In this document: in pieces, positions 1-64,000 of the stretch | How the letters are laid out: every line of letters starts with the position of its first letter | How positions within the stretch are numbered: position 1 is the first letter of the stretch | Assembly: GCA_030272585.1 (NCBI GenBank) | Contig: BSYQ01000009.1 | Span: 4,836,001 to 4,900,000, forward strand | Source: Bryopsis sp. KO-2023 | Lineage: Eukaryota; Chlorophyta; Ulvophyceae; Bryopsidales; Bryopsidaceae | Length of the DNA stretch: 64,000 nucleotides | Direction of reading: 5' to 3' | Position numbers and translations under genes: made by a program | The notes under the pieces: model-generated | Databases searched by the model: none | What the model saw: only the letters and a program-made list of their open reading frames with translations | What the model was told of the DNA's origin: nothing

Positions 1-2
1 CG

Positions 3-1121
<1,119 letters not shown>

Positions 1122-2765
1122 TCAATATATGTTGGAAAAATTGGTTTGATGAATTTTTGTTTGCGGATCGGTCGGATGATATATGTTTTGATTTGTACCA
1201 TGTGATTTTGATTAGCCAGCCATTGTAGTGCTGATGTAAATTTAAACACTTTGCTGCTGGCAATTTGGGTTTTCATTTGGGCTGGTTTGTTCACACTTGA
1301 TTTTCATACTTATTTATACTAAATATAGTCACCAGATTCTCACAATAGCCACACAGAAAGCTATTCATCTCTTTATCCAACTATCTATAAATGTACTGGA
1401 GTCTGTGTGTGAACAATTAATTTTGTGTGAAGCAGCAAAATGATTGTATCTATAAACATCTAGCTGGATATATCATTTTGCTTTCTTAAAAAAGACACTT
1501 GGGCGTAATTGGCAAGTTGGGTGTTCTTACATACTGTCCATGTGATATATTTCATTGAAAACCACCCAAAGATGGCACAAGACCTAATAATTTACTGACT
1601 GATGTAAAAATATGAAACATATCCACATATATCAACACTCCCCAGAGGTTGTGACTTCTGACACAAAAAGATTGTGGGGTGGATTTGGGTGGGTGAAACT
1701 CAAAGAGCATGCAGCACCTTGGTTCTTGTTTGATGTGCAAATGAGCTGTCGGGCCACTGTTGTGTCCACCCACCCCCCTATTATTCTGCTGCCTGTTTGC
1801 CTGTCATTCTTCCTGGGTTTTTTCTGTTGGGTTCCTTATCCCTATCCATTGCATTGCAACTTTTGATCAATTTTTTAATCAGGACCCCTTACAGATGCTG
1901 TCAGCTTTTTATTCATTTTTGTCCACCACTTCAATTGGAGTTGTCTTTGGCTTATGTTCATCGTTTTCATTGAAAAAGTTGGGTGGTGCTGCTAAATGGT
2001 ACGCTCTTGCTGAGCGTAGAGATCAAGGGTCAAAAACAATTTCAATGTCAGTTTCAAAGTCAATTTCATTGTTGATATCCATTTTGACGATTCAGGTGGG
2101 TTATCTTCCCACGATTTCGGTGACCATAGGTGCCAAAAGTCATTGGACTTAAAATGCAAGCTGCCATGATTTTGAAACACAGCCCTGCATGTCACTGGCC
2201 AATCGAGGTTGTCCAAGGGTGGCGGCTGAGAACTCCCTCTAACGACCTGATGCTAAAAACCACTACTCAGCAAACTTCCAGACTGGGCAGTTCATGCTCA
2301 ATCCACACAGCTCCCTCATTTTTTATTTTTTTTTATCGACATCGCGCACTTTTTAAAACGATTCCAGCAGGTTCCAACGATGAATTGCAAAATGACCGCA
2401 ATCGCAGTCGTGCTCGTTACAAAAAAAAGCATGCTTGAATTTGATGTCTTTGCTTGCCAAGCAAAACATGACTTTTTTTCCATATACACCCATCTCATCC
2501 AACTGTGAAACTCGGAGTGCAACCTCACAGTGCGTTCGGGAAAAAAACACACACAAACACACACACACACACATAGGAGTGGAATGCCACAGAGGCCTGA
2601 GAAAAACATGCCCTATGATGAATTTTTTCTTTCAAGCGCTCTCGAGAAATCGGGCCATTTCCTTTTTGGAATTTGCAAAATCGACGTCTCGTCCTGGTGC
2701 CCGATACCCTTAGCACTCCTTCACGGAAAGCTCACAGGGACTTCAGAGGGAAAAAAAAAACTTCT
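1122..2765. other. Spacer: polyubiquitin 3'UTR and intergenic DNA
   Basis: AT-rich sequence follows the polyubiquitin stop. Open frames here are short, lack splice signals and show no recognisable domain. A short (CA)n tract lies at about 2550-2572. The spacer separates two convergent 3' ends: polyubiquitin (+) and the Ala-rich secreted protein (-). Confidence 0.6.
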
Positions 2766-4006
2766 TCACTGAAGTCGGAATCTCCTCCCCCTTCTTCCAT
2801 TACCATCGCCTCTTCCTCCCCCTCCATTTCCGCCACCCTTCCCCCCGCGTCCACCCCTACCTCCCTCCTGCCGATCTCCCCTGTTTCCGCCTTGCTGCCC
2901 ATCTTTTTTCCCTCCGCCCTGCTGACCGTCTTTTCTCTCCTCCTTTTGTTCGGCATCTCGTTTTGGCTTCGGACCTTTCCTCACCACCTGCGTCAGTCTG
3001 GCATCGGAGCAATCCTTCAGCTCCCTGTGGCAAACTTTGATTTCGCGACCGCCCTTCTTGCAGTCTCGGAACTCTCGGTTGCAGTTGCGTCTCTTCATCT
3101 TGGCAGGAAAGCATGGTCCAAAAAACTTCCTTTTGGCTGAATCATAGCGACAATCCGCAACCTCTTCGCTGTCGACCCCTTCTTCCGTGCCCCCCTCAGT
3201 TTGTCCACCTTCTCCTACGACTTGCTCTTCGGTGGTGGTCGGTATGATTCCTTCGGGGTCCTCCGCCTCCAGGTTGATGCCGCAACTGACTGCGAGCAAA
3301 ATTTGCGTGATGGCGTCCTCCATAGCAGCACCGACATCCTGCGCAGTGGATAGACTTTTCTGCAGTCCAACGAGACCGCATGATTTGGGTCCCCCTAAGA
3401 AACCATCCGCTCCTTCTTGAAGCCGAGTGGCAATCGCAGAGGTTTCCTCGGCGAGCCAAGCCTCGGCCAATGTTTGCTGCACGGGGTCTGTGTTTTCCAG
3501 AAGACCTGCGACAGTCGTCCAACGTCAATCTTAATATCGGTACGCTCGTAAGTACTGCAGCGTTCGCAAGGAAATTGATGCCCGAGTGCACGGCGCAGGG
3601 CCAAAACCGACGGAGCAGATTCTTTCCAAGTGTTAGAACTAGGGTTGGGATAGGTACCTCCTGCCACTCCTTGAGTTACGAGATCGCTGACGACTTCCGC
3701 GACGGCGTCAGTCTCGGCGACACACTCGGCCCCGGCGGTTTCGCTGCTGGCGATAGCCACGGCGACCGAAACGGCCAACGACGAAGCTCCCACTTCGCCT
3801 TCATCTTTTTCCTCACCGCCCGCGTCGCACGCGACCACTCTGCTGAATGCTTGCGCGATGGCGTTCGAGATCGCCTCTCCGACCGAGTTCGAGGGGTCAG
3901 CGGTTGCGAGAGCGGTTGCGACGCAGTCCGAATCTTCGACCACCTCCCCGACACCGAGCGCGGACGGGGCAAACGCCAGAAGCAGAATTACCAGCACTGT
4001 TTTCAT
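2766..4006 (-). CDS. Secreted Ala-rich protein with basic Gly/Gln/Lys-rich tail (2 exons, 362 aa)
   Basis: Exon 1 is 4006-3658 and exon 2 is 3505-2766. The 152-base intron has a GAG|GTACCT donor and a GCAG| acceptor, and phases match (1/1). The start is the ATG followed by MKTVLVILLLAFAPSALG, a clear signal peptide. The mature N-terminal part is rich in Ala/Val/Ser with recurring A-x-A-x-A helical stretches such as AISNAIAQAF and a few widely spaced Cys. After about residue 240 there is a Cys-rich basic segment (CNREFRDCKKGG, CHRELKDCSD), then a Lys/Arg/Gln/Gly-rich low-complexity tail ending in GRRGRRFRLQ. I recognise no catalytic domain. It resembles in plan (signal peptide, Ala-rich helices, basic tail) the gene at 46921-49119 on the other strand. 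A role in extracellular matrix or mucilage is only inferred from secretion and composition. Confidence 0.75.
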
Positions 4007-5699
4007 CTTAGTCAAATATATTTTTCTGTTTTTTTCGGTGAGGAAAGGGAATCTTGTGTGCCTTTGACTGTCGCGACGCAACTATTTTCGGACTTTCGCA
4101 AGACTTCGGGGTGTGAACCAGTGAGAACATTACTCATTTATTACTCATTTCCCTGTGCGGGACGTGTGAGCCCGCCCCAATCGCGCGCGCTCCTTGATGC
4201 ATGGCAGCACAGATGAGTTTTTCGGAGGTTCCTTCTGAAGTGAGGTGAATCAAATCAAATCATGATGACACACGAAGAAGCCGCTCGGCTTAAAAAAAAA
4301 AAAAAGGGGGTTAGAAAAGTTATATATATATAAAGTGAGGTGAAAACACTTCGGAGAGTCCCTGGAACGAAATCTCTCCTCGACCAGCCCAGTGGCGGCG
4401 ATCGATCGGTTCGATGTTCCTACTCTCTCTCCTTCTCCTTCGATGAAGAAGGAGGACCTCTCCGGTACACATATTCAATGTGTGTGGCTTTCTCTTTGTG
4501 TGTTTTCAAAGTGAGGTGTTTCAACAGTCGCTGCGTCTCAACAAGCCAATCTTGACCTTGCAAAAAGGTGTTTCTCATACAGATGGTGGATAATTTATCC
4601 TTGCACCAAACTAACATCCAATCAACCCATAAACATAAAAATGGGTAGATAAAAATACATAAAATACAAAAAATTTCATAAAAACACCAACACAAGAGGA
4701 ATCTAGGTATCTCTGGAGGCAATAGATTTTCTTGGCAAAAGTTGACCATCTTTTAACTGGGTGGTCAGAAATCTTCAAAACTTGCACAAATAGGTTACAA
4801 ATCTCTCGTACATACAAAATCACCTCAAACCAAAACCCTCTCCCAATTCCAATCTCTGTTTTCCCACACAACATAGTGTCAGCCTTCATATCTGTTAGAC
4901 ACTCGTTCCCACCCCTTCTTTTTTCTTTTCTCTCAAGAAAAAATTCTTTTTTTTTTCAATTTCCCTTTATCTTTTTGGACTAAATACCATTCGTTGTCTC
5001 AAAAATTCAGTACGTGTACAAAAACGGTACAAAAAACCCTTTCTCTCTCTTTTTTCTTCCCTCATTTTCCCCCCTTCCAAATTAACCAACAGATGACTGG
5101 AAAAAGGTGGCCAGTCTCATTTTTCATTTTAAGGGGAAAAAAAAAGAAAAAAAGGAAAAAAAACAATGGATATGAAGTTGCAGAAGGGAAAACACACTCC
5201 CTCTGTCAGAAAAATAAAATCCTTTTCTTCTTTCCACTCTTTTTTTTTCTTTCATTTCCTTGGGAAAAAAAAACCTGAGAAAGAAAAGCATCATGCACCA
5301 ACAAAAAGCAGGTTCTTATTTCAGGTAAGTTCCTTCAGGTAAGTTCCTTCAGTTCCCCCCCCCTTTTTTTCCTTTTTTTTTCCCTCTCCCTCCCCGTTCT
5401 AATAACTGGAAAGTCGATTTCATCTCTCCACCTCAACAAAACAAAAACACCGTTCTAATAACTGGAAAGTCGATTTCATCTCTCCACCTCCACAAAACAA
5501 AAACATCAGATACATTTTACAAGACACCATTCGTTGTTTTTTTTCTTTGCCCCCCCCCCCCCAAAAAAAGCACACCTCCCCTTTGTCAGAAAATCAAACT
5601 GAAAGGACCGGTAGGCTGACACTCAAAATTCCTAAGGTGCAAAAAAAAGGCAAAACACACAAATATTTCATCAAAATCAAAATCTTTTTTCTCTCTCCC
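4007..5699. other. Spacer with short tandem duplications
   Basis: No supported coding exon. The first 200-300 bases presumably contain the promoter and 5'UTR of the Ala-rich gene on the minus strand. The rest is pyrimidine-rich and low in complexity, with a (TA)n run near 4321-4332 and a 56-base tandem duplication at 5395-5506. The remaining open frames are short and rich in Phe/Lys because of homopolymers. Confidence 0.5.
5395..5506 (+). repeat. 56-base tandem duplication (2 copies)
   Basis: Two copies begin at 5395 and 5451 with the shared start CGTTCTAATAACTGG and differ at only one or two positions. Just upstream, at about 5323-5351, AGGTAAGTTCCTTC is also repeated in tandem. This looks like recent replication slippage in a non-coding spacer. 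Confidence 0.85.
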
Positions 5700-6495
5700 T
5701 CAGGAAGAAATCAACAGCACATGCTCTATGTCGGGCAGCTTCTTGCCAACTCGCTGAAGGTTAAACTTCATAATGCCACCTTTGGGAACCTGCAAAATCA
5801 ATCATTACCACAACTTAAGAAAATTAATTCAGACAAACAGATACAATTTCCCATGTAATCTCTTATTATCCCAATTTAAGAAAATCAAAATCGACACAAA
5901 AAAGGTAAAATTAATTCCCTCTCTAAAATATCTCAATCAGTCTAGCGAATTCTTTTGCCAGTGGTTAATCAGTTTTACTGCTGGAAAATTTTCTAGGAAC
6001 AGGGCACTACTCATCCTTCAAGATTGTCTAATGCTGTTTTGTTGTTCAAATTCAAACCAAGCTAATAACCAATCAATGCAATAAGGCAAAAACTAGGCAA
6101 TCATCCCCCAGGGGAAAACAATAAAAAGAAAATAAAACGAAGGGGAAAAAAAAGAAGTAATAATAATGTCAGAAACACAACACAAACGTGAAAACGAAAA
6201 AATTCGTGAAAGTGATATTTGCACATAATAATTGGATGCGCCTAATCGACAGATGAACGAACAGAGGATGTAATTCAAAAAACTCTATTTCCAATGGCCA
6301 AAATTTCATCGGCATTAAAATTTTATAAAGAATTTGAAAAATAGATTCGAGAAAATTAAAATCTCGCACCTGGTAATGATTGTCCCCAACGTAGTACGAC
6401 CCGAAGTCGCTGAACTGGCTCGCCTCGTTGCAGACCGCCCGAAACGAGGGTTGCTCAGCGACCTTTTTGACAGCTCTCGCAGCCTGGCTAGACAT
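5700..6495 (-). CDS. Small conserved-looking protein, unknown function (2 exons, 71 aa)
   Basis: Exon 1 is 6495-6370 (42 codons) and exon 2 is 5789-5700 (29 codons plus TGA). The donor CAG|GTGCGA and acceptor TTTTGCAG| are both in phase 0. The ATG sits in a purine-rich context (GAGGAGGACATGTCT). The protein starts MSSQAARAVKKVAEQPSFRA, has an aromatic-rich middle (FGSYYVGDNHYQ) and ends KKLPDIEHVLLISS. There is no membrane span and no obvious organelle presequence. The junction of two clean phase-0 exons, the lack of homopolymer residues and the normal composition argue that it is real. I cannot assign a family. It could be a small subunit of a larger complex or a fragment of a longer gene with further upstream exons. 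Confidence 0.6.
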
Positions 6496-7047
6496 GTCCT
6501 CCTCTCTCCTCTTCTCGGATTGGTACCGCAGAAAACTGTACCAACACGCAATCGGTTAACAACGAGTCTTCTGTGTGGAGGTTCGAAAGCAATGCCAGAA
6601 ACGACGCGTGTGCGCGATGATTGCGCACAAAAAAACGTCCCAGCGTCGGGACAAGGAGGCTAATGTTGATGCGGGAGATCTACGCTCTACGCTAGTCGCT
6701 TCAAAGGAATGTGTTCTGCAGATACCCTGACAGATACCCTGACAGATGACGTCTTAACACACAGATCGCGAACACGATTCCAATCTCCGAGCCAAAACCC
6801 TGACGAGTCTCGTCGACCTTCGAATCGAAGGAAACAAACAGCGTTCCGGAACGGAGGTGTCGACTACGACGTCTGTATCACGCGAATAAAAAAAAACTGC
6901 TTCCCCCGCGAGGAAAGAAACCGAGCAAGGACAAACACAAACACCAAACGATCTCGACGGTGTTGCAACACTCGGGCACCCAGAAACAGCAGCCCCCGCT
7001 CACCTGAAGTGATTGACGGTATACGTTTTGTTTTACTCCGCAACAAT

Positions 7048-7452
7048 TCAAAACTGGACGCAATGAAACAACCCCCAGACCCCATCTTGTACCAAAAACA
7101 CCATCCTGTTTCGGCGTCCACGCTGGCGCCAGCAGCCCGCCACGGTAGATTTTGAAATGACGTCTTTGGTGACGACCTGCGTTGACTGACGGCTGCACAC
7201 CAAGTAAAACCACCGTTCGTTTCGTACTTGGTGCAACAAGTCGTCAACAAGCGACTGCACCGAGTTTTGGTAGGTGTCTTGGTGCAAATCCTTTTTGGGT
7301 GGTGGTGTTGTTGGCAAGCAGTCTGGCGCTGTCCCCTTGTGCTTTTTGCTGTCCGTCGAGCGGGATCGGAAAGCACGCCACCGTTGCGTAGAAGTCGTTG
7401 GTTTCCTCCTTTTCCTGTTATAGGACTTAGCACCTGAGTATTTCATAGCCAT
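7048..7452 (-). CDS. Possible 5' part of an unknown basic protein (boundaries uncertain)
   Basis: A minus-strand open frame starts at ATG 7452 with a basic, polar N-terminus (MAMKYSGAKSYNRKRRKP). It continues through a helical stretch (NSVQSLVDDLLHQVRNE) to a candidate donor TTG|GTGTGC near 7207. A second candidate exon follows a GCAG acceptor near 7174 and ends at a strong CACTTCAG|GTGAGC donor near 7004. Phases do not join cleanly by the obvious sites, so the exon structure is unresolved. GC content is higher than in surrounding spacers, which supports coding. Its start lies about 140 bases from the possible plus-strand gene at 7595, so the two would be divergent. I recognise no family. Confidence 0.3.
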   Translation of the reverse strand: MAMKYSGAKSYNRKRRKPTTSTQRWRAFRSRSTDSKKHKGTAPDCLPTTPPPKKDLHQDTYQNSVQSLVDDLLHQVRNERWFYLVCSRQSTQVVTKDVISKSTVAGCWRQRGRRNRMVFLVQDGVWGLFHCVQF

Positions 7453-7594
7453 GTGGATCGGAGGGGGTGGAGAAGCTGTGGGTACTGCTTTCCGTTGCGG
7501 GCGGTTGTCGCAGCGTGGACGAGATCTTGTGTTTCCTGTTCTTTTCTGAGATCAAGTTTCTGGTGGTTTCGCGAAGGGATTCTATTTGGGAGCA

Positions 7595-7843
7595 ATGGAG
7601 GGATCACCGCCATCGTGCTTGTCGCATCTTTGTTCTGCCGCGACGCTTTTCAGCGATTTCGCCGTTGGGGGCTACCCTACCGGTGACCCCGCGCGTTCTT
7701 TCTTCGCCACGCCCGTGAGCGGCGATCATTCCAGGATCCCTGAAGCTCCTTCGCTGGTGAATAGGAAAGCTAAGCGCAAGGGGGTCGACCAGGACATCAT
7801 TCTGATGGACTTGTTGACGTTTTCTTGGGAATCTATGAATTAA
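7595..7843 (+). CDS. Possible small protein or first exon (82 aa)
   Basis: An open frame starts at ATG 7595 (MEGSPPSCLSHLCSAATLFS) and ends at TAA 7843. Codon composition is GC-richer than the AT-rich DNA that follows. The middle contains a basic stretch, NRKAKRKGVDQ, then a hydrophobic segment DIILMDLL. It may be complete. It may also be the first exon of a gene whose 3' exons include the ubiquitin-like tail at 9424-9703, since both lie on this strand with nothing else supported between them, but I could not find the linking exons. Confidence 0.35.
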   Translation: MEGSPPSCLSHLCSAATLFSDFAVGGYPTGDPARSFFATPVSGDHSRIPEAPSLVNRKAKRKGVDQDIILMDLLTFSWESMN

Positions 7844-9423
7844 AAACGCATCTTCTGTGCGATATATCCCGCGCGTGTTTCTCTTGTGGAGAAAAAGAGG
7901 CTATGCGGGGTTTGCTGTTGGATGGCTCCGCGATCTTCGTTGCTTTTTGCTGTCTTGATGGCTTTTTTCATCAAGGAGGAAAAGAAGGGAGCCAGAAAAT
8001 AAGGCATACAGAGGTGGGGTTTTTTTTGCTGATTCACTTGCTTGTGCTGTAGAATATTATATATATATGTATCTATATATATATTCTGAAATATGGAGCA
8101 CCAATTTTCAAGCCTCTTATAGGTTCACTTAGGTGCATTTTTGATGACTAATGGTATGGGGTTGTCTCATCTAGTTTTATGGGGGTTGTGTTCGGTGTGT
8201 TTCTTTTTGTACCATTTAGGTTTGATTTCTTTTTTTTTTTGTCCTTTCTAGAATTTCTTTGGTGTTTGTTTGATGCTGTTTGGGAATTTATGGGAAAGCC
8301 TGTTGAGAAAAATGGCTTTTTATTATTTTTGTTAAAAGGGTTTTTTTGGACGGGTTCTGTTTTTGTTTTTTTTTGGTACTGACTTTCGTTTCAAAATTAT
8401 CTTACGTGTTGGGGGAAGAAGAAAAAAATGATAAGAGGTTTAAAAAACAAAGGGAAAAATGGTTTTGATTCTCACCTCCACGACGTGGGGGTTTCCAGTA
8501 CTTAAGATACTGGAACAACAATCCAGAAGAAAACCCTTTTTCTCCTTTTTTTTTTCCTTTTGGCAGATTTTTTTTTTTTTTGTGTGTGTGTGGGGGGGAA
8601 GGTGATGGGCTGATATATTGTATTGTATTTTATTTGAACGAATGAATGAATGGATGCTTGTTCTGTGTGGAGATGTATGGTGGTTTAGGAACATGTTGGT
8701 TGTGCTGTGAATGGTGCTCTTTACTTCACAGCACCACCATTGTAAATCGATGTGCTATGGATTATTTTTCGGACAGAAAGTGCTGTGTGTGCGTGTGTGT
8801 GACTTGCAAAATCAGCAACCCTGTAGATTTTTGTTTCTTTTTCTTTTTCGCCTGTGCTTTTACACAAAAGAACCCAAACTCTCTGCAGAGATTCCCAAAT
8901 TGCTTTCACTTCTTCACCATTTCTTAAAAGTTGAAGAAAAAAAATAAAAAAAGAGAAATGTCGTTTTGAAGGAAGCTGAAACCTACCGTGAACATATTTC
9001 TGTGCTCCATCAAATTTTGGACTTTTTTTGTGCGGAAAAGGGAGGAAATGGAGTGATTGTTTCGGGGGAAGTGAAATTAAAAAGAAAAGAAAAGAAAGAA
9101 AGAAAGAAAGAACCAATTACATTTTGAGGTGTTAAGGTGGTAGCCTGTTGTGATGGATTTGGATCAGATAGTTAAGGAAAAAACAAAAAATCTAAAAAAA
9201 AAGGGAAATCGGTTAGGACAGACTGTGTTTTTGAGTGTGAAAAGCTGAAATTGCTGAGGAAGGGACGTTGAGAGAATTATTGATGGGAGGCGGAGACAGG
9301 AATGACACCACTATGAAGAATCATAAATAATATATATGTAAATGAAAAAAAGAATAAAAAATATTCAAAGAACACCACACTCTCCAGCAGGGGGACTGAA
9401 AATCTAGATGAGGAAATATATCT
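7844..9423. other. Spacer or unresolved intron(s), low complexity
   Basis: AT-rich DNA with (TA)n near 8050-8090, a (GT)n run near 8580-8592 and a GAAA-type tract near 9080-9112. No exon with credible splice sites was found. If the frames at 7595 and 9424 belong to one gene, this region is its intron(s). Confidence 0.4.
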
Positions 9424-9703
9424 ATGTATGCAAACGAAATATTTTTTGGAAGAGTGGATTGCACATCAGCGGACAAAAAAATGGAACAGCTTTTGAGGTT
9501 TCACCTCGGGGGTCAAAAATTCGAAGTTGGGCAGAAGCAACCAATGAATCTTGAATCTGCAAAGGTACATTTTTGTGTGTTTTGCCATTTTTTTTCTTGG
9601 CTATTTTTAGCAGATGTGCTTTTTTTTGATAATTGTGGGACCGTGGCGTTTTTCCGACAATCTCTTGCAGGACTGGGGAATCGCTGATGGCAAGATTGTT
9701 TGA
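9424..9703 (+). CDS. Possible 3' exons of a ubiquitin-like-domain protein (partial)
   Basis: An exon ending at 9564 (donor GCAAAG|GTACAT) joins in phase 0 to 9671-9703 (acceptor CTCTTGCAG|). Together they read through LLRFHLGGQKFEVGQ and DWGIADGKIV to a TGA at 9701. The pattern of a hydrophobic strand, a turn with Gly, and a final D-G-x-I-V strand is like the C-terminal half of the beta-grasp fold seen in SUMO-like domains, which typically end in E/D-G-D-V-I. The left boundary of the first exon is not known: a GCACATCAG acceptor near 9469 is one possibility. The N-terminal half of such a domain was not found. Similarity is by eye only. Confidence 0.35.
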
Positions 9704-10094
9704 AAAAAAGACTCACCAGATATAGATCATATAGAGATGAGCGGGAACTACAAAACAAACAGGATGCTGAAATGCTGCTCAGGATGGCTCAGCATTTTCA
9801 CAACCATGGTTGTCGATTCAAACAAAATTTGGTACATAAATTTTCACCATGTTCATTCCCCTCCCCACCCCCCCTCCCCCCCCAAAAAAAAGGGAAAAAA
9901 CGGACGTTCATTCTTACTCATCCATCCAACTCAAATTCAAAAGCAGTACCAGTTTTTGATTTTTTCTTCTTCCAATTTTCCTGCTCGTAAAATTCAGTGT
10001 TTCCCCTCCCTCACCCTCCCCCACCCCCCGCTTCGGGTTTTTATTTTTTATTTTTTTCGCTGCAAGTTTTCCTGCCCAAGAAAAAACTGGTTTC
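9704..10094. other. Convergent 3' spacer
   Basis: Short spacer between the end of the possible ubiquitin-like gene (+) and the RAD51 stop codon (-). It contains poly-C/poly-A at about 9866-9900 and pyrimidine-rich DNA. No coding feature is supported. Confidence 0.5.
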
Positions 10095-13000
10095 CTAGTC
10101 CCTTGCATCGCACACCCCTTCTGTCCCGATTGCAAAAGTAGCATCCCTTTCTGGCAGACATGGGGAACTGATGATTTTGACGGTCCGATTTTCGCCTCGG
10201 GATTTCTTCAGCCAGAGTCTGGTGGTGGTTGCATGCGCCATGATATTCCCTCCAATAGGTTTCACGCTCGGACCAGCAAACATACTCGCTCCATCCAAAT
10301 TCGCAGCCACCACCTCGAAAAAAAAAGCACCAAAAGCTTCTCGTTAATTAATTATTTTTATCTTATAATAATTCTTAATTCTTTGTTGGTATAATTTTTT
10401 TCAAGAATTTCAATTTTTTTTACGAGTCAAGTTTGTGCAAATTTCTTTACGTGTGGCTTATTGATTTATTAAGAAAGTTTATTATTCCAAGGACAAATTT
10501 GTATTTCGATGCTTGGAATCGTATCGGCTGCAGAAATGATAGGGATTTTTTCAATTTTCAATTTATTTTTTACTCTTTCCAGTAATCTTCAGACACGATG
10601 TTTGTTTAAATATTTAATTTTTCCGAATCTTTTTTTTTTGGTGAACCCACTCCAGGTCAATAGTCGTTTTAAGAAAAAGTTAAAAAGGGTGGGGAAAGGG
10701 GAGAAGAAAATGGTTTTCCTTTTTTTTAGCTTCTGCTTCAGTTAGTTGAAAAAAAAAATGGGAAGGTATATAAAAACTCTATTTTTTAAATTAAATTAAA
10801 TTAAAGAAAAAAAAGAGGGTAAGAAAAAAAACCAACATGTTACTTCCGACTGCAAATCAATCCAGTCAGACTCATAAGAGCCTTTTTTTCTTCTCTTTTT
10901 TTTCTCGGATGGAAGGAAAAACAACATATCTGTGTGTATTCACCAGGTAAGATCTGATGGAAATTTAGATCTCCATTAGATCTTACCTGGAAATTTTGTT
11001 TGCTGGAAGGTGTTGAATACCTGATTAGTCACCACCACAGCAACACCGAATTCGTCGCAAATGCGTTGCAAGCTTCGCAAGAATCGACCCAGCTGTATTT
11101 GACGAACAGACAGTTCGCCTCGTCCATTGAATTCAGACCTATTTTCAGCAACAATTTTTTCAGCAAAAAAAAAATGAAAAGAAGAAAACAAACAAACACA
11201 AATGATAAACATGCGAATTTTTTTTCCCACAAGCAAGATTTGTGGTCGAGAAAAAAAGTGCCCAAGATGATTCCCTGTCCGAAAAAAACTTGAAAAATTT
11301 AAAAAATCTATCCACGTAAAATACAAATCAACCTGAACTTATTATGGTGGGGGTGTTTTTGGCTTTGCAAATCCATCACATGATTCCACCACTTCGCAGA
11401 ACAGGCAGAATTCCCTTTAACATGTGCATAAAAAAACCAGGTTTTTTTGTTTTTTTTCAAATACAGTAGACGCCGCTTTATTAACCCCATTCGGGCCACG
11501 CCTTTTCGGGCTAATAAAGCGATTGGTTAACAATCCGATGTCCGACATTTCCCCTCTCCCAGACGCGCACGCATTCGAATCAAACTCTAAAGAACTCGTT
11601 AATAGTGGTCTGGCGGTTGAAACGCCGTCGAAGGAACTCCATGATCCCGTCTTGGGTCGTTCTCGGTGACGGAAAGGTCTTGTCGAGCACGAGTCGCAGG
11701 TTATGACGTCCAGAAACAGATAGAGAAGTTCGACAGTTACATATTCATATTGCAGTGCGTTCATTTTTTCAGCCGTTTCATATTCTCTATGCATTCAGTT
11801 CATTTTGTTCGACTGTTTTCGAATTCCCTTTGCACTGCGCGTTCTTCGTTCGACCATTCGCGTATGAAATTCGCGAGTGGCGTGGTTAATTAGCCGACGG
11901 CCGGGCTGATTAAACGATGGTTCCCACCCCCTGAAAATTCCGTTCCTGGCGATTTGGGCTAAGAAAGCGGCGGGGTTAATTATCCGATGGTTATTAAAGC
12001 GACTTCTACTGTAATAATAAAAAAAAAGTCACCAAAAAAAAAAAAAAAAACAGCTCCAACTCGTTCTCCATCTCATCTCGATTTTCTAAGTCAGAAGTTT
12101 CCAGAGGTGTTTTCTGTTCGATTGCTTTTTTCGGGGGGACTTCCCAGGTATAATCAGCCTTTTTTTTTTGTTTTCTGGTGCACATCCCACTTTGTTTTTC
12201 ATATCGAGGCAATATCAGGTAAGCAAAAAAATAGAAAAAAATAGAAAAAATCATAATGAGGGGAATAATTGGGGGGGGGGGGGGCTGAAGAAGAAAACAG
12301 AGAAAAATTGATAACAAAAAGGATCCATTTTTTCCAAGACCACAAGTTGCTTGGGTTTTTGTTTTCGACCTGAAGAGGCCAGTGACGCTATCCACCACCA
12401 CCAAAGCAAATCTGGATTCCATCATCATGGCAGCCGATTGAATGAGCAACTGAGCCTGGTGCTCCGTGTTGTGTGCTCTGGCATATGCCACATTCTCCAA
12501 AACATCCTCCGAATTCAAATTGTACCTGCATGCACATGGGAAGCGATTAGTGGTGTGGAAAGTGTCAGGATGGAATGCCATGTACAGGAATCTGTTTACG
12601 CTTGAGAAGGGTCGATGAGCTGTGGAGGTACGTTCTCTGGGATCTGTCTTTTCGATTCTCAGTCGATGAGCTGTGAGGATGGGTTACCGGGATGATGGTG
12701 TAAGCTGTTCAACGGAGCTCGAACAGCTCCGTTGATTGAGGTTTTGGAAAAACACAGGGCTCAGGTCTGTACAGCCATATGGAACCTTCTCAAGTGTGAA
12801 CAGATTTCTACATGCATTCCCAATTGGCTGGCCCTGGCATTCAGTCTGACATGGTCATGGAGCGGACTCCAAGAATTCCCCATCTAGGTTTTTGCAGATG
12901 AACAACTGCATTGCAGGGACATACACTTAAAGATAAATTTGGCCCCTACACTCCCACAATGCTCATTGCTCGTTTCACAAAAGTACTAAAAAAAGAAAGT

Positions 13001-15163
13001 AAGAATGCAAACGTTGACGCAACGGATATGCACCTCGACACAGTTTTTTTTCAGGATATTGGGGAAAAAAAAATGGCATTGAAGAGATATTCGCTGACTC
13101 AGAATTTGAAGGCTTCAAAAAAAAACTGAAAGGAGAAAACATTCTCGGAAGGAAAAAAATTTTGAGGCCGAAAGTCAATATCGTTGGCATTGAGAAAGAG
13201 AAAGAAGAAAAAAACCCTCCCTGAAACTTTTTCTGATTTTTTTTTTGTTTCAGACGGACTCCAGCGGCAGGAAAATCAGATTCTTAAGAAAGAAAAAAAA
13301 GGGAAAAAAGTTTCAGGGAGGTTTTTTTTCACCTTTCAGCGATTTGGGAAATTCGCTCCGGTCGAAAAGTGCCTTCCGTGTCTATGTATAATGCTTTGCC
13401 TTCGGCACCCCCCAATGCCACCGGAAGCTAACCCCCCCCCCAAAAAAAAAAAAATTCAAACAAATCATATGAGTGAATTTCTATAAATTCTTCAATGCAA
13501 AATGGATCCATTGTCACAAAAAAAAAATGAAAAAAAAAATCACACCACAAACATATATCCGAAACAAAAAGCTTCGAAGTATAAAAGTTTGACCTTGAGC
13601 ACAAATAACACCCTTGACGCCCCCCCCCCCCTTCCCCTGGAAAAAAAATAAATTATATACATAAATATAAAAAAAGTATAAATATACACACACATACATA
13701 TATTTTTGTATAAAATAATATGAAAAATCACCTGGCAAGTGACACAGAGTGTGTGACTAAGCTGTGTTTTCCCGCTTCTAAATTCTCCATACATTTCTGT
13801 AATGGATCCCGTTTCAAATCCACCTGAAATCGTGAATCGAAAGCAAAAAATCATAATCAGTGACTTTTTCAGTCGAGCAGGTGAAAAAAATATATAAATT
13901 GCAGCCGCTCTGAGTTCCCAATTTGTTTCTTTTTTGTATTTTTTGTATTTTTCACTTCTTTGTAATTTTTCCTCCCAACCTGACATATTTCCTGTTTCGA
14001 TTCTTTCCACAATCATTATTGCTGGGTTGCGAAACCAAAATCTGTCATGAGTTTGTCTAAAATTTTCATTTTTTTTTCTGATTTTTTTAATCCGAGTGAT
14101 GATATATTGTGACGATTTAAAAAGAATAGGTGGAAAGAAACAGGTACAATATAAAAATAAAAAAAAAACCACGACACTCGACCTTCAAGAATATCATCCA
14201 ACTCTTTGCACCCCGTCGTTATATGTAATAACTCTTTCCTTTGCTGGGCAACCTCCCTGGCAGTAGTGAAACCCATAAACACATGCTTGAATGCTGTAGG
14301 CCAAAAAAAATTAAGTAATAAAGAAAATAAGTAAATCAAAGAATAAAAGAATAAAAAGTTACTTTCCACCCCCCCCCCCCCAAAAAAAAACCCCAAAAAC
14401 AAAAGAAAATAAAGACAATAAAGAATAAAAAAAAGTCTTCAAAAAACGCTTGCGCCAAAACAAAAAGAAACTCAATCCAGGTGAAAATATATTGCAGACA
14501 GAGATAACACATATGAAGGCATAATTCCCCACCAGGGAAAAAGCAAAAAATCGCAGAAATGCGTGCATTGAGATCTGAATGCTTCAAGAGGTGTGGAACG
14601 AAATCTGAGCAGTAGCACAGAATCTGAGTTCCCTCCCACAGTGGCAGCGCTTGTACAGTTCGCACCTTCTTTTTGAATTTTTTCAACCTTGGCGTCACTG
14701 ATACCCTTAATATTTCCCAGCTCCTTTCTGGTGGCGTGAGCCAACGCATCCACCGTGTAAATTCCTCCCTCCAACAGCTTGCTTATGTCGGATGCACTGA
14801 CTCCGAAGTTCTGAGATTCACAGTCACAGTCGCAGTTTCACTTTCTACGTCTTTTGCTTTTTGATACGTGAGCGTTCGTCGGCTTAAGTTTGCACCATGT
14901 ACTTTCCAAAAGTGTGAAAAACGAATTGTGTTACACCTGAAACGCCTCCATGGATACCCATGCAAGTTTCCATTCACCGTCTTCACCGAATTCAATCGAA
15001 CAGGCTTTCTCCCACGAGCCAGGGACGCGAATGGAATCACCTGTAGATCCGAAAGAGGTATGGGACCCTCGTGATCTGTTTGTTCCTGCTGCGTTTGGTT
15101 CTGGTTTTGATGGCTCTGCTGCTGCTGACCAGCCATTCCACTGTGTTCCCCTTGCATCGACAT
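10095..15163 (-). CDS. RAD51: RAD51 recombinase (8 exons, 352 aa)
   Basis: RAD51 forms nucleoprotein filaments on single-stranded DNA and catalyses strand exchange in homologous recombination. Exons: 15163-15041, 14810-14666, 14293-14183, 13823-13732, 13427-13333, 12525-12370, 11138-11021 and 10313-10095; all junctions are GT-AG and in phase. The N-terminus (about 30 residues) is Gln/Asn-rich. A helix-hairpin-helix region follows ([10 protein letters not shown]), then the RecA core with Walker A GEFRSGKT at about residues 139-146 and Walker B LVVVD ending at Asp234. The C-terminal motif [16 protein letters not shown] is RAD51-like; DMC1 usually has GGHVLAHA there. The segment after Walker B reads SVTGLFR, where RAD51 usually has SATALYR. 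Length compares with about 340 for the family. The start is shared with no other upstream in-frame ATG of note. It is divergent from the gene at 15755. Confidence 0.95.
10943..10990. repeat. Inverted repeat with 13-base perfect arms in RAD51 intron 7
   Basis: Arms CCAGGTAAGATCT (10943-10955) and AGATCTTACCTGG (10978-10990) are perfect inverse complements around a 22-base loop. Each arm contains a strong splice-donor consensus, AG|GTAAG, on opposite strands. On the gene strand one copy follows the real exon 7 donor (11021/11020) by about 30 bases. Confidence 0.8.
11462..12013. mobile_element. Non-autonomous pogo/Tc1-type element (MITE-like) in RAD51 intron 6
   Basis: The element runs from 11464 to 12011 (548 bases) and is flanked by TA on both sides (11462-11463 and 12012-12013), the target duplication of Tc1/mariner/pogo elements. 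The termini are inverted repeats: the left end reads CAGTAGACGCCGCTTTATTA and the complement of the right end reads CAGTAGAAGTCGCTTTAATA, with further matching into AACC. Inside are several variants of a GGGCTAATAAAGCG / GGTTAATTAxCCGATGG motif in both orientations. No transposase could be read. It lies wholly within the intron bounded by exons ending at 12370 and starting at 11138, so it should be spliced out. Confidence 0.7.
12709..12735. repeat. Short perfect hairpin (11-base arms)
   Basis: TCAACGGAGCT (12709-12719) and AGCTCCGTTGA (12725-12735) are inverse complements around a five-base loop. It lies in RAD51 intron 5, next to one copy of a dispersed repeat (12757-12820). Just upstream GTCGATGAGCTGTG occurs twice, near 12613 and 12662. 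Confidence 0.75.
12757..12820 (+). repeat. Dispersed repeat, family A, copy 1
   Basis: Begins GGGCTCAGGTCTGTACAGCC and resembles 19774-19833 (see that entry) over about 60 bases: shared GGGCTCAG, TGTACAGCCATA, GGA.CC, CTCAA and a final ATGC.T.CC. It lies in a RAD51 intron. A GAACAGCTC block precedes both copies, so the repeat may extend to the left. Confidence 0.55.
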
Positions 15164-15754
15164 CGCTCCGCCGAGTTTTAAAAATACGAGAAAAGCAGGG
15201 AAGGGATCACCAACGCGCCGTTCCCCAGAACCTGCCGCTGGGTTCTTTTTCCTTGCCTTTTTCTGACTCGGTTCTACGCCATGCCAGAAAGCAGTCGTGC
15301 TGCATGACAGACCAACGGGGGAGCTGTATTAAAAACATTAAATTAAAATAAAAAAACAGAACAATGTGGGGAATGATGAGTCATCATCAAACGCACGACT
15401 CTTTCTGTCGTACGTCGCTTGGGAGGTTCAAATACGGGACATGCCCCGTCGAAACCTCAACGTTTTTATTTCTCAGCAGTCCTGGGTATCGACACATGGT
15501 TCGTGCGGGGCGAACTGCAGAACAACACCTTAAGAATACCAATTGCCTTCCCCATTTGGTGCGAAAATATCTTTCCGCTCGACGGGCCCGTCAGTTGAGG
15601 TTCCTTGCATTTCTTTCGGAAGCACGCGTCCGAGCCATCGGGTAGATTTCTGTTTCTGCGTCGGGGAGAGGGCTTCTGTGTTTGCTTGGTGTGTTTTTTT
15701 CCTAAATTGAGAACGGAGCAGTTCGCTTTGTTGATACCACCATTCCGCACAACG
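15164..15754. promoter_or_regulatory. Shared upstream region of RAD51 (-) and the coiled-coil gene (+)
   Basis: The 591 bases between the two start codons must hold both 5'UTRs and promoters. No obvious TATA box is placed correctly for either gene. No other feature is supported. Confidence 0.4.
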
Positions 15755-17895
15755 ATGACGCCCGAGGGAGGGTTTTCACGGGAGGATCAGCGCAGAGGGC
15801 GTCGGAGCCGCGAGTTGTACAAATCGACGTCCGGTCGCTGGCGTTCGGACGTCGTTAACGTCCAGAAGCAATCGAGCTGGAGTCGTCGCACCCAGCAGCA
15901 TCCCTTTGTCGCCGGGGGGGATTTTTCTCTCCGACGAGCGAAGTCGCGCAAGCAGCGTTCGCAGCGGGGCTGCGCTGGTGGCAACAACGCCCGAGGTGGG
16001 GTCCATTTTCATCTCGGCAGTTACTGGGGCGAAAAGACGTCCGAGGAAGCCAAAAAAGTCAGTACTTCAGGGGAGAGGCTCGCGCATGGGTATTTGCTGG
16101 ATACGGAAACCGAAGCGTCGTCGCGCCAGGAGATGGTCGAGTCTTCGGATCGGATGGTGCATGCGACCGAGAACGAGGGAGAGGGCGACGGCTGGGATAA
16201 GACGTGGCTGCGAGAACGGGATTTGACCAGTGAAAAAGACAGTTTGATGTACAGTCTGGAAGGAAGGAGCTGCCCACCGGCACCCAGGCACGAACCGCCC
16301 TATTTGCGGGAAGGTAGGGAGAGAGGATCAGCCACCCCAAAAAGGGAAAAAAAAGAAAGAAAGTCGCAACGAGGGCGACGACCTGGTGTTGGAGAATCCA
16401 CCCAAGGGCGTTGCCATGAAAAGAGTGCTCTGTGTTTCTTACGAAAGCTCGCGCTTGAATCTTTACATTTGTTGCAGAAGGAAAAGACGTGGACGGAGAG
16501 CATTCCGCATAAACCCTAGCTTCGAAACCAAAATATCCGCGCGCTTTTGAACGGGTCGATCGCTGTTTTAGGCCTTGAAAAGACAGAGCAACTCAAAAAT
16601 TTGAGAGAGATCCCTCCCCCCTCCCCCCCAAATATTTGGAAAAAAAATTAATAATAATACTAGGAGGACTACGGAATGGAAGCAGCTCCTTCAGAGGAGT
16701 TTGCTTCATTTTTTTTCCCACGCTCCTCAAATTCCTTCCCTCGAACCCTCACCTCATCCACGTATATTTTTTTCTTTTTCCAAAAAGAGAGAACTGTCGA
16801 AAATTCTCCCTTATAAGAAGGTGCTTAGATGTCTGTCCTGAAAAAAAATAGCGGGCTTCTGGCATTCTGTAACATTGGTGCTTCCAATTATTCTATTCTA
16901 TTATTTTTAAAAAATTTGTAAGAAGGGGAGACATTTACAACCTTCCTGTCAATCATGGCCTTTGTGAAGAAAATGCTTTAGGACTCCAACCACCAAAAAC
17001 CCGCCAAGGTTTACCCTCTAAATATTCTTTCTTTTTCTCCATTCTTATTTTTCCCAGGAATAATAAAATAAAATTATTATATTTTTATATTCTTATTTTT
17101 TCTTATAAAAGAAATAGCCAAATATGAAACCAAACATGAAAAACAAATATTGCAGTGGTTACGTGAGATACATTCCTTTTTTTTATATATTTTGTTTTTA
17201 GGAGGGTTGGGAAAAGTTTTGATATTCGAGAAATTCGCTGGAGATATCATTTTTTGCAGCGTTTTTTTTTTTTCCGGTCAGTGTCCTGCCCCCCCATTCC
17301 TCCCTTCAGTTCCAAACAGTTTCTTCAAAAATTCTATGGAATTTTTTTTTCCACTCTGGCAAAAAATATGGCACTTCTATCGAAGGCTGTCGAGGTCCGT
17401 GTGTAATGTTGGGCAAGCATCTCTCCAAACCTCAGCTTTTTTCTTATTTTTCTTCCTTTTTCCTCAAAAAAATTTCTGTGGATGACTAATCAATCTTGTG
17501 TGTGTTTCTTATCTTTGGGGAAATCATCTTCCTATACAGGTGCCTGTTCTTTTCGAGATTGGGGTGCGTCAGCTTTGGAAGAGGAAGCCCAACCCCAAAA
17601 TAACATCCCTGCATCTCACTTGAAGAGCCCGTTGCGAAGAATCGATCGACAGTTGGAGGATTTTCGGCGAATTATAGTCATCCCTTCGAAAAATATACCC
17701 CCGAGAATTAGGAAAAAACTGGACCACCAGGATTCGATGATAGATAGTCTGGAAGCAGACAATTACACGTTGAGGGAAAAATTAATGGAGCTTGCTGGGA
17801 AGCTGTCAGTCACTGCAACATGCCCCATGTCCCCATCCATTGCAGAAGCTTTTCCCATCGATGGATATTCTCACTCGAAAGAACGGGTGTTATGA
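15755..17895 (+). CDS. Unknown basic protein with C-terminal coiled coil (2 exons, 304 aa)
   Basis: Exon 1 is 15755-16313 and exon 2 is 17540-17895. The donor GGAAG|GTAGGG and acceptor TATACAG| agree in phase 1, and the joined frame reads ...PPYLREGACSFRDWGA. The N-terminal half is Arg/Ser/Gly-rich and poor in hydrophobic residues, the middle is acidic (ATENEGEGDGWD), and the C-terminal 70 residues contain a heptad-like helix (LEADNYTLREKLMELAGKL) preceded by LRRIDRQLEDFRR. No family is recognised. An alternative reading of part of exon 1 in another frame (about 15760-16060) also looks protein-like but has a TGA right after the ATG. The intron of 1.2 kb could hide another exon. A head-to-head arrangement with RAD51 suggests co-regulation but does not prove it. 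Confidence 0.55.
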
Positions 17896-17900
17896 ATTTT

Positions 17901-17967
17901 TATTTTTTTTTGAGGGGGGGGGGGGGGGGGGAAGAGTAAACCCCCCCCCCCCAAAAAAAAAAAAAAA
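17901..17967. repeat. T/G - C/A inverted homopolymer hairpin just after a stop codon
   Basis: A run of T, then about 18 G, a short GAAGAGTAAA spacer, about 12 C and about 16 A, starting a few bases after the stop at 17895. The T+G arm can pair with the C+A arm over some 20 base pairs. It would be in the 3'UTR of the gene ending at 17895 or just beyond it. Confidence 0.7.
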
Positions 17968-20900
17968 ATAGAGAAAGGGGGATGTCGGAAGATAGGAATT
18001 GGTTTGGTTTGGTTTGAAGTTGGGAATTGGATTGTTTTTTTCTTTTCTTTTTCTCCTTTCTTTTACTGTTTTTTTGTTTTTTTTTCTTTTCTTTCTGGAT
18101 TTGGGATTTGAAAAAAAAAAATGGAGTGCATGTCTGTGTGCATTGAGGGAATTTTTTTTTGACGAATCGTCAAGAAACCTCTTGTTAAAAGAGAGATTTC
18201 GAGAAAATGGAAATATTCTGTAGTGCAGGGAATGGTGTTTTTTTCGCATGGAGAGAGGGGGAAAAAAAAATTGAATCCAATACGAACGAAAGAAAACTGG
18301 AGATTGTTTTCAGTTTTTTTGTGTTTTTTCATGAGCGTTTCTGTAGATATGAATTTGTGGGGATTCTCCATCCAAAGTGTGCGTTTGTTTACATAGTCAG
18401 ACTGGGGTTCTGAGAAGTTTATCGATAAAGTGAGTGATTGGGAGGCGGGGGTGGAAAAAAGCCGAAAAAAACTTGCTTTTTTTTTCCGTATGTGGTTTGG
18501 CATTAATCCCTGAAGAGTTCTTCAGTTCCCTGAAGTAATTTGCTATGGGTTGATTAAAGGGATACGATTTAGAGAAGGGGGCAAAATGGAAAGCAAAAAA
18601 ACCTGAAAATGCAAAAAACCCCTTGAAAATGCGAAAGGAGGGATAATGGAATTTTGGGAGGGGGAAAGGGGCAAAAACTAGAAAGGCAAAAACTAGAAAT
18701 AAGTAAACAGACCAAATAGAGAAGTGAGGACATATCTGTACCAACAGAATGTATCATGTGAGGGGAAGGTATTAGTAATAAGTAGCAGCAGCAACCAAAC
18801 CCACACATCTGTACAAATCAGAATATATTTGCATAAACGGATCTGAAAATCGGATTCGTTTTCCTCCTCAAGACAAAGAAAATATCCTTCTTTTTTTTTC
18901 CGTGGATATTTTTTGGGATTTCTTTTGGGCTGTAACTTTTTTCCTTTTTTTCCAAAATATTTTTCCTTTCTGTTCTTTTTTCTTTTCGGAGGCAGAAAGA
19001 GGGTGTGGAACGGGGGTTTCCAGTTGAAAAAAATCTGGAAAAAAAAAAGAAAAATTTTCCGAGGAAAATTCAAAGGAGAAGGTGCATATCAGACACCCCC
19101 GAAAATGGGGGATTTTGTAAGGGAGTTCTGAAGAAAATAGGAAAAAAAAAGAAGGCAGTTGCATCAGGTTAGGTTTTGTCTCTCAGCAGTTCCAAGGAAC
19201 TAAGAACGTAACTTCTTATTCTTGCTGACATTTCAAGCCTGTAACAATGTTGTACTTTTTTTCGGCGCCTTTTCGACATGATGAGTTTTTGGCAAAAGAG
19301 TCCATCAATCTCCAAGTGCTTTGGTCTCTGTGATATTCGTGTCTTTTAACCACCGCTATGTCATACCCAGAATTCGGGTCAAAAGTTGTTTTATACAATG
19401 GTTCACTCTCCTTTTATATTCAATAACTTTAATTTAATTTAATTTTTTTTTGACCTTGCCACAATTCTCGTGGTTTCAAAACAAGGGTAAACGAGCCAAT
19501 CACAACAGCAGATGCTTCTTCCACAAAGTATATATATATATGTGCCTGGCGGCGGCGGCTACCACTCAAATATAATTACTGATTATTTAATTTAATTTAA
19601 TTATTGATTGATTCAAAGTAAAACTTCTCCAAAGAGAGCTTGTCAACAAGTGCGTGGTGGTGCAGAAAGATATCGTAGATAGGCTAATTTTTGCGATCGG
19701 AAAAAATCTCAACTAGTCCATGTACACTAGGCACTAGATAATGGTGATGGAGAGCATGAACAGCTCATTGGTTGGGCTCAGATGTACAGCCATAGGGACC
19801 TGCTCAAAGCGCAAAAAGATTCCTGAATGCTCCTAAATATTCTTTACTGGTGTTGAAAGCCGGTGCCTGGTGTTTTGACTGTATCCTCCCCTTTCCAGAT
19901 ATGTGCGTTGCTTGCCACTTAAAAAAAAATTTCATTTCGTGTTCAAACCTCGATCTTACACACTTTAATACTCACAGCACCACCACCAGCTGTTCTTTCT
20001 CAAAAATTCAAATAAAAAAAAGCAATAAACAAAGGTTTATTCACGTCCTTGTCACGTGCCAAATTTTTTTTTCACCTCTGCTGAACGAAAAATAAATATC
20101 TGTCCATTTTCCTTCTTTTCAACATGAAATTTTTCTTTCTTTTTTTTTTTTTTCCTCTCAGCAGAGGAAATATCAGGTCTTCTGGCATTGCTTTTTTTGG
20201 GAAATAACACGGCTTTGCTGTTAACTTTCCTCACCCCAAATTAAAAAAAAAAAAAGAGAAAAATATGGACAGCGATTATCAACAGACCACCCCTCAATCC
20301 CCCTCCAAACCCTTTTCTCCAACTCTAGGAAATTTTTGAAAAAATTCTTGACTACGGACAGATCAATGAACAATGGGAAGACCATGATCCTTCGTTTTTT
20401 TTTGCTTCTTTTTTTTGCTTTTAACATGTTCCCCCCAATTCCACTCAAAAAAAATTTGAAAACCAATCAGGACACACAAAAAAAAAAAAAGAGACTTTGC
20501 TCTGTACCTTCCAGATGCAGCTTCCTCTTTCTTTTTCTTTTTTTTTTTTCAGGGGGAAAACTAAAACGTAAAATGAAGAGGCACAGCATGCAGACCTCAC
20601 CCCCCCCCAAAAAAAAACCCACATCAACTGCTTTTTTCTTTTCTTGCCCCAACGCTTTTTGTGTTCCGCTTGAAATTGAAAATAGAGTGATTTTTTTTCC
20701 TTTTCCTTTTTTTTTTTTTTGGCTCGAGTGCACTGAACAGTTTCTCTTCCAACGATCAACAAAAGACTTTTTTGTTTGTTTTTTTCCCCCCTTTTTTTTC
20801 GGTTGCAGGAAAATTGTGACCCCCCCCCCCCCCCCCCACCTTTTCAAAAAAGAAAATAAAAAAAAGAAAGAAAGAAAAAAACATCCACAAAAAGTACATT

Positions 20901-21051
20901 TTTAGATATATGTGTGTGAAAAAAAGCCTCAATATGAAGCCTTCCCCCCCAAAAAAAACAAAACGTTTTTTTTCTTCCCCAAAAAATCTCGGAAGCTTCC
21001 ACCCTCCTTCCTATCAGCTTCTCTCTCTCTCTTCCCTTTTTTTTTTCCCCC
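17968..21051. other. Spacer of about 3 kb without a recognisable gene
   Basis: AT-rich, homopolymer-rich DNA between convergent 3' ends (coiled-coil gene + and CLC -). It contains one copy of dispersed repeat family A (19774-19833), a (TA)n tract near 19530-19541 and a GGCGGCGGCGGCT block near 19548. Long open frames are all Lys/Phe-rich products of poly-A/poly-T. Confidence 0.55.
19774..19833 (+). repeat. Dispersed repeat, family A, copy 2
   Basis: Begins GGGCTCAGATGTACAGCCAT and resembles 12757-12820 (see that entry), also on the plus strand and likewise preceded by GAACAGCTC. It lies in intergenic DNA. Confidence 0.55.
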
Positions 21052-24000
21052 TCACTTATCGAGGTCTGGATACGAATCCTGACTGACATCCATCCCTCCG
21101 CCAGCGGCAGCATTGTTACCATTAGGGAGGGTTTCTCCATTAAAAAGCGCCTCCACATCGACAGGTGCTTCCACATTGTTATTCCCGGTCGCTTCGTCCA
21201 GGAGGCTCTGCTGGGGCTGATTTTCGGGGTAATCCACGGAGGCAGACCTTCGTTCGGTGAAAAAAGTGACACCTCTGGAGTAAGGGGAGTGCGGGGAAAG
21301 CAGAGGTTCGTTGAGACCTCCAGCAGGTGCTACCGGAGCAGTTCCTTTTTCCTCCAAAGCCGGCAGTGGCAAAAATGGAAGGCTGGGTCTCGGGTGTGCG
21401 AACACTTGCCGGCCTGGAGTATTGCAGAAAAAAGAAAATTACAAAAACCAGAATTATTATTGATAAGTAAATGAACAAATAAATAAATAAACTCAGGGGG
21501 AAGGGGAGAACAGAATGAGAAGATGAAGTATAAGAATATCTTATACAAAAATAAAAAAAAAAAGAAATCGGAGAAAAAAAATGGACTTGGAATTTGATTG
21601 CTTCAGAAATAAGAGCGATTTGTGTGTGTGTGTGTGTTTCGAAGAACGAATAACAAATGACGGAGACTTGACATGAACACCTGTTTTGGAAAGATTAAAA
21701 AGAAAAGTAAAAAAAAGTAAAAAAAAAAAACGTACCGAATTCTTTGGAGTCTTCGTCCTCGAGGGTGTTGACTTTTTCTCCGAGGACGAGCGTGGCGTTA
21801 TCTTTTGTGACATCTTTTCGGGTGATGATTCCGACCACCCTGGGCTGATCAGGAATGACGAACAAGTGGCGGAGACCCATCGTCCTGAACAGACGATACG
21901 CACGGGAAAGACTGCAAAAAAAAAGAAAAAAGCCAAAACTCTCAAAAAAAATATAAAAAGAAATAAAAAACCCCTTCAAAATAAGATAAAAAATAATTAA
22001 AAAAATGATGGAGTGGAAAATCATGCAGGGTCACATAATTATCGTGAACCGATATCTCCCCACCACACACATAATGATATATTTATATTTATTTATTTAT
22101 TTATTTTATTATTTTATTTATTATTATTTTATTTTTTTCCTTCCCCCCCCCCCCGCACGCCGATTATCTTGCACAATCAACAGGCTAAACATCTAGGGTC
22201 TGTTCATTTAAAGAAAAGGAAAAAAAAAACAAAAAACAAAGCCCCAGTAAAGCTGACCTGGCATTTGCATTTATGCAGAAGGGGTGCTTCTGAATGAAGG
22301 GTCTCAAATCGATGATGAAAGTTTCCATTTCTTCTGCGGTGAAGGACGACAGGATTCTTTCCTGGTCTTCCTTGGCCCGGATTTTCAACGGCACCTGCTC
22401 CAACCTTTCCAAGACGCTCAGACGCTCGGGTTGGGTGTGAGGAATCATGTCAGCAGTGGCACTGAACGGATTGAACTCCTCCTGGCAAAAAAAGAAAAAG
22501 GAAAATATTAGAAACCAAACGTTTTTCCAGCGGAGTCGTCTTTTAAAACAGAGAGGTGACTTTATTTTTTAATTTTTTTGAAAAGGAAAATACTGGCAAC
22601 GAAACTCATGTGTGTATGTGTATATATATATGTGTGTGTTTGTTTTTTTGAAAAATTTCCCAGAGGAATCTTCTTTCAAGAGAGGGGTAAAAAAAACGAG
22701 GTGATAACTCTGCAATGTGACCTCGTCTGTTTTCGACAAAAATAGAGGACGAAAAATACAAAAAAAAGCCTTTCGTTTTTAAATCAAAAAAAAAAATGCA
22801 TGCCTTTTTAAAGTATCGATGGGTGATCAATCCGGGAGATATATGCATTCATCCATGCAAAACGGAAAAAAAACTGCTTTTTTCTTTCTTTTTATTTATT
22901 TTCTTTCTTTCTTTTTTTTTCTTCTTTCTTTTAATTTTCCTTTTTTTTTGTCCCCCTTACCTCTTGAATGAATCCGACCCTGTTCTGCATCATGCGGAGG
23001 AGCTGAATTCGGGTGACTACCCCCTCCAAGTTGATTCCTTGCCGGTTGACCCCACCTCCGACAGCATCGTTCGTCACTGGGAAAGCCCCATGAGTGGTGT
23101 TTCTCAAAATATGTGCCAATTCAGTCAATTTGACGGCCGGAGGCAAGCACACCATTTCGTCTGACATCAACTCTTTCACTCGCAATTTGTCCTGGATCAT
23201 TCTGAGGTGGTAATCGAAATTATGCTCTTCCTGCAAATCAAAAAAAAAAAAGGGGGGGGGGGGAATCAGTATCTGAATAGTGGTTGACAGAAAGTGCTTT
23301 TTTTTTCTTTTTAATTTGTTTCGGAAAATTTATTTAATGGAACGGTCAGGAGACCTCAGTTGTTTTTCCTCAAGGCAAAAGAAATGAGAAACGGACAAGG
23401 ACCGAAAGAGTGCTGGGAAAAAAATAATAAAAAAATTTTACAGCTACATCTTGCAGGCTTTGCCTGAATTCATACATTGGAAAAATCGAAAATGGTCTGT
23501 TAAAAACAAACAGGCAATTCTTCCATATCTTTTTAGAAACGAGAAAAAAAAAAAGAAAAAAAGGTATTCTTATTCTTCCACACCCTTTCTGAAGGAGATA
23601 TCCCCCCGAAGAAAAAAAAAGCTGTTCTTTCACCCCTGTTTAAACGAAATATCCAACTCACCAGGAATGGAGCCCCACGGATCTCAATATGAGTGTCATA
23701 AATACCCAGTCCAAACGCATCCCCCACTGCTTTTGCACACATGACTGCCACCATGATGGGGACAATCAATTGCAAAGAGCCCGTGGTTTCCATGACTAGA
23801 ACGCATATGGAAATCGTCATTCTGGTGGCACCACCCAGGGAAGCTGCCGACCCGATGATGGCGTAGCATGGCAAGGAAATCCCCTCGAAATTACCATTGG
23901 TGACCTTTTCCAACAGGAAATGGACGACCCTGTCGAATTCATGTTTTTTTTCAAAATAAAAACGACTGTATTCAAAGTTATTCTGATTTTCCCCCCAAGA

Positions 24001-27000
24001 AGAAGAATGCAAAAAATTTTAAAAAACTTACAATTTTAATTTTTTTTTTGTTTGATGTGCGTAATTCGCATATGCAATACACTCAAGAAGAAATACAAAA
24101 AAATTTCAGTCATCATTTAACAAATGGTCCCTGCATTCCCCCCCCAAAAAAAAAAAAAATAAAATAAAAAATAATTGACTTCCAGACCCTTGCTCCGAAA
24201 CGCACATACATACATGTATTTTTTTTTTATTCGTCAAAAATTTAAATACTTTTTTTTTTTCAAATTTATATTTCTAAAAAAGAAATACGAGAGCAAAAAA
24301 ATAGTAAAGCCTTTAAACAAACAAAAACACAAACAAAGTATTTCTTTCTTTTTTTTCAAAATACCTTCCAACAATCCTTCCACCAGAAGCCCCCACCACC
24401 ATGGAGGGGACGAACAACCCAGTAGCAGCACCGACTCCATAAGTCCAGGTCATCAAAACATAGGAATAAACAAAGGTGATGCAAATCAAAGCCATGGTGA
24501 ATTCCCATTCAGGGTGGTTGTCTGGAACGCTCTCCCCCAAATGCATCAACAGTCTCAATGCACTGGTCAGGGGGGTGAAAAAGATTTGTCCGTAAATGCT
24601 GTAGTGATCGTCCTCGCACCAAAGCTGAGGGAAATATTCCAATTCACCACCCCCTTGGTAAAAATGAGCCTGAAAAAAAAAAAAGACAGGGAAAAATTAA
24701 ATTAAATAAGTGAACATGAATAACATGAGTAATGCTATCCTGTAATATTATCTTACAACAATCTTAAACACAGGGATCTTGTTTTGTTTTTTGTAATGTG
24801 CATTGTCTTGGGCCCATATTACTAATTACTACTAAGTCGAGGGGAAAAAAAAATCAAAAAAGCTGTTTTTGTTTTTTTTACTACTTTAGCTTTTTAGCCT
24901 CGATCTAATACATTCGGAAGGGAAAAATACGCCCCCCACCTCCAAAAAAAAAAACAGCAGGAAACCCAGCACCTACATTTCCTGAGGTGTTGAGGTCGTC
25001 TTGATGGGGGTTGAAGTAACTTTTGTCTTTGGGCGTTTTCCCACATGGCGAAATATAGCTCAACCAAAACCCGATCGAGGCCGTCACGAACGCAACCACC
25101 ATCACTTCCACCGTTCGCTTCCATGCAGATTTCACGGGGATGTTTTTGTGCCTCCAACTGGTGATTTTCACGTTCATCCAAACGAAACCGGCCCCCAGCA
25201 GCCCGAAAACAGCACCCATCAGCATGAAAATTGGGATTTCCCAGAAGTAGTAAAACAGGTTGTCTCCATATTTCGCGTAGTTATCCGAGTACAGTCCGAA
25301 ATCTCGATAGCGGCCGAATTTTGCAACGTGAAGGGCATAATCTGGAGATTTGATGGCTTCGACCTGTATGGACGCAAACATGCATTGGAATGAATTCCTG
25401 AGCATATGCACGAGCATGGAGAAATAAAAGAAAACTGAAAAATCACTTCATTAAAGGGGAGAAAAAAAAAAAAAAACATATTGTTTCTTTCTTTCTTTTT
25501 ATCTTCACCTAAAACTGTATCGACTGACACATCTTCACATGACTTGATTTGAATTTGAAATTCAAATTGAAGTTTTTTTTTCTTTTTTTTTTTTAGATGC
25601 TCGGACTTCCTCTTCCTCGAGTTAAGAAAATCCAAAATTTTCGAATTGTAAATTCGACGATTTTTTTTTTCGCTCACCAAAAAATGAAGGGTCAAAACAC
25701 CCATGGATGTGGATAGGAAACCCTTCCACATCACTCCGGTGCTGTAGAAAGAACAGCCCTCTTCGATGGTGAAAAGCAAACCTCCGATAGGAGCTGCAAA
25801 GGCCGTGGCCACACCGGCAGCTGTGCCAATAGCACTAAAATCTCGATGATCCTTTTCCACACAAAAAAACATGTGTTTTTTTGGGGTTGTTTTTTCGAAT
25901 CTTGATGATCTTTTTCCACACAAAAAAACATCTGTTTTGTTTTATTTTTCAAATCTTGATGATCCTTTTCCACACAAAAAAAACATATGTTTTTTGGGGT
26001 TTTTTTTCAATCTTGATGATCCTTTCCGCAGAAACACCACATTTTATTCTATTTTATTTCAAAAAGTTAAATAGATTGGTGCAAATGCAAGCGACTTATC
26101 CATCAAACAGATGCGTTTCAAGCAAAAAATTTTGCTTCGATTAGTGAAAAAATAATAATAACCGCAGCAAAATAGTCCCTCGAGGGATATGCCAAAATAG
26201 TTGGAGTTGATGGTTGAAAAAAAAACAGTTTAAGAGAGAAAGAAGAAAACACACACACACTCCCGTACGTCGTTGTTGTTATTTGCCGTTTATTCATTGC
26301 CCTCTCTTCACAACAACCACTCACCGCATCGTTCCGGAAATATCCTCCCAATCTCCTCCCCGATTTGAATTTGACCTTGTCCCCAAAAATCATGGTGAGA
26401 GTTCTGGAGCCCATTCCACCAAGACCTCCACCGACGATGCCCCCTCCGTGAACGAAGGGACCTTCCTTCCCGGCGATCAGCCCCGAAGAAATGGAAAACA
26501 TGATTCCAATGATTTTTGAAATGAAAGTTTTGACTTGGAGGAGGCCACGGATGTGAACGCCATTCAAGTAGGTCTTCAGCTCGGGAATTCCAGATCCGGC
26601 CGCCAACGGCTGTATAATCAATTATTATTATTAATGGGAATTTTTGGGTGTCTTTATTCAAAGAGGAAGAATATGAAGATGAAACACAATGAAAAAAGAA
26701 ATGAAAGATAGATTTGGGAAATATTATATGCACACATGCATGTATGTGCCCTTTTTCCCCCACACAAATACTCAATGTTTTTCGTTTTCCTGACCTTTTA
26801 TTTTATTTTATTTAGTTTTTTTTCTTTTGTTTTTTTTGGGGGGGGGGGAAGAGGAATGTAACCATACATTCTGAAGTCATAGTGTTTTTTTCTAACGACA
26901 GTAATGGCAGAGACCTGGATGGGAAAAGTAAAATTTCTTTAGCATAGAAAAAAAAAGGGCAAGAAAAAAAATTATATCTTAGAAAAAAAAAAAAAAAGAT

Positions 27001-28502
27001 TTACCTCTATGTAAGACACGAGGGCTCCAGCTATTCCAGCGAGAAAAATAGAAATTCCAGCAAAGGCTATGTATGGAATAAGGGGGCCCCCCTCAACACG
27101 AACTCCATCTTTTATGATAAGATCCGATACTGTTCTGAATTTCATGGTATTGAGGGTCTGAAAGTCCAACCCAACACAAAAAATGCAAAAGCATTTCAAT
27201 AAATTATCAGTAGCTGTCATACTCCCCTTTTTTTTTAAATCAAATGTCGATTCCCAACAAAAAAAAAGCTATTTCGAGCACCACAGATCAAAACACATAC
27301 TTTTCAAGGAAGGTCTTTTGCTTTTATTGTATTTAATTTCTCTTCTCGATAAAATACGTAAGCTCACAATTGTGGGTATAATTTGTATCCACATTTTCAT
27401 ATATATTTTTGAATTTTATTTTAAAGCGGGTGGGGTTCTCTTTCTTATTAAAAAAAAGCAAGGGTGCAATGTGGGGATTTCTAAACATGCCCACCTCAAT
27501 GGAAAAATCCACAAAAAAACCAACAATCCCCATGACCACTCCAATCATGGCTAAAAAAGAAACACAAAAGGAAAACCAATCGATCAGCCCACGCCTAGAG
27601 AATTACAAAAAGGATGCCCAGGAAGTTTCATGTTGAAAAAAAAAGATGAAAAAACGAAAAAATGAAAAAATGAAAACAAAAAACAAACAAGAAATGAAAT
27701 GAACATAAAATTAATCAAACGCACAGATATGTGTGGGCAATGATGATGATGATGATTTTTTTTTTTTTTTTTTTTTTTTTGAGCATTGCTTGAGCCACAG
27801 AAGGGAAAAAATAATTGAAAAATATTAAAGGGTGGGGGGTCCGGGGATCTTGTTTTTTTTTTTTTTTTTTAATGCAGAGTGTTGGGCTCATATTACTAGT
27901 TTTCCACAGTGGATGGGCTGCTTGGGGCGTTCAGCTTCGACGAAGTACAAATAATAAATGAATGAATAATAAATTTATCAATAATGATACAAAAAATTCG
28001 AAAAAACAAAGGGATGAAGGCATGACTGACCTGCTATGAGCCATTTCCACATGTCTGCCTTGTTGTAATCATGGTGTTCTCTGTGAATGTTGATTTCCCT
28101 TTCAAGGTCATTTTCCTGAATTCGATCCACAAAAAACATCTTAAATTCCTCCCATGTTGCAGAAAGGAAAAAAAAAACCCGCAGTATTTGTCATAAGGGC
28201 TAAAAATAAAAAAATAAACTATAAAATAAGAACGAAAAAACGCAGTACTTATCAACAAAAACTGGTCAACTGGTCTGGTCTTTTTTTTCCATCATGAATA
28301 TTGGCGAGCAGTTGAAGAAATCCCTTGCTTCTATGCTGTTTTGTATTTAGCATGAAACAGCCCTGCTCTTTCTGAGTAACGGATTCATATGTAAAAAAAC
28401 AAACAAACTGCGATTCTATGGAATCTGTCGATGTTATGAAAATGACAATTGTTAAAATTATTAGAATTATAAAATCAAATGAATCGAATGACTTGTTGGA
28501 AA

Positions 28503-28534
<32 letters not shown>

Positions 28535-29136
28535 GATGAATGAATGTTTAATTTACATTAGGCAAACTTGCCCAACGAAGGCCGTCCACATCGAGGTGAT
28601 TTAGCCCTGTCCTTAGTAATATAAAATCCAGCCCAACAAAGTCAGCTCTCTCTATAGATATAGATTTTCTTAATTATAATTTTTTACCACAGGGTCATAA
28701 TCCATGCTCTCGAAGCCACCCATTTTCTTCAATTTGGCCAAGGTCTCTTCAGTGTGCTACAAAACCAAAAAAGCCCAAAAAAAAATCAGAAATTAATTTT
28801 CAAAAACACCAAAAAAGAAAAGGAATAAATCAAAAACGAGGGAAGAATGTGAAATGCACACTTGGGGGGGCATTCTTACTTGAAAATACATTCTCAAAAA
28901 ATATTGATAATCGACATGGATTGATTTGTAGCATTTGTTGACTCGATATGATGCGATTCGACATGATGGCTATTTCTTTACTACAGCGAATCAGGGGGAA
29001 AAAATACAAAAGAAAAAAAATAAAGCAAAAGCAACAGTAGACCTTCTCATCGAGGAGAGCCCCATCAGCTCTTCCCATGGCCGCCATGGATTGAGTCCGA
29101 GTGATCATGAATTTCCTCGGACTTGATTCATTGTAT
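21052..29136 (-). CDS. CLC-family chloride/proton antiporter (at least 14 exons, about 960 aa)
   Basis: Exons: 29136-29043, 28756-28688, 28115-28031, 27550-27495, 27157-27005, 26609-26325, 25851-25678, 25363-24977, 24669-24365, 23929-23662, 23230-22961, 22481-22258, 21911-21736 and 21413-21052; every junction is GT-AG and in phase. A possible start is the ATG at 29108, but exon 1 opens in phase 2, so coding may begin further upstream. Diagnostic motifs: anion site GSGIP (about residues 148-152, Ser not Pro, favouring chloride over nitrate), gating Glu in GKEGP (about 190-194), and IEEG with the proton glutamate (about 268-269), which together indicate an exchanger rather than a channel. Two CBS domains follow, the second containing [15 protein letters not shown]. 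The arrangement and motifs match the CLC-6/7 and plant CLC-d group, which acidify or balance charge in endomembranes. The C-terminal 110 residues are unmatched and polar. Confidence 0.93.
24773..24826 (+). repeat. Dispersed repeat, family B, copy 1 (in a CLC intron)
   Basis: Contains GGATCTTGTTTTGTTTTTTG, then GTCTTGGGCCCATATTACTA. It resembles 27843-27900. Both copies lie in introns of the CLC gene in the same orientation. Confidence 0.5.
25841..26027. repeat. Tandem repeat copying an intron-exon boundary of the CLC gene
   Basis: Four units begin near 25841, 25900, 25954 and 26011 (periods 54-59). Each carries a TCTTGATGATCC-like block, a TTTTCCACACAAAAAAACAT block and a poly-T/G stretch. 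On the gene strand the first unit is the real 3' splice site of the exon starting at 25851 (GTGTGGAAAAG|GATCATCGA); the other units repeat the same boundary upstream in the intron with small changes. Confidence 0.85.
27843..27900 (+). repeat. Dispersed repeat, family B, copy 2 (in a CLC intron)
   Basis: GGGATCTTG, a long poly-T run, then GTGTTGGGCTCATATTACTA. See 24773-24826. The variable poly-T length between the conserved blocks suggests a retroposed or slippage-prone element. Confidence 0.5.
28502..28535. repeat. Compound (TC)n(TA)n microsatellite
   Basis: CT repeats run directly into TA repeats inside a CLC intron. Purely simple sequence. Confidence 0.9.
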
Positions 29137-31097
29137 CTGCAGTCAAACAAATACACACACACTCTCATCCACATGCATACATCCTATGACTTACAAAGAT
29201 TCCCAGACAAGCCAAAAATCCATCCAGCGTTTTCCAGTTAAGGATGATTCATACGATGCTTTTAATATTTCTTTTCGCCGGAGGAATGCTGGGTGGGACG
29301 ATTTTTGTCAAAACTGGATGTGATCGTGAACGGAGGAGGGGGCATCATTAGCAGTGACATCCAATATATCGATTTCTGAGTGTTTCTGAACGTGTGCAGT
29401 ATGGCATAAAATGAGCTGTTGCATCAGGGGCAGCACTCTGGTGTCCAGACTGTTAATACTGATCGGTGTTAAAAAAAACAGCAATTGCAAAACAGTGCGG
29501 TACAGCACAGGCAAAGACTTGGACATATATTTCGCATGAATGCAGGGGAATATCAAATCCACCAGTAAAGCATATGAGTCCAGGTTTTTTTTTCAAGTTT
29601 TTTTCCTTCCTGGATTTGCTTGTTTCCTTTCCTAAGGGTGTGAACACCCCCCCCCCCCCCAGCAACCTGTCTGACAAAATAGAAATCCAAATTTTGAAAA
29701 ATCCCCACCCCAAATCGAAAGCTCTGGTGGATTACTGACTGTGGATGTCCGAAGGTCACACTTTTTTTGACCACATGATGCAGGATCACGTGGTAACCGT
29801 GACGTGGTAACGGTGACCATCACGCATTGTTTTTAGTAAATCAAAACAGAAAGGAAAAAGCTACCCCTCCATTTTCGTTCCGACACGGAATGGGAGGAAA
29901 AGTTTCGTGAGGTTCAAACATACGGAAAAAAGTCACGAAACGAACGGAAAACAGCAGGGGGTGGGGGGTGGAGGAGGAGCTGTCGATTCGATCTTTGGAC
30001 GCGAGTGGACTCGCAACATTCTTGTTCCGGGAAAGGAACAAAGCTCCACGGAGCTCGCTTCAAGCAAACCCGTTTCTCGGGAAAAGCATTCAACCGAAAA
30101 CCGTTTGAAAAACCAAGATTCGGGCGAACTTATGGACGTCTTTGGGTAAACTATGGCATTCTCTCTGTTTTCGAAGCCGCCCTTTTCCGACAAGCGAACA
30201 GCACAGCACATACCTTCGTGGTGGAAAAGCGTTCTACAAGCCCCCCCCCCCCCAAAGAAAAAAGAACCAAAAATCTCCTCGTCCAGTTGAGACCACCACA
30301 TTCCGACTCCCTCGTGAATCCAACGAAACAAAGATTCCGGCGCGCGCTCACCTCAACGTTCCCCGCTTCATGGTGGTCGAAGTGGAGGCGTTTGGTGGCT
30401 CAGCAAACGCACGCCCGAGTCCGGCGTGGAATGGTTCAACAGAGGATAGGAATTTGTTTGTTCAGACAGCGCGCGTTTGTGGCGGCGAACGTCACAGGGT
30501 GCAAAGGGAAAAGGAAAAACGTAAGCCGCTGATCATTCCTCGACCGCTGTGATGCCAGGAAAACAAATCGTGCCGCTTGCTGGAGGTCCCATTAGTACGA
30601 TGCCGAAAGCCAGACGAAAGACTTGCGTGGTGGTTTCGGGATTTTTTTTTTCTTTTTTTTCGTCCTTCAAAACCAAGCATCACGTAACCTTTCATTCCAC
30701 GCGGTTCGAGAAAAAAAAAATGCAAGCTTTAAATGACAAAGGATCGTTTTTTTTCAACTCCCAGCGTGACAGGGAGGGTTATTTTCTTGTGATTTCCTGC
30801 ATGTGTTTGGTTGTTGCATGTCCAGTTCAGATTGGGGGCTGAATACATCAGCAAACAAACATAGAAATACACTGTGGAGCAGAACAACCACAGCCGATCG
30901 CTTGGCTTTCTTTTTAGCATTTTGGTAAAGAGAAATGCTTCTCGAGTCTGTCCAAGCAGTCATCAATCCTCTCAACGGTGGTGATAATGAAACGACTCCA
31001 TTAAGAAAGCATTTCTTCAACCCCCCCCCCCCCACAAAAACACACCCTCTGGGATTCACCTGAAACGGCATCTGTTGCATCTGTTTGCCTTCCTTCG
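29137..31097. other. Region between CLC (-) and the SPATA20-like gene (+); 5' exons unresolved
   Basis: These 2 kb separate the first recognised CLC exon from the ATG at 31098. A moderately GC-rich block at about 29880-30700 has open frames on both strands (for example a Pro/Ser-rich minus-strand frame near 30041-29930) and may hold the true 5' exon(s) of the CLC gene, but I could not pair a start codon, phase and donor with confidence. Poly-C tracts lie at 29647-29660, 30239-30254 and 31020-31034. Confidence 0.4.
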
Positions 31098-34000
31098 ATG
31101 AACACGTCCCTGACGATTCTCAGGGGTTTGGTTGCGCTTCGCCCTGCATTTCGCGGCTCGCATCATCGCGCTCTTGGTCGCGTTTCATTCTCATCGGTGA
31201 ATTCACGTTTGGCTGGTTCTGGAACGGTATCCCTTCGACGTACGAAAAGCGTTTTCGTCGTGAAAGCGATGTCTGGCGACGCCGCCGCGCCGCCGAAATT
31301 CACGAACGCGCTCGCCAAAGAAGAGTCGCCGTATTTGTTGCAACACGCACACAATCCGGTGAGGGGCGATTTCACGATTTCGATCGACATCATCGAATTG
31401 TCAGTCATTTGAATAACACAGTTCAATTATTTCGTTATTTTTATTAAAATATATGTACTCGAGATATATATGTGTATACTCCCATGGTGAGGCCTCCAAA
31501 ACAAGAGTGTAACAGAATGTGAAAAAGAATCAAAGAAAATTAATTAACCGATCCAGAAATTTTTGAAAATTTGAAAATTGTTGAATTTGATGCAATATAT
31601 CTTCTTTTTTTTTGTATTCTTTTTTTCTAATTTGTTTTAGAGCGTCCTGTCTGACTGAAATTTTGTCAATGCTTTTGCTACTTGTCGGAAATGATCAGAA
31701 ATGGAATGTTAAAAAGCTATAAATCTATTTAACTATGGAATGTTAAATCTTGTCCATAGTTTTATTTTCTGTTATTTTATTTTCTGTCAGACACTGATGG
31801 GAATCATCATGACTAATCTCAGGTCGATTGGCTGCCATGGGGTCCGGAAGCATTCCAAAAGGCAAAAGACGAGGATAAGCCAATTTTTTTGTCGGTCGGT
31901 TACTCAACATGCCATTGGTGAGTATTTTTGCCTCAAAACCTTGATTTTGTTTGTTATAATTCTGGAATTCACCTTAGTCATGGTGTAATGGACAGTTCCC
32001 ACTGGTATTTCGACAAATGCATCCTGAAACTCGTCTGACTCAGTTTTTGAACAGACAGTTTTTTTAAAATTATTATTGCACTTTCTATCCCTGTGTTTCA
32101 ATTCTGTTTTTGGTTGCTGTGGGTTTCTTCTTCTTTTCTTTTTTTTTTCGGCGAACCCTGAAAATCTCTCGATACAAAAAAGTCGTTTCAGCAGCACGTT
32201 CGTTCTGCGAAAAATCCAGGAAATGAGCAAAAATGAGGTCAAGACAATCTTTGGGACAAGTGTGTAAACAGTTTAAATTCCTGTGTGAATGTAACATCGT
32301 TTCGCTGGAAATGCGCTAGGTGCCATGTTATGGAGCATGAGAGTTTTGAGGATGAATCCACAGCTGAACTGCTCAATGAGAATTTCATCAGCGTGAAAGT
32401 GGATCGGGAAGAACGCCCTGATGTCGACAAAGTATATGTAAGGTTACAGCACATTTCTTTTCTTTCGTTTTCGATGCAAAATAATACTGGGCCCAGTATC
32501 TTTGTTGTTATGGCTGGTCATCCGAGCGGACCTCCCCAGTGTTTACCCTTCTGGTTGTTTTGAAATGAGCTGCATGACTGTCTGGGAAAATCAGATGACG
32601 TACATTCAAGCGATTTCTGGCCGTGGTGGCTGGCCGATGACGGTGTTCCTGACACCGGATTTGAAGCCGATTTATGGGGGCACTTACTTTCCTGGAAAAG
32701 AGAGCTACGGAATGCCCAGTTTCAAGAAGGTTTTGAACAGTGTGGGGGAGGCTTGGTCCAAACAAAGAGACCTGGTTTTGGAGCAGGTGATTTTCTTGAT
32801 TTCAGTATGCAAACAAGGAAACCAGAATTGAAGTTGCGAAACAGTTTCAGTATGGCAAACTGTGGGGCTCTCTTGCATGAGCTCAGGGTAGAATTCAAAA
32901 TTGAGTGCACTTTGTATCCCCCATGCACTTGCATCCGTGCAAGAATATATGTTCATTTTGTGTTTTTCCTCAAAGCAAGCAGAAGATTTGGTAACAGACG
33001 GTGCTTTGTTGTGTTCGATGGGCTTCGCAGCAAGGAAAATGGTGTGTTGTTTGTGCATCTATTTTCCCAGGGTGAGGAAATCATGGCTGAGTTAGCCCAG
33101 GCCGTCGTCCCCGATAAAGCGGAGAAAGATGAGGATGCAGGATTGGCTAGATCTGCGATGGATGGCTGTACTGAAGCCCTGGGGGGAAAATTCGATTCCG
33201 CGCTCGGGGGGTTTGGTGGAGCACCCAAATTTCCCAGACCTTGCGAAATCAATGTCTTGCTTCGACAGTATCTCCGGAAAAAAGTGAGACTGAATCGTGC
33301 CGACATCATTGAATGATGTTTTGCAGTTGCATTGATGAAATCCAATGCTCAGTAGAGATGACGTTGCATGCATGCATGCATGCATGCACATGCATGTATT
33401 TTTAGGTTGAGAACCCGGAAGAAGCCAAGGGAATTCTGCACATGGTAGAATATACACTGGAGAGAATGGCGAATGGGGGAATGTACGATCATTTGGGGGG
33501 TGGATTTCATCGATACAGCGTGGATGAGCATTGGCATGTTCCTCATTTTGAGAAAATGCTGTACGACAACCCTCAAATCGCATTGACCTACTTGAACGCT
33601 TTCCAAATCACTGGAGAGAAGCAATGGGCTGCAGTCGTTCGTGGAATCCTCGACTATCTGAGGAGAGATATGACTCATCCAGAAGGGGGCATATATTCAG
33701 CAGAGGTACTTTGGCGGAAAGAAATTATATTTCTTTTTTCTTTGTTTTGGTGGTTTGGAAAACGCACGTGGGGGGGAAGGAAGGGATTGAGAGTTTTTTT
33801 TTGCCGACTGTTTTTTGTTTTGTTTTTTTTCCATCTAGATTTAATTTTTAGCGAGGTTCCTATTTTTTTTTTCCATTTTCACAAGGCTGTTCGACCTGAC
33901 AGGAATTCAGGAGTGCATCCAGACGGCAAAATTATGTGTTTCAAAATTAACTCCATACACTTTTTCCGGTAATGATATGCTTTTTTTTCTTTCTTTTTTT

Positions 34001-35867
34001 TTCGAAGGATGCAGACAGTGTGGATCGGGTAACTGGAAAAAAAGGCGAGGGTCGATTTTACATCTGGACAGCGAAGGAAATCGACGAAGCTTTGCAGGGG
34101 CTGGAAGTGATTGCCTTCAAGGAGCATTACTACGTGAAAGCCGATGGAAACTGCGATCTCTCTGAACGCAGCGACCCTCACAAAGAATTCGTCGGTGAAA
34201 ATTGCCTCATCGCCATGCAAAGCATCAAAGAAACCGCAAGCGACATGAACGTCTCGGTCGAGGAAGCTGCCAATTTCCTAGGCGAATGCAGAAAACTGCT
34301 GCATGAAAAGAGGGGCCAACGACAGAGGCCTGGATTGGATGATAAGGTGAACACTGCCGTCTTTCTTCGAAACGGAGCGATAAAAAAAATTACACAGAGT
34401 GTAATGGTAATTCTTCCTTCGTTTCAAATGCCTTGTGCTGATTCTCACCATGCATTTCCAAATTCTCGACAACCTCATCCATTTGTTGATTGCTTTTCTT
34501 CATTGATTTTGTTGGTGTCGATGATTTCAGATTGTATCAGCATGGAATGGAATGAGCATATCAGCATTTGCGTTGGCATCTCGTGTACTAGCCAACAAAG
34601 ACCCCTCAGCAGGGCCCTGTTTTCCTGTCGATGGGTTTGCACCAGGAACCTACCTGGAAGCTGCAAGGAAGGTCAGCAGAAGCTGTACATTCCAGTGAGT
34701 CACAATGTGGCCATTGTGCATTCCTATCTATCAAGCTTTTATCCATGTTTTTCGCCACCTTTTCGCCAAACCTTTTTCAAAAAAAAGCCAATTTTTGATT
34801 GCCCTTTCCCTTTTTGTTCTTTCTTGTCTGTGTGTGGGCGGCTAAACCATAACAAAAAAATGCCTGGGAAATGGTAGAGAGGAGCTGATGTTCGATGAGG
34901 TTTATTTGTGTGTTGATCCCAGGTGGCGAGATTTGTCCAGTCAAAGCTATGGGATTCTTCAAAGGGGATGCTAAGGAGGTCGTTTTGCAGAGAGCCTTCA
35001 TCGGTGGAGGGTTTTGCAGATGACTATGCCCATGTGATTGCTGGAATGCTCGATCTGTACGAAACGACAGGGGAATTGGAGTGGCTTCAGTTTGGCCTCA
35101 AACTGCAAGTGAAAATGGATGAGCTCTTCTGGGACGAAGATGCAGGTCTGGATGGACTTTTCTTATGACTTTCTTTTCTTCTATGGATTTTATTTTCTTT
35201 TTGCTTCGAAATGTGTCCGAAAAGGCGGCAGAGTTAATGCAATTGGCATGTTCGATCCTTCCATCCAGGTGGCTACTTTTCCACAAACGGCAGCGATCCA
35301 TCTATTCTTTTGAGAATGAAGGAGGACTACGATGGGGCGGAGCCCACTGCCTCTTCCGTGGCTTTGCAAAACCTCCTTCGGCTCGCTGGTCTGTTTTCCG
35401 ACGACGCGTACCACCAGAAAGCGATCAAAACGCTGACGGCGTTCAGCGGTCGTCTCCGTCCTCTTCCCATAGCTCTCCCGCACATGGCGGCGTCATCTTA
35501 TCTGCTCGATAGGTGGCCGATTCGACAAGTGGTGGTGACTGGCGCAAGTGCGATGCCAGAAACTCAAGCTCTGTTGGATGCTGTCCACGGGACTTTCACG
35601 CCCGACAAAGTCGTAGTTGTTATCGACACGTCTGACGAAGAATCGGTCAGTTTCTGGAGGGAGAAGAACCCGGCGGCGGCGGCTGTGGCAGGGGCGTCTC
35701 TGGAAGATCCTGATGCGGCTCCTACCGTGTTCGTGTGCCAAAATTTCTCTTGTCAAGCACCCACGTCTGACCCCGAGAAAGTGGAAGAGTTGTTGTCCAA
35801 GGGGAAAGTCGAACAGAAGCCGCAGGCTGTGGACATCGATTTTCTCATGAAGAAACCGACAGAGTGA
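31098..35867 (+). CDS. SPATA20/YyaL-type thioredoxin-domain protein (10 exons, 826 aa)
   Basis: Exons: 31098-31358, 31823-31917, 32320-32437, 32595-32786, 33071-33283, 33406-33705, 34008-34346, 34531-34671, 34923-35145 and 35269-35867; all GT-AG and in phase. The first 60 residues are Arg/Ser-rich with few acids and look like an organelle presequence (mitochondrial or plastid). The conserved core starts at [20 protein letters not shown] thioredoxin-like domain follows with CHWC at about residues 117-120 (motif [16 protein letters not shown]), then DREERPDVD and [13 protein letters not shown]. The remainder matches the alpha/alpha-toroid (six-hairpin, epimerase-like) region, with [17 protein letters not shown] and [11 protein letters not shown]. 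Length is close to the 700-800 usual for the family. The molecular role of this widely conserved family is not settled; a redox function is inferred from the CxxC motif. The gene is divergent from CLC. Confidence 0.95.
33367..33396. repeat. (GCAT)n microsatellite beside an acceptor
   Basis: GCATGCATGCATGCATGCAT repeats sit about 10-40 bases upstream of the TTTTTAG acceptor at 33404-33405 in the SPATA20-like gene, between branch-point-distance positions and the exon. The array is self-complementary. Confidence 0.85.
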
Positions 35868-36412
35868 CAAAAGAAGGCGCTTCTTTTGAACGACCCGGCT
35901 TATCGACATAGTTTTGTGAGCGCCGGTTGGGAGAGATATTTGTGGTAGAACAGCGGATGGAGCTTAACCAGTCTGCGACCGCCGTTTTTTAAAACAAATT
36001 TGTTTTGTTTCGTATTGTCAAATGCTGCATCAAACGAGATTGCCGGGGGAATTTGCGTTGGGGTTGAACGAACTGTAAGTTTCTGTTTTCACAACCCTCC
36101 TCTATGCGGCTGTTGCAAACCAGGACTCCAAGTCTTGGTTTCTTGGTTTTCTCTATGAGTATAGAGAGAAGTTTTACTGGAACGGCCAACCAAAGGAACT
36201 TACTGGTCACGCTTCATTGAATGAGCCAGGGTTCATATCAGTGGAACGGGTCTATTGGAAAGGGCGCATGCATGTTTGGCGATACCTCCGATTCTCCTAC
36301 CCTCCCAACCCGCCACCGCGTTCTTTGCAATAAGAACCGAATAAGGTGCCGCACAGTGTTCGCACCAACTGCTTCCCTTAAGGGATATAAGCTTATATCC
36401 TCTTGAGCTCAA
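35868..36412. other. Spacer between two tandem plus-strand genes
   Basis: 545 bases holding the 3'UTR of the SPATA20-like gene and the 5' region of the next gene. A palindrome-like GGATATAAGCTTATATCC lies at 36383-36400. No coding exon is supported. Confidence 0.45.
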
Positions 36413-37746
36413 ATGGTGCCTCGCACCGCGCTGATAGCTTCCGCAGTTGCGGCTACAACGCTTTGGCTGGCGGCGGCGGCGGTCGCTACAGGTACAATAG
36501 GAAACTCGCTGAGAGGCCCACTAGTTTCGATACATACCCAACTCATATATATATGAAATACATTTCCTTTTCCGTTCCAAAAGAAAGAAAGAAAAAAAGA
36601 TTGCGAACGCCTTTGTCGTAGGCCAGACGAGAAGCGAAACACGATGTGAGCCCGCTGCACTCCCTGACGAGTTCTCCAGCTATGCCGACTATTGCTCCTC
36701 CTTCAGGGAGCGCCCCGAGAGGTATTGTGCCGCTCTGGTCGCGTGGTTACGAGTCGTTGCTTAGAAGCTTGTGTGAGGTGCTCCGTCGATATTTCGTTCT
36801 CAGGTACTTCCACGAAATGTTCGTCAATTCTGCAGCTCCAAAGAAAGGCACACCATTTGCATTGCGAGGCTGCACCTATGGGTGCGTGGTTGGGGATTCG
36901 TTTCGGGCCGACCTGGCGGCTAGTCCCGAGAATGGAGGCAGCTGGAGCGGGAAGTGCTTTCGCGATTTCAACGGGATGCAATTGCCCTCTTCTGTGGTGA
37001 ACATCGTCCATTCGCCCGATTTCCAGTATGAAGCGGAGGCTTTCCCAGGCGATCTGAATTTTGACAAAGAATCGTGGTGAGTATGTATGCTCGACCAAGT
37101 CTATCCTGGTCCATAGCACGACCTCACCCTCCGAGTTTCCGGAATTTTAAAGTCAAAACACCAAAAGTCCCTCGTGATTTGTTGCAGGAATAGGCGTATC
37201 CGTAGCGAAGAGGATGGTGTGTGGGCGCTTGAATACGAAAACAGTGAGTTCGAGTTCGACCGTGACTTCACGGGGTACAGAGATGAAATGCGCGAGGTGG
37301 GATTCGATCTGTGTGACTTGTTTGTTTGTTTTTGGTAGCAATCAATCAATTACAGCAAAAGGAGGCCATCACCCCCCATAATGCCATGTTTGGTAGTTGG
37401 GTGCAGTTCGATTTTGTTTCTGTGGTTGATTGCTTTCTCTTTCTTTCCTCAAGGTTGCGCCAGGAGTGGTTCTCGGCAAGGTCTTCGTCAAACCTTTCAC
37501 CGAGCCCTACAATCCTTTCCCAATTACGTTGGAGGTGTTTCATTTTATGCTGTTCCAGGTGTGGACTCTTTTTTGTCGTGTGCAGACATGCTTTTTTTTT
37601 TCTCTTCGGGGCTACTGGCTTTTCTGGAAAAAACCCAAGGAGCGGTGAGCGAAATTGCTGATACTGGTTTTTGGGTGCAGGTGTGTGATGCGAATGGCGG
37701 TTTTCCGAGGTACTCTTTCGATCGAGAAATGGAAAAAGGAAATTGA
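36413..37746 (+). CDS. Small secreted protein, unknown family, with GxWxG-like motif (6 exons, 251 aa)
   Basis: Exons: 36413-36491, 36622-36745, 36804-37076, 37188-37296, 37454-37558 and 37681-37746, with all phases consistent (1, 2, 2, 0, 0). The first exon encodes a strong signal peptide: MVPRTALIASAVAATTLWLA followed by AAAVATG. The mature protein has Cys near its start (ETRCEP, YADYCSSF, YCAALVAW), a segment RGCTYGCVVGDSFRADL, then NGGSWSGKCF, which contains a G-x-W-x-G pattern, and later TGYRDEMREVAPGVVLGKVF. The last two pieces recall proteins with a lipocalin-like GXWXG/DUF4334 arrangement, but this is by eye and the family assignment is open. The 58-base intron at 36746-36803 is unusually short; without it the frame meets a stop, and the two flanking sequences read well only when it is removed. 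Confidence 0.65.
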
Positions 37747-38242
37747 AGTTGGCGCTTTGAAAACAATCTTGTGGTGGACTGAAATTCAATAGAGATAGAT
37801 CGTATTTATTATTTGTCTGTGGAAAAAAGTGGAAAAGAGGCCAAAACAACCAGATGTTGGAGGAACAGGTTGCATGCGACGCTTCGCAGCAAAGTTGATA
37901 TTCCAATCGAACAGACCCATGTCAGTCAGTTGGAACATTAATGGACGCATCCCTTTTAAATCCCTCGAATCAACTTCGAAATCAAGCTGACAAATCCCCA
38001 AAAAGAAAAATAAAAATCCCATGTATCATTCATGCTCGCTTCTTTGTGTTTTTTTTTTGCCCCAGCAACGATAAGCCTGATAATAAAAATCAATTTTCAC
38101 TCATAACAAATACAATGTACCCCCATATGTTCGTCCGAAGAGAAACAGACCTTCTCAGAACACACCAAAGAATCCCAGGCAGAACCAAAATGCTTTCCTC
38201 CACAGAAAAGTCTTTTTTTTGTAAATCGAGCCATTCCACACT
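37747..38242. other. Convergent 3' spacer
   Basis: Separates the 3' ends of the small secreted protein (+) and FtsH (-). AT-rich, no coding feature. Confidence 0.5.
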
Positions 38243-41329
<3,087 letters not shown>

Positions 41330-41866
41330 ATCAAATTGGACAGAACGGGAAAGCTCTGTAAAGAATAAACACAGCAGCAGAGGATACCGACGCTAACAGT
41401 TTCAAAAGCGTGTAGAGTGTATTGTTGTAGGGCTGATGAAACCAACAAGAAGCACTTTTTAATCTTCTCATGGTGACTCAGTTTCTTGCGTGCGTGACTA
41501 GAATGGCCTAATTTCGAGGGGGAACGACAATTACTGGCCCTTCATCGCAATTTCGCGTCAGGCGTAATGCCCCATCCCTATTTTCGACCAGTTCGCGCCC
41601 AAATAAAGTTCTGAAAACATTTTTTTTTAAATGAGATGGCTTGGTGCGTATGGGATTCTGGCATTTGACGACCGCACTTAAGCCGCTTTGCCATTTGCTT
41701 TCCGGGCAATATTGCAAGACATGCACCGTGCGAGTGCCGTCGGAGCTCTTTTCACCATAACGAGTGGGGTATTGAAGTTCCAGAGGAAATGGGCATCTTG
41801 TGCAAACGCCAGAAGGAGGAAAACGTCCCGCCAATATTCGCAGAGCGGAAGGCAGTGCACGGGGAA
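41330..41866. promoter_or_regulatory. Shared upstream region of FtsH (-) and the Cys-rich secreted gene (+)
   Basis: 537 bases between divergent start codons, presumably containing both promoters and 5'UTRs. No precise element can be identified. Confidence 0.4.
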
Positions 41867-44800
41867 ATGCAAAGACGTCCGGCGAGTGCCAGAGGAGCAG
41901 TCGTCAGGGGGATCCTCGCATATCTCTTCGCCGCGCTCACGGTTCAGGTACTACAAGCTGTGGCTGCGGGATAAAAATGTTGACTTTCTTGATTCATCCT
42001 AACTGCCACTTCGTTTGGGACGATACCTCCCTCATACTGTAACGACTATCCCCGTACCCCAAAACATCTATCAGACGACTATTTTACTCCCCAGATCTAT
42101 TCATTGAAACCCGACTCAAGAGGTTCTGCTGTGAATAGGTGATCAGTCAGCCAGGCGAGAGGTGTGCGATCGAGGATCTGAGTGTCGAGGTTGAGAGCAC
42201 TTCCATCTCTCCACTCGACAACAGGGTCGCAATCAACGTGGGGGTGGAGTATGCGAGCGTGGTCCCCTCTGAGGCTAGAAATTTCGTGGTCCTGGAGCAT
42301 TCCTGTCGTTCAGCCGGAAACGTGGGAACGACGTCCAAACTGATCCCCTCCTCCGCTGGACGGCTTCGTTTCAAGTGTGTTGTCCAGGTTGACGTGCTCT
42401 GTTCATCCAACAACGTCGTTGTCACAACCACGGCGAAGGTCCCAGACAACGAATTCTCCCTGGGCTGTGAACAATTCGCACAAGCCACCACCACCGTGTG
42501 TGGGGTTGACGGAAGTGGTGGTTTGCCCAGTTCAACCCCACGCGAGCCTTGCCCCATCGACACCCTACACATAGCCACACCGACTGTGGGTAGGGACGCA
42601 AAGTCGCTTTACGACCTGACGGTGGGGGTGGGAGTTCAGTTAGTGACGACTACTGCGCTCGATGAATTTCTCCATCGAATCAAGCTGAAGAACTATTGCC
42701 TGTTCAATGATGAGCCCGGGAAAATCACCCCTGCAACACTGGTCGGTCATGGTATTCAGTTCGAATGCACCGTCTGGACTGAGTTTCCCTTTGACTGCAG
42801 TGGAAATCTTTTGGATTTCGGGGTTGAGGCTTACGTCACTGGCACAGCTGGAATTCCTGTGGATGGGTGTGCTGTCAAAAAAACAATGAAGTTAGCAATA
42901 TGTTTGGACAGAAGCACAGGGAAAGGCGTCGCAAGGGAGCCAGGGGGAGTCATGCTTCAACAACCACAACTTGGCCGATCATTCCCACCTCCATTGGAAT
43001 GTCAGACAGAGTTACCATCAATAGATCTGCTGCAGGTCCAGGGTGACCCTGGGAATCAATTCAAAGCTACTCTTGATGTGGCATCAGAATTTTCTGGGAC
43101 CAGACATGGACTTGTCGAGGCTCTGCATTTCTGTTCGATCAATGGAAAACCTGGGCTGGTTGAGAATCATCCTGGGCACAGTGGGGAGAGTTTGTTTTCC
43201 TGCACTGTGGAAACAACCTGGCCGTTCCACTGTGGTTCAAACTTCATAGAGTTTTGGACACAAGTGATAGACAGGAGGCAGATCCCGCCCTGCGTTAAGA
43301 ACGCAGGGAAACGGTTTTCGTATTGCCTGGACTCAAGGACACGAGCAACTCACGTGCTGGGCTTACAAGCGATTCAGTTTCCTACAGTCAGGGACACATC
43401 ATTCTTTGGAATACTTCTTGATGGTAATCGACTGGGTGCTACTGCCCAATCGAACCAAGGGGCTGCAGTTGCAACTTGTCCAAGCACGACACTGCATGTG
43501 GAAGTTGGTGAGGGGAGGCTTAACTCGACACAGGATGTGCAAAGTTTCGTATTGGGCCTGGTAGTGTACGCGCCTGAGGCATCCGCCTTAACTACCACGT
43601 GCACACTGAATGGGATCCCAGGAGTGACTTCACAGCCAGCGCTAGCCCAGGGTGGATTCTCCTTCACGTGTACAGTAAGCCCCCGGTTTCCATCGGCATG
43701 CCAAGGAAATATGGTCGACGTCTTCGTTGAAACAACGCCACGCAGCGGTGTGGTTGCTACATGTAAACAGCGAGGTAGTGTGAGAGTGTCACTTTGCCTC
43801 AACCCCCTGCTCAGCGGAGTCAGAATCGTGGAGATATTGGATGTACCCGAGTCGTTGTTTGGTCGATCAAGATTTCCCCATCTTTCAGACGCCAATCCTT
43901 GGGAGCTGCACACAGAAACAGGGAAGGGTCACTATGAAAGTGGGCGCTTTGGATATCGACGGAGAGAAAATGCACAATGGAAAGACTTTGGAGCGGATTG
44001 GGACTGGGGTTCGACAAGAGGTCAAGCGAGGAATGCGTTCCAGAAGGGGGTGTATCGACGGAAACCGCTTGATTCCAAATGGCATGGGTTTTCGGATCCC
44101 AAGTCCAAACACTTCCACGACAACAGTCGTGATGAATCACTCTGGGGATATCGGCAAGATGGGGCCTTCAGCACGATACCTGACTGTGCATTCGAGGAAG
44201 GGGGGTTGGACATCACTATACAACAGGTTCAGCGGGACCCTGCTGATAAGAACATGGTAATACTGGACATTGTGTTGCTGCGTCAAGAGATTGACGTCAA
44301 GACCCCAACGCCAAGGTTTGAGTGTTCGCTCAACGGACACAGAGGGACCTTGACCGATCCAACTCGGACAGGAGTGGGGTTTTCCTATGTATGCACAGTT
44401 CTCTCGTTGAATCCCTTTCAATGCGGCAGCAACGAAATCGTGGTTACAGGCGAATCAATCGAAAAAGGAGAGCTTCCTGCCAAGTGTTCACCTCACAAGC
44501 GCAAGGTTTATACGTTCTGCCTGGATTCCAAAACTGAAGAGGCCAAAATATCGGAAACATCCGAAGAACACTCGTCAGGACACCCAAACAAGCTGAAATC
44601 AAAACGCTGGGGCGTTCGAGATTCCAGGGGCTGGAGTTCAGATCAAGGGTGTGCCGTCAGAGGTGAGGTAGCGGTCGACCTTCTGGGCAGTGTGTGGGAT
44701 GGACGCTCCAACAGAGCTACCCTTCGATTGCTCATCAGGTGATTTCTGCACCACTGCACAGAGGTTTGTTGTGTGCATAGATTCCCTATTCACCGTCAGA

Positions 44801-46217
44801 GCTTGAACCACATTGGTTCAAGCCTCTTTTGGAGATACAAGCGCTGATTCCATTTCAAATTGGCACCACCTGTGAATCAATTCGATTCTGGGAGAAAAGA
44901 GCAAAACAGACCAAACAGTTTCTCAAACTGAAATATTGTTTTCCCGCCATTCTTGGTGCTAGGTATGACCAAGGCGCCGAACCAAATAGAATTATTCAAG
45001 ATGAGCTGACCGACATACGCTGTGCATGCTCCTTGCATGGCGAGTTTGGAGTCGTGTCCCCACTGTACGCTGAAGCGGAGGGGCTTGGCGTCACATGCAC
45101 CTTGACGTTGGATTGGTCGACGGAATGTGGGGCCAACTGGGTAGATATTCATGTCGAAATACATGAAAAAACGTTGTCAAGTCGATACGAGAGCTACACT
45201 CAATTCGTGGGACCTAGAACTCAAAGGGCATTCTTTGCGGGCCGCAATGCGGCTTGTGATAGGCGGGCAGGGCGGCTTGTCTCGCTGTGTGTGAATTCGG
45301 AAACTCAACGAGCACTGATTCTGACATCCAAACTCGTTCAGTTTGACGAAAACTCGAAAAGAAACACGTGTCTGGTGAGTGAGCTGGATACGGAAATAAC
45401 AAAGGTCGAGGAAAAACGTCAAACAGAGTTTCTTCCATTGCTGACGGTATCAATTTCCGTTAAGTATGCATTTCGTCAGACGAAGCACAGAGAGTGGCAT
45501 GATATTCATATAGACGGGCTGGACCCTATTCGAGATGTCAAGTGTGCATGCCAGAGCAAAGGCGTTCGAGGAGCCACGGGAGGAATCACAGCAATGCCCA
45601 ACGGTTTCAAGTTTACTTGCACAGTGCCTCTCCGCGACAATTTCAACTGCCTCACTTCGGAAATCAAAAGCATGATCTATCTCAGTGAGGATTTTGCTCG
45701 GGTGGCGGGCGGTCACGAGTGTTCCAAGACGTACTCTCTGATGTCGACAACGTATTGCATGCAGCCCACCTGTCGATTCTATGCGGTTGACATGGGGTAT
45801 TCGGGCCAATTCGGGCTGGTCACTGACGCTCCGACTGCAAGGATACTTCTCCTGTGCTCACATCCAGTGGAGGTCTGCAAGGATTGCTTCGTTGTGACGG
45901 GGCCACAATTCGCAAGCGTGAATCACTTGCAACTGGGAAACGATGGACTCACAACGTACTATTTGTATTTCTCATGGGAAGATACTTATCGGGGTCCCGT
46001 GAGTGTTTCGGTCGAGTCGGTGAGGTCGAGACAGGGCTGCTCTCTGGAGCTCCCAGGGGCTGCTTCAGTGTCAGCCACCCATCCTGAGTGCACCAGGGAG
46101 AAAATCACCAGAGTGGGACCCGTGAAAGACTTGCGATTTAATGTAGTCAATAGGGGGCAAGTGCTTGTGAAAACGATGGGTTACGAGACAAAGAATGGTT
46201 GTGGAGATCGATGTTGA
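41867..46217 (+). CDS. Secreted repeat protein with about seven six-cysteine domains (3 exons, 1311 aa)
   Basis: Exons: 41867-41947, 42139-44738 and 44963-46217; junctions are GT-AG with phases 0 and 2. Exon 1 plus the start of exon 2 encode a signal sequence (GAVVRGILAYLFAALTVQVI) followed by a Cys-containing mature start. The rest is built of about seven repeats of 110-190 residues. Each has a starting Cys, a beta-rich stretch, a second Cys before an N-G-x-x-G turn, an F-x-C-T-V motif, an F-x-C-x-x-N motif, and two closing Cys, the last usually in C-L-D-S/R. Examples are FECTVWTEFPFDC, FSCTVETTWPFHC, FTCTVSPRFPSAC, YVCTVLSLNPFQC and FTCTVPLRDNFNC. Repeats 4 and 5 are separated by a Trp/Arg/Asp-rich insertion (about 43850-44190). 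The domain pattern suggests disulfide-stabilised beta sandwiches in an extracellular protein. I cannot match it to a named family. There is no C-terminal membrane anchor. Confidence 0.75.
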
Positions 46218-46920
46218 GAGTGAATTACCATCAAAGTCGTGGTTTTGGGGGGGAATGAAGTGAATGGGTGCTCTTCATGTGTTGTTTATGTAGACGGAGA
46301 AAAACCATTGACTTTACTTCACTCGGGGAACTATTTTTGAGGGGCTTCAGAATATTTTTTAAAGAACTTTTGTGGAACAGAACGTTGTTTTTGAATACAG
46401 TATTGTTCAACTGCATGTCCTAGGACAAGAGCTCTTGCCAATGTAAAATATGCCTGGAGGGGTGCAGACCAGAAAGAGAAAACAAAGACATTTGCATGGC
46501 TTGGGTGGCTCTACACTCCCCCCCCCGATAACCAGTGTGAGTGTAAACACAAATTTTACACCAACCAGCGTATCATTACACGCCCTTGCACGTAGATTCG
46601 TCGTTTGAGCGCCGGCTGGTGTGTTTTCCCATCAGGGGGCAAAAAATCAAAAATTCGATGGGGGTTTTTTGCGTGGCATCATTGGGGGGGTCAGGTCTTG
46701 TCGACTCATTTCGTTCAAACACGCACAACGTAGGTCAGCATGCGACAACCCCCTTCCCTTGAAAAGCACGAGATCAGCAAACGCTGGGGAAGTCTATTCT
46801 ATCTGCTACTAGTGTTTGATTTTGTGACGCGCGAGGACAAGAAACGCTGCCCTTAGCGCACACAGAAACATCAATCGATAGAGTTAGAGATCGCCGATTC
46901 ACGGCCGCCACACAGCAACC
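46218..46920. other. Spacer between two secreted-protein genes
   Basis: 3'UTR of the Cys-rich gene and upstream region of the Ala-rich gene. Contains a short poly-C tract near 46519. No coding exon is supported. Confidence 0.45.
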
Positions 46921-49119
46921 ATGTTGGCTAGACCACCCCACTGTATGGGGTGGGCCGTGCTCTTTTTGTGCTGCTGGACTATCGCAGCGAGGTCCAGTTT
47001 TTCCAATCAAGGTATTGCGCCAAATTCTGGGTGTCGATCCATCGATCGAATCTGGAATTTGCAGTGTAGGACCTAGCCCCCCTTGCCCGCCGCTACGGTG
47101 AAAGAACGATTGATATTCTTGTGTTTTATGGCTTTTTTTTGGCTTTTTTGGGGGGTTGGGGGGGACAGGAGTTTTCGGAACGTCCGCTCGTGAAATCCTC
47201 CAAACATCAAGTTCGAAATTGACGCTGACTTCGACCAGCGGAGTGGTGAAGGGTTCATCGAAATCGACTTCACAGGTTAGGATCGACTCGAGGGAATTTA
47301 GTTTTTTGTTTTAATTTTGTTTTAATACAATTTATATGTAATGTTACACATCGAATTACCCTATCACGCCCATTTCTTCGAAAAAAAAAAAGTTCAAAGG
47401 TCTAAACAGCTATATCTTTGAACACTGAGAATGTGACAGTGTGTTAAAGTTGAAAGCAAAACGCTGTAGAGTGATTGTGTCTGCAGTACAATCTGTTGTT
47501 GTTAATGTTTTCTGGAAACTGACAGTTTTCACCGAGATAAAACCCATTTCATGTGGATGCTATCAAATCATGTTCATGAAATGTAACACTTGGGTTGTGG
47601 AAAGATCCACAGTTTTTGTAAATTGTCTGCAAGTCACGTGCGGACCGATCATATTATCTGTTTTGGAATTCGTTTTTGGTTGTTTCACTTTTTTGGAGTG
47701 GCTGTGCACTTTTCTTGGGTTTTATGCAGACGATTGTCGAAGTCAACGATGCTGTAGTGGAGGCAATTTCTCAGTCTGCCTCCACGGTGTCTGACGGGGG
47801 GGATGGACTGGCACAAGCTGAAGTGGCAGCCACAGCTATCGGAAAGGCTGTGGCAAAAGCCCTTGCAGAAGCGGGTGTGGATTTAGAAGTCATCGGTCAA
47901 GGCTCCGCTAAAGGCATAGCATCAGCCCAGGCTGCAGCTATAGCTAAAGCCACAGCCAGAGCAGTCGCCAAGGCGATTGCTGAAGTGACGCAGGGAAACA
48001 AGAAAGCAGAAGCAGAGGTAAGGGGAAGGGATGGTGTGAGTGATGTTGGGGGGGGGGGTTGGGGGGTTATGTGTTTCTGCCTTTTATTCACTTTTTTGTT
48101 TTTTCTATGGATAAGGTGGAGGGGGCCTCCCTGAGTACAGCAATCGCTGAAGCTACTGCGGAAGCTTCTGCTGAAGCCGAAACGACAGGAGGAAGAGCTG
48201 TATCTGAGCAAAGAACCGTGGCGACCGCTGTTGCCAGGCCTGTTGCCAAAGTCTTGATTTTCGCTTTTGCTTATGTTGGCGATGGTATGCTTGGCTGGAT
48301 ATCCTCATGCCTATTTCTGAGAAGAATGATGGAAAAGAAGCACAGCTATAAATATGTGTCAGATAAATTGCATGATCCAGTTTTTCTTTATGATTGCTGG
48401 ACATCCTCATGCTCGTTTCTGAGAAGAATTATGGGAAAGAAACGCAGATATAAATATCTGTCAGACAGATAGCATGATCCTTATCCTTATCATTTTGGTG
48501 TTTTGTTTTCGGTCCAGGGGAGGTGGTGTCGGAAGCTTCTGGAGAAATCTCCTCTGAGGTCAAGGATGAATCGACTGCATCAGTGGACAGCAGGAGCGAA
48601 GCCACTGGGGAGGGGAGAGCCGAAGGCAGCGCAACAGGAGATGCTACAGCAAAACAAGTGGTTCCAGGGCAGCCGTCAGAAGCCAAACCCACTGAAACAA
48701 AACCAGAGACTGACCAATCAGAGCCTGAAAAGTCTCCACCCACCGAGTCAGACCCTGAAAAGTCTCCACCCACTGAGTCAGACCCTGGCACAGCAAGCAC
48801 CGGCACTGAAAAGGTGGAAACCGTGCCGGAAGCGACTGGGGAGTCAGAGGAGAGTTCTTCTGGATCGACCTCGAATGGAGGTGGTGGTGGAGGAGGTCAG
48901 GGCTCTGTCGAGCTCGTTACGGAGATTGGGAGCGGTGGTGATGAGTTGAGTGGGGAGGTGGGGATAGTCACGCTTCCAGGGGGGTCAGTAAGAGCCAGGA
49001 CAAAGGGAAAGAGAAAGAACAAAAACAAGAAAAAGAAACCTAAGAAAGACAAGAAAGACAAGAAATCTAGAAGAGAAAGGAGACGCAATCGGAGGAACAG
49101 AGACAATGATGATGACTAA
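46921..49119 (+). CDS. Secreted Ala-rich protein with acidic/Gly linker and very basic tail (5 exons, 418 aa)
   Basis: Exons: 46921-47011, 47169-47275, 47730-48017, 48116-48284 and 48518-49119; phases 1, 0, 0, 1 agree at each junction. The ATG follows CAACC and opens a signal peptide (MLARPPHCMGWAVLFLCCWT then IAARSS). After a Ser/Thr-rich exon the protein becomes strongly Ala-rich with a helical pattern (AAIAKATARAVAKAIAEV; STAIAEATAEASAEAE). The last exon is low complexity: Glu/Ser/Thr/Pro-rich with two perfect EKSPPTESDP decapeptides, a poly-Gly stretch, then a Lys/Arg tail (KGKRKNKNKKKKPKKDKKDK) ending in Asp. No catalytic domain. It shares its plan with the 2766-4006 gene. An extracellular-matrix or silk/mucilage-like structural role is inferred. 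The donor of exon 4 (GATG|GTATGC) is the least certain boundary. Confidence 0.7.
48292..48480 (+). repeat. Diverged tandem duplication (period about 102) in an intron, both copies open
   Basis: Two copies share TCCTCATGC, TTTCTGAGAAGAAT, ATAAATAT.TGTCAGA and GCATGATCC blocks. Both are in the intron between exons 4 and 5 of the Ala-rich gene. The frame of exon 4 stays open through both copies and encodes similar peptides (SSCLFLRRMMEKKHSYKY and SSCSFLRRIMGKKRRYKY) before a stop at 48472. Confidence 0.75.
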
Positions 49120-50434
49120 AAACATACGAGGATGTTCCAAGGTTGCTTGCTTGAAAATGAGGGTTGATTCGATTTTTCAAAGGAAATGAAACGTCTGGTG
49201 TTATGATTTTGCTTCGCATAAGATTGGTCCTTCCTTTTTTTTGTTTCTTTTTTTCCTGATTAATTTCAGTGTTCAGTTTGCTCTGTGTTGAGCCAGTTCA
49301 AGTTGTTTTAGGTGGGGTCTATACTTCCAGAGATAATGCGGACAATTATTCTATGACAGGGGGAAGAAGGTTGATTTGTCTGTTTGTATGTATGAGAACG
49401 CGTAGTTGATAAGACGAGAAAAGATTTTTAAGGGTTTTTGACAGAGGAGTATAATGGTTTTTTGCAAAGATATACCAGAATCCATAAACCACAAAATTGA
49501 GCTGGGCACGTGCACATGGAACTCCTCAAGCACCCAGTAATTACTTGCTTATAAGCAATGAAATGTGATATCGACTCTTCTGTTCAATCAATCAATGGTT
49601 ACATGTCGTCACTCTGCTGCTATCGCAACCTTTTACCATAATACCAAACAATCACCCCATCAAAAATTAAGCTGGATCCATACGCCCTTCTGCAAGCAAC
49701 AAACCAACCTCCTTCCCAATAACTCAGCCTCCCTATCCCAACCCCAACACTTCCCTCCTGTGGTTATAGTCGTCCGTTCAACCGCACAAGGGGATGAGCT
49801 GCAAAGGTCCCCTTTTCTTTTCAATCTTCTTTATTTGAAGATATTTCACGTTCGTTGAATTTAGCTGAATCGACCTATGCATCTTTGCATTCTTGATGGT
49901 CTTAGTGTCTTTGTGGGTACACACAAAAGCCAATGGAATTTCAACATTAAAATACACATGTTCACATTTGATTTTTACTGATCCTTGTAATAGGAGAATA
50001 TTTCTCCTACACAATGTAATTGATGTTTGTTTGTTTGTTTGCAAAGGTCCCCTTGAGTCATGTAATGATTCAGTTTTGGCGTTAAGATCGCCCGCTGATC
50101 GTCTTGTGGTTCTTCAATCAATCAATCAATATTGTGGTTCTTCAAGAGAAACTGGCGGCGCCGCCAATCAATTTTGACTGGAAAGCAGTCCTGACTGGTT
50201 TCTTCAAAAGTACACCTTTCGAGGGCGTCGTGATGGGACTTCTCGACACTGTCGGCTTACCTCAAAAGCCCGCCTGTGTCCAGCATTTGATGATCAACGC
50301 GCTTAGGAAGGCGGGGTCACTGATCCGTGGCAGAATCACCAGCATGGGATGTTTAAATCAGCCAGTGTGTCGTTTTTGGAACAAGGGGGTTTGAGGTGGC
50401 TTTCAGCTGCTCCAAAGGTAATTTGTTTTAGGCC
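49120..50434. other. Spacer between the Ala-rich and fasciclin genes
   Basis: 1.3 kb with no supported exon. A GC-richer stretch at 50150-50400 has an open plus-strand frame without start or splice support and is probably the 5'UTR/promoter of the fasciclin gene. A GCAAAGGTCCCCTT motif occurs twice, near 49801 and 50041. Confidence 0.45.
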
Positions 50435-53044
50435 ATGCGTCGCTGGAGGCAGATCTTGTGGTTGGTGGCGATCGCCGTCAATTGCAATGGTAAGCATTCG
50501 TTTCGTTCGGACGAGTGAACTTTCTGGTTCGAGGGAACGATAAATCGATTGACGCTTGGATAGAGGGTCATCCAGTGCGATGGTGCTTGTTCAGGCGTGA
50601 GAGTTAGGAAGGAAATCCAGTTGTGGAAGCGATCAGCTGGGCATGGGCGTCACTTGAACCTTGTGAATTTCGACATCGATGGCGGCATGGGGTTGCACGG
50701 ATTTCCTGTATGGCTGACTGAGAGACTACGAAGTGTGTGTGTGTGTGCACATGGTTTTTCCCAACAAAAGCTTTCCTAAATCAAACCTGTTTGGGACATC
50801 TGTTTGTGTTTAAAAACAAAAACAAAAACAAAGGCTGCTGGCCACCTCAACACCAGTCACATTTTCATGCAAAGATCAATCAAGCAATCAACCAGTTGTA
50901 CAACCAGCCCCCAAATACAGAGCATGGATCTAACCTAATTGTCTGCAGGTGTGCTTGGTGAGTCCCCCACTAATCCTACTGGACCCCCCCCCAACGACCC
51001 CTCAGTGAATCTTCACCAAGTCGGAAATTTGGGCGAAACGAACTCCTACTCAGCTGAGATGGTTTTCGGGGAGCCGATGGAAGTGATGAGGGAAGCGTCT
51101 GATGGCAGCTTGATTTCCACACATGTCAGTGTTATTCAATCGGGCAATGAGCAAGGGCTGATAATCATTCCGGAGGAAGGAACGAAATCTGTGGAGTGCG
51201 ATGATCGGGCCCCCGAAGGAGCCACTTGCAGTGAACTGGTGAGGATGATTCAATTTCACGATAAAGATGTGGCAATTCTTTTCTTTTTTTTCTTTTTTTA
51301 TTGTTTTATTTTTATTTTTTCTGTTTTTCCAGGATATGTTTTTACTTCTGACGTATGTTTCTTTTTCTTCATCAATGCAGGAAGGTTTCGGTGGCTGTAC
51401 GATGCCAGTTATTCTTTCTAATGGTATTTGCCGCAAAACATGTGGAGAATGCAGTCCGCCACCGAAGTTGATAGATCCTTCTTCGAAAACCCCAGCTGTG
51501 GAGTTCAACGAGGAAAAAACCAGTGAGGAAATTTCGGGCGGTGATGTCAATCCCGACGTCAGCCATCATCCAGACGGGGGAAATGCCGGATCAAACCCCA
51601 CAAAAACAGGAGCCAGGGAGAAATCAGCCAAACCTGGAGCGCTGGGAAAAGGTGTGGAAAATGGGGAGGAGCAAGCCAACGAGAAGTCAGCACCAGCAGA
51701 GGGGGCCAATCATGAGGAGGGGGGTGCGCAAATCGATCCAATAAAACAGGACCAAGATTCAAAAGAAGCTAATGGTGTGGGTGACAACCTGAAAGTGATC
51801 GAGGTGACGCCTGTGGAGGAAAAGCCAGAAGAAGCAAAGTCCAGTAAAACAGAAGGGAAAGGAAAAAACCAGAGTGATATCGGTTCGAAGAACAAAGGGG
51901 GAAATGAGGGGCCAGCCTCCGACAGCTCCAGTGACACAGCAGAGGATAAATCCGAGAAAAATAGTGAGGTGCCAGCAAATGAGCAAGCCCTTATGTCTGA
52001 CACTGGCACCGGTGGGGAAACAGGGCTGGCGGATGAGTCTGACCCATCAGAGGAGTGTCGCAGCATAATGCAGATTTTGGATGACAGAGAGGACCTGAGT
52101 TTTATGTCCCAATTGTTCAAGGTGAGTGAGGTTTTTTGCTCCCCCCCCCTGATGGAAAAAATAGGCTTATCATGGATATAATATTTCAATATATGTATTT
52201 CATTTTATGAATTTCTTCAGAGAAGATAATAATAATAAATAATGAAAATAGAAGAAGAGGTACAGATAAGATGTACCAGCAGGACATAGACCTGAGTGTT
52301 GATTTGATTTTTTAGGCTACGCAGAACCCCCTTTTAAAGACTGTGGGGGATAGGTCCTTCATCGGTACCCTCTTTGCACCGACAAACGATGCTTTCGACA
52401 AAGCGTTGGGCGAGTTTGGCAGCACACGGGAAGCCTTTCTAACCAAAAACCCTGGATTGGTTGAAGTGGTAAGTTCGGCCCCCTTTTTATTCCCATCATA
52501 TGCTTTCCAATGAATGCATATTTCATCCATAATTGTCAGAATTTGGAGGATTCACTCACTGTAGTTTTTTTTTTCCGTCCATCTTTCTTTCGATGCATTA
52601 CAGATATCCTTCACAGTGAGTGGTGGAAGCCCCCAACGTTGAGTTGTAATTGAATTTCTTTTGTTGGAAGGCTGCAATACAATTAAAAACTACAGTGGAA
52701 AATCTTAATCATTTTTTTTTTATTGTTGCTACCCTCCATTTTGGTTGATTTCTTTACTGCAGGTGCTGGACGCCCATGTCGTACCTGGACTTCCCAGAAC
52801 TCAGCTTTCCGATGGCCAAGAATTCCCCACCGTGACGGCCCGTTTCGACATTTTCGTGAAATCGGATGGCAAAGGGGGTGTTCAGATTGTTTCCCAGGGG
52901 GACAGGGCTGCAAAAATATTAGGAGCCAATATCGAAGCTTGTGAATCGGTGGTCCATGTGATAGATAATGTTCTTTTCCCTCAACCTGAGGAGGTTGTCA
53001 AACAAATGGTTGAGGCAAAATCCAGTCGGCCAGCGGCAGGGTGA
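50435..53044 (+). CDS. Secreted fasciclin (FAS1) domain protein with Cys motif and charged linker (5 exons, 506 aa)
   Basis: Exons: 50435-50489, 50949-51238, 51381-52121, 52316-52468 and 52763-53044; phases 1, 0, 0, 0. Exon 1 is a compact signal peptide (MRRWRQILWLVAIAVNCNG). An N-terminal polar region follows, then a Cys cluster split by intron 2 (CSEL|EGFGGC... GICRKTCGEC). About 200 residues of Glu/Lys/Ser/Gly-rich low complexity separate this from a single C-terminal FAS1 domain. The FAS1 hallmark motifs are present: H1-like TLFAPTNDAFDKAL and H2-like VVHVIDNVLFP, with VVLDAHVVPG between. FAS1 domains mediate cell adhesion and occur in algal and plant cell-wall glycoproteins. There is no obvious GPI signal after the domain, since it ends in a polar tail (KSSRPAAG). 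It belongs to the secreted-gene run on this strand. Confidence 0.88.
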
Positions 53045-54371
53045 TCCTCCAAAGCACCATTAACGTTACAACTGTCCTTCACTGCTCATTTTTGCCATTA
53101 TATCAGAATTTAGCATCGTTTTCTTGTTGGTTTTGCTTTTTTTTTTCCCGTTCTGTGGACGGGATGATTCCAGAAAGATAATCTGTGTGGAGCGGGGGGG
53201 GGGGAGGGGGTTGTTTTTCCTGGTTAAGGGTTGCACGTGGCAAAAACGTGTTTTGTTTTTTTAATTGTCTTTTGATTTTTTTTTAATGGGGAAATGTCAT
53301 GATGAAAGTGCTTAGCTCTGTTTGTTTGGCAGGTTTTTTTTTTCCCATGTACAAAAAGTCTGACACCAGAATGGAAGACTCCATGATCGTTGCCAGCTAT
53401 CCTTTTTTTTTTTTTTTTAAACAGTTTTTCCCATTTCTGAAAATTTGGGTGGGACAAGGAAAAACTCAGTAGTGTAATGACTAAGGTAGAGCGATACGGT
53501 ACCTCGTACATTTTAAGGAAAGGCAGCTTGCTTTTTTGGCGTTCTGGGATGGTTTTTGTATTCCCCAAAATAGAAGCCATGGTAGAGCAGATGGTTTTTG
53601 AGTTTTGGGATTCAGTGGCATAATTTCTGTGGAGGGAAAACAAGAAAGCAAAACACACACACACAAGAAGGAGAAAGGCATTCTAATTTCACTGTTTTTG
53701 GTGATTTGCTGGCTTTTTATGTTGCGGGAACTACGGTAATGGTTAGTTGCAGAACAATGCAGTACACTGCAGTACACTACGGTACAATCCAGTACACCAG
53801 TGTACATTGCAGGACAGCACAAACAAGGACATTTTCTTGCAATATAGGATAATAATGTTAATGGATTGAGTCTTGATCGAATAAAATGACCATCCCTTGA
53901 ATGAACGATTTTGTTCCGAAGTCGTGTTTTTATTTTAAACCCTCTTTTTTCATTTTAGAATGAAATCGTGGTGTCCTTCTTATGATTTGGATTATGGTTA
54001 TGTTTTATGAGGGAAAACACAGGGAAAAAAAAAGAAATGCACCGATGTAAGAATCAGGGGTGGAAATTGTATGTAAAAAAAACCATTCTATGAACATTGA
54101 CCTGGACTCAGTGAACGCTCAAAAAAGCTCTAATTTTCTTTTCTATTTTTTTTTCTTTCTTGCTTTTTTTGAACATTCTGTTATTATGTTTGAAGTTGTG
54201 AGTGGGATGTCCTTATAATGTTGATTAAAAAAAATGCCTCAACCCCTCAAGAATTTTAAAAAAGATGCACTTTTTGAAGAAGGTAAAATAAAATAAAATT
54301 GAACTCGATTCTACAGTGCTGGAAAAGAAATGAACCTTTTTTTTGTGCTTTTGTTTTTCTGCATTTTTTTG
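53045..54371. other. Convergent 3' spacer with a GTACA-rich array
   Basis: Separates the fasciclin gene (+) and the roadblock gene (-). No coding exon. At 53749-53820 there is a loose array of GCAGTACACT / GGTACAATCC units, and (CA)n near 53653-53664. Confidence 0.5.
53749..53820. repeat. Imperfect tandem array of about 10-base GTACA units
   Basis: Seven or so units of the type GCAGTACACT, TACGGTACAA, CCAGTACACC and GTGTACATTG. Several units are self-complementary around GTAC. It lies between two convergent genes. Confidence 0.7.
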
Positions 54372-56121
54372 TTAATCGCTTCTTGCTGCTGGGTCTTGAA
54401 TTACAATCATGTTGAAGTCTGGATCTGAAAGGACAAAAAGAAAGGAAATGTCGTCATTTCACGGAACGGCTAGGTTGAAAATTTGAAGGGGATTTTTAGC
54501 ACCATATTTGTGTGTTTTGACACTTAAATTGACAGACAGCATGAATCGTTGGAGGATGTTCTTTTCTTTTCTTCCTTTCCTTTTTTTTTTAAACCAGAAA
54601 TAGTGTTTTTTTCCAGAGAAATTCCTTACGTGGTGCCACCATGATCTCGTATTGGTTTGACCGAATCCTGAGGAATTCCAAGTCATTCTGGAAAAAAACA
54701 CACAAAAAACCCCCGTTAAAACATCAAAAATTGGACATTTGTTCGTTTGTTTTTTCTCTGCGATATTTGATGGTGATGAAAACGTGATCAGCCATCTTAA
54801 AAGTCCATTCCTATTTTTCTTACAATAGGGCCTAAACAAATAAATGTGTGTGTGTGTGTGTGTGTCAGACTTTGAGGAGTTGTACTGGCTTTCCATGAGA
54901 AAAGCACTTCAGGTTTCTACTCCATTATATTTCTTCAGTCAATTGGCTGAAAACTTTGATTGGTTGGGGCATAGTTTGAAAATAAAATAAAACAGAGAGG
55001 CAGTCCGATACATGTATGCATATATGCAAAAAATCCCCCCCCCCTTTTAAATTGCGAGGCATTCTGTATCAATAAATGAACTTCAACCTGTGGGTCCAAA
55101 TCTCTGACTAAATGTCGAGCCATTTGTGAAAGATTGGGCATCAGCCCAGCAAATCGCTCTGTCTTTTCATCCTGGAGGGAAAAAAAAAGCACACACACAC
55201 CATCCCTCCGTGTTTTGTTTCGACACTGCAAATCCCTGCAGAATTCTATGCCTAAAACTTGAACTAATCCACAAACATATTCTGGGGAATGCATAATTGG
55301 TGTCGAGAAACAGGACCTCCATGGTTTTCACCTCACATCAAGAGTGGTTCTGATGACTGTCCCAGCCTTGTTGAGAATTATTATTCCGATCACGCCCTGG
55401 TTTTGGGGGGGGAAAACACAAAAAAAATAATAATGGCCCCAAGGCATCTATAAGGAGTAAGGAATCAGGAATGTGTATAACGAGTTGTACAATTTCTGTA
55501 TTACTCAAACTGGAGAGATCTTTTGCCTATTGATGAAGTATTGCATTCCATTCGCATCAAGTCATCTAAAGCAAAGCACGTAGTATTGTATATTGGAATG
55601 TATTAAGTTATATATAGATATATACATATGATATTCGGCTGTTCGTACATCCAGTTCATTGTCAAATTCAGGTTCCAATGGAAGATACCCATTTGTATAC
55701 ACCCCATGCGAGTCCTTGAATATTTTGACTAAACTAGCGAGATGTGTTTTCTAATTTATTTCAATCTAATTTATGTTTGTTTTTTTGTTTTTTGTTTTCA
55801 ACCTTCTCTTCTACACTTCGATTCATAAAGGGGTGCATCATCAATAACAGGAGGGTTTATTAAACAGAAGGGACATCCGTTCCAGTCTGACATCCGGCCG
55901 CCTTCTTGTTTACAGATGATAGGCACCTTGGCAATTATCTGTCCCATCACTACCAGGAGTGAATTGAACATCGATTGATTGAACAAATCAACATCCTGTT
56001 TGTTTACTCATAGATGGGGTTTCACCTTGTGGTGTTGGATTCTGTTGAGGGCAGCTTCGTTTTCGGACTGCAAGGGATTGAGAAAGTTGCAATTTGGTCA
56101 GCGCACGCACAAAATCGCCAT
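54372..56121 (-). CDS. Dynein light chain roadblock/LC7 type (6 exons, 103 aa)
   Basis: Roadblock light chains bind the intermediate chains of cytoplasmic and axonemal dynein. Exons: 56121-56107 (tentative first exon, MAILC), 56067-56026, 55396-55337, 55171-55088, 54687-54630 and 54424-54372; phases agree throughout. The joined protein contains EAALNRIQHHKGVIGIIILN, RTTLD, ARHLVRDLDPQNDLEFLRIR, EIMVAP and MIVIQDP, all hallmarks of the family in the right order and spacing. Length is the usual 96-105. The first exon is only 15 bases and rests on an ATG with a GTGCGC donor, so the true N-terminus may differ. Presence of this gene is compatible with a cilium-bearing organism but roadblock also serves cytoplasmic dynein. 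Confidence 0.93.
54846..54865. repeat. (TG)n microsatellite
   Basis: About ten GT units in an intergenic/intron position within the roadblock gene span. Confidence 0.9.
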
Positions 56122-56638
56122 CAGTTCAACGATGAATTCATCCGTTCACTCGGTTGAGAAAAATACTCGCCATATTTTTGAATGCAAATTCCCAAAAAGT
56201 TTTTTTAGAGGTTAGCCCTTGCAGTCTTTTTTCCAATACGATCGTGGAAACGATGTCGAGTCGACCCGCGATGCAAATCCGCGTCCTTTGCGATCGTCGT
56301 CAAGTCAAGACGATAACAGAAACTGGAATGTCCCATGACTGTCCAGCCGAAAATTGACAGAAACCACGCTTGGCTTTGCTATCTAACTTTTCCGATTTGT
56401 TTTGTTTTGGTTTTTTTTTGGGGGGGGGGTAGGGGCGGTTAACCACCATTCCTCCATCTTTTGCATAGCACCTAGCACCCCCGAATTCCACAGTGTAATT
56501 CCAGTCAATGACCTCTACAAATCCCCACCCCTCAGCAAAACAAAAAAGCCACGAAAAAAGAACAGAAAAGGGGCCACTCAATACCTACCATTCTAACAAG
56601 CGAACAATTTCCAACCTTAAAAAAAAACCAAAAAAAAA
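56122..56638. other. Spacer between roadblock and CPSF2 (both minus)
   Basis: 517 bases: promoter/5'UTR of the roadblock gene and 3'UTR of CPSF2. A poly-G tract lies near 56420. No coding exon. Confidence 0.5.
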
Positions 56639-59600
56639 CTAACAGATATGATACTGACCATACAACACAGCCCTAATTCTATAATACTCTTCGGAGACGG
56701 GCCCTTCCATGACAATATGCCCAGCGGATTGCACCCTGATTTGAACATCTTCATTACAAACCAAACTCCGTCCATGGAATTGAGCAACGATGCCGGCTTC
56801 CTCCAGGGCAGTCTTTACCCCCGAAAGTCGAACATCACCGATAAAAACCCCGCCCAAAGTTTCGGTGGCCGGCGTGTTGGGGGAGTCTCCATGCACCGCC
56901 AGCAACTGTGGAGGTTCCCCCTGAATGCACAACAAAAAAAACATCGATTTGAACCCCGTTATGGAATGAACCTCATATTATCGATTGTGGTAACATACGT
57001 AGTACCGCAGACAGGCTAATCTTTGCGTTGAACCAGTTTTTGCGGCCTGACTGACTCGCAAAAATTAGTCGAAGCAAAAGAAAACACACGCAATAGTTAA
57101 TGCGCAAAGAAAATACCCTATATACAGTAATACGTATATTAATACATATATCTTGATGTGGTATCCAGGGCAGTTCATGATTTTTTTCTTAAACGCTGCC
57201 CCTCTGAACTCTACCTCCTGGATTTCCCCCACTCTGCCTTCCACCCAAGCCAGTTGATATCCCTTGACATCCCTGAGGGTGATCCTTTGCATGATATCAT
57301 CCCCCAGGCCCAACCGGAAGGAATTCGTCCCAGACGAAACATCCACCGTTTCTCCGATCTCCGGGCAATACACCCTCTTCTGCATCCCACCCTACATGCA
57401 CAAAAACATCTAAAAACGAAAGAATTATGAATCCCAGCAACGCAACTCATCCTTACAAAACACAGAGGGGTTCGATTTGATTCTTCCAGCAGAGGCCTAA
57501 CGATTGCAGCAACGAGACGGTCCATTTCTCTGCACCGACCGCATATATCACCAGTTCTACCAGTTATTGGCCTACCAATTCTCGCTCGGCCATTTTCTTG
57601 AACGCCTGGGTGGTCTCAGCAGATCCATGCAGGATGATGAGGTGTCGGGGGGCCATTTCAGAAATCATGTGTTTCATGAACCTGCCGTTGGTTCGGCCGG
57701 AGAAATCAAACTTCCTGACTTGGGCCTTCAGCATGACTGACATATCGACCATCACAGTCTTGGTGGGCATCTCCTCTTCATGCACTTCTGGAGCCACCGG
57801 AATCAGCTCGGATTCCTCTGCGACCAAATTTTCCATATCAGTTCTCAGGACAAAATCGAATCCTACCCAGCAGCAGCTTCCTCAAAGCTTCCTTTTCTCT
57901 CTCTCTTAGTCATGGTTACGGCAGCTACTAGTCAGTCAGAGGCACACGTCTGTTTTATGTTTCATCTTTTCCCTCAAGCACAGTTTGAATAGCTGGTTTA
58001 CTATCCAAAACCCCTCCTGGAATTAGAACAAGAGGCGATACCATGCTGCATATCGTCTGGTTGAGTCAGACATTGTATCGTTGGTTGAGTCAGACATGCA
58101 TCGTTGGTTGAGTCAGACATTGCATCGTTGCTTTTCAACCTACCATCCTCGGCCTCGGTCACGAAGAAATCTTTAGGATCGAAGAATTCACCATAGTCAT
58201 CCCATTCGACGTAATCGTCCTCCGAAGGAAACATCGGAGCAACCACCCCCTGAAACCCAAACCATCAATCCATCAATCCATCAGTCACATAGACATGCAT
58301 GCATCCAGCCGTACCGATGATGGGACCGTTCAGGGTTTTGGGTTAAATGAAACGGAATCAATGGACTGGAGAGGAGTTCATTCTGAACATTTCACGATCA
58401 GAACATCCGAATGTGACAGGTCATTTTATTACAATTTGAAAATGTATCGAAATAATTGAAATTTGGATTTGAAATTTGAGATGCAAAACTACCTCGGGGA
58501 CATCGAATCCATCGATGAGGACGTCGGCTCTGGCCCAATTTCCAGGTTGTGCAACTTCTTTTCCAAGCATCTGCACGACAGCCCCTGAGCGCTGTCTGAC
58601 CAATCGGCTGATGCTCGAGCAGCTGGTCCTCAAGGGCTGGTCAAAACTTGGGGAAGTATCCAATTCGATTTCCTCACCGTAAACTTCTTCCCTGGTGGCC
58701 TCCCCCTCGACTGCATCTGCTGAACAAGCCCCCACAGCGATCAAAAAAACTCAGTTGGAAGGAAAGGGAAAAATTCGTCGGTGTATACAATCAGCCATAT
58801 GAGGCGAACGATTTTTTCAGCTTTACACAGCGACTGATTCCACTCCACTGTCCAGAACTCGAACGAACAGCTACTGAAAAAAAATGACAATGTCAGCTTC
58901 CTCCCGGCTTTCCCTAAGCTTCACCCCGGCTTCTCCCCCCCCAAAAAAATAAAAATAAAAAAAATCACTGTTGCCGATGGTCTCACACCTCGATTCGTTT
59001 TTTCAGGGTCGTCAACCCTCCTGCATTTTCTGTTGTGTTTTTTCTCAAACTCCTCCAGCTCTTCCCCTTCCAAATCCACCCTTCTTGCCAGTTTGATTCT
59101 CAACTGCAATCCATCGTCACTGGTTTTCCGTTTTCGATGCTGTTCAATCTCATGAGCCAGCGTTCCCTCCTGCACAACGCACATACGAGCGATAAAACAA
59201 CAGAATAACGAAAAAGCCCATCTTTATTCAATGGTTTCAGATATAATTTCTGGCTAATAACCCCACCAAAAATAGCAAATTGAGATTGAAATAAACACGA
59301 AACTTTATCCGACGACATGAAAGCGTCAAGAATCGTAGAACAGCCGGATAAGTACCCCCAAATTTTAAAATGAAATTGTGAATTACCTGCACATGGTCCA
59401 TAAGGATGATCAAGTTTTTTGCATCCCCTGCCCATTGGACCAGCAGTTCGCTCGACATTCCACATTCCATGGAGTTCATTGATGCCAAAACGACCTTGGG
59501 TTGACTGGGCAAATTCGCCACCTCCTCACAGCTGTGACAGACTTGCAAATATCTGGTGCCAGGCAAAAGAAAACACTAAAAGATTCAACATTTATTTTTT

Positions 59601-62600
59601 TCAGCAGAAAAGTTTTTACCAAGAAAATCTTGATTTTTCTACAAATCCGTGGAGCGTTTCATTCCACTATAGTTAAAGAAAAAGTGTTTTTGCATCAGAC
59701 TTGACCTCCTTATTGTAGGATCAGGGAAAAGACGAGAAAAAAATGAGCGTAGATTTCGACAGTGTTTTTTTCTTAAAGTATGGTCCAGTGCAAAAAAATA
59801 ACTTTGATTTTAAAATATAGAAAAGCACGAAAATGATATTCTGCGCTGTGTCAGCAATTTTTTTTTTTTTAATTGTAGGAATTCTAGGCTGACCATAATT
59901 CTGGATGTCTACAGTGGTGTTTTCATTCGCAGTATTAGAAATGATGTTCAGCATCAATTACGGCCTGAAGTATTTACCGAACCCACAATAGAAGGGGCAA
60001 AAAAGATAACAATATCGATTATGCCCTTTGCAAATGTAAAAAAAATGAGCTGAAAAACGAACGTTTTTTACTTCTGTCTACATCGCACTAATTGGGGAAG
60101 TAAAACTCTTCCACCCCCCCACTTTTCGACACAATTCAGCAACTTCTTGGGAAGGAAATGTATTACAGAAAACGATTCTGACAATTTCACATTCAGGGCA
60201 ACCACCACCACCCCGTCTATAGAATCAAAAAATAGCACCAACCATGTGGATGTTTTCCAAAAAAAATGACAAAAAAAAAGATATTGAGTGAACCTGCATT
60301 GGAAGGGGTTGTCACGATCCCTTTCGAAAGCTTCCGTCACGGCATCGTTCATCCACTCCAATTGGCTTTTGGCGAATTCCATTGTGCTGTATGCTACCGT
60401 GCTTAGTAATGCCAAAGGATATGCAATCCTTCACGAAAACGACACCATGGGTCAGTTTTGTGGATCTATTTTTGGACGCAATTGGGGGGAAAAAAATATG
60501 AAAAAGAAGGGAAGTGAGACCTCAGCTTGCCTATGTTTGCTCCAATATTCTTCCAGTAAAATTATGAGTTCCAAAACTCGTCCAGCTGTGTCGGTTGGAA
60601 TCAGAACATTACCCCCATCACGCAGAGTCGACATAATTGATTCTACAAACACACACACACACACAAAAAAAAAGGAAAAAAATCAGTTAGGTTCTGGAAC
60701 ATATAAAGCACAGTTTCGATATGCATCTATTTCCATACAGAAAAAGATGAAAAAAAAAATTGTTACACATGTGGAGTGGAAGCTGATGAGCTTTGGAAAT
60801 CAAAATCGGCCGCTGAAAAATAAAAAAAATAAAAAAATCCATGAAAAAAATTGCATCAATAGTCATTGATCACAATTTCCGAGCAACGCATGTGTTCACA
60901 AAAAAAAACCAAAACACACATCAAAATACAAAAAAAAAGAAAAAACTAGACTGAAAACACCAACACAAGAACGACCGAACCAAAAAGAAACATATAATCT
61001 CCCCCCCCCCCAAAAAAAAAAAAACAACGAAAAGAAACGAAACGAAAAGAAAAAATTAAGAAAATTAAATATCATCCCCGTTTGTATATATTTTGGGTTG
61101 AAATATTTCCACTCACTCAAAAACGTTCTGTCTCGTTTGTTGAAATCACACAATGGGTTGTCGAAGTCACTGCAATGCGTTATCAAAACTGCTGGCCTCG
61201 ATAACGAGGAGTGCAGCTTCACTGCGCCCAAGTGCCTAGGGTTGTGAAAAAAAACAAAAAACACAGGACAAAAGCCTGTCATATCTTCAAAATAAAAGTA
61301 AAAAATTCAGTATTTTACCAAATGCAGAAAGATGAGTTCTTGGTGCCTGACCCACTTTCAGCGACTTTCCACTTTTTTCTTATTTTTAAATTGACATTAG
61401 ACAATTAGAATTAAAACCCAAAACAAAAGGAAGAAGGGGGACTGGATGTCGAGATGCAAACGAACAGTTTCTTTGAATTCAAAAAGGTTTAAACACCACT
61501 TTTTGAACTGACAAAAAAATGCGCAGCTGGTCCAGCAGAGTGAAATCCCTTGCCTTTTCTGATTTTTTTTTGCTTTCTTTTATCAGCAGTGTGATGAGTA
61601 GCCAAAAACACACACACACACACAAAAAAAAACACGCACCTTTCTTTTCGATGATTGTAATCCACTGCATACACGATATCTTGTTCACTCTTATTGATTT
61701 GCCAAACGGTTCCTCCAACCAAATGGCCAGCTGAATGGGCAGTCAACGTGACTCCAAAATCTGAACCCACCAAAAAGCTGTGAATTATTTATCGTCAATA
61801 ACCGGCCAAAGCCAAACGTTACATGACTAATTCGAAGGAGAACAATTAATCCGGTGACTAATTCTACTCACCTGAGACGAAATGCTCTTCGTTGTATTTC
61901 AGCGCGTTTATTTTTGAAAACGCTGTGTCGATTTCGTCCAAGGTGAATGCATCGAACTCGCTGTGACCCTGAAGGGCAAAAAAAAAAAAATCAATTCTTC
62001 ATGGACGGACAGCAATAAAATTACTAAAAGAAATTATTAATGATAATTATTGGCAATTTACCTGTCAGTCACAAATATCCATAACGAAACGCTCATGCAG
62101 ATGAGTAATATGTTGATTAACAAGTCCCATCACTCCAACACACATAAAAACTCACTCCCACAATTTCACAAATTATAATGACGACGACCCGCTACCAAGA
62201 AAAACGGCTCAAGAATGAAGTAGAAAGTACGTATCGTTTTTTTTTTTTTTTCTCACCTTGCGCGAGAGGCAGTGATCGTACAAAAACATTTGGCCCATTT
62301 TTACGACGGGCAGGGTTGCAAATATTTTTGCCTTCATGCCAAATTTGTTCATTGCGTATGGAATTCCCCCCAAATGCTGAGGGTCGGGATGCGATAACAA
62401 AACCACATCAATCGTACTCGCTATCCTACCCCAAAAAAGAAACACTCAACCAAAAATTGAAAAAAAAAATGCAAAAAGAACAAAGTATTCACACATAGTT
62501 ATCACTCCATTCCAGCTGCATTCAAACCAGAGGATATTTTTTGAAAATTGAAACTAGTTTCTTACACAAGGCCAAAAGGCTGAGTGCAACCCGTTCACGA

Positions 62601-63025
62601 AAAAAAAAAAAAAGAAGTTAAAAGTTAAAGTTTTTTAGTCTGACTCAGAAAGAAAGCATCGTATCATCACAATGTCCATATCTAGCTCTCTACCCCACCC
62701 TTTCGACTTAATTTTCGATAAGATTTTTAATAGGTTGCTTTTTAAAAATCACAAAGCTTTAAGGATATACATTCATTCGATTTTCGTTTCGTAATCGAAT
62801 CAGATGCATGCATTTCTTTTTTTCTTTCTTTCCTTTTTTTTTTTCCTTGTTTTTTTTCTTTGATTTTTATTTTTACCTCTTCAAAGGCTCTAGTTCTGAG
62901 ACGTCAAATGGTTCGCTCCATCCACAGTCCAGCAAACACCGGCACCCTCCAAACTCCAGAAAATAACACAGGGGGCCGTTGCCTCTCACACCGCACAGCG
63001 GCGTGAAATTGATCGACGTCCCCAT
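56639..63025 (-). CDS. CPSF2: Cleavage and polyadenylation specificity factor subunit 2, CPSF100 (14 exons, 775 aa)
   Basis: CPSF2 is the catalytically inactive partner of the endonuclease CPSF73 (CPSF3) in mRNA 3'-end processing. Exons: 63025-62877, 62425-62257, 61968-61872, 61760-61640, 61235-61117, 60642-60531, 60428-60294, 59552-59387, 59169-58989, 58719-58493, 58249-58144, 57862-57576, 57391-57215 and 56920-56639. All phases agree. The metallo-beta-lactamase motif is degenerate ([17 protein letters not shown]), as in other CPSF100 proteins, so zinc catalysis is not expected. Further landmarks: [50 protein letters not shown] (beta-CASP), YVEWDDYGE and [12 protein letters not shown]. The C-terminus [15 protein letters not shown] closes the domain correctly. 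Length matches human CPSF100 (about 780). The sixth intron requires a GC donor (AG|GCAAGC). The gene is divergent from whatever starts near 63265. Confidence 0.95.
58053..58130. repeat. Three tandem copies of a 23-25 base unit in a CPSF2 intron
   Basis: Units begin at about 58053, 58078 and 58101 with TCGTTGGTTGAGTCAGACAT. The array sits about 15 bases inside the intron whose donor is at 58143. Confidence 0.85.
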
Positions 63026-63264
63026 GCCCCCCCCCCAAAAAAAAGGGGAAGAAAAAACAAAAGGTTCGCCCCCCCGTTGCTCGATTTTTCCTTTTCAGAA
63101 ACGCTTCGGAAAAACAGGTGTATCGTTAAGATGTGAGGGAATGTATCTACCCTGGGGTTTTTTGATTTTGAAAAACGAAATTACGAATTACGAATTCGAT
63201 CGTAATAAAGGTCGTGCGGTACGTGAGCTTTTGTAAATGAAACTAGAACTTTGTGGCGTATTCG
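63026..63264. promoter_or_regulatory. Upstream region of CPSF2, possibly shared with a divergent gene
   Basis: Contains a poly-C/poly-A tract at 63028-63045 immediately upstream of the CPSF2 ATG, then AT-rich DNA. Nothing more specific is visible. Confidence 0.3.
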
Positions 63265-63471
63265 ATGCGTATCCGACCATCGACTGGCAGGGTTTGGATG
63301 CATTTCGTGTCCGAAGAGCGCTGGGTAAAGGACCCTGCGTCGTTGGGAGTGTCATCACCGCGAACTCCCGACGAGAAAGTCAATCCCTGTTCCAGCGACG
63401 ACTTTGATCGCTCCTACGTCGGCGTATTTCGACGATCACGGGGGGACCACGGGCGGGTGATTTGATCCTGG
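63265..63471 (+). CDS. Possible short protein or 5' exon, unknown
   Basis: An open frame from ATG 63265 (MRIRPSTGRVWMHFVSEERW) reads through KDPASLGVSSPRTPDEKVN to a TGA at about 63469. Composition is balanced and GC-rich compared with flanking DNA. It would be divergent from CPSF2. There is no homology that I recognise, and it could be an untranslated leader of the exon at 63516. Confidence 0.3.
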
Positions 63472-63515
63472 GGGGGTGTTCGGCGTACGGGAGAGAGAGA
63501 GAGTGAGAGAGAGAA

Positions 63516-63658
63516 ATGTTTCATTTTCACTCGCTGAGAGCGTCGGGGTTGAGATCGACGGTGCGATGCGTCGAGTCGTCGATCGAGTACTTCGAGTGGG
63601 TGGGCGTGCGCAGGAACTCTGACGATAGCGTCAATTTTGCGGTTCGACTCTGGAGGAG
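63516..63658 (+). CDS. Possible first exon of a gene running off the window
   Basis: ATG 63516 opens MFHFHSLRASGLRSTVRCVE and continues through SSIEYFEWVGVRRNSDDSV to a candidate donor GAGGAG|GTAGGG (phase 2). AT-rich intron-like DNA follows to the window end. A (GA)n tract precedes the ATG. Product unknown; the Arg/Ser-rich, acid-poor start could be an organelle presequence. Confidence 0.35.
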
Positions 63659-64000
63659 GTAGGGCGAACGAATCTGTTCAATTCCTTTCTCTTTCCTTTT
63701 TTCCCCTCTCTGTGCCGGCGTCCTTCAGTTTCTGTTCCAAGAAGCATGATTTTTTTTTTGAATGAAAAAAGTCATATCCACAATATGTTTTTGGCATTCA
63801 ATTGAGTTTTGATTTTTTCATGTTCTCCAGTACATTTCTTTGAGGAAGGATCGATACGAAAACTCACCAGAAAACACATTTCTAAATCCTGCATGTGCTT
63901 TCGAAATGCTCTGTGGATTTTTTATTTCAGTTTATATTTAAGTTGAAATCGCACAAAATGTATTACCTGAAATCTGATGCGTTGTGTAATGATGCCTGAC
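63659..64000. other. Intron-like DNA at the window end
   Basis: Pyrimidine-rich then AT-rich sequence following the candidate donor at 63659. No further exon is identifiable before the end. Confidence 0.35.

Follow-up and report, generated by a model that had tools for sequence, protein, structure and literature searches.

What is encoded by the long cysteine-rich reading frame in this stretch of the Bryopsis sp. KO-2023 genome (assembly GCA_030272585.1, as named in PMC12509668), and does the protein of this marine green alga, whose giant body is a single cell, have known relatives? A preliminary description of the 64-kb stretch, hereafter the window, proposed a secreted algal protein of 1.3 kresidues built from seven diverged six-cysteine repeats of a domain outside known families. 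Here we computed a gene model, the seven repeats, a shared C-terminal domain, a set of paralogs and a predicted beta-sandwich fold, and we use them to weigh what the protein may do. The algal source was borne out by a light-harvesting exon of 165 aa, the one such exon compared, which was 160/165 identical (counted by hand on the alignment) to 6IGZ chain 7, with 374 bits versus 278 for the next sequence; this chain is identified in PMC9931709 as Lhca-h of Bryopsis corticulans. The genome comprises 91,088,769 bases in 28 contigs and gave 107 matches to light-harvesting genes, counted exon by exon.

Gene model and repeat architecture

Translation of positions 41700-46600, combined with splice-site lists, gave one plus-strand gene with three exons encoding 1307 aa and no internal stops, a model drawn from the genomic sequence (Table 1). 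The length first proposed for the protein thus stood, whereas two introns and a separate C-terminal domain, like the paralogs and the predicted Ig-like fold described below, had been absent from that reading. Joining exons 2 and 3 across intron 2 produces one open frame and a complete repeat 6, which supports this part of the model, and a frame artefact is ruled out by the single 867-codon open frame together with the in-frame splice that completes the repeat. For intron 1, an alternative acceptor at 42138 is likewise in frame. The translation also contains the signal-peptide-like start that had been placed at the head of the 41867-46217 span: exon 1 (MQRRPASARGAVVRGILAYLFAALTVQ) holds the hydropathy maximum of the whole protein (1.50 in a 19-residue window, with 1.36 the next elsewhere), the call being made by eye and hydropathy. 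Neither a membrane anchor nor a GPI-like end was evident in the 1307-aa sequence, and a proline-rich (Hyp/Pro-rich) rod is absent from it.

Table 1. Coordinates of the gene, its repeats and other features (window positions, except where the L021 prefix is given)
Feature	Position	Strand	Description
Exon 1	41867..41947	+	27 codons, signal-peptide-like start; GT donor at 41948, phase 0
Intron 1	41948..42150	+	GT..AG
Exon 2	42151..44738	+	repeats 1 to 5 and linkers; start of repeat 6
Repeat 1	42163..42519	+	alignment, profile scores
Repeat 2	42550..42918	+	alignment, profile scores
Repeat 3	43000..43341	+	alignment, profile scores
Repeat 4	43477..43812	+	alignment, profile scores; used for structure prediction
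Linker after repeat 4	43816..44184	+	Trp/Arg/Asp/Gly/His-rich, 123 aa, Cys-free
Repeat 5	44185..44535	+	alignment, profile scores
Repeat 6, first part	44650..44738	+	alignment; split by intron 2
Intron 2	44739..44962	+	GT..AG, phase 2; inside repeat 6
Exon 3	44963..46217	+	repeat 6 (remainder) and repeat 7, then C-terminal domain and stop
Repeat 6, second part	44963..45305	+	alignment
Repeat 7	45369..45770	+	alignment, profile scores; clusters, with moderate support, with the last repeats of paralogs C7 and C3
C-terminal domain	45771..46214	+	pattern C..G-L/I-V-T..C..C-K/E-D-C..; common to four genome loci
C8 tail	L021 5836-8640	+	His/Asp/Gly/Tyr repeat region, DDSHHHGFGADHYGQ-like units, 935 aa; putative splice to C8
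Polyubiquitin	1-1121	+	by eye
Rad51-type	12009-12683	-	Pfam
CLC channel	24908-25447	-	Pfam
Thioredox_DsbH	32442-32828	+	Pfam
CPSF100_C	56642-56977	-	Pfam

The repeats measured 112-144 aa, in place of the range of about 110-190 residues given before, and six cysteines and one glycine were invariant in all seven aligned repeats. While the six-cysteine pattern was confirmed, the finer motif needed revision: the first element is C-x3-G/D-x2-G, not C-x-N-G (C-x-x-N-G is present in repeats 3, 4 and 5, three of the seven), and C-L-D likewise occurs in only 3/7 (repeats 2, 3 and 5). Pairwise identity averaged 21.5%, with a range of 17-28% (17.0-27.5%). When a profile built from six repeats was scored against the seventh, the real repeats reached 31.2-58.2 bits, versus a best of 11.0-20.4 bits among 500 shuffles per repeat with the cysteines kept in place; none of the 500 attained the real score for any repeat, and a chance repeat is thereby ruled out. 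In a profile scan of the window, nothing apart from the seven repeats scored better than E 2. The Trp/Arg/Asp-rich linker noticed earlier at about 43850-44190 was recovered with slightly different limits, and exceeds the whole protein in Trp (4.9 vs 1.2%), Arg (10.6 vs 6.4%) and Asp (8.9 vs 5.0%). Directly after repeat 7, and separate from it, lies a Cys-rich C-terminal domain of 148 aa.

Paralogs and the history of the family

Used as a genome query, exon 3 found three further loci (C7, C3 and C8) at E<=1.4e-18, and the C-terminal domain of C8 returned the same four loci and no other at E<=10. Exon 2 reached C7 no better than E 0.64, and repeats 3 and 4 yielded nothing new below E 0.1. The repeat profile detected the C7 and C3 repeats at 7-32 bits each, and its iterated form, in which scores rise by construction, placed six repeats in C7, eight in C3 and one partial repeat in C8. 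Searches started from repeats 1-3 of C3 and repeats 2-3 of C7 linked these two loci mutually (E 2e-18 and 2e-25) and added no gene beyond one weak match at C3:5102084 (E 0.21). A weak C4 match (E 0.13) was discarded, the fetched region scoring at best E 0.28 to the repeat profile. These searches, run in six frames and exon by exon, so that intron-rich members could be missed, support a four-locus family of large, probably secreted proteins in the Bryopsis genome. Outside it, the exon-2 protein had no relatives in phages; searches that detect close relatives only gave none in IMG/VR, and eight pattern matches in bacterial and archaeal genomes, none of them confirmed.

The paralogs differ in what surrounds the repeats. 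The linkers of C3 are Pro-rich (PPPPPPSSPP, PPPLPPPPQSPPPQSPPPPSPP) and in this resemble those of hydroxyproline-rich glycoproteins (HRGPs). A Cys-rich stretch upstream of the C3 repeats (SCNDRSRRNMDSWGTCFRRRPQC..., L020 about 6580-6890, minus strand) may be an extra N-terminal domain of this paralog. At the C8 locus, the partial repeat and C-terminal domain are followed by a candidate GT..AG splice of phase 0, read by eye (donor L021:5734, exon from 5836), which would join the domain to a 935-aa tail; alternatively, the protein may end at the stop at 5809, without the tail. His makes up 17.1% of the tail, Asp 15.9%, Gly 13.8% and Tyr 7.0%, and a query with 934 of its 935 residues had no other genome match at E<=0.001. 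N-glycosylation sequons, observed versus expected, numbered 1 vs 6.9 in the window protein, 1 vs 6.2 in C3, 8 vs 4.9 in C7 and 1 vs 0.8 in C8, differing in direction and therefore giving no family rule.

In three of the genes (window, C7 and C3), the exon that encodes the signal peptide closes in phase 0, the C3 exons between this exon and the repeats being provisional. In trees of 21 repeats, from which the partial one of C8 was omitted, the final repeats of these three genes grouped together (FastTree 0.86, UFBoot 67), with C3 and C7 as a pair (0.93 and 94), and window repeats 2, 3, 4 and 6 also formed a group (0.82 and 69); the other C3 and C7 repeats were intermixed and most nodes were weak. 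On the simplest reading, the ancestor would have begun with a signal peptide, continued with several repeats and closed with a last repeat plus the C-terminal domain, with separate changes in repeat number thereafter. The repeat expansion would therefore be old, as had been proposed, and the divergence of the repeats within the protein agrees with this.

Predicted fold and possible roles

For repeat 4, the one repeat of seven for which a structure was predicted, AlphaFold2 gave a seven-strand beta-sandwich (pLDDT 85.2, pTM 0.76), in agreement with the sandwich guessed at earlier, and this model supports an Ig-like fold of two sheets with about seven strands. The nearest folds were immunoglobulin constant domains (Foldseek E down to 1.7e-4, VIA Z up to 8.2). 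The predicted repeat and the constant-type (C1-like) domains of TCR beta, HLA-DM and IgNAR C2 have the seven-strand sandwich in common, whereas sequence identity is only 5-18% in the PDB fold alignments shown and the six cysteines of the Bryopsis repeat are placed differently. The canonical B-F disulphide of the immunoglobulin superfamily was not found in repeat 4, where strands 29-36 and 84-93, named B and F from strand order, are free of Cys. A viral fold library gave one match at E<=0.001, to a herpesvirus FcRn-like protein, and many weaker ones to herpesvirus glycoproteins, all of them matches of fold only.

We propose that the protein is a disulphide-stiffened extracellular scaffold with an assembling or anchoring C-terminal domain, an account to which we give about half of our confidence. 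The features weighed in its favour are the signal-like start, no evident membrane anchor, the many cysteines, the chemically distinct linkers and the HRGP-like or His-rich relatives. The protein would be a soluble secreted rod of seven disulphide-rich Ig-like beta-sandwich modules in series, with variable linkers between them and the C-terminal domain last. Each module may be braced by three disulphides, C1-C5 and C4-C6 at opposite ends and C2-C3 across the sandwich, which would turn the rod into a stiff spacer that resists proteases outside the cell; we infer this extracellular destination rather than a vacuolar one. The C-terminal domain common to the family would be the assembly or anchoring part, and the linkers and tails would carry binding or cross-linking chemistry directed to wall polysaccharides and other proteins, Trp/Arg/His-rich in the window protein, Pro-rich and HRGP-like in C3, and His/Asp/Gly/Tyr-rich in C8.

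The protein might instead be part of a wound plug or of protoplast aggregation, kept in the vacuole or wall until cutting sets it free and then cross-linked via Cys, Tyr and His; we judge this unlikely, though it comes next after the scaffold. The protoplasm of cut Bryopsis aggregates and regenerates: as outlined in PMC3252328, lectins are key in the aggregation of membrane-free protoplasts, which subsequently build membranes and wall de novo. Because such protoplasts aggregate and rebuild membranes and wall, a scaffold or a wound role would suit Bryopsis biology, and the C8 tail, if the splice is correct, might serve metal binding or cross-linking. However, no lectin or other Pfam domain exceeded its cut-off, and the His-rich tail belongs to a paralog, through a putative splice, and recurs nowhere else in the genome at the threshold given above.

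Multi-module Ig-like rods are often adhesive. A role in recognition, as a gamete agglutinin or in binding bacteria, with the Ig-like modules as binding surfaces, would draw on the strong divergence of the repeats, since surfaces so diverged differ from one another, but the lack of an evident membrane anchor or GPI-like end makes this improbable.

Known families and neighbouring genes

Neither the exons, the single repeats nor the paralog frames exceeded the cut-off of any Pfam model, the Ig models included; NCBIfam gave no match at E<=1, and the best among PDB sequences was E 0.1. The single-repeat Pfam search had been named beforehand as the refuting test, and with no strong match in it the claim of a domain outside known families withstood that test. 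Weak PDB sequence matches to Kv4.3 (E 0.1), MobB (E 0.5), ribosomal eL33 (E 0.68), LAMP1 (E 0.8), and CLK1 and dynein light chain (both about E 2) were rejected, as was PH_SPT16, touched by one repeat of seven at E 0.2. In titles and abstracts on algal walls, Bryopsis and the KO-2023 organism we found nothing on the repeat family, an absence that is no proof.

That the repeats belong to a known family, such as the pherophorins, s48/45-type six-Cys domains or bacterial Ig-like repeats, and have diverged beyond the reach of HMM searches is to our minds a poor prospect. Its one sequence hint is that repeat 1, alone of the seven, touches Bc2l-C_N (PF21592; E 0.0025, 18.5 bits versus a curated cut-off of 27), which we treated as chance. 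Pherophorins have a Pro-rich rod between globular domains, a layout that the C3 paralog recalls. With these and the other HRGPs of volvocine algae the family has in common Cys-rich globular modules, a signal-like start and, in C3 only, Pro-rich linkers of SP/PPSPP type; in contrast, a Pro-rich rod is missing from the window protein, whose Cys pattern is presumably unlike theirs, and PF12499 matched neither it, its repeats nor the paralog frames, nor anything in the genome (0 matches, in a search with no informative controls). The s48/45 and SRS proteins of apicomplexans are six-Cys beta-sandwiches, and tandem modules of this kind in a secreted protein recall the window protein, a likeness by description rather than by residue-by-residue Cys spacing; no Pfam match to them was obtained.

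To our knowledge, little is on record about wall and wound proteins in giant coenocytic algae. For ulvophytes, a review on the matrix of green algae (PMC10762512) reports polysaccharides, AGPs and, from genomes, enzymes and extensins. We raise, tentatively and as doubtful, a structural family of siphonous green algae that combines an Ig-like module having its own disulphide plan and a shared C-terminal assembly domain with varied linkers and tails; such a modular matrix of giant coenocytes would have evolved apart from pherophorins and extensins. The four loci with their shared domain are concrete, testable wall or wound protein candidates, and the repeat itself might be entered in Pfam as a new domain.

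Two downstream plus-strand genes probably also encode secreted proteins. The first (46921-49119) is silk-like, with a signal-like start, Ala/Val/Glu-rich stretches and a below-cut-off Pfam match to RP1-2 tubuliform silk (E 6.6e-4). Its 95-aa core matched 28 other genome places at E<=0.001, eight of which, on six contigs, share one identical score (92% identity), so that the gene looks like a recently dispersed multicopy family. The second (50435-53044), with exons read by eye, combines a Cys-rich motif and a stretch rich in Glu and Lys with a fasciclin domain at the C-terminus (Pfam E 7e-9). That three adjoining genes all look extracellular is no more than suggestive. A small protein on the minus strand (3398-4081) has a signal-peptide-like start, Ala/Val/Ser-rich stretches and no Pfam match. 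The minus-strand gene upstream is, from its ORFs, one we take to be a chloroplast-type FtsH, and the five remaining genes of Table 1 are ordinary nuclear genes.
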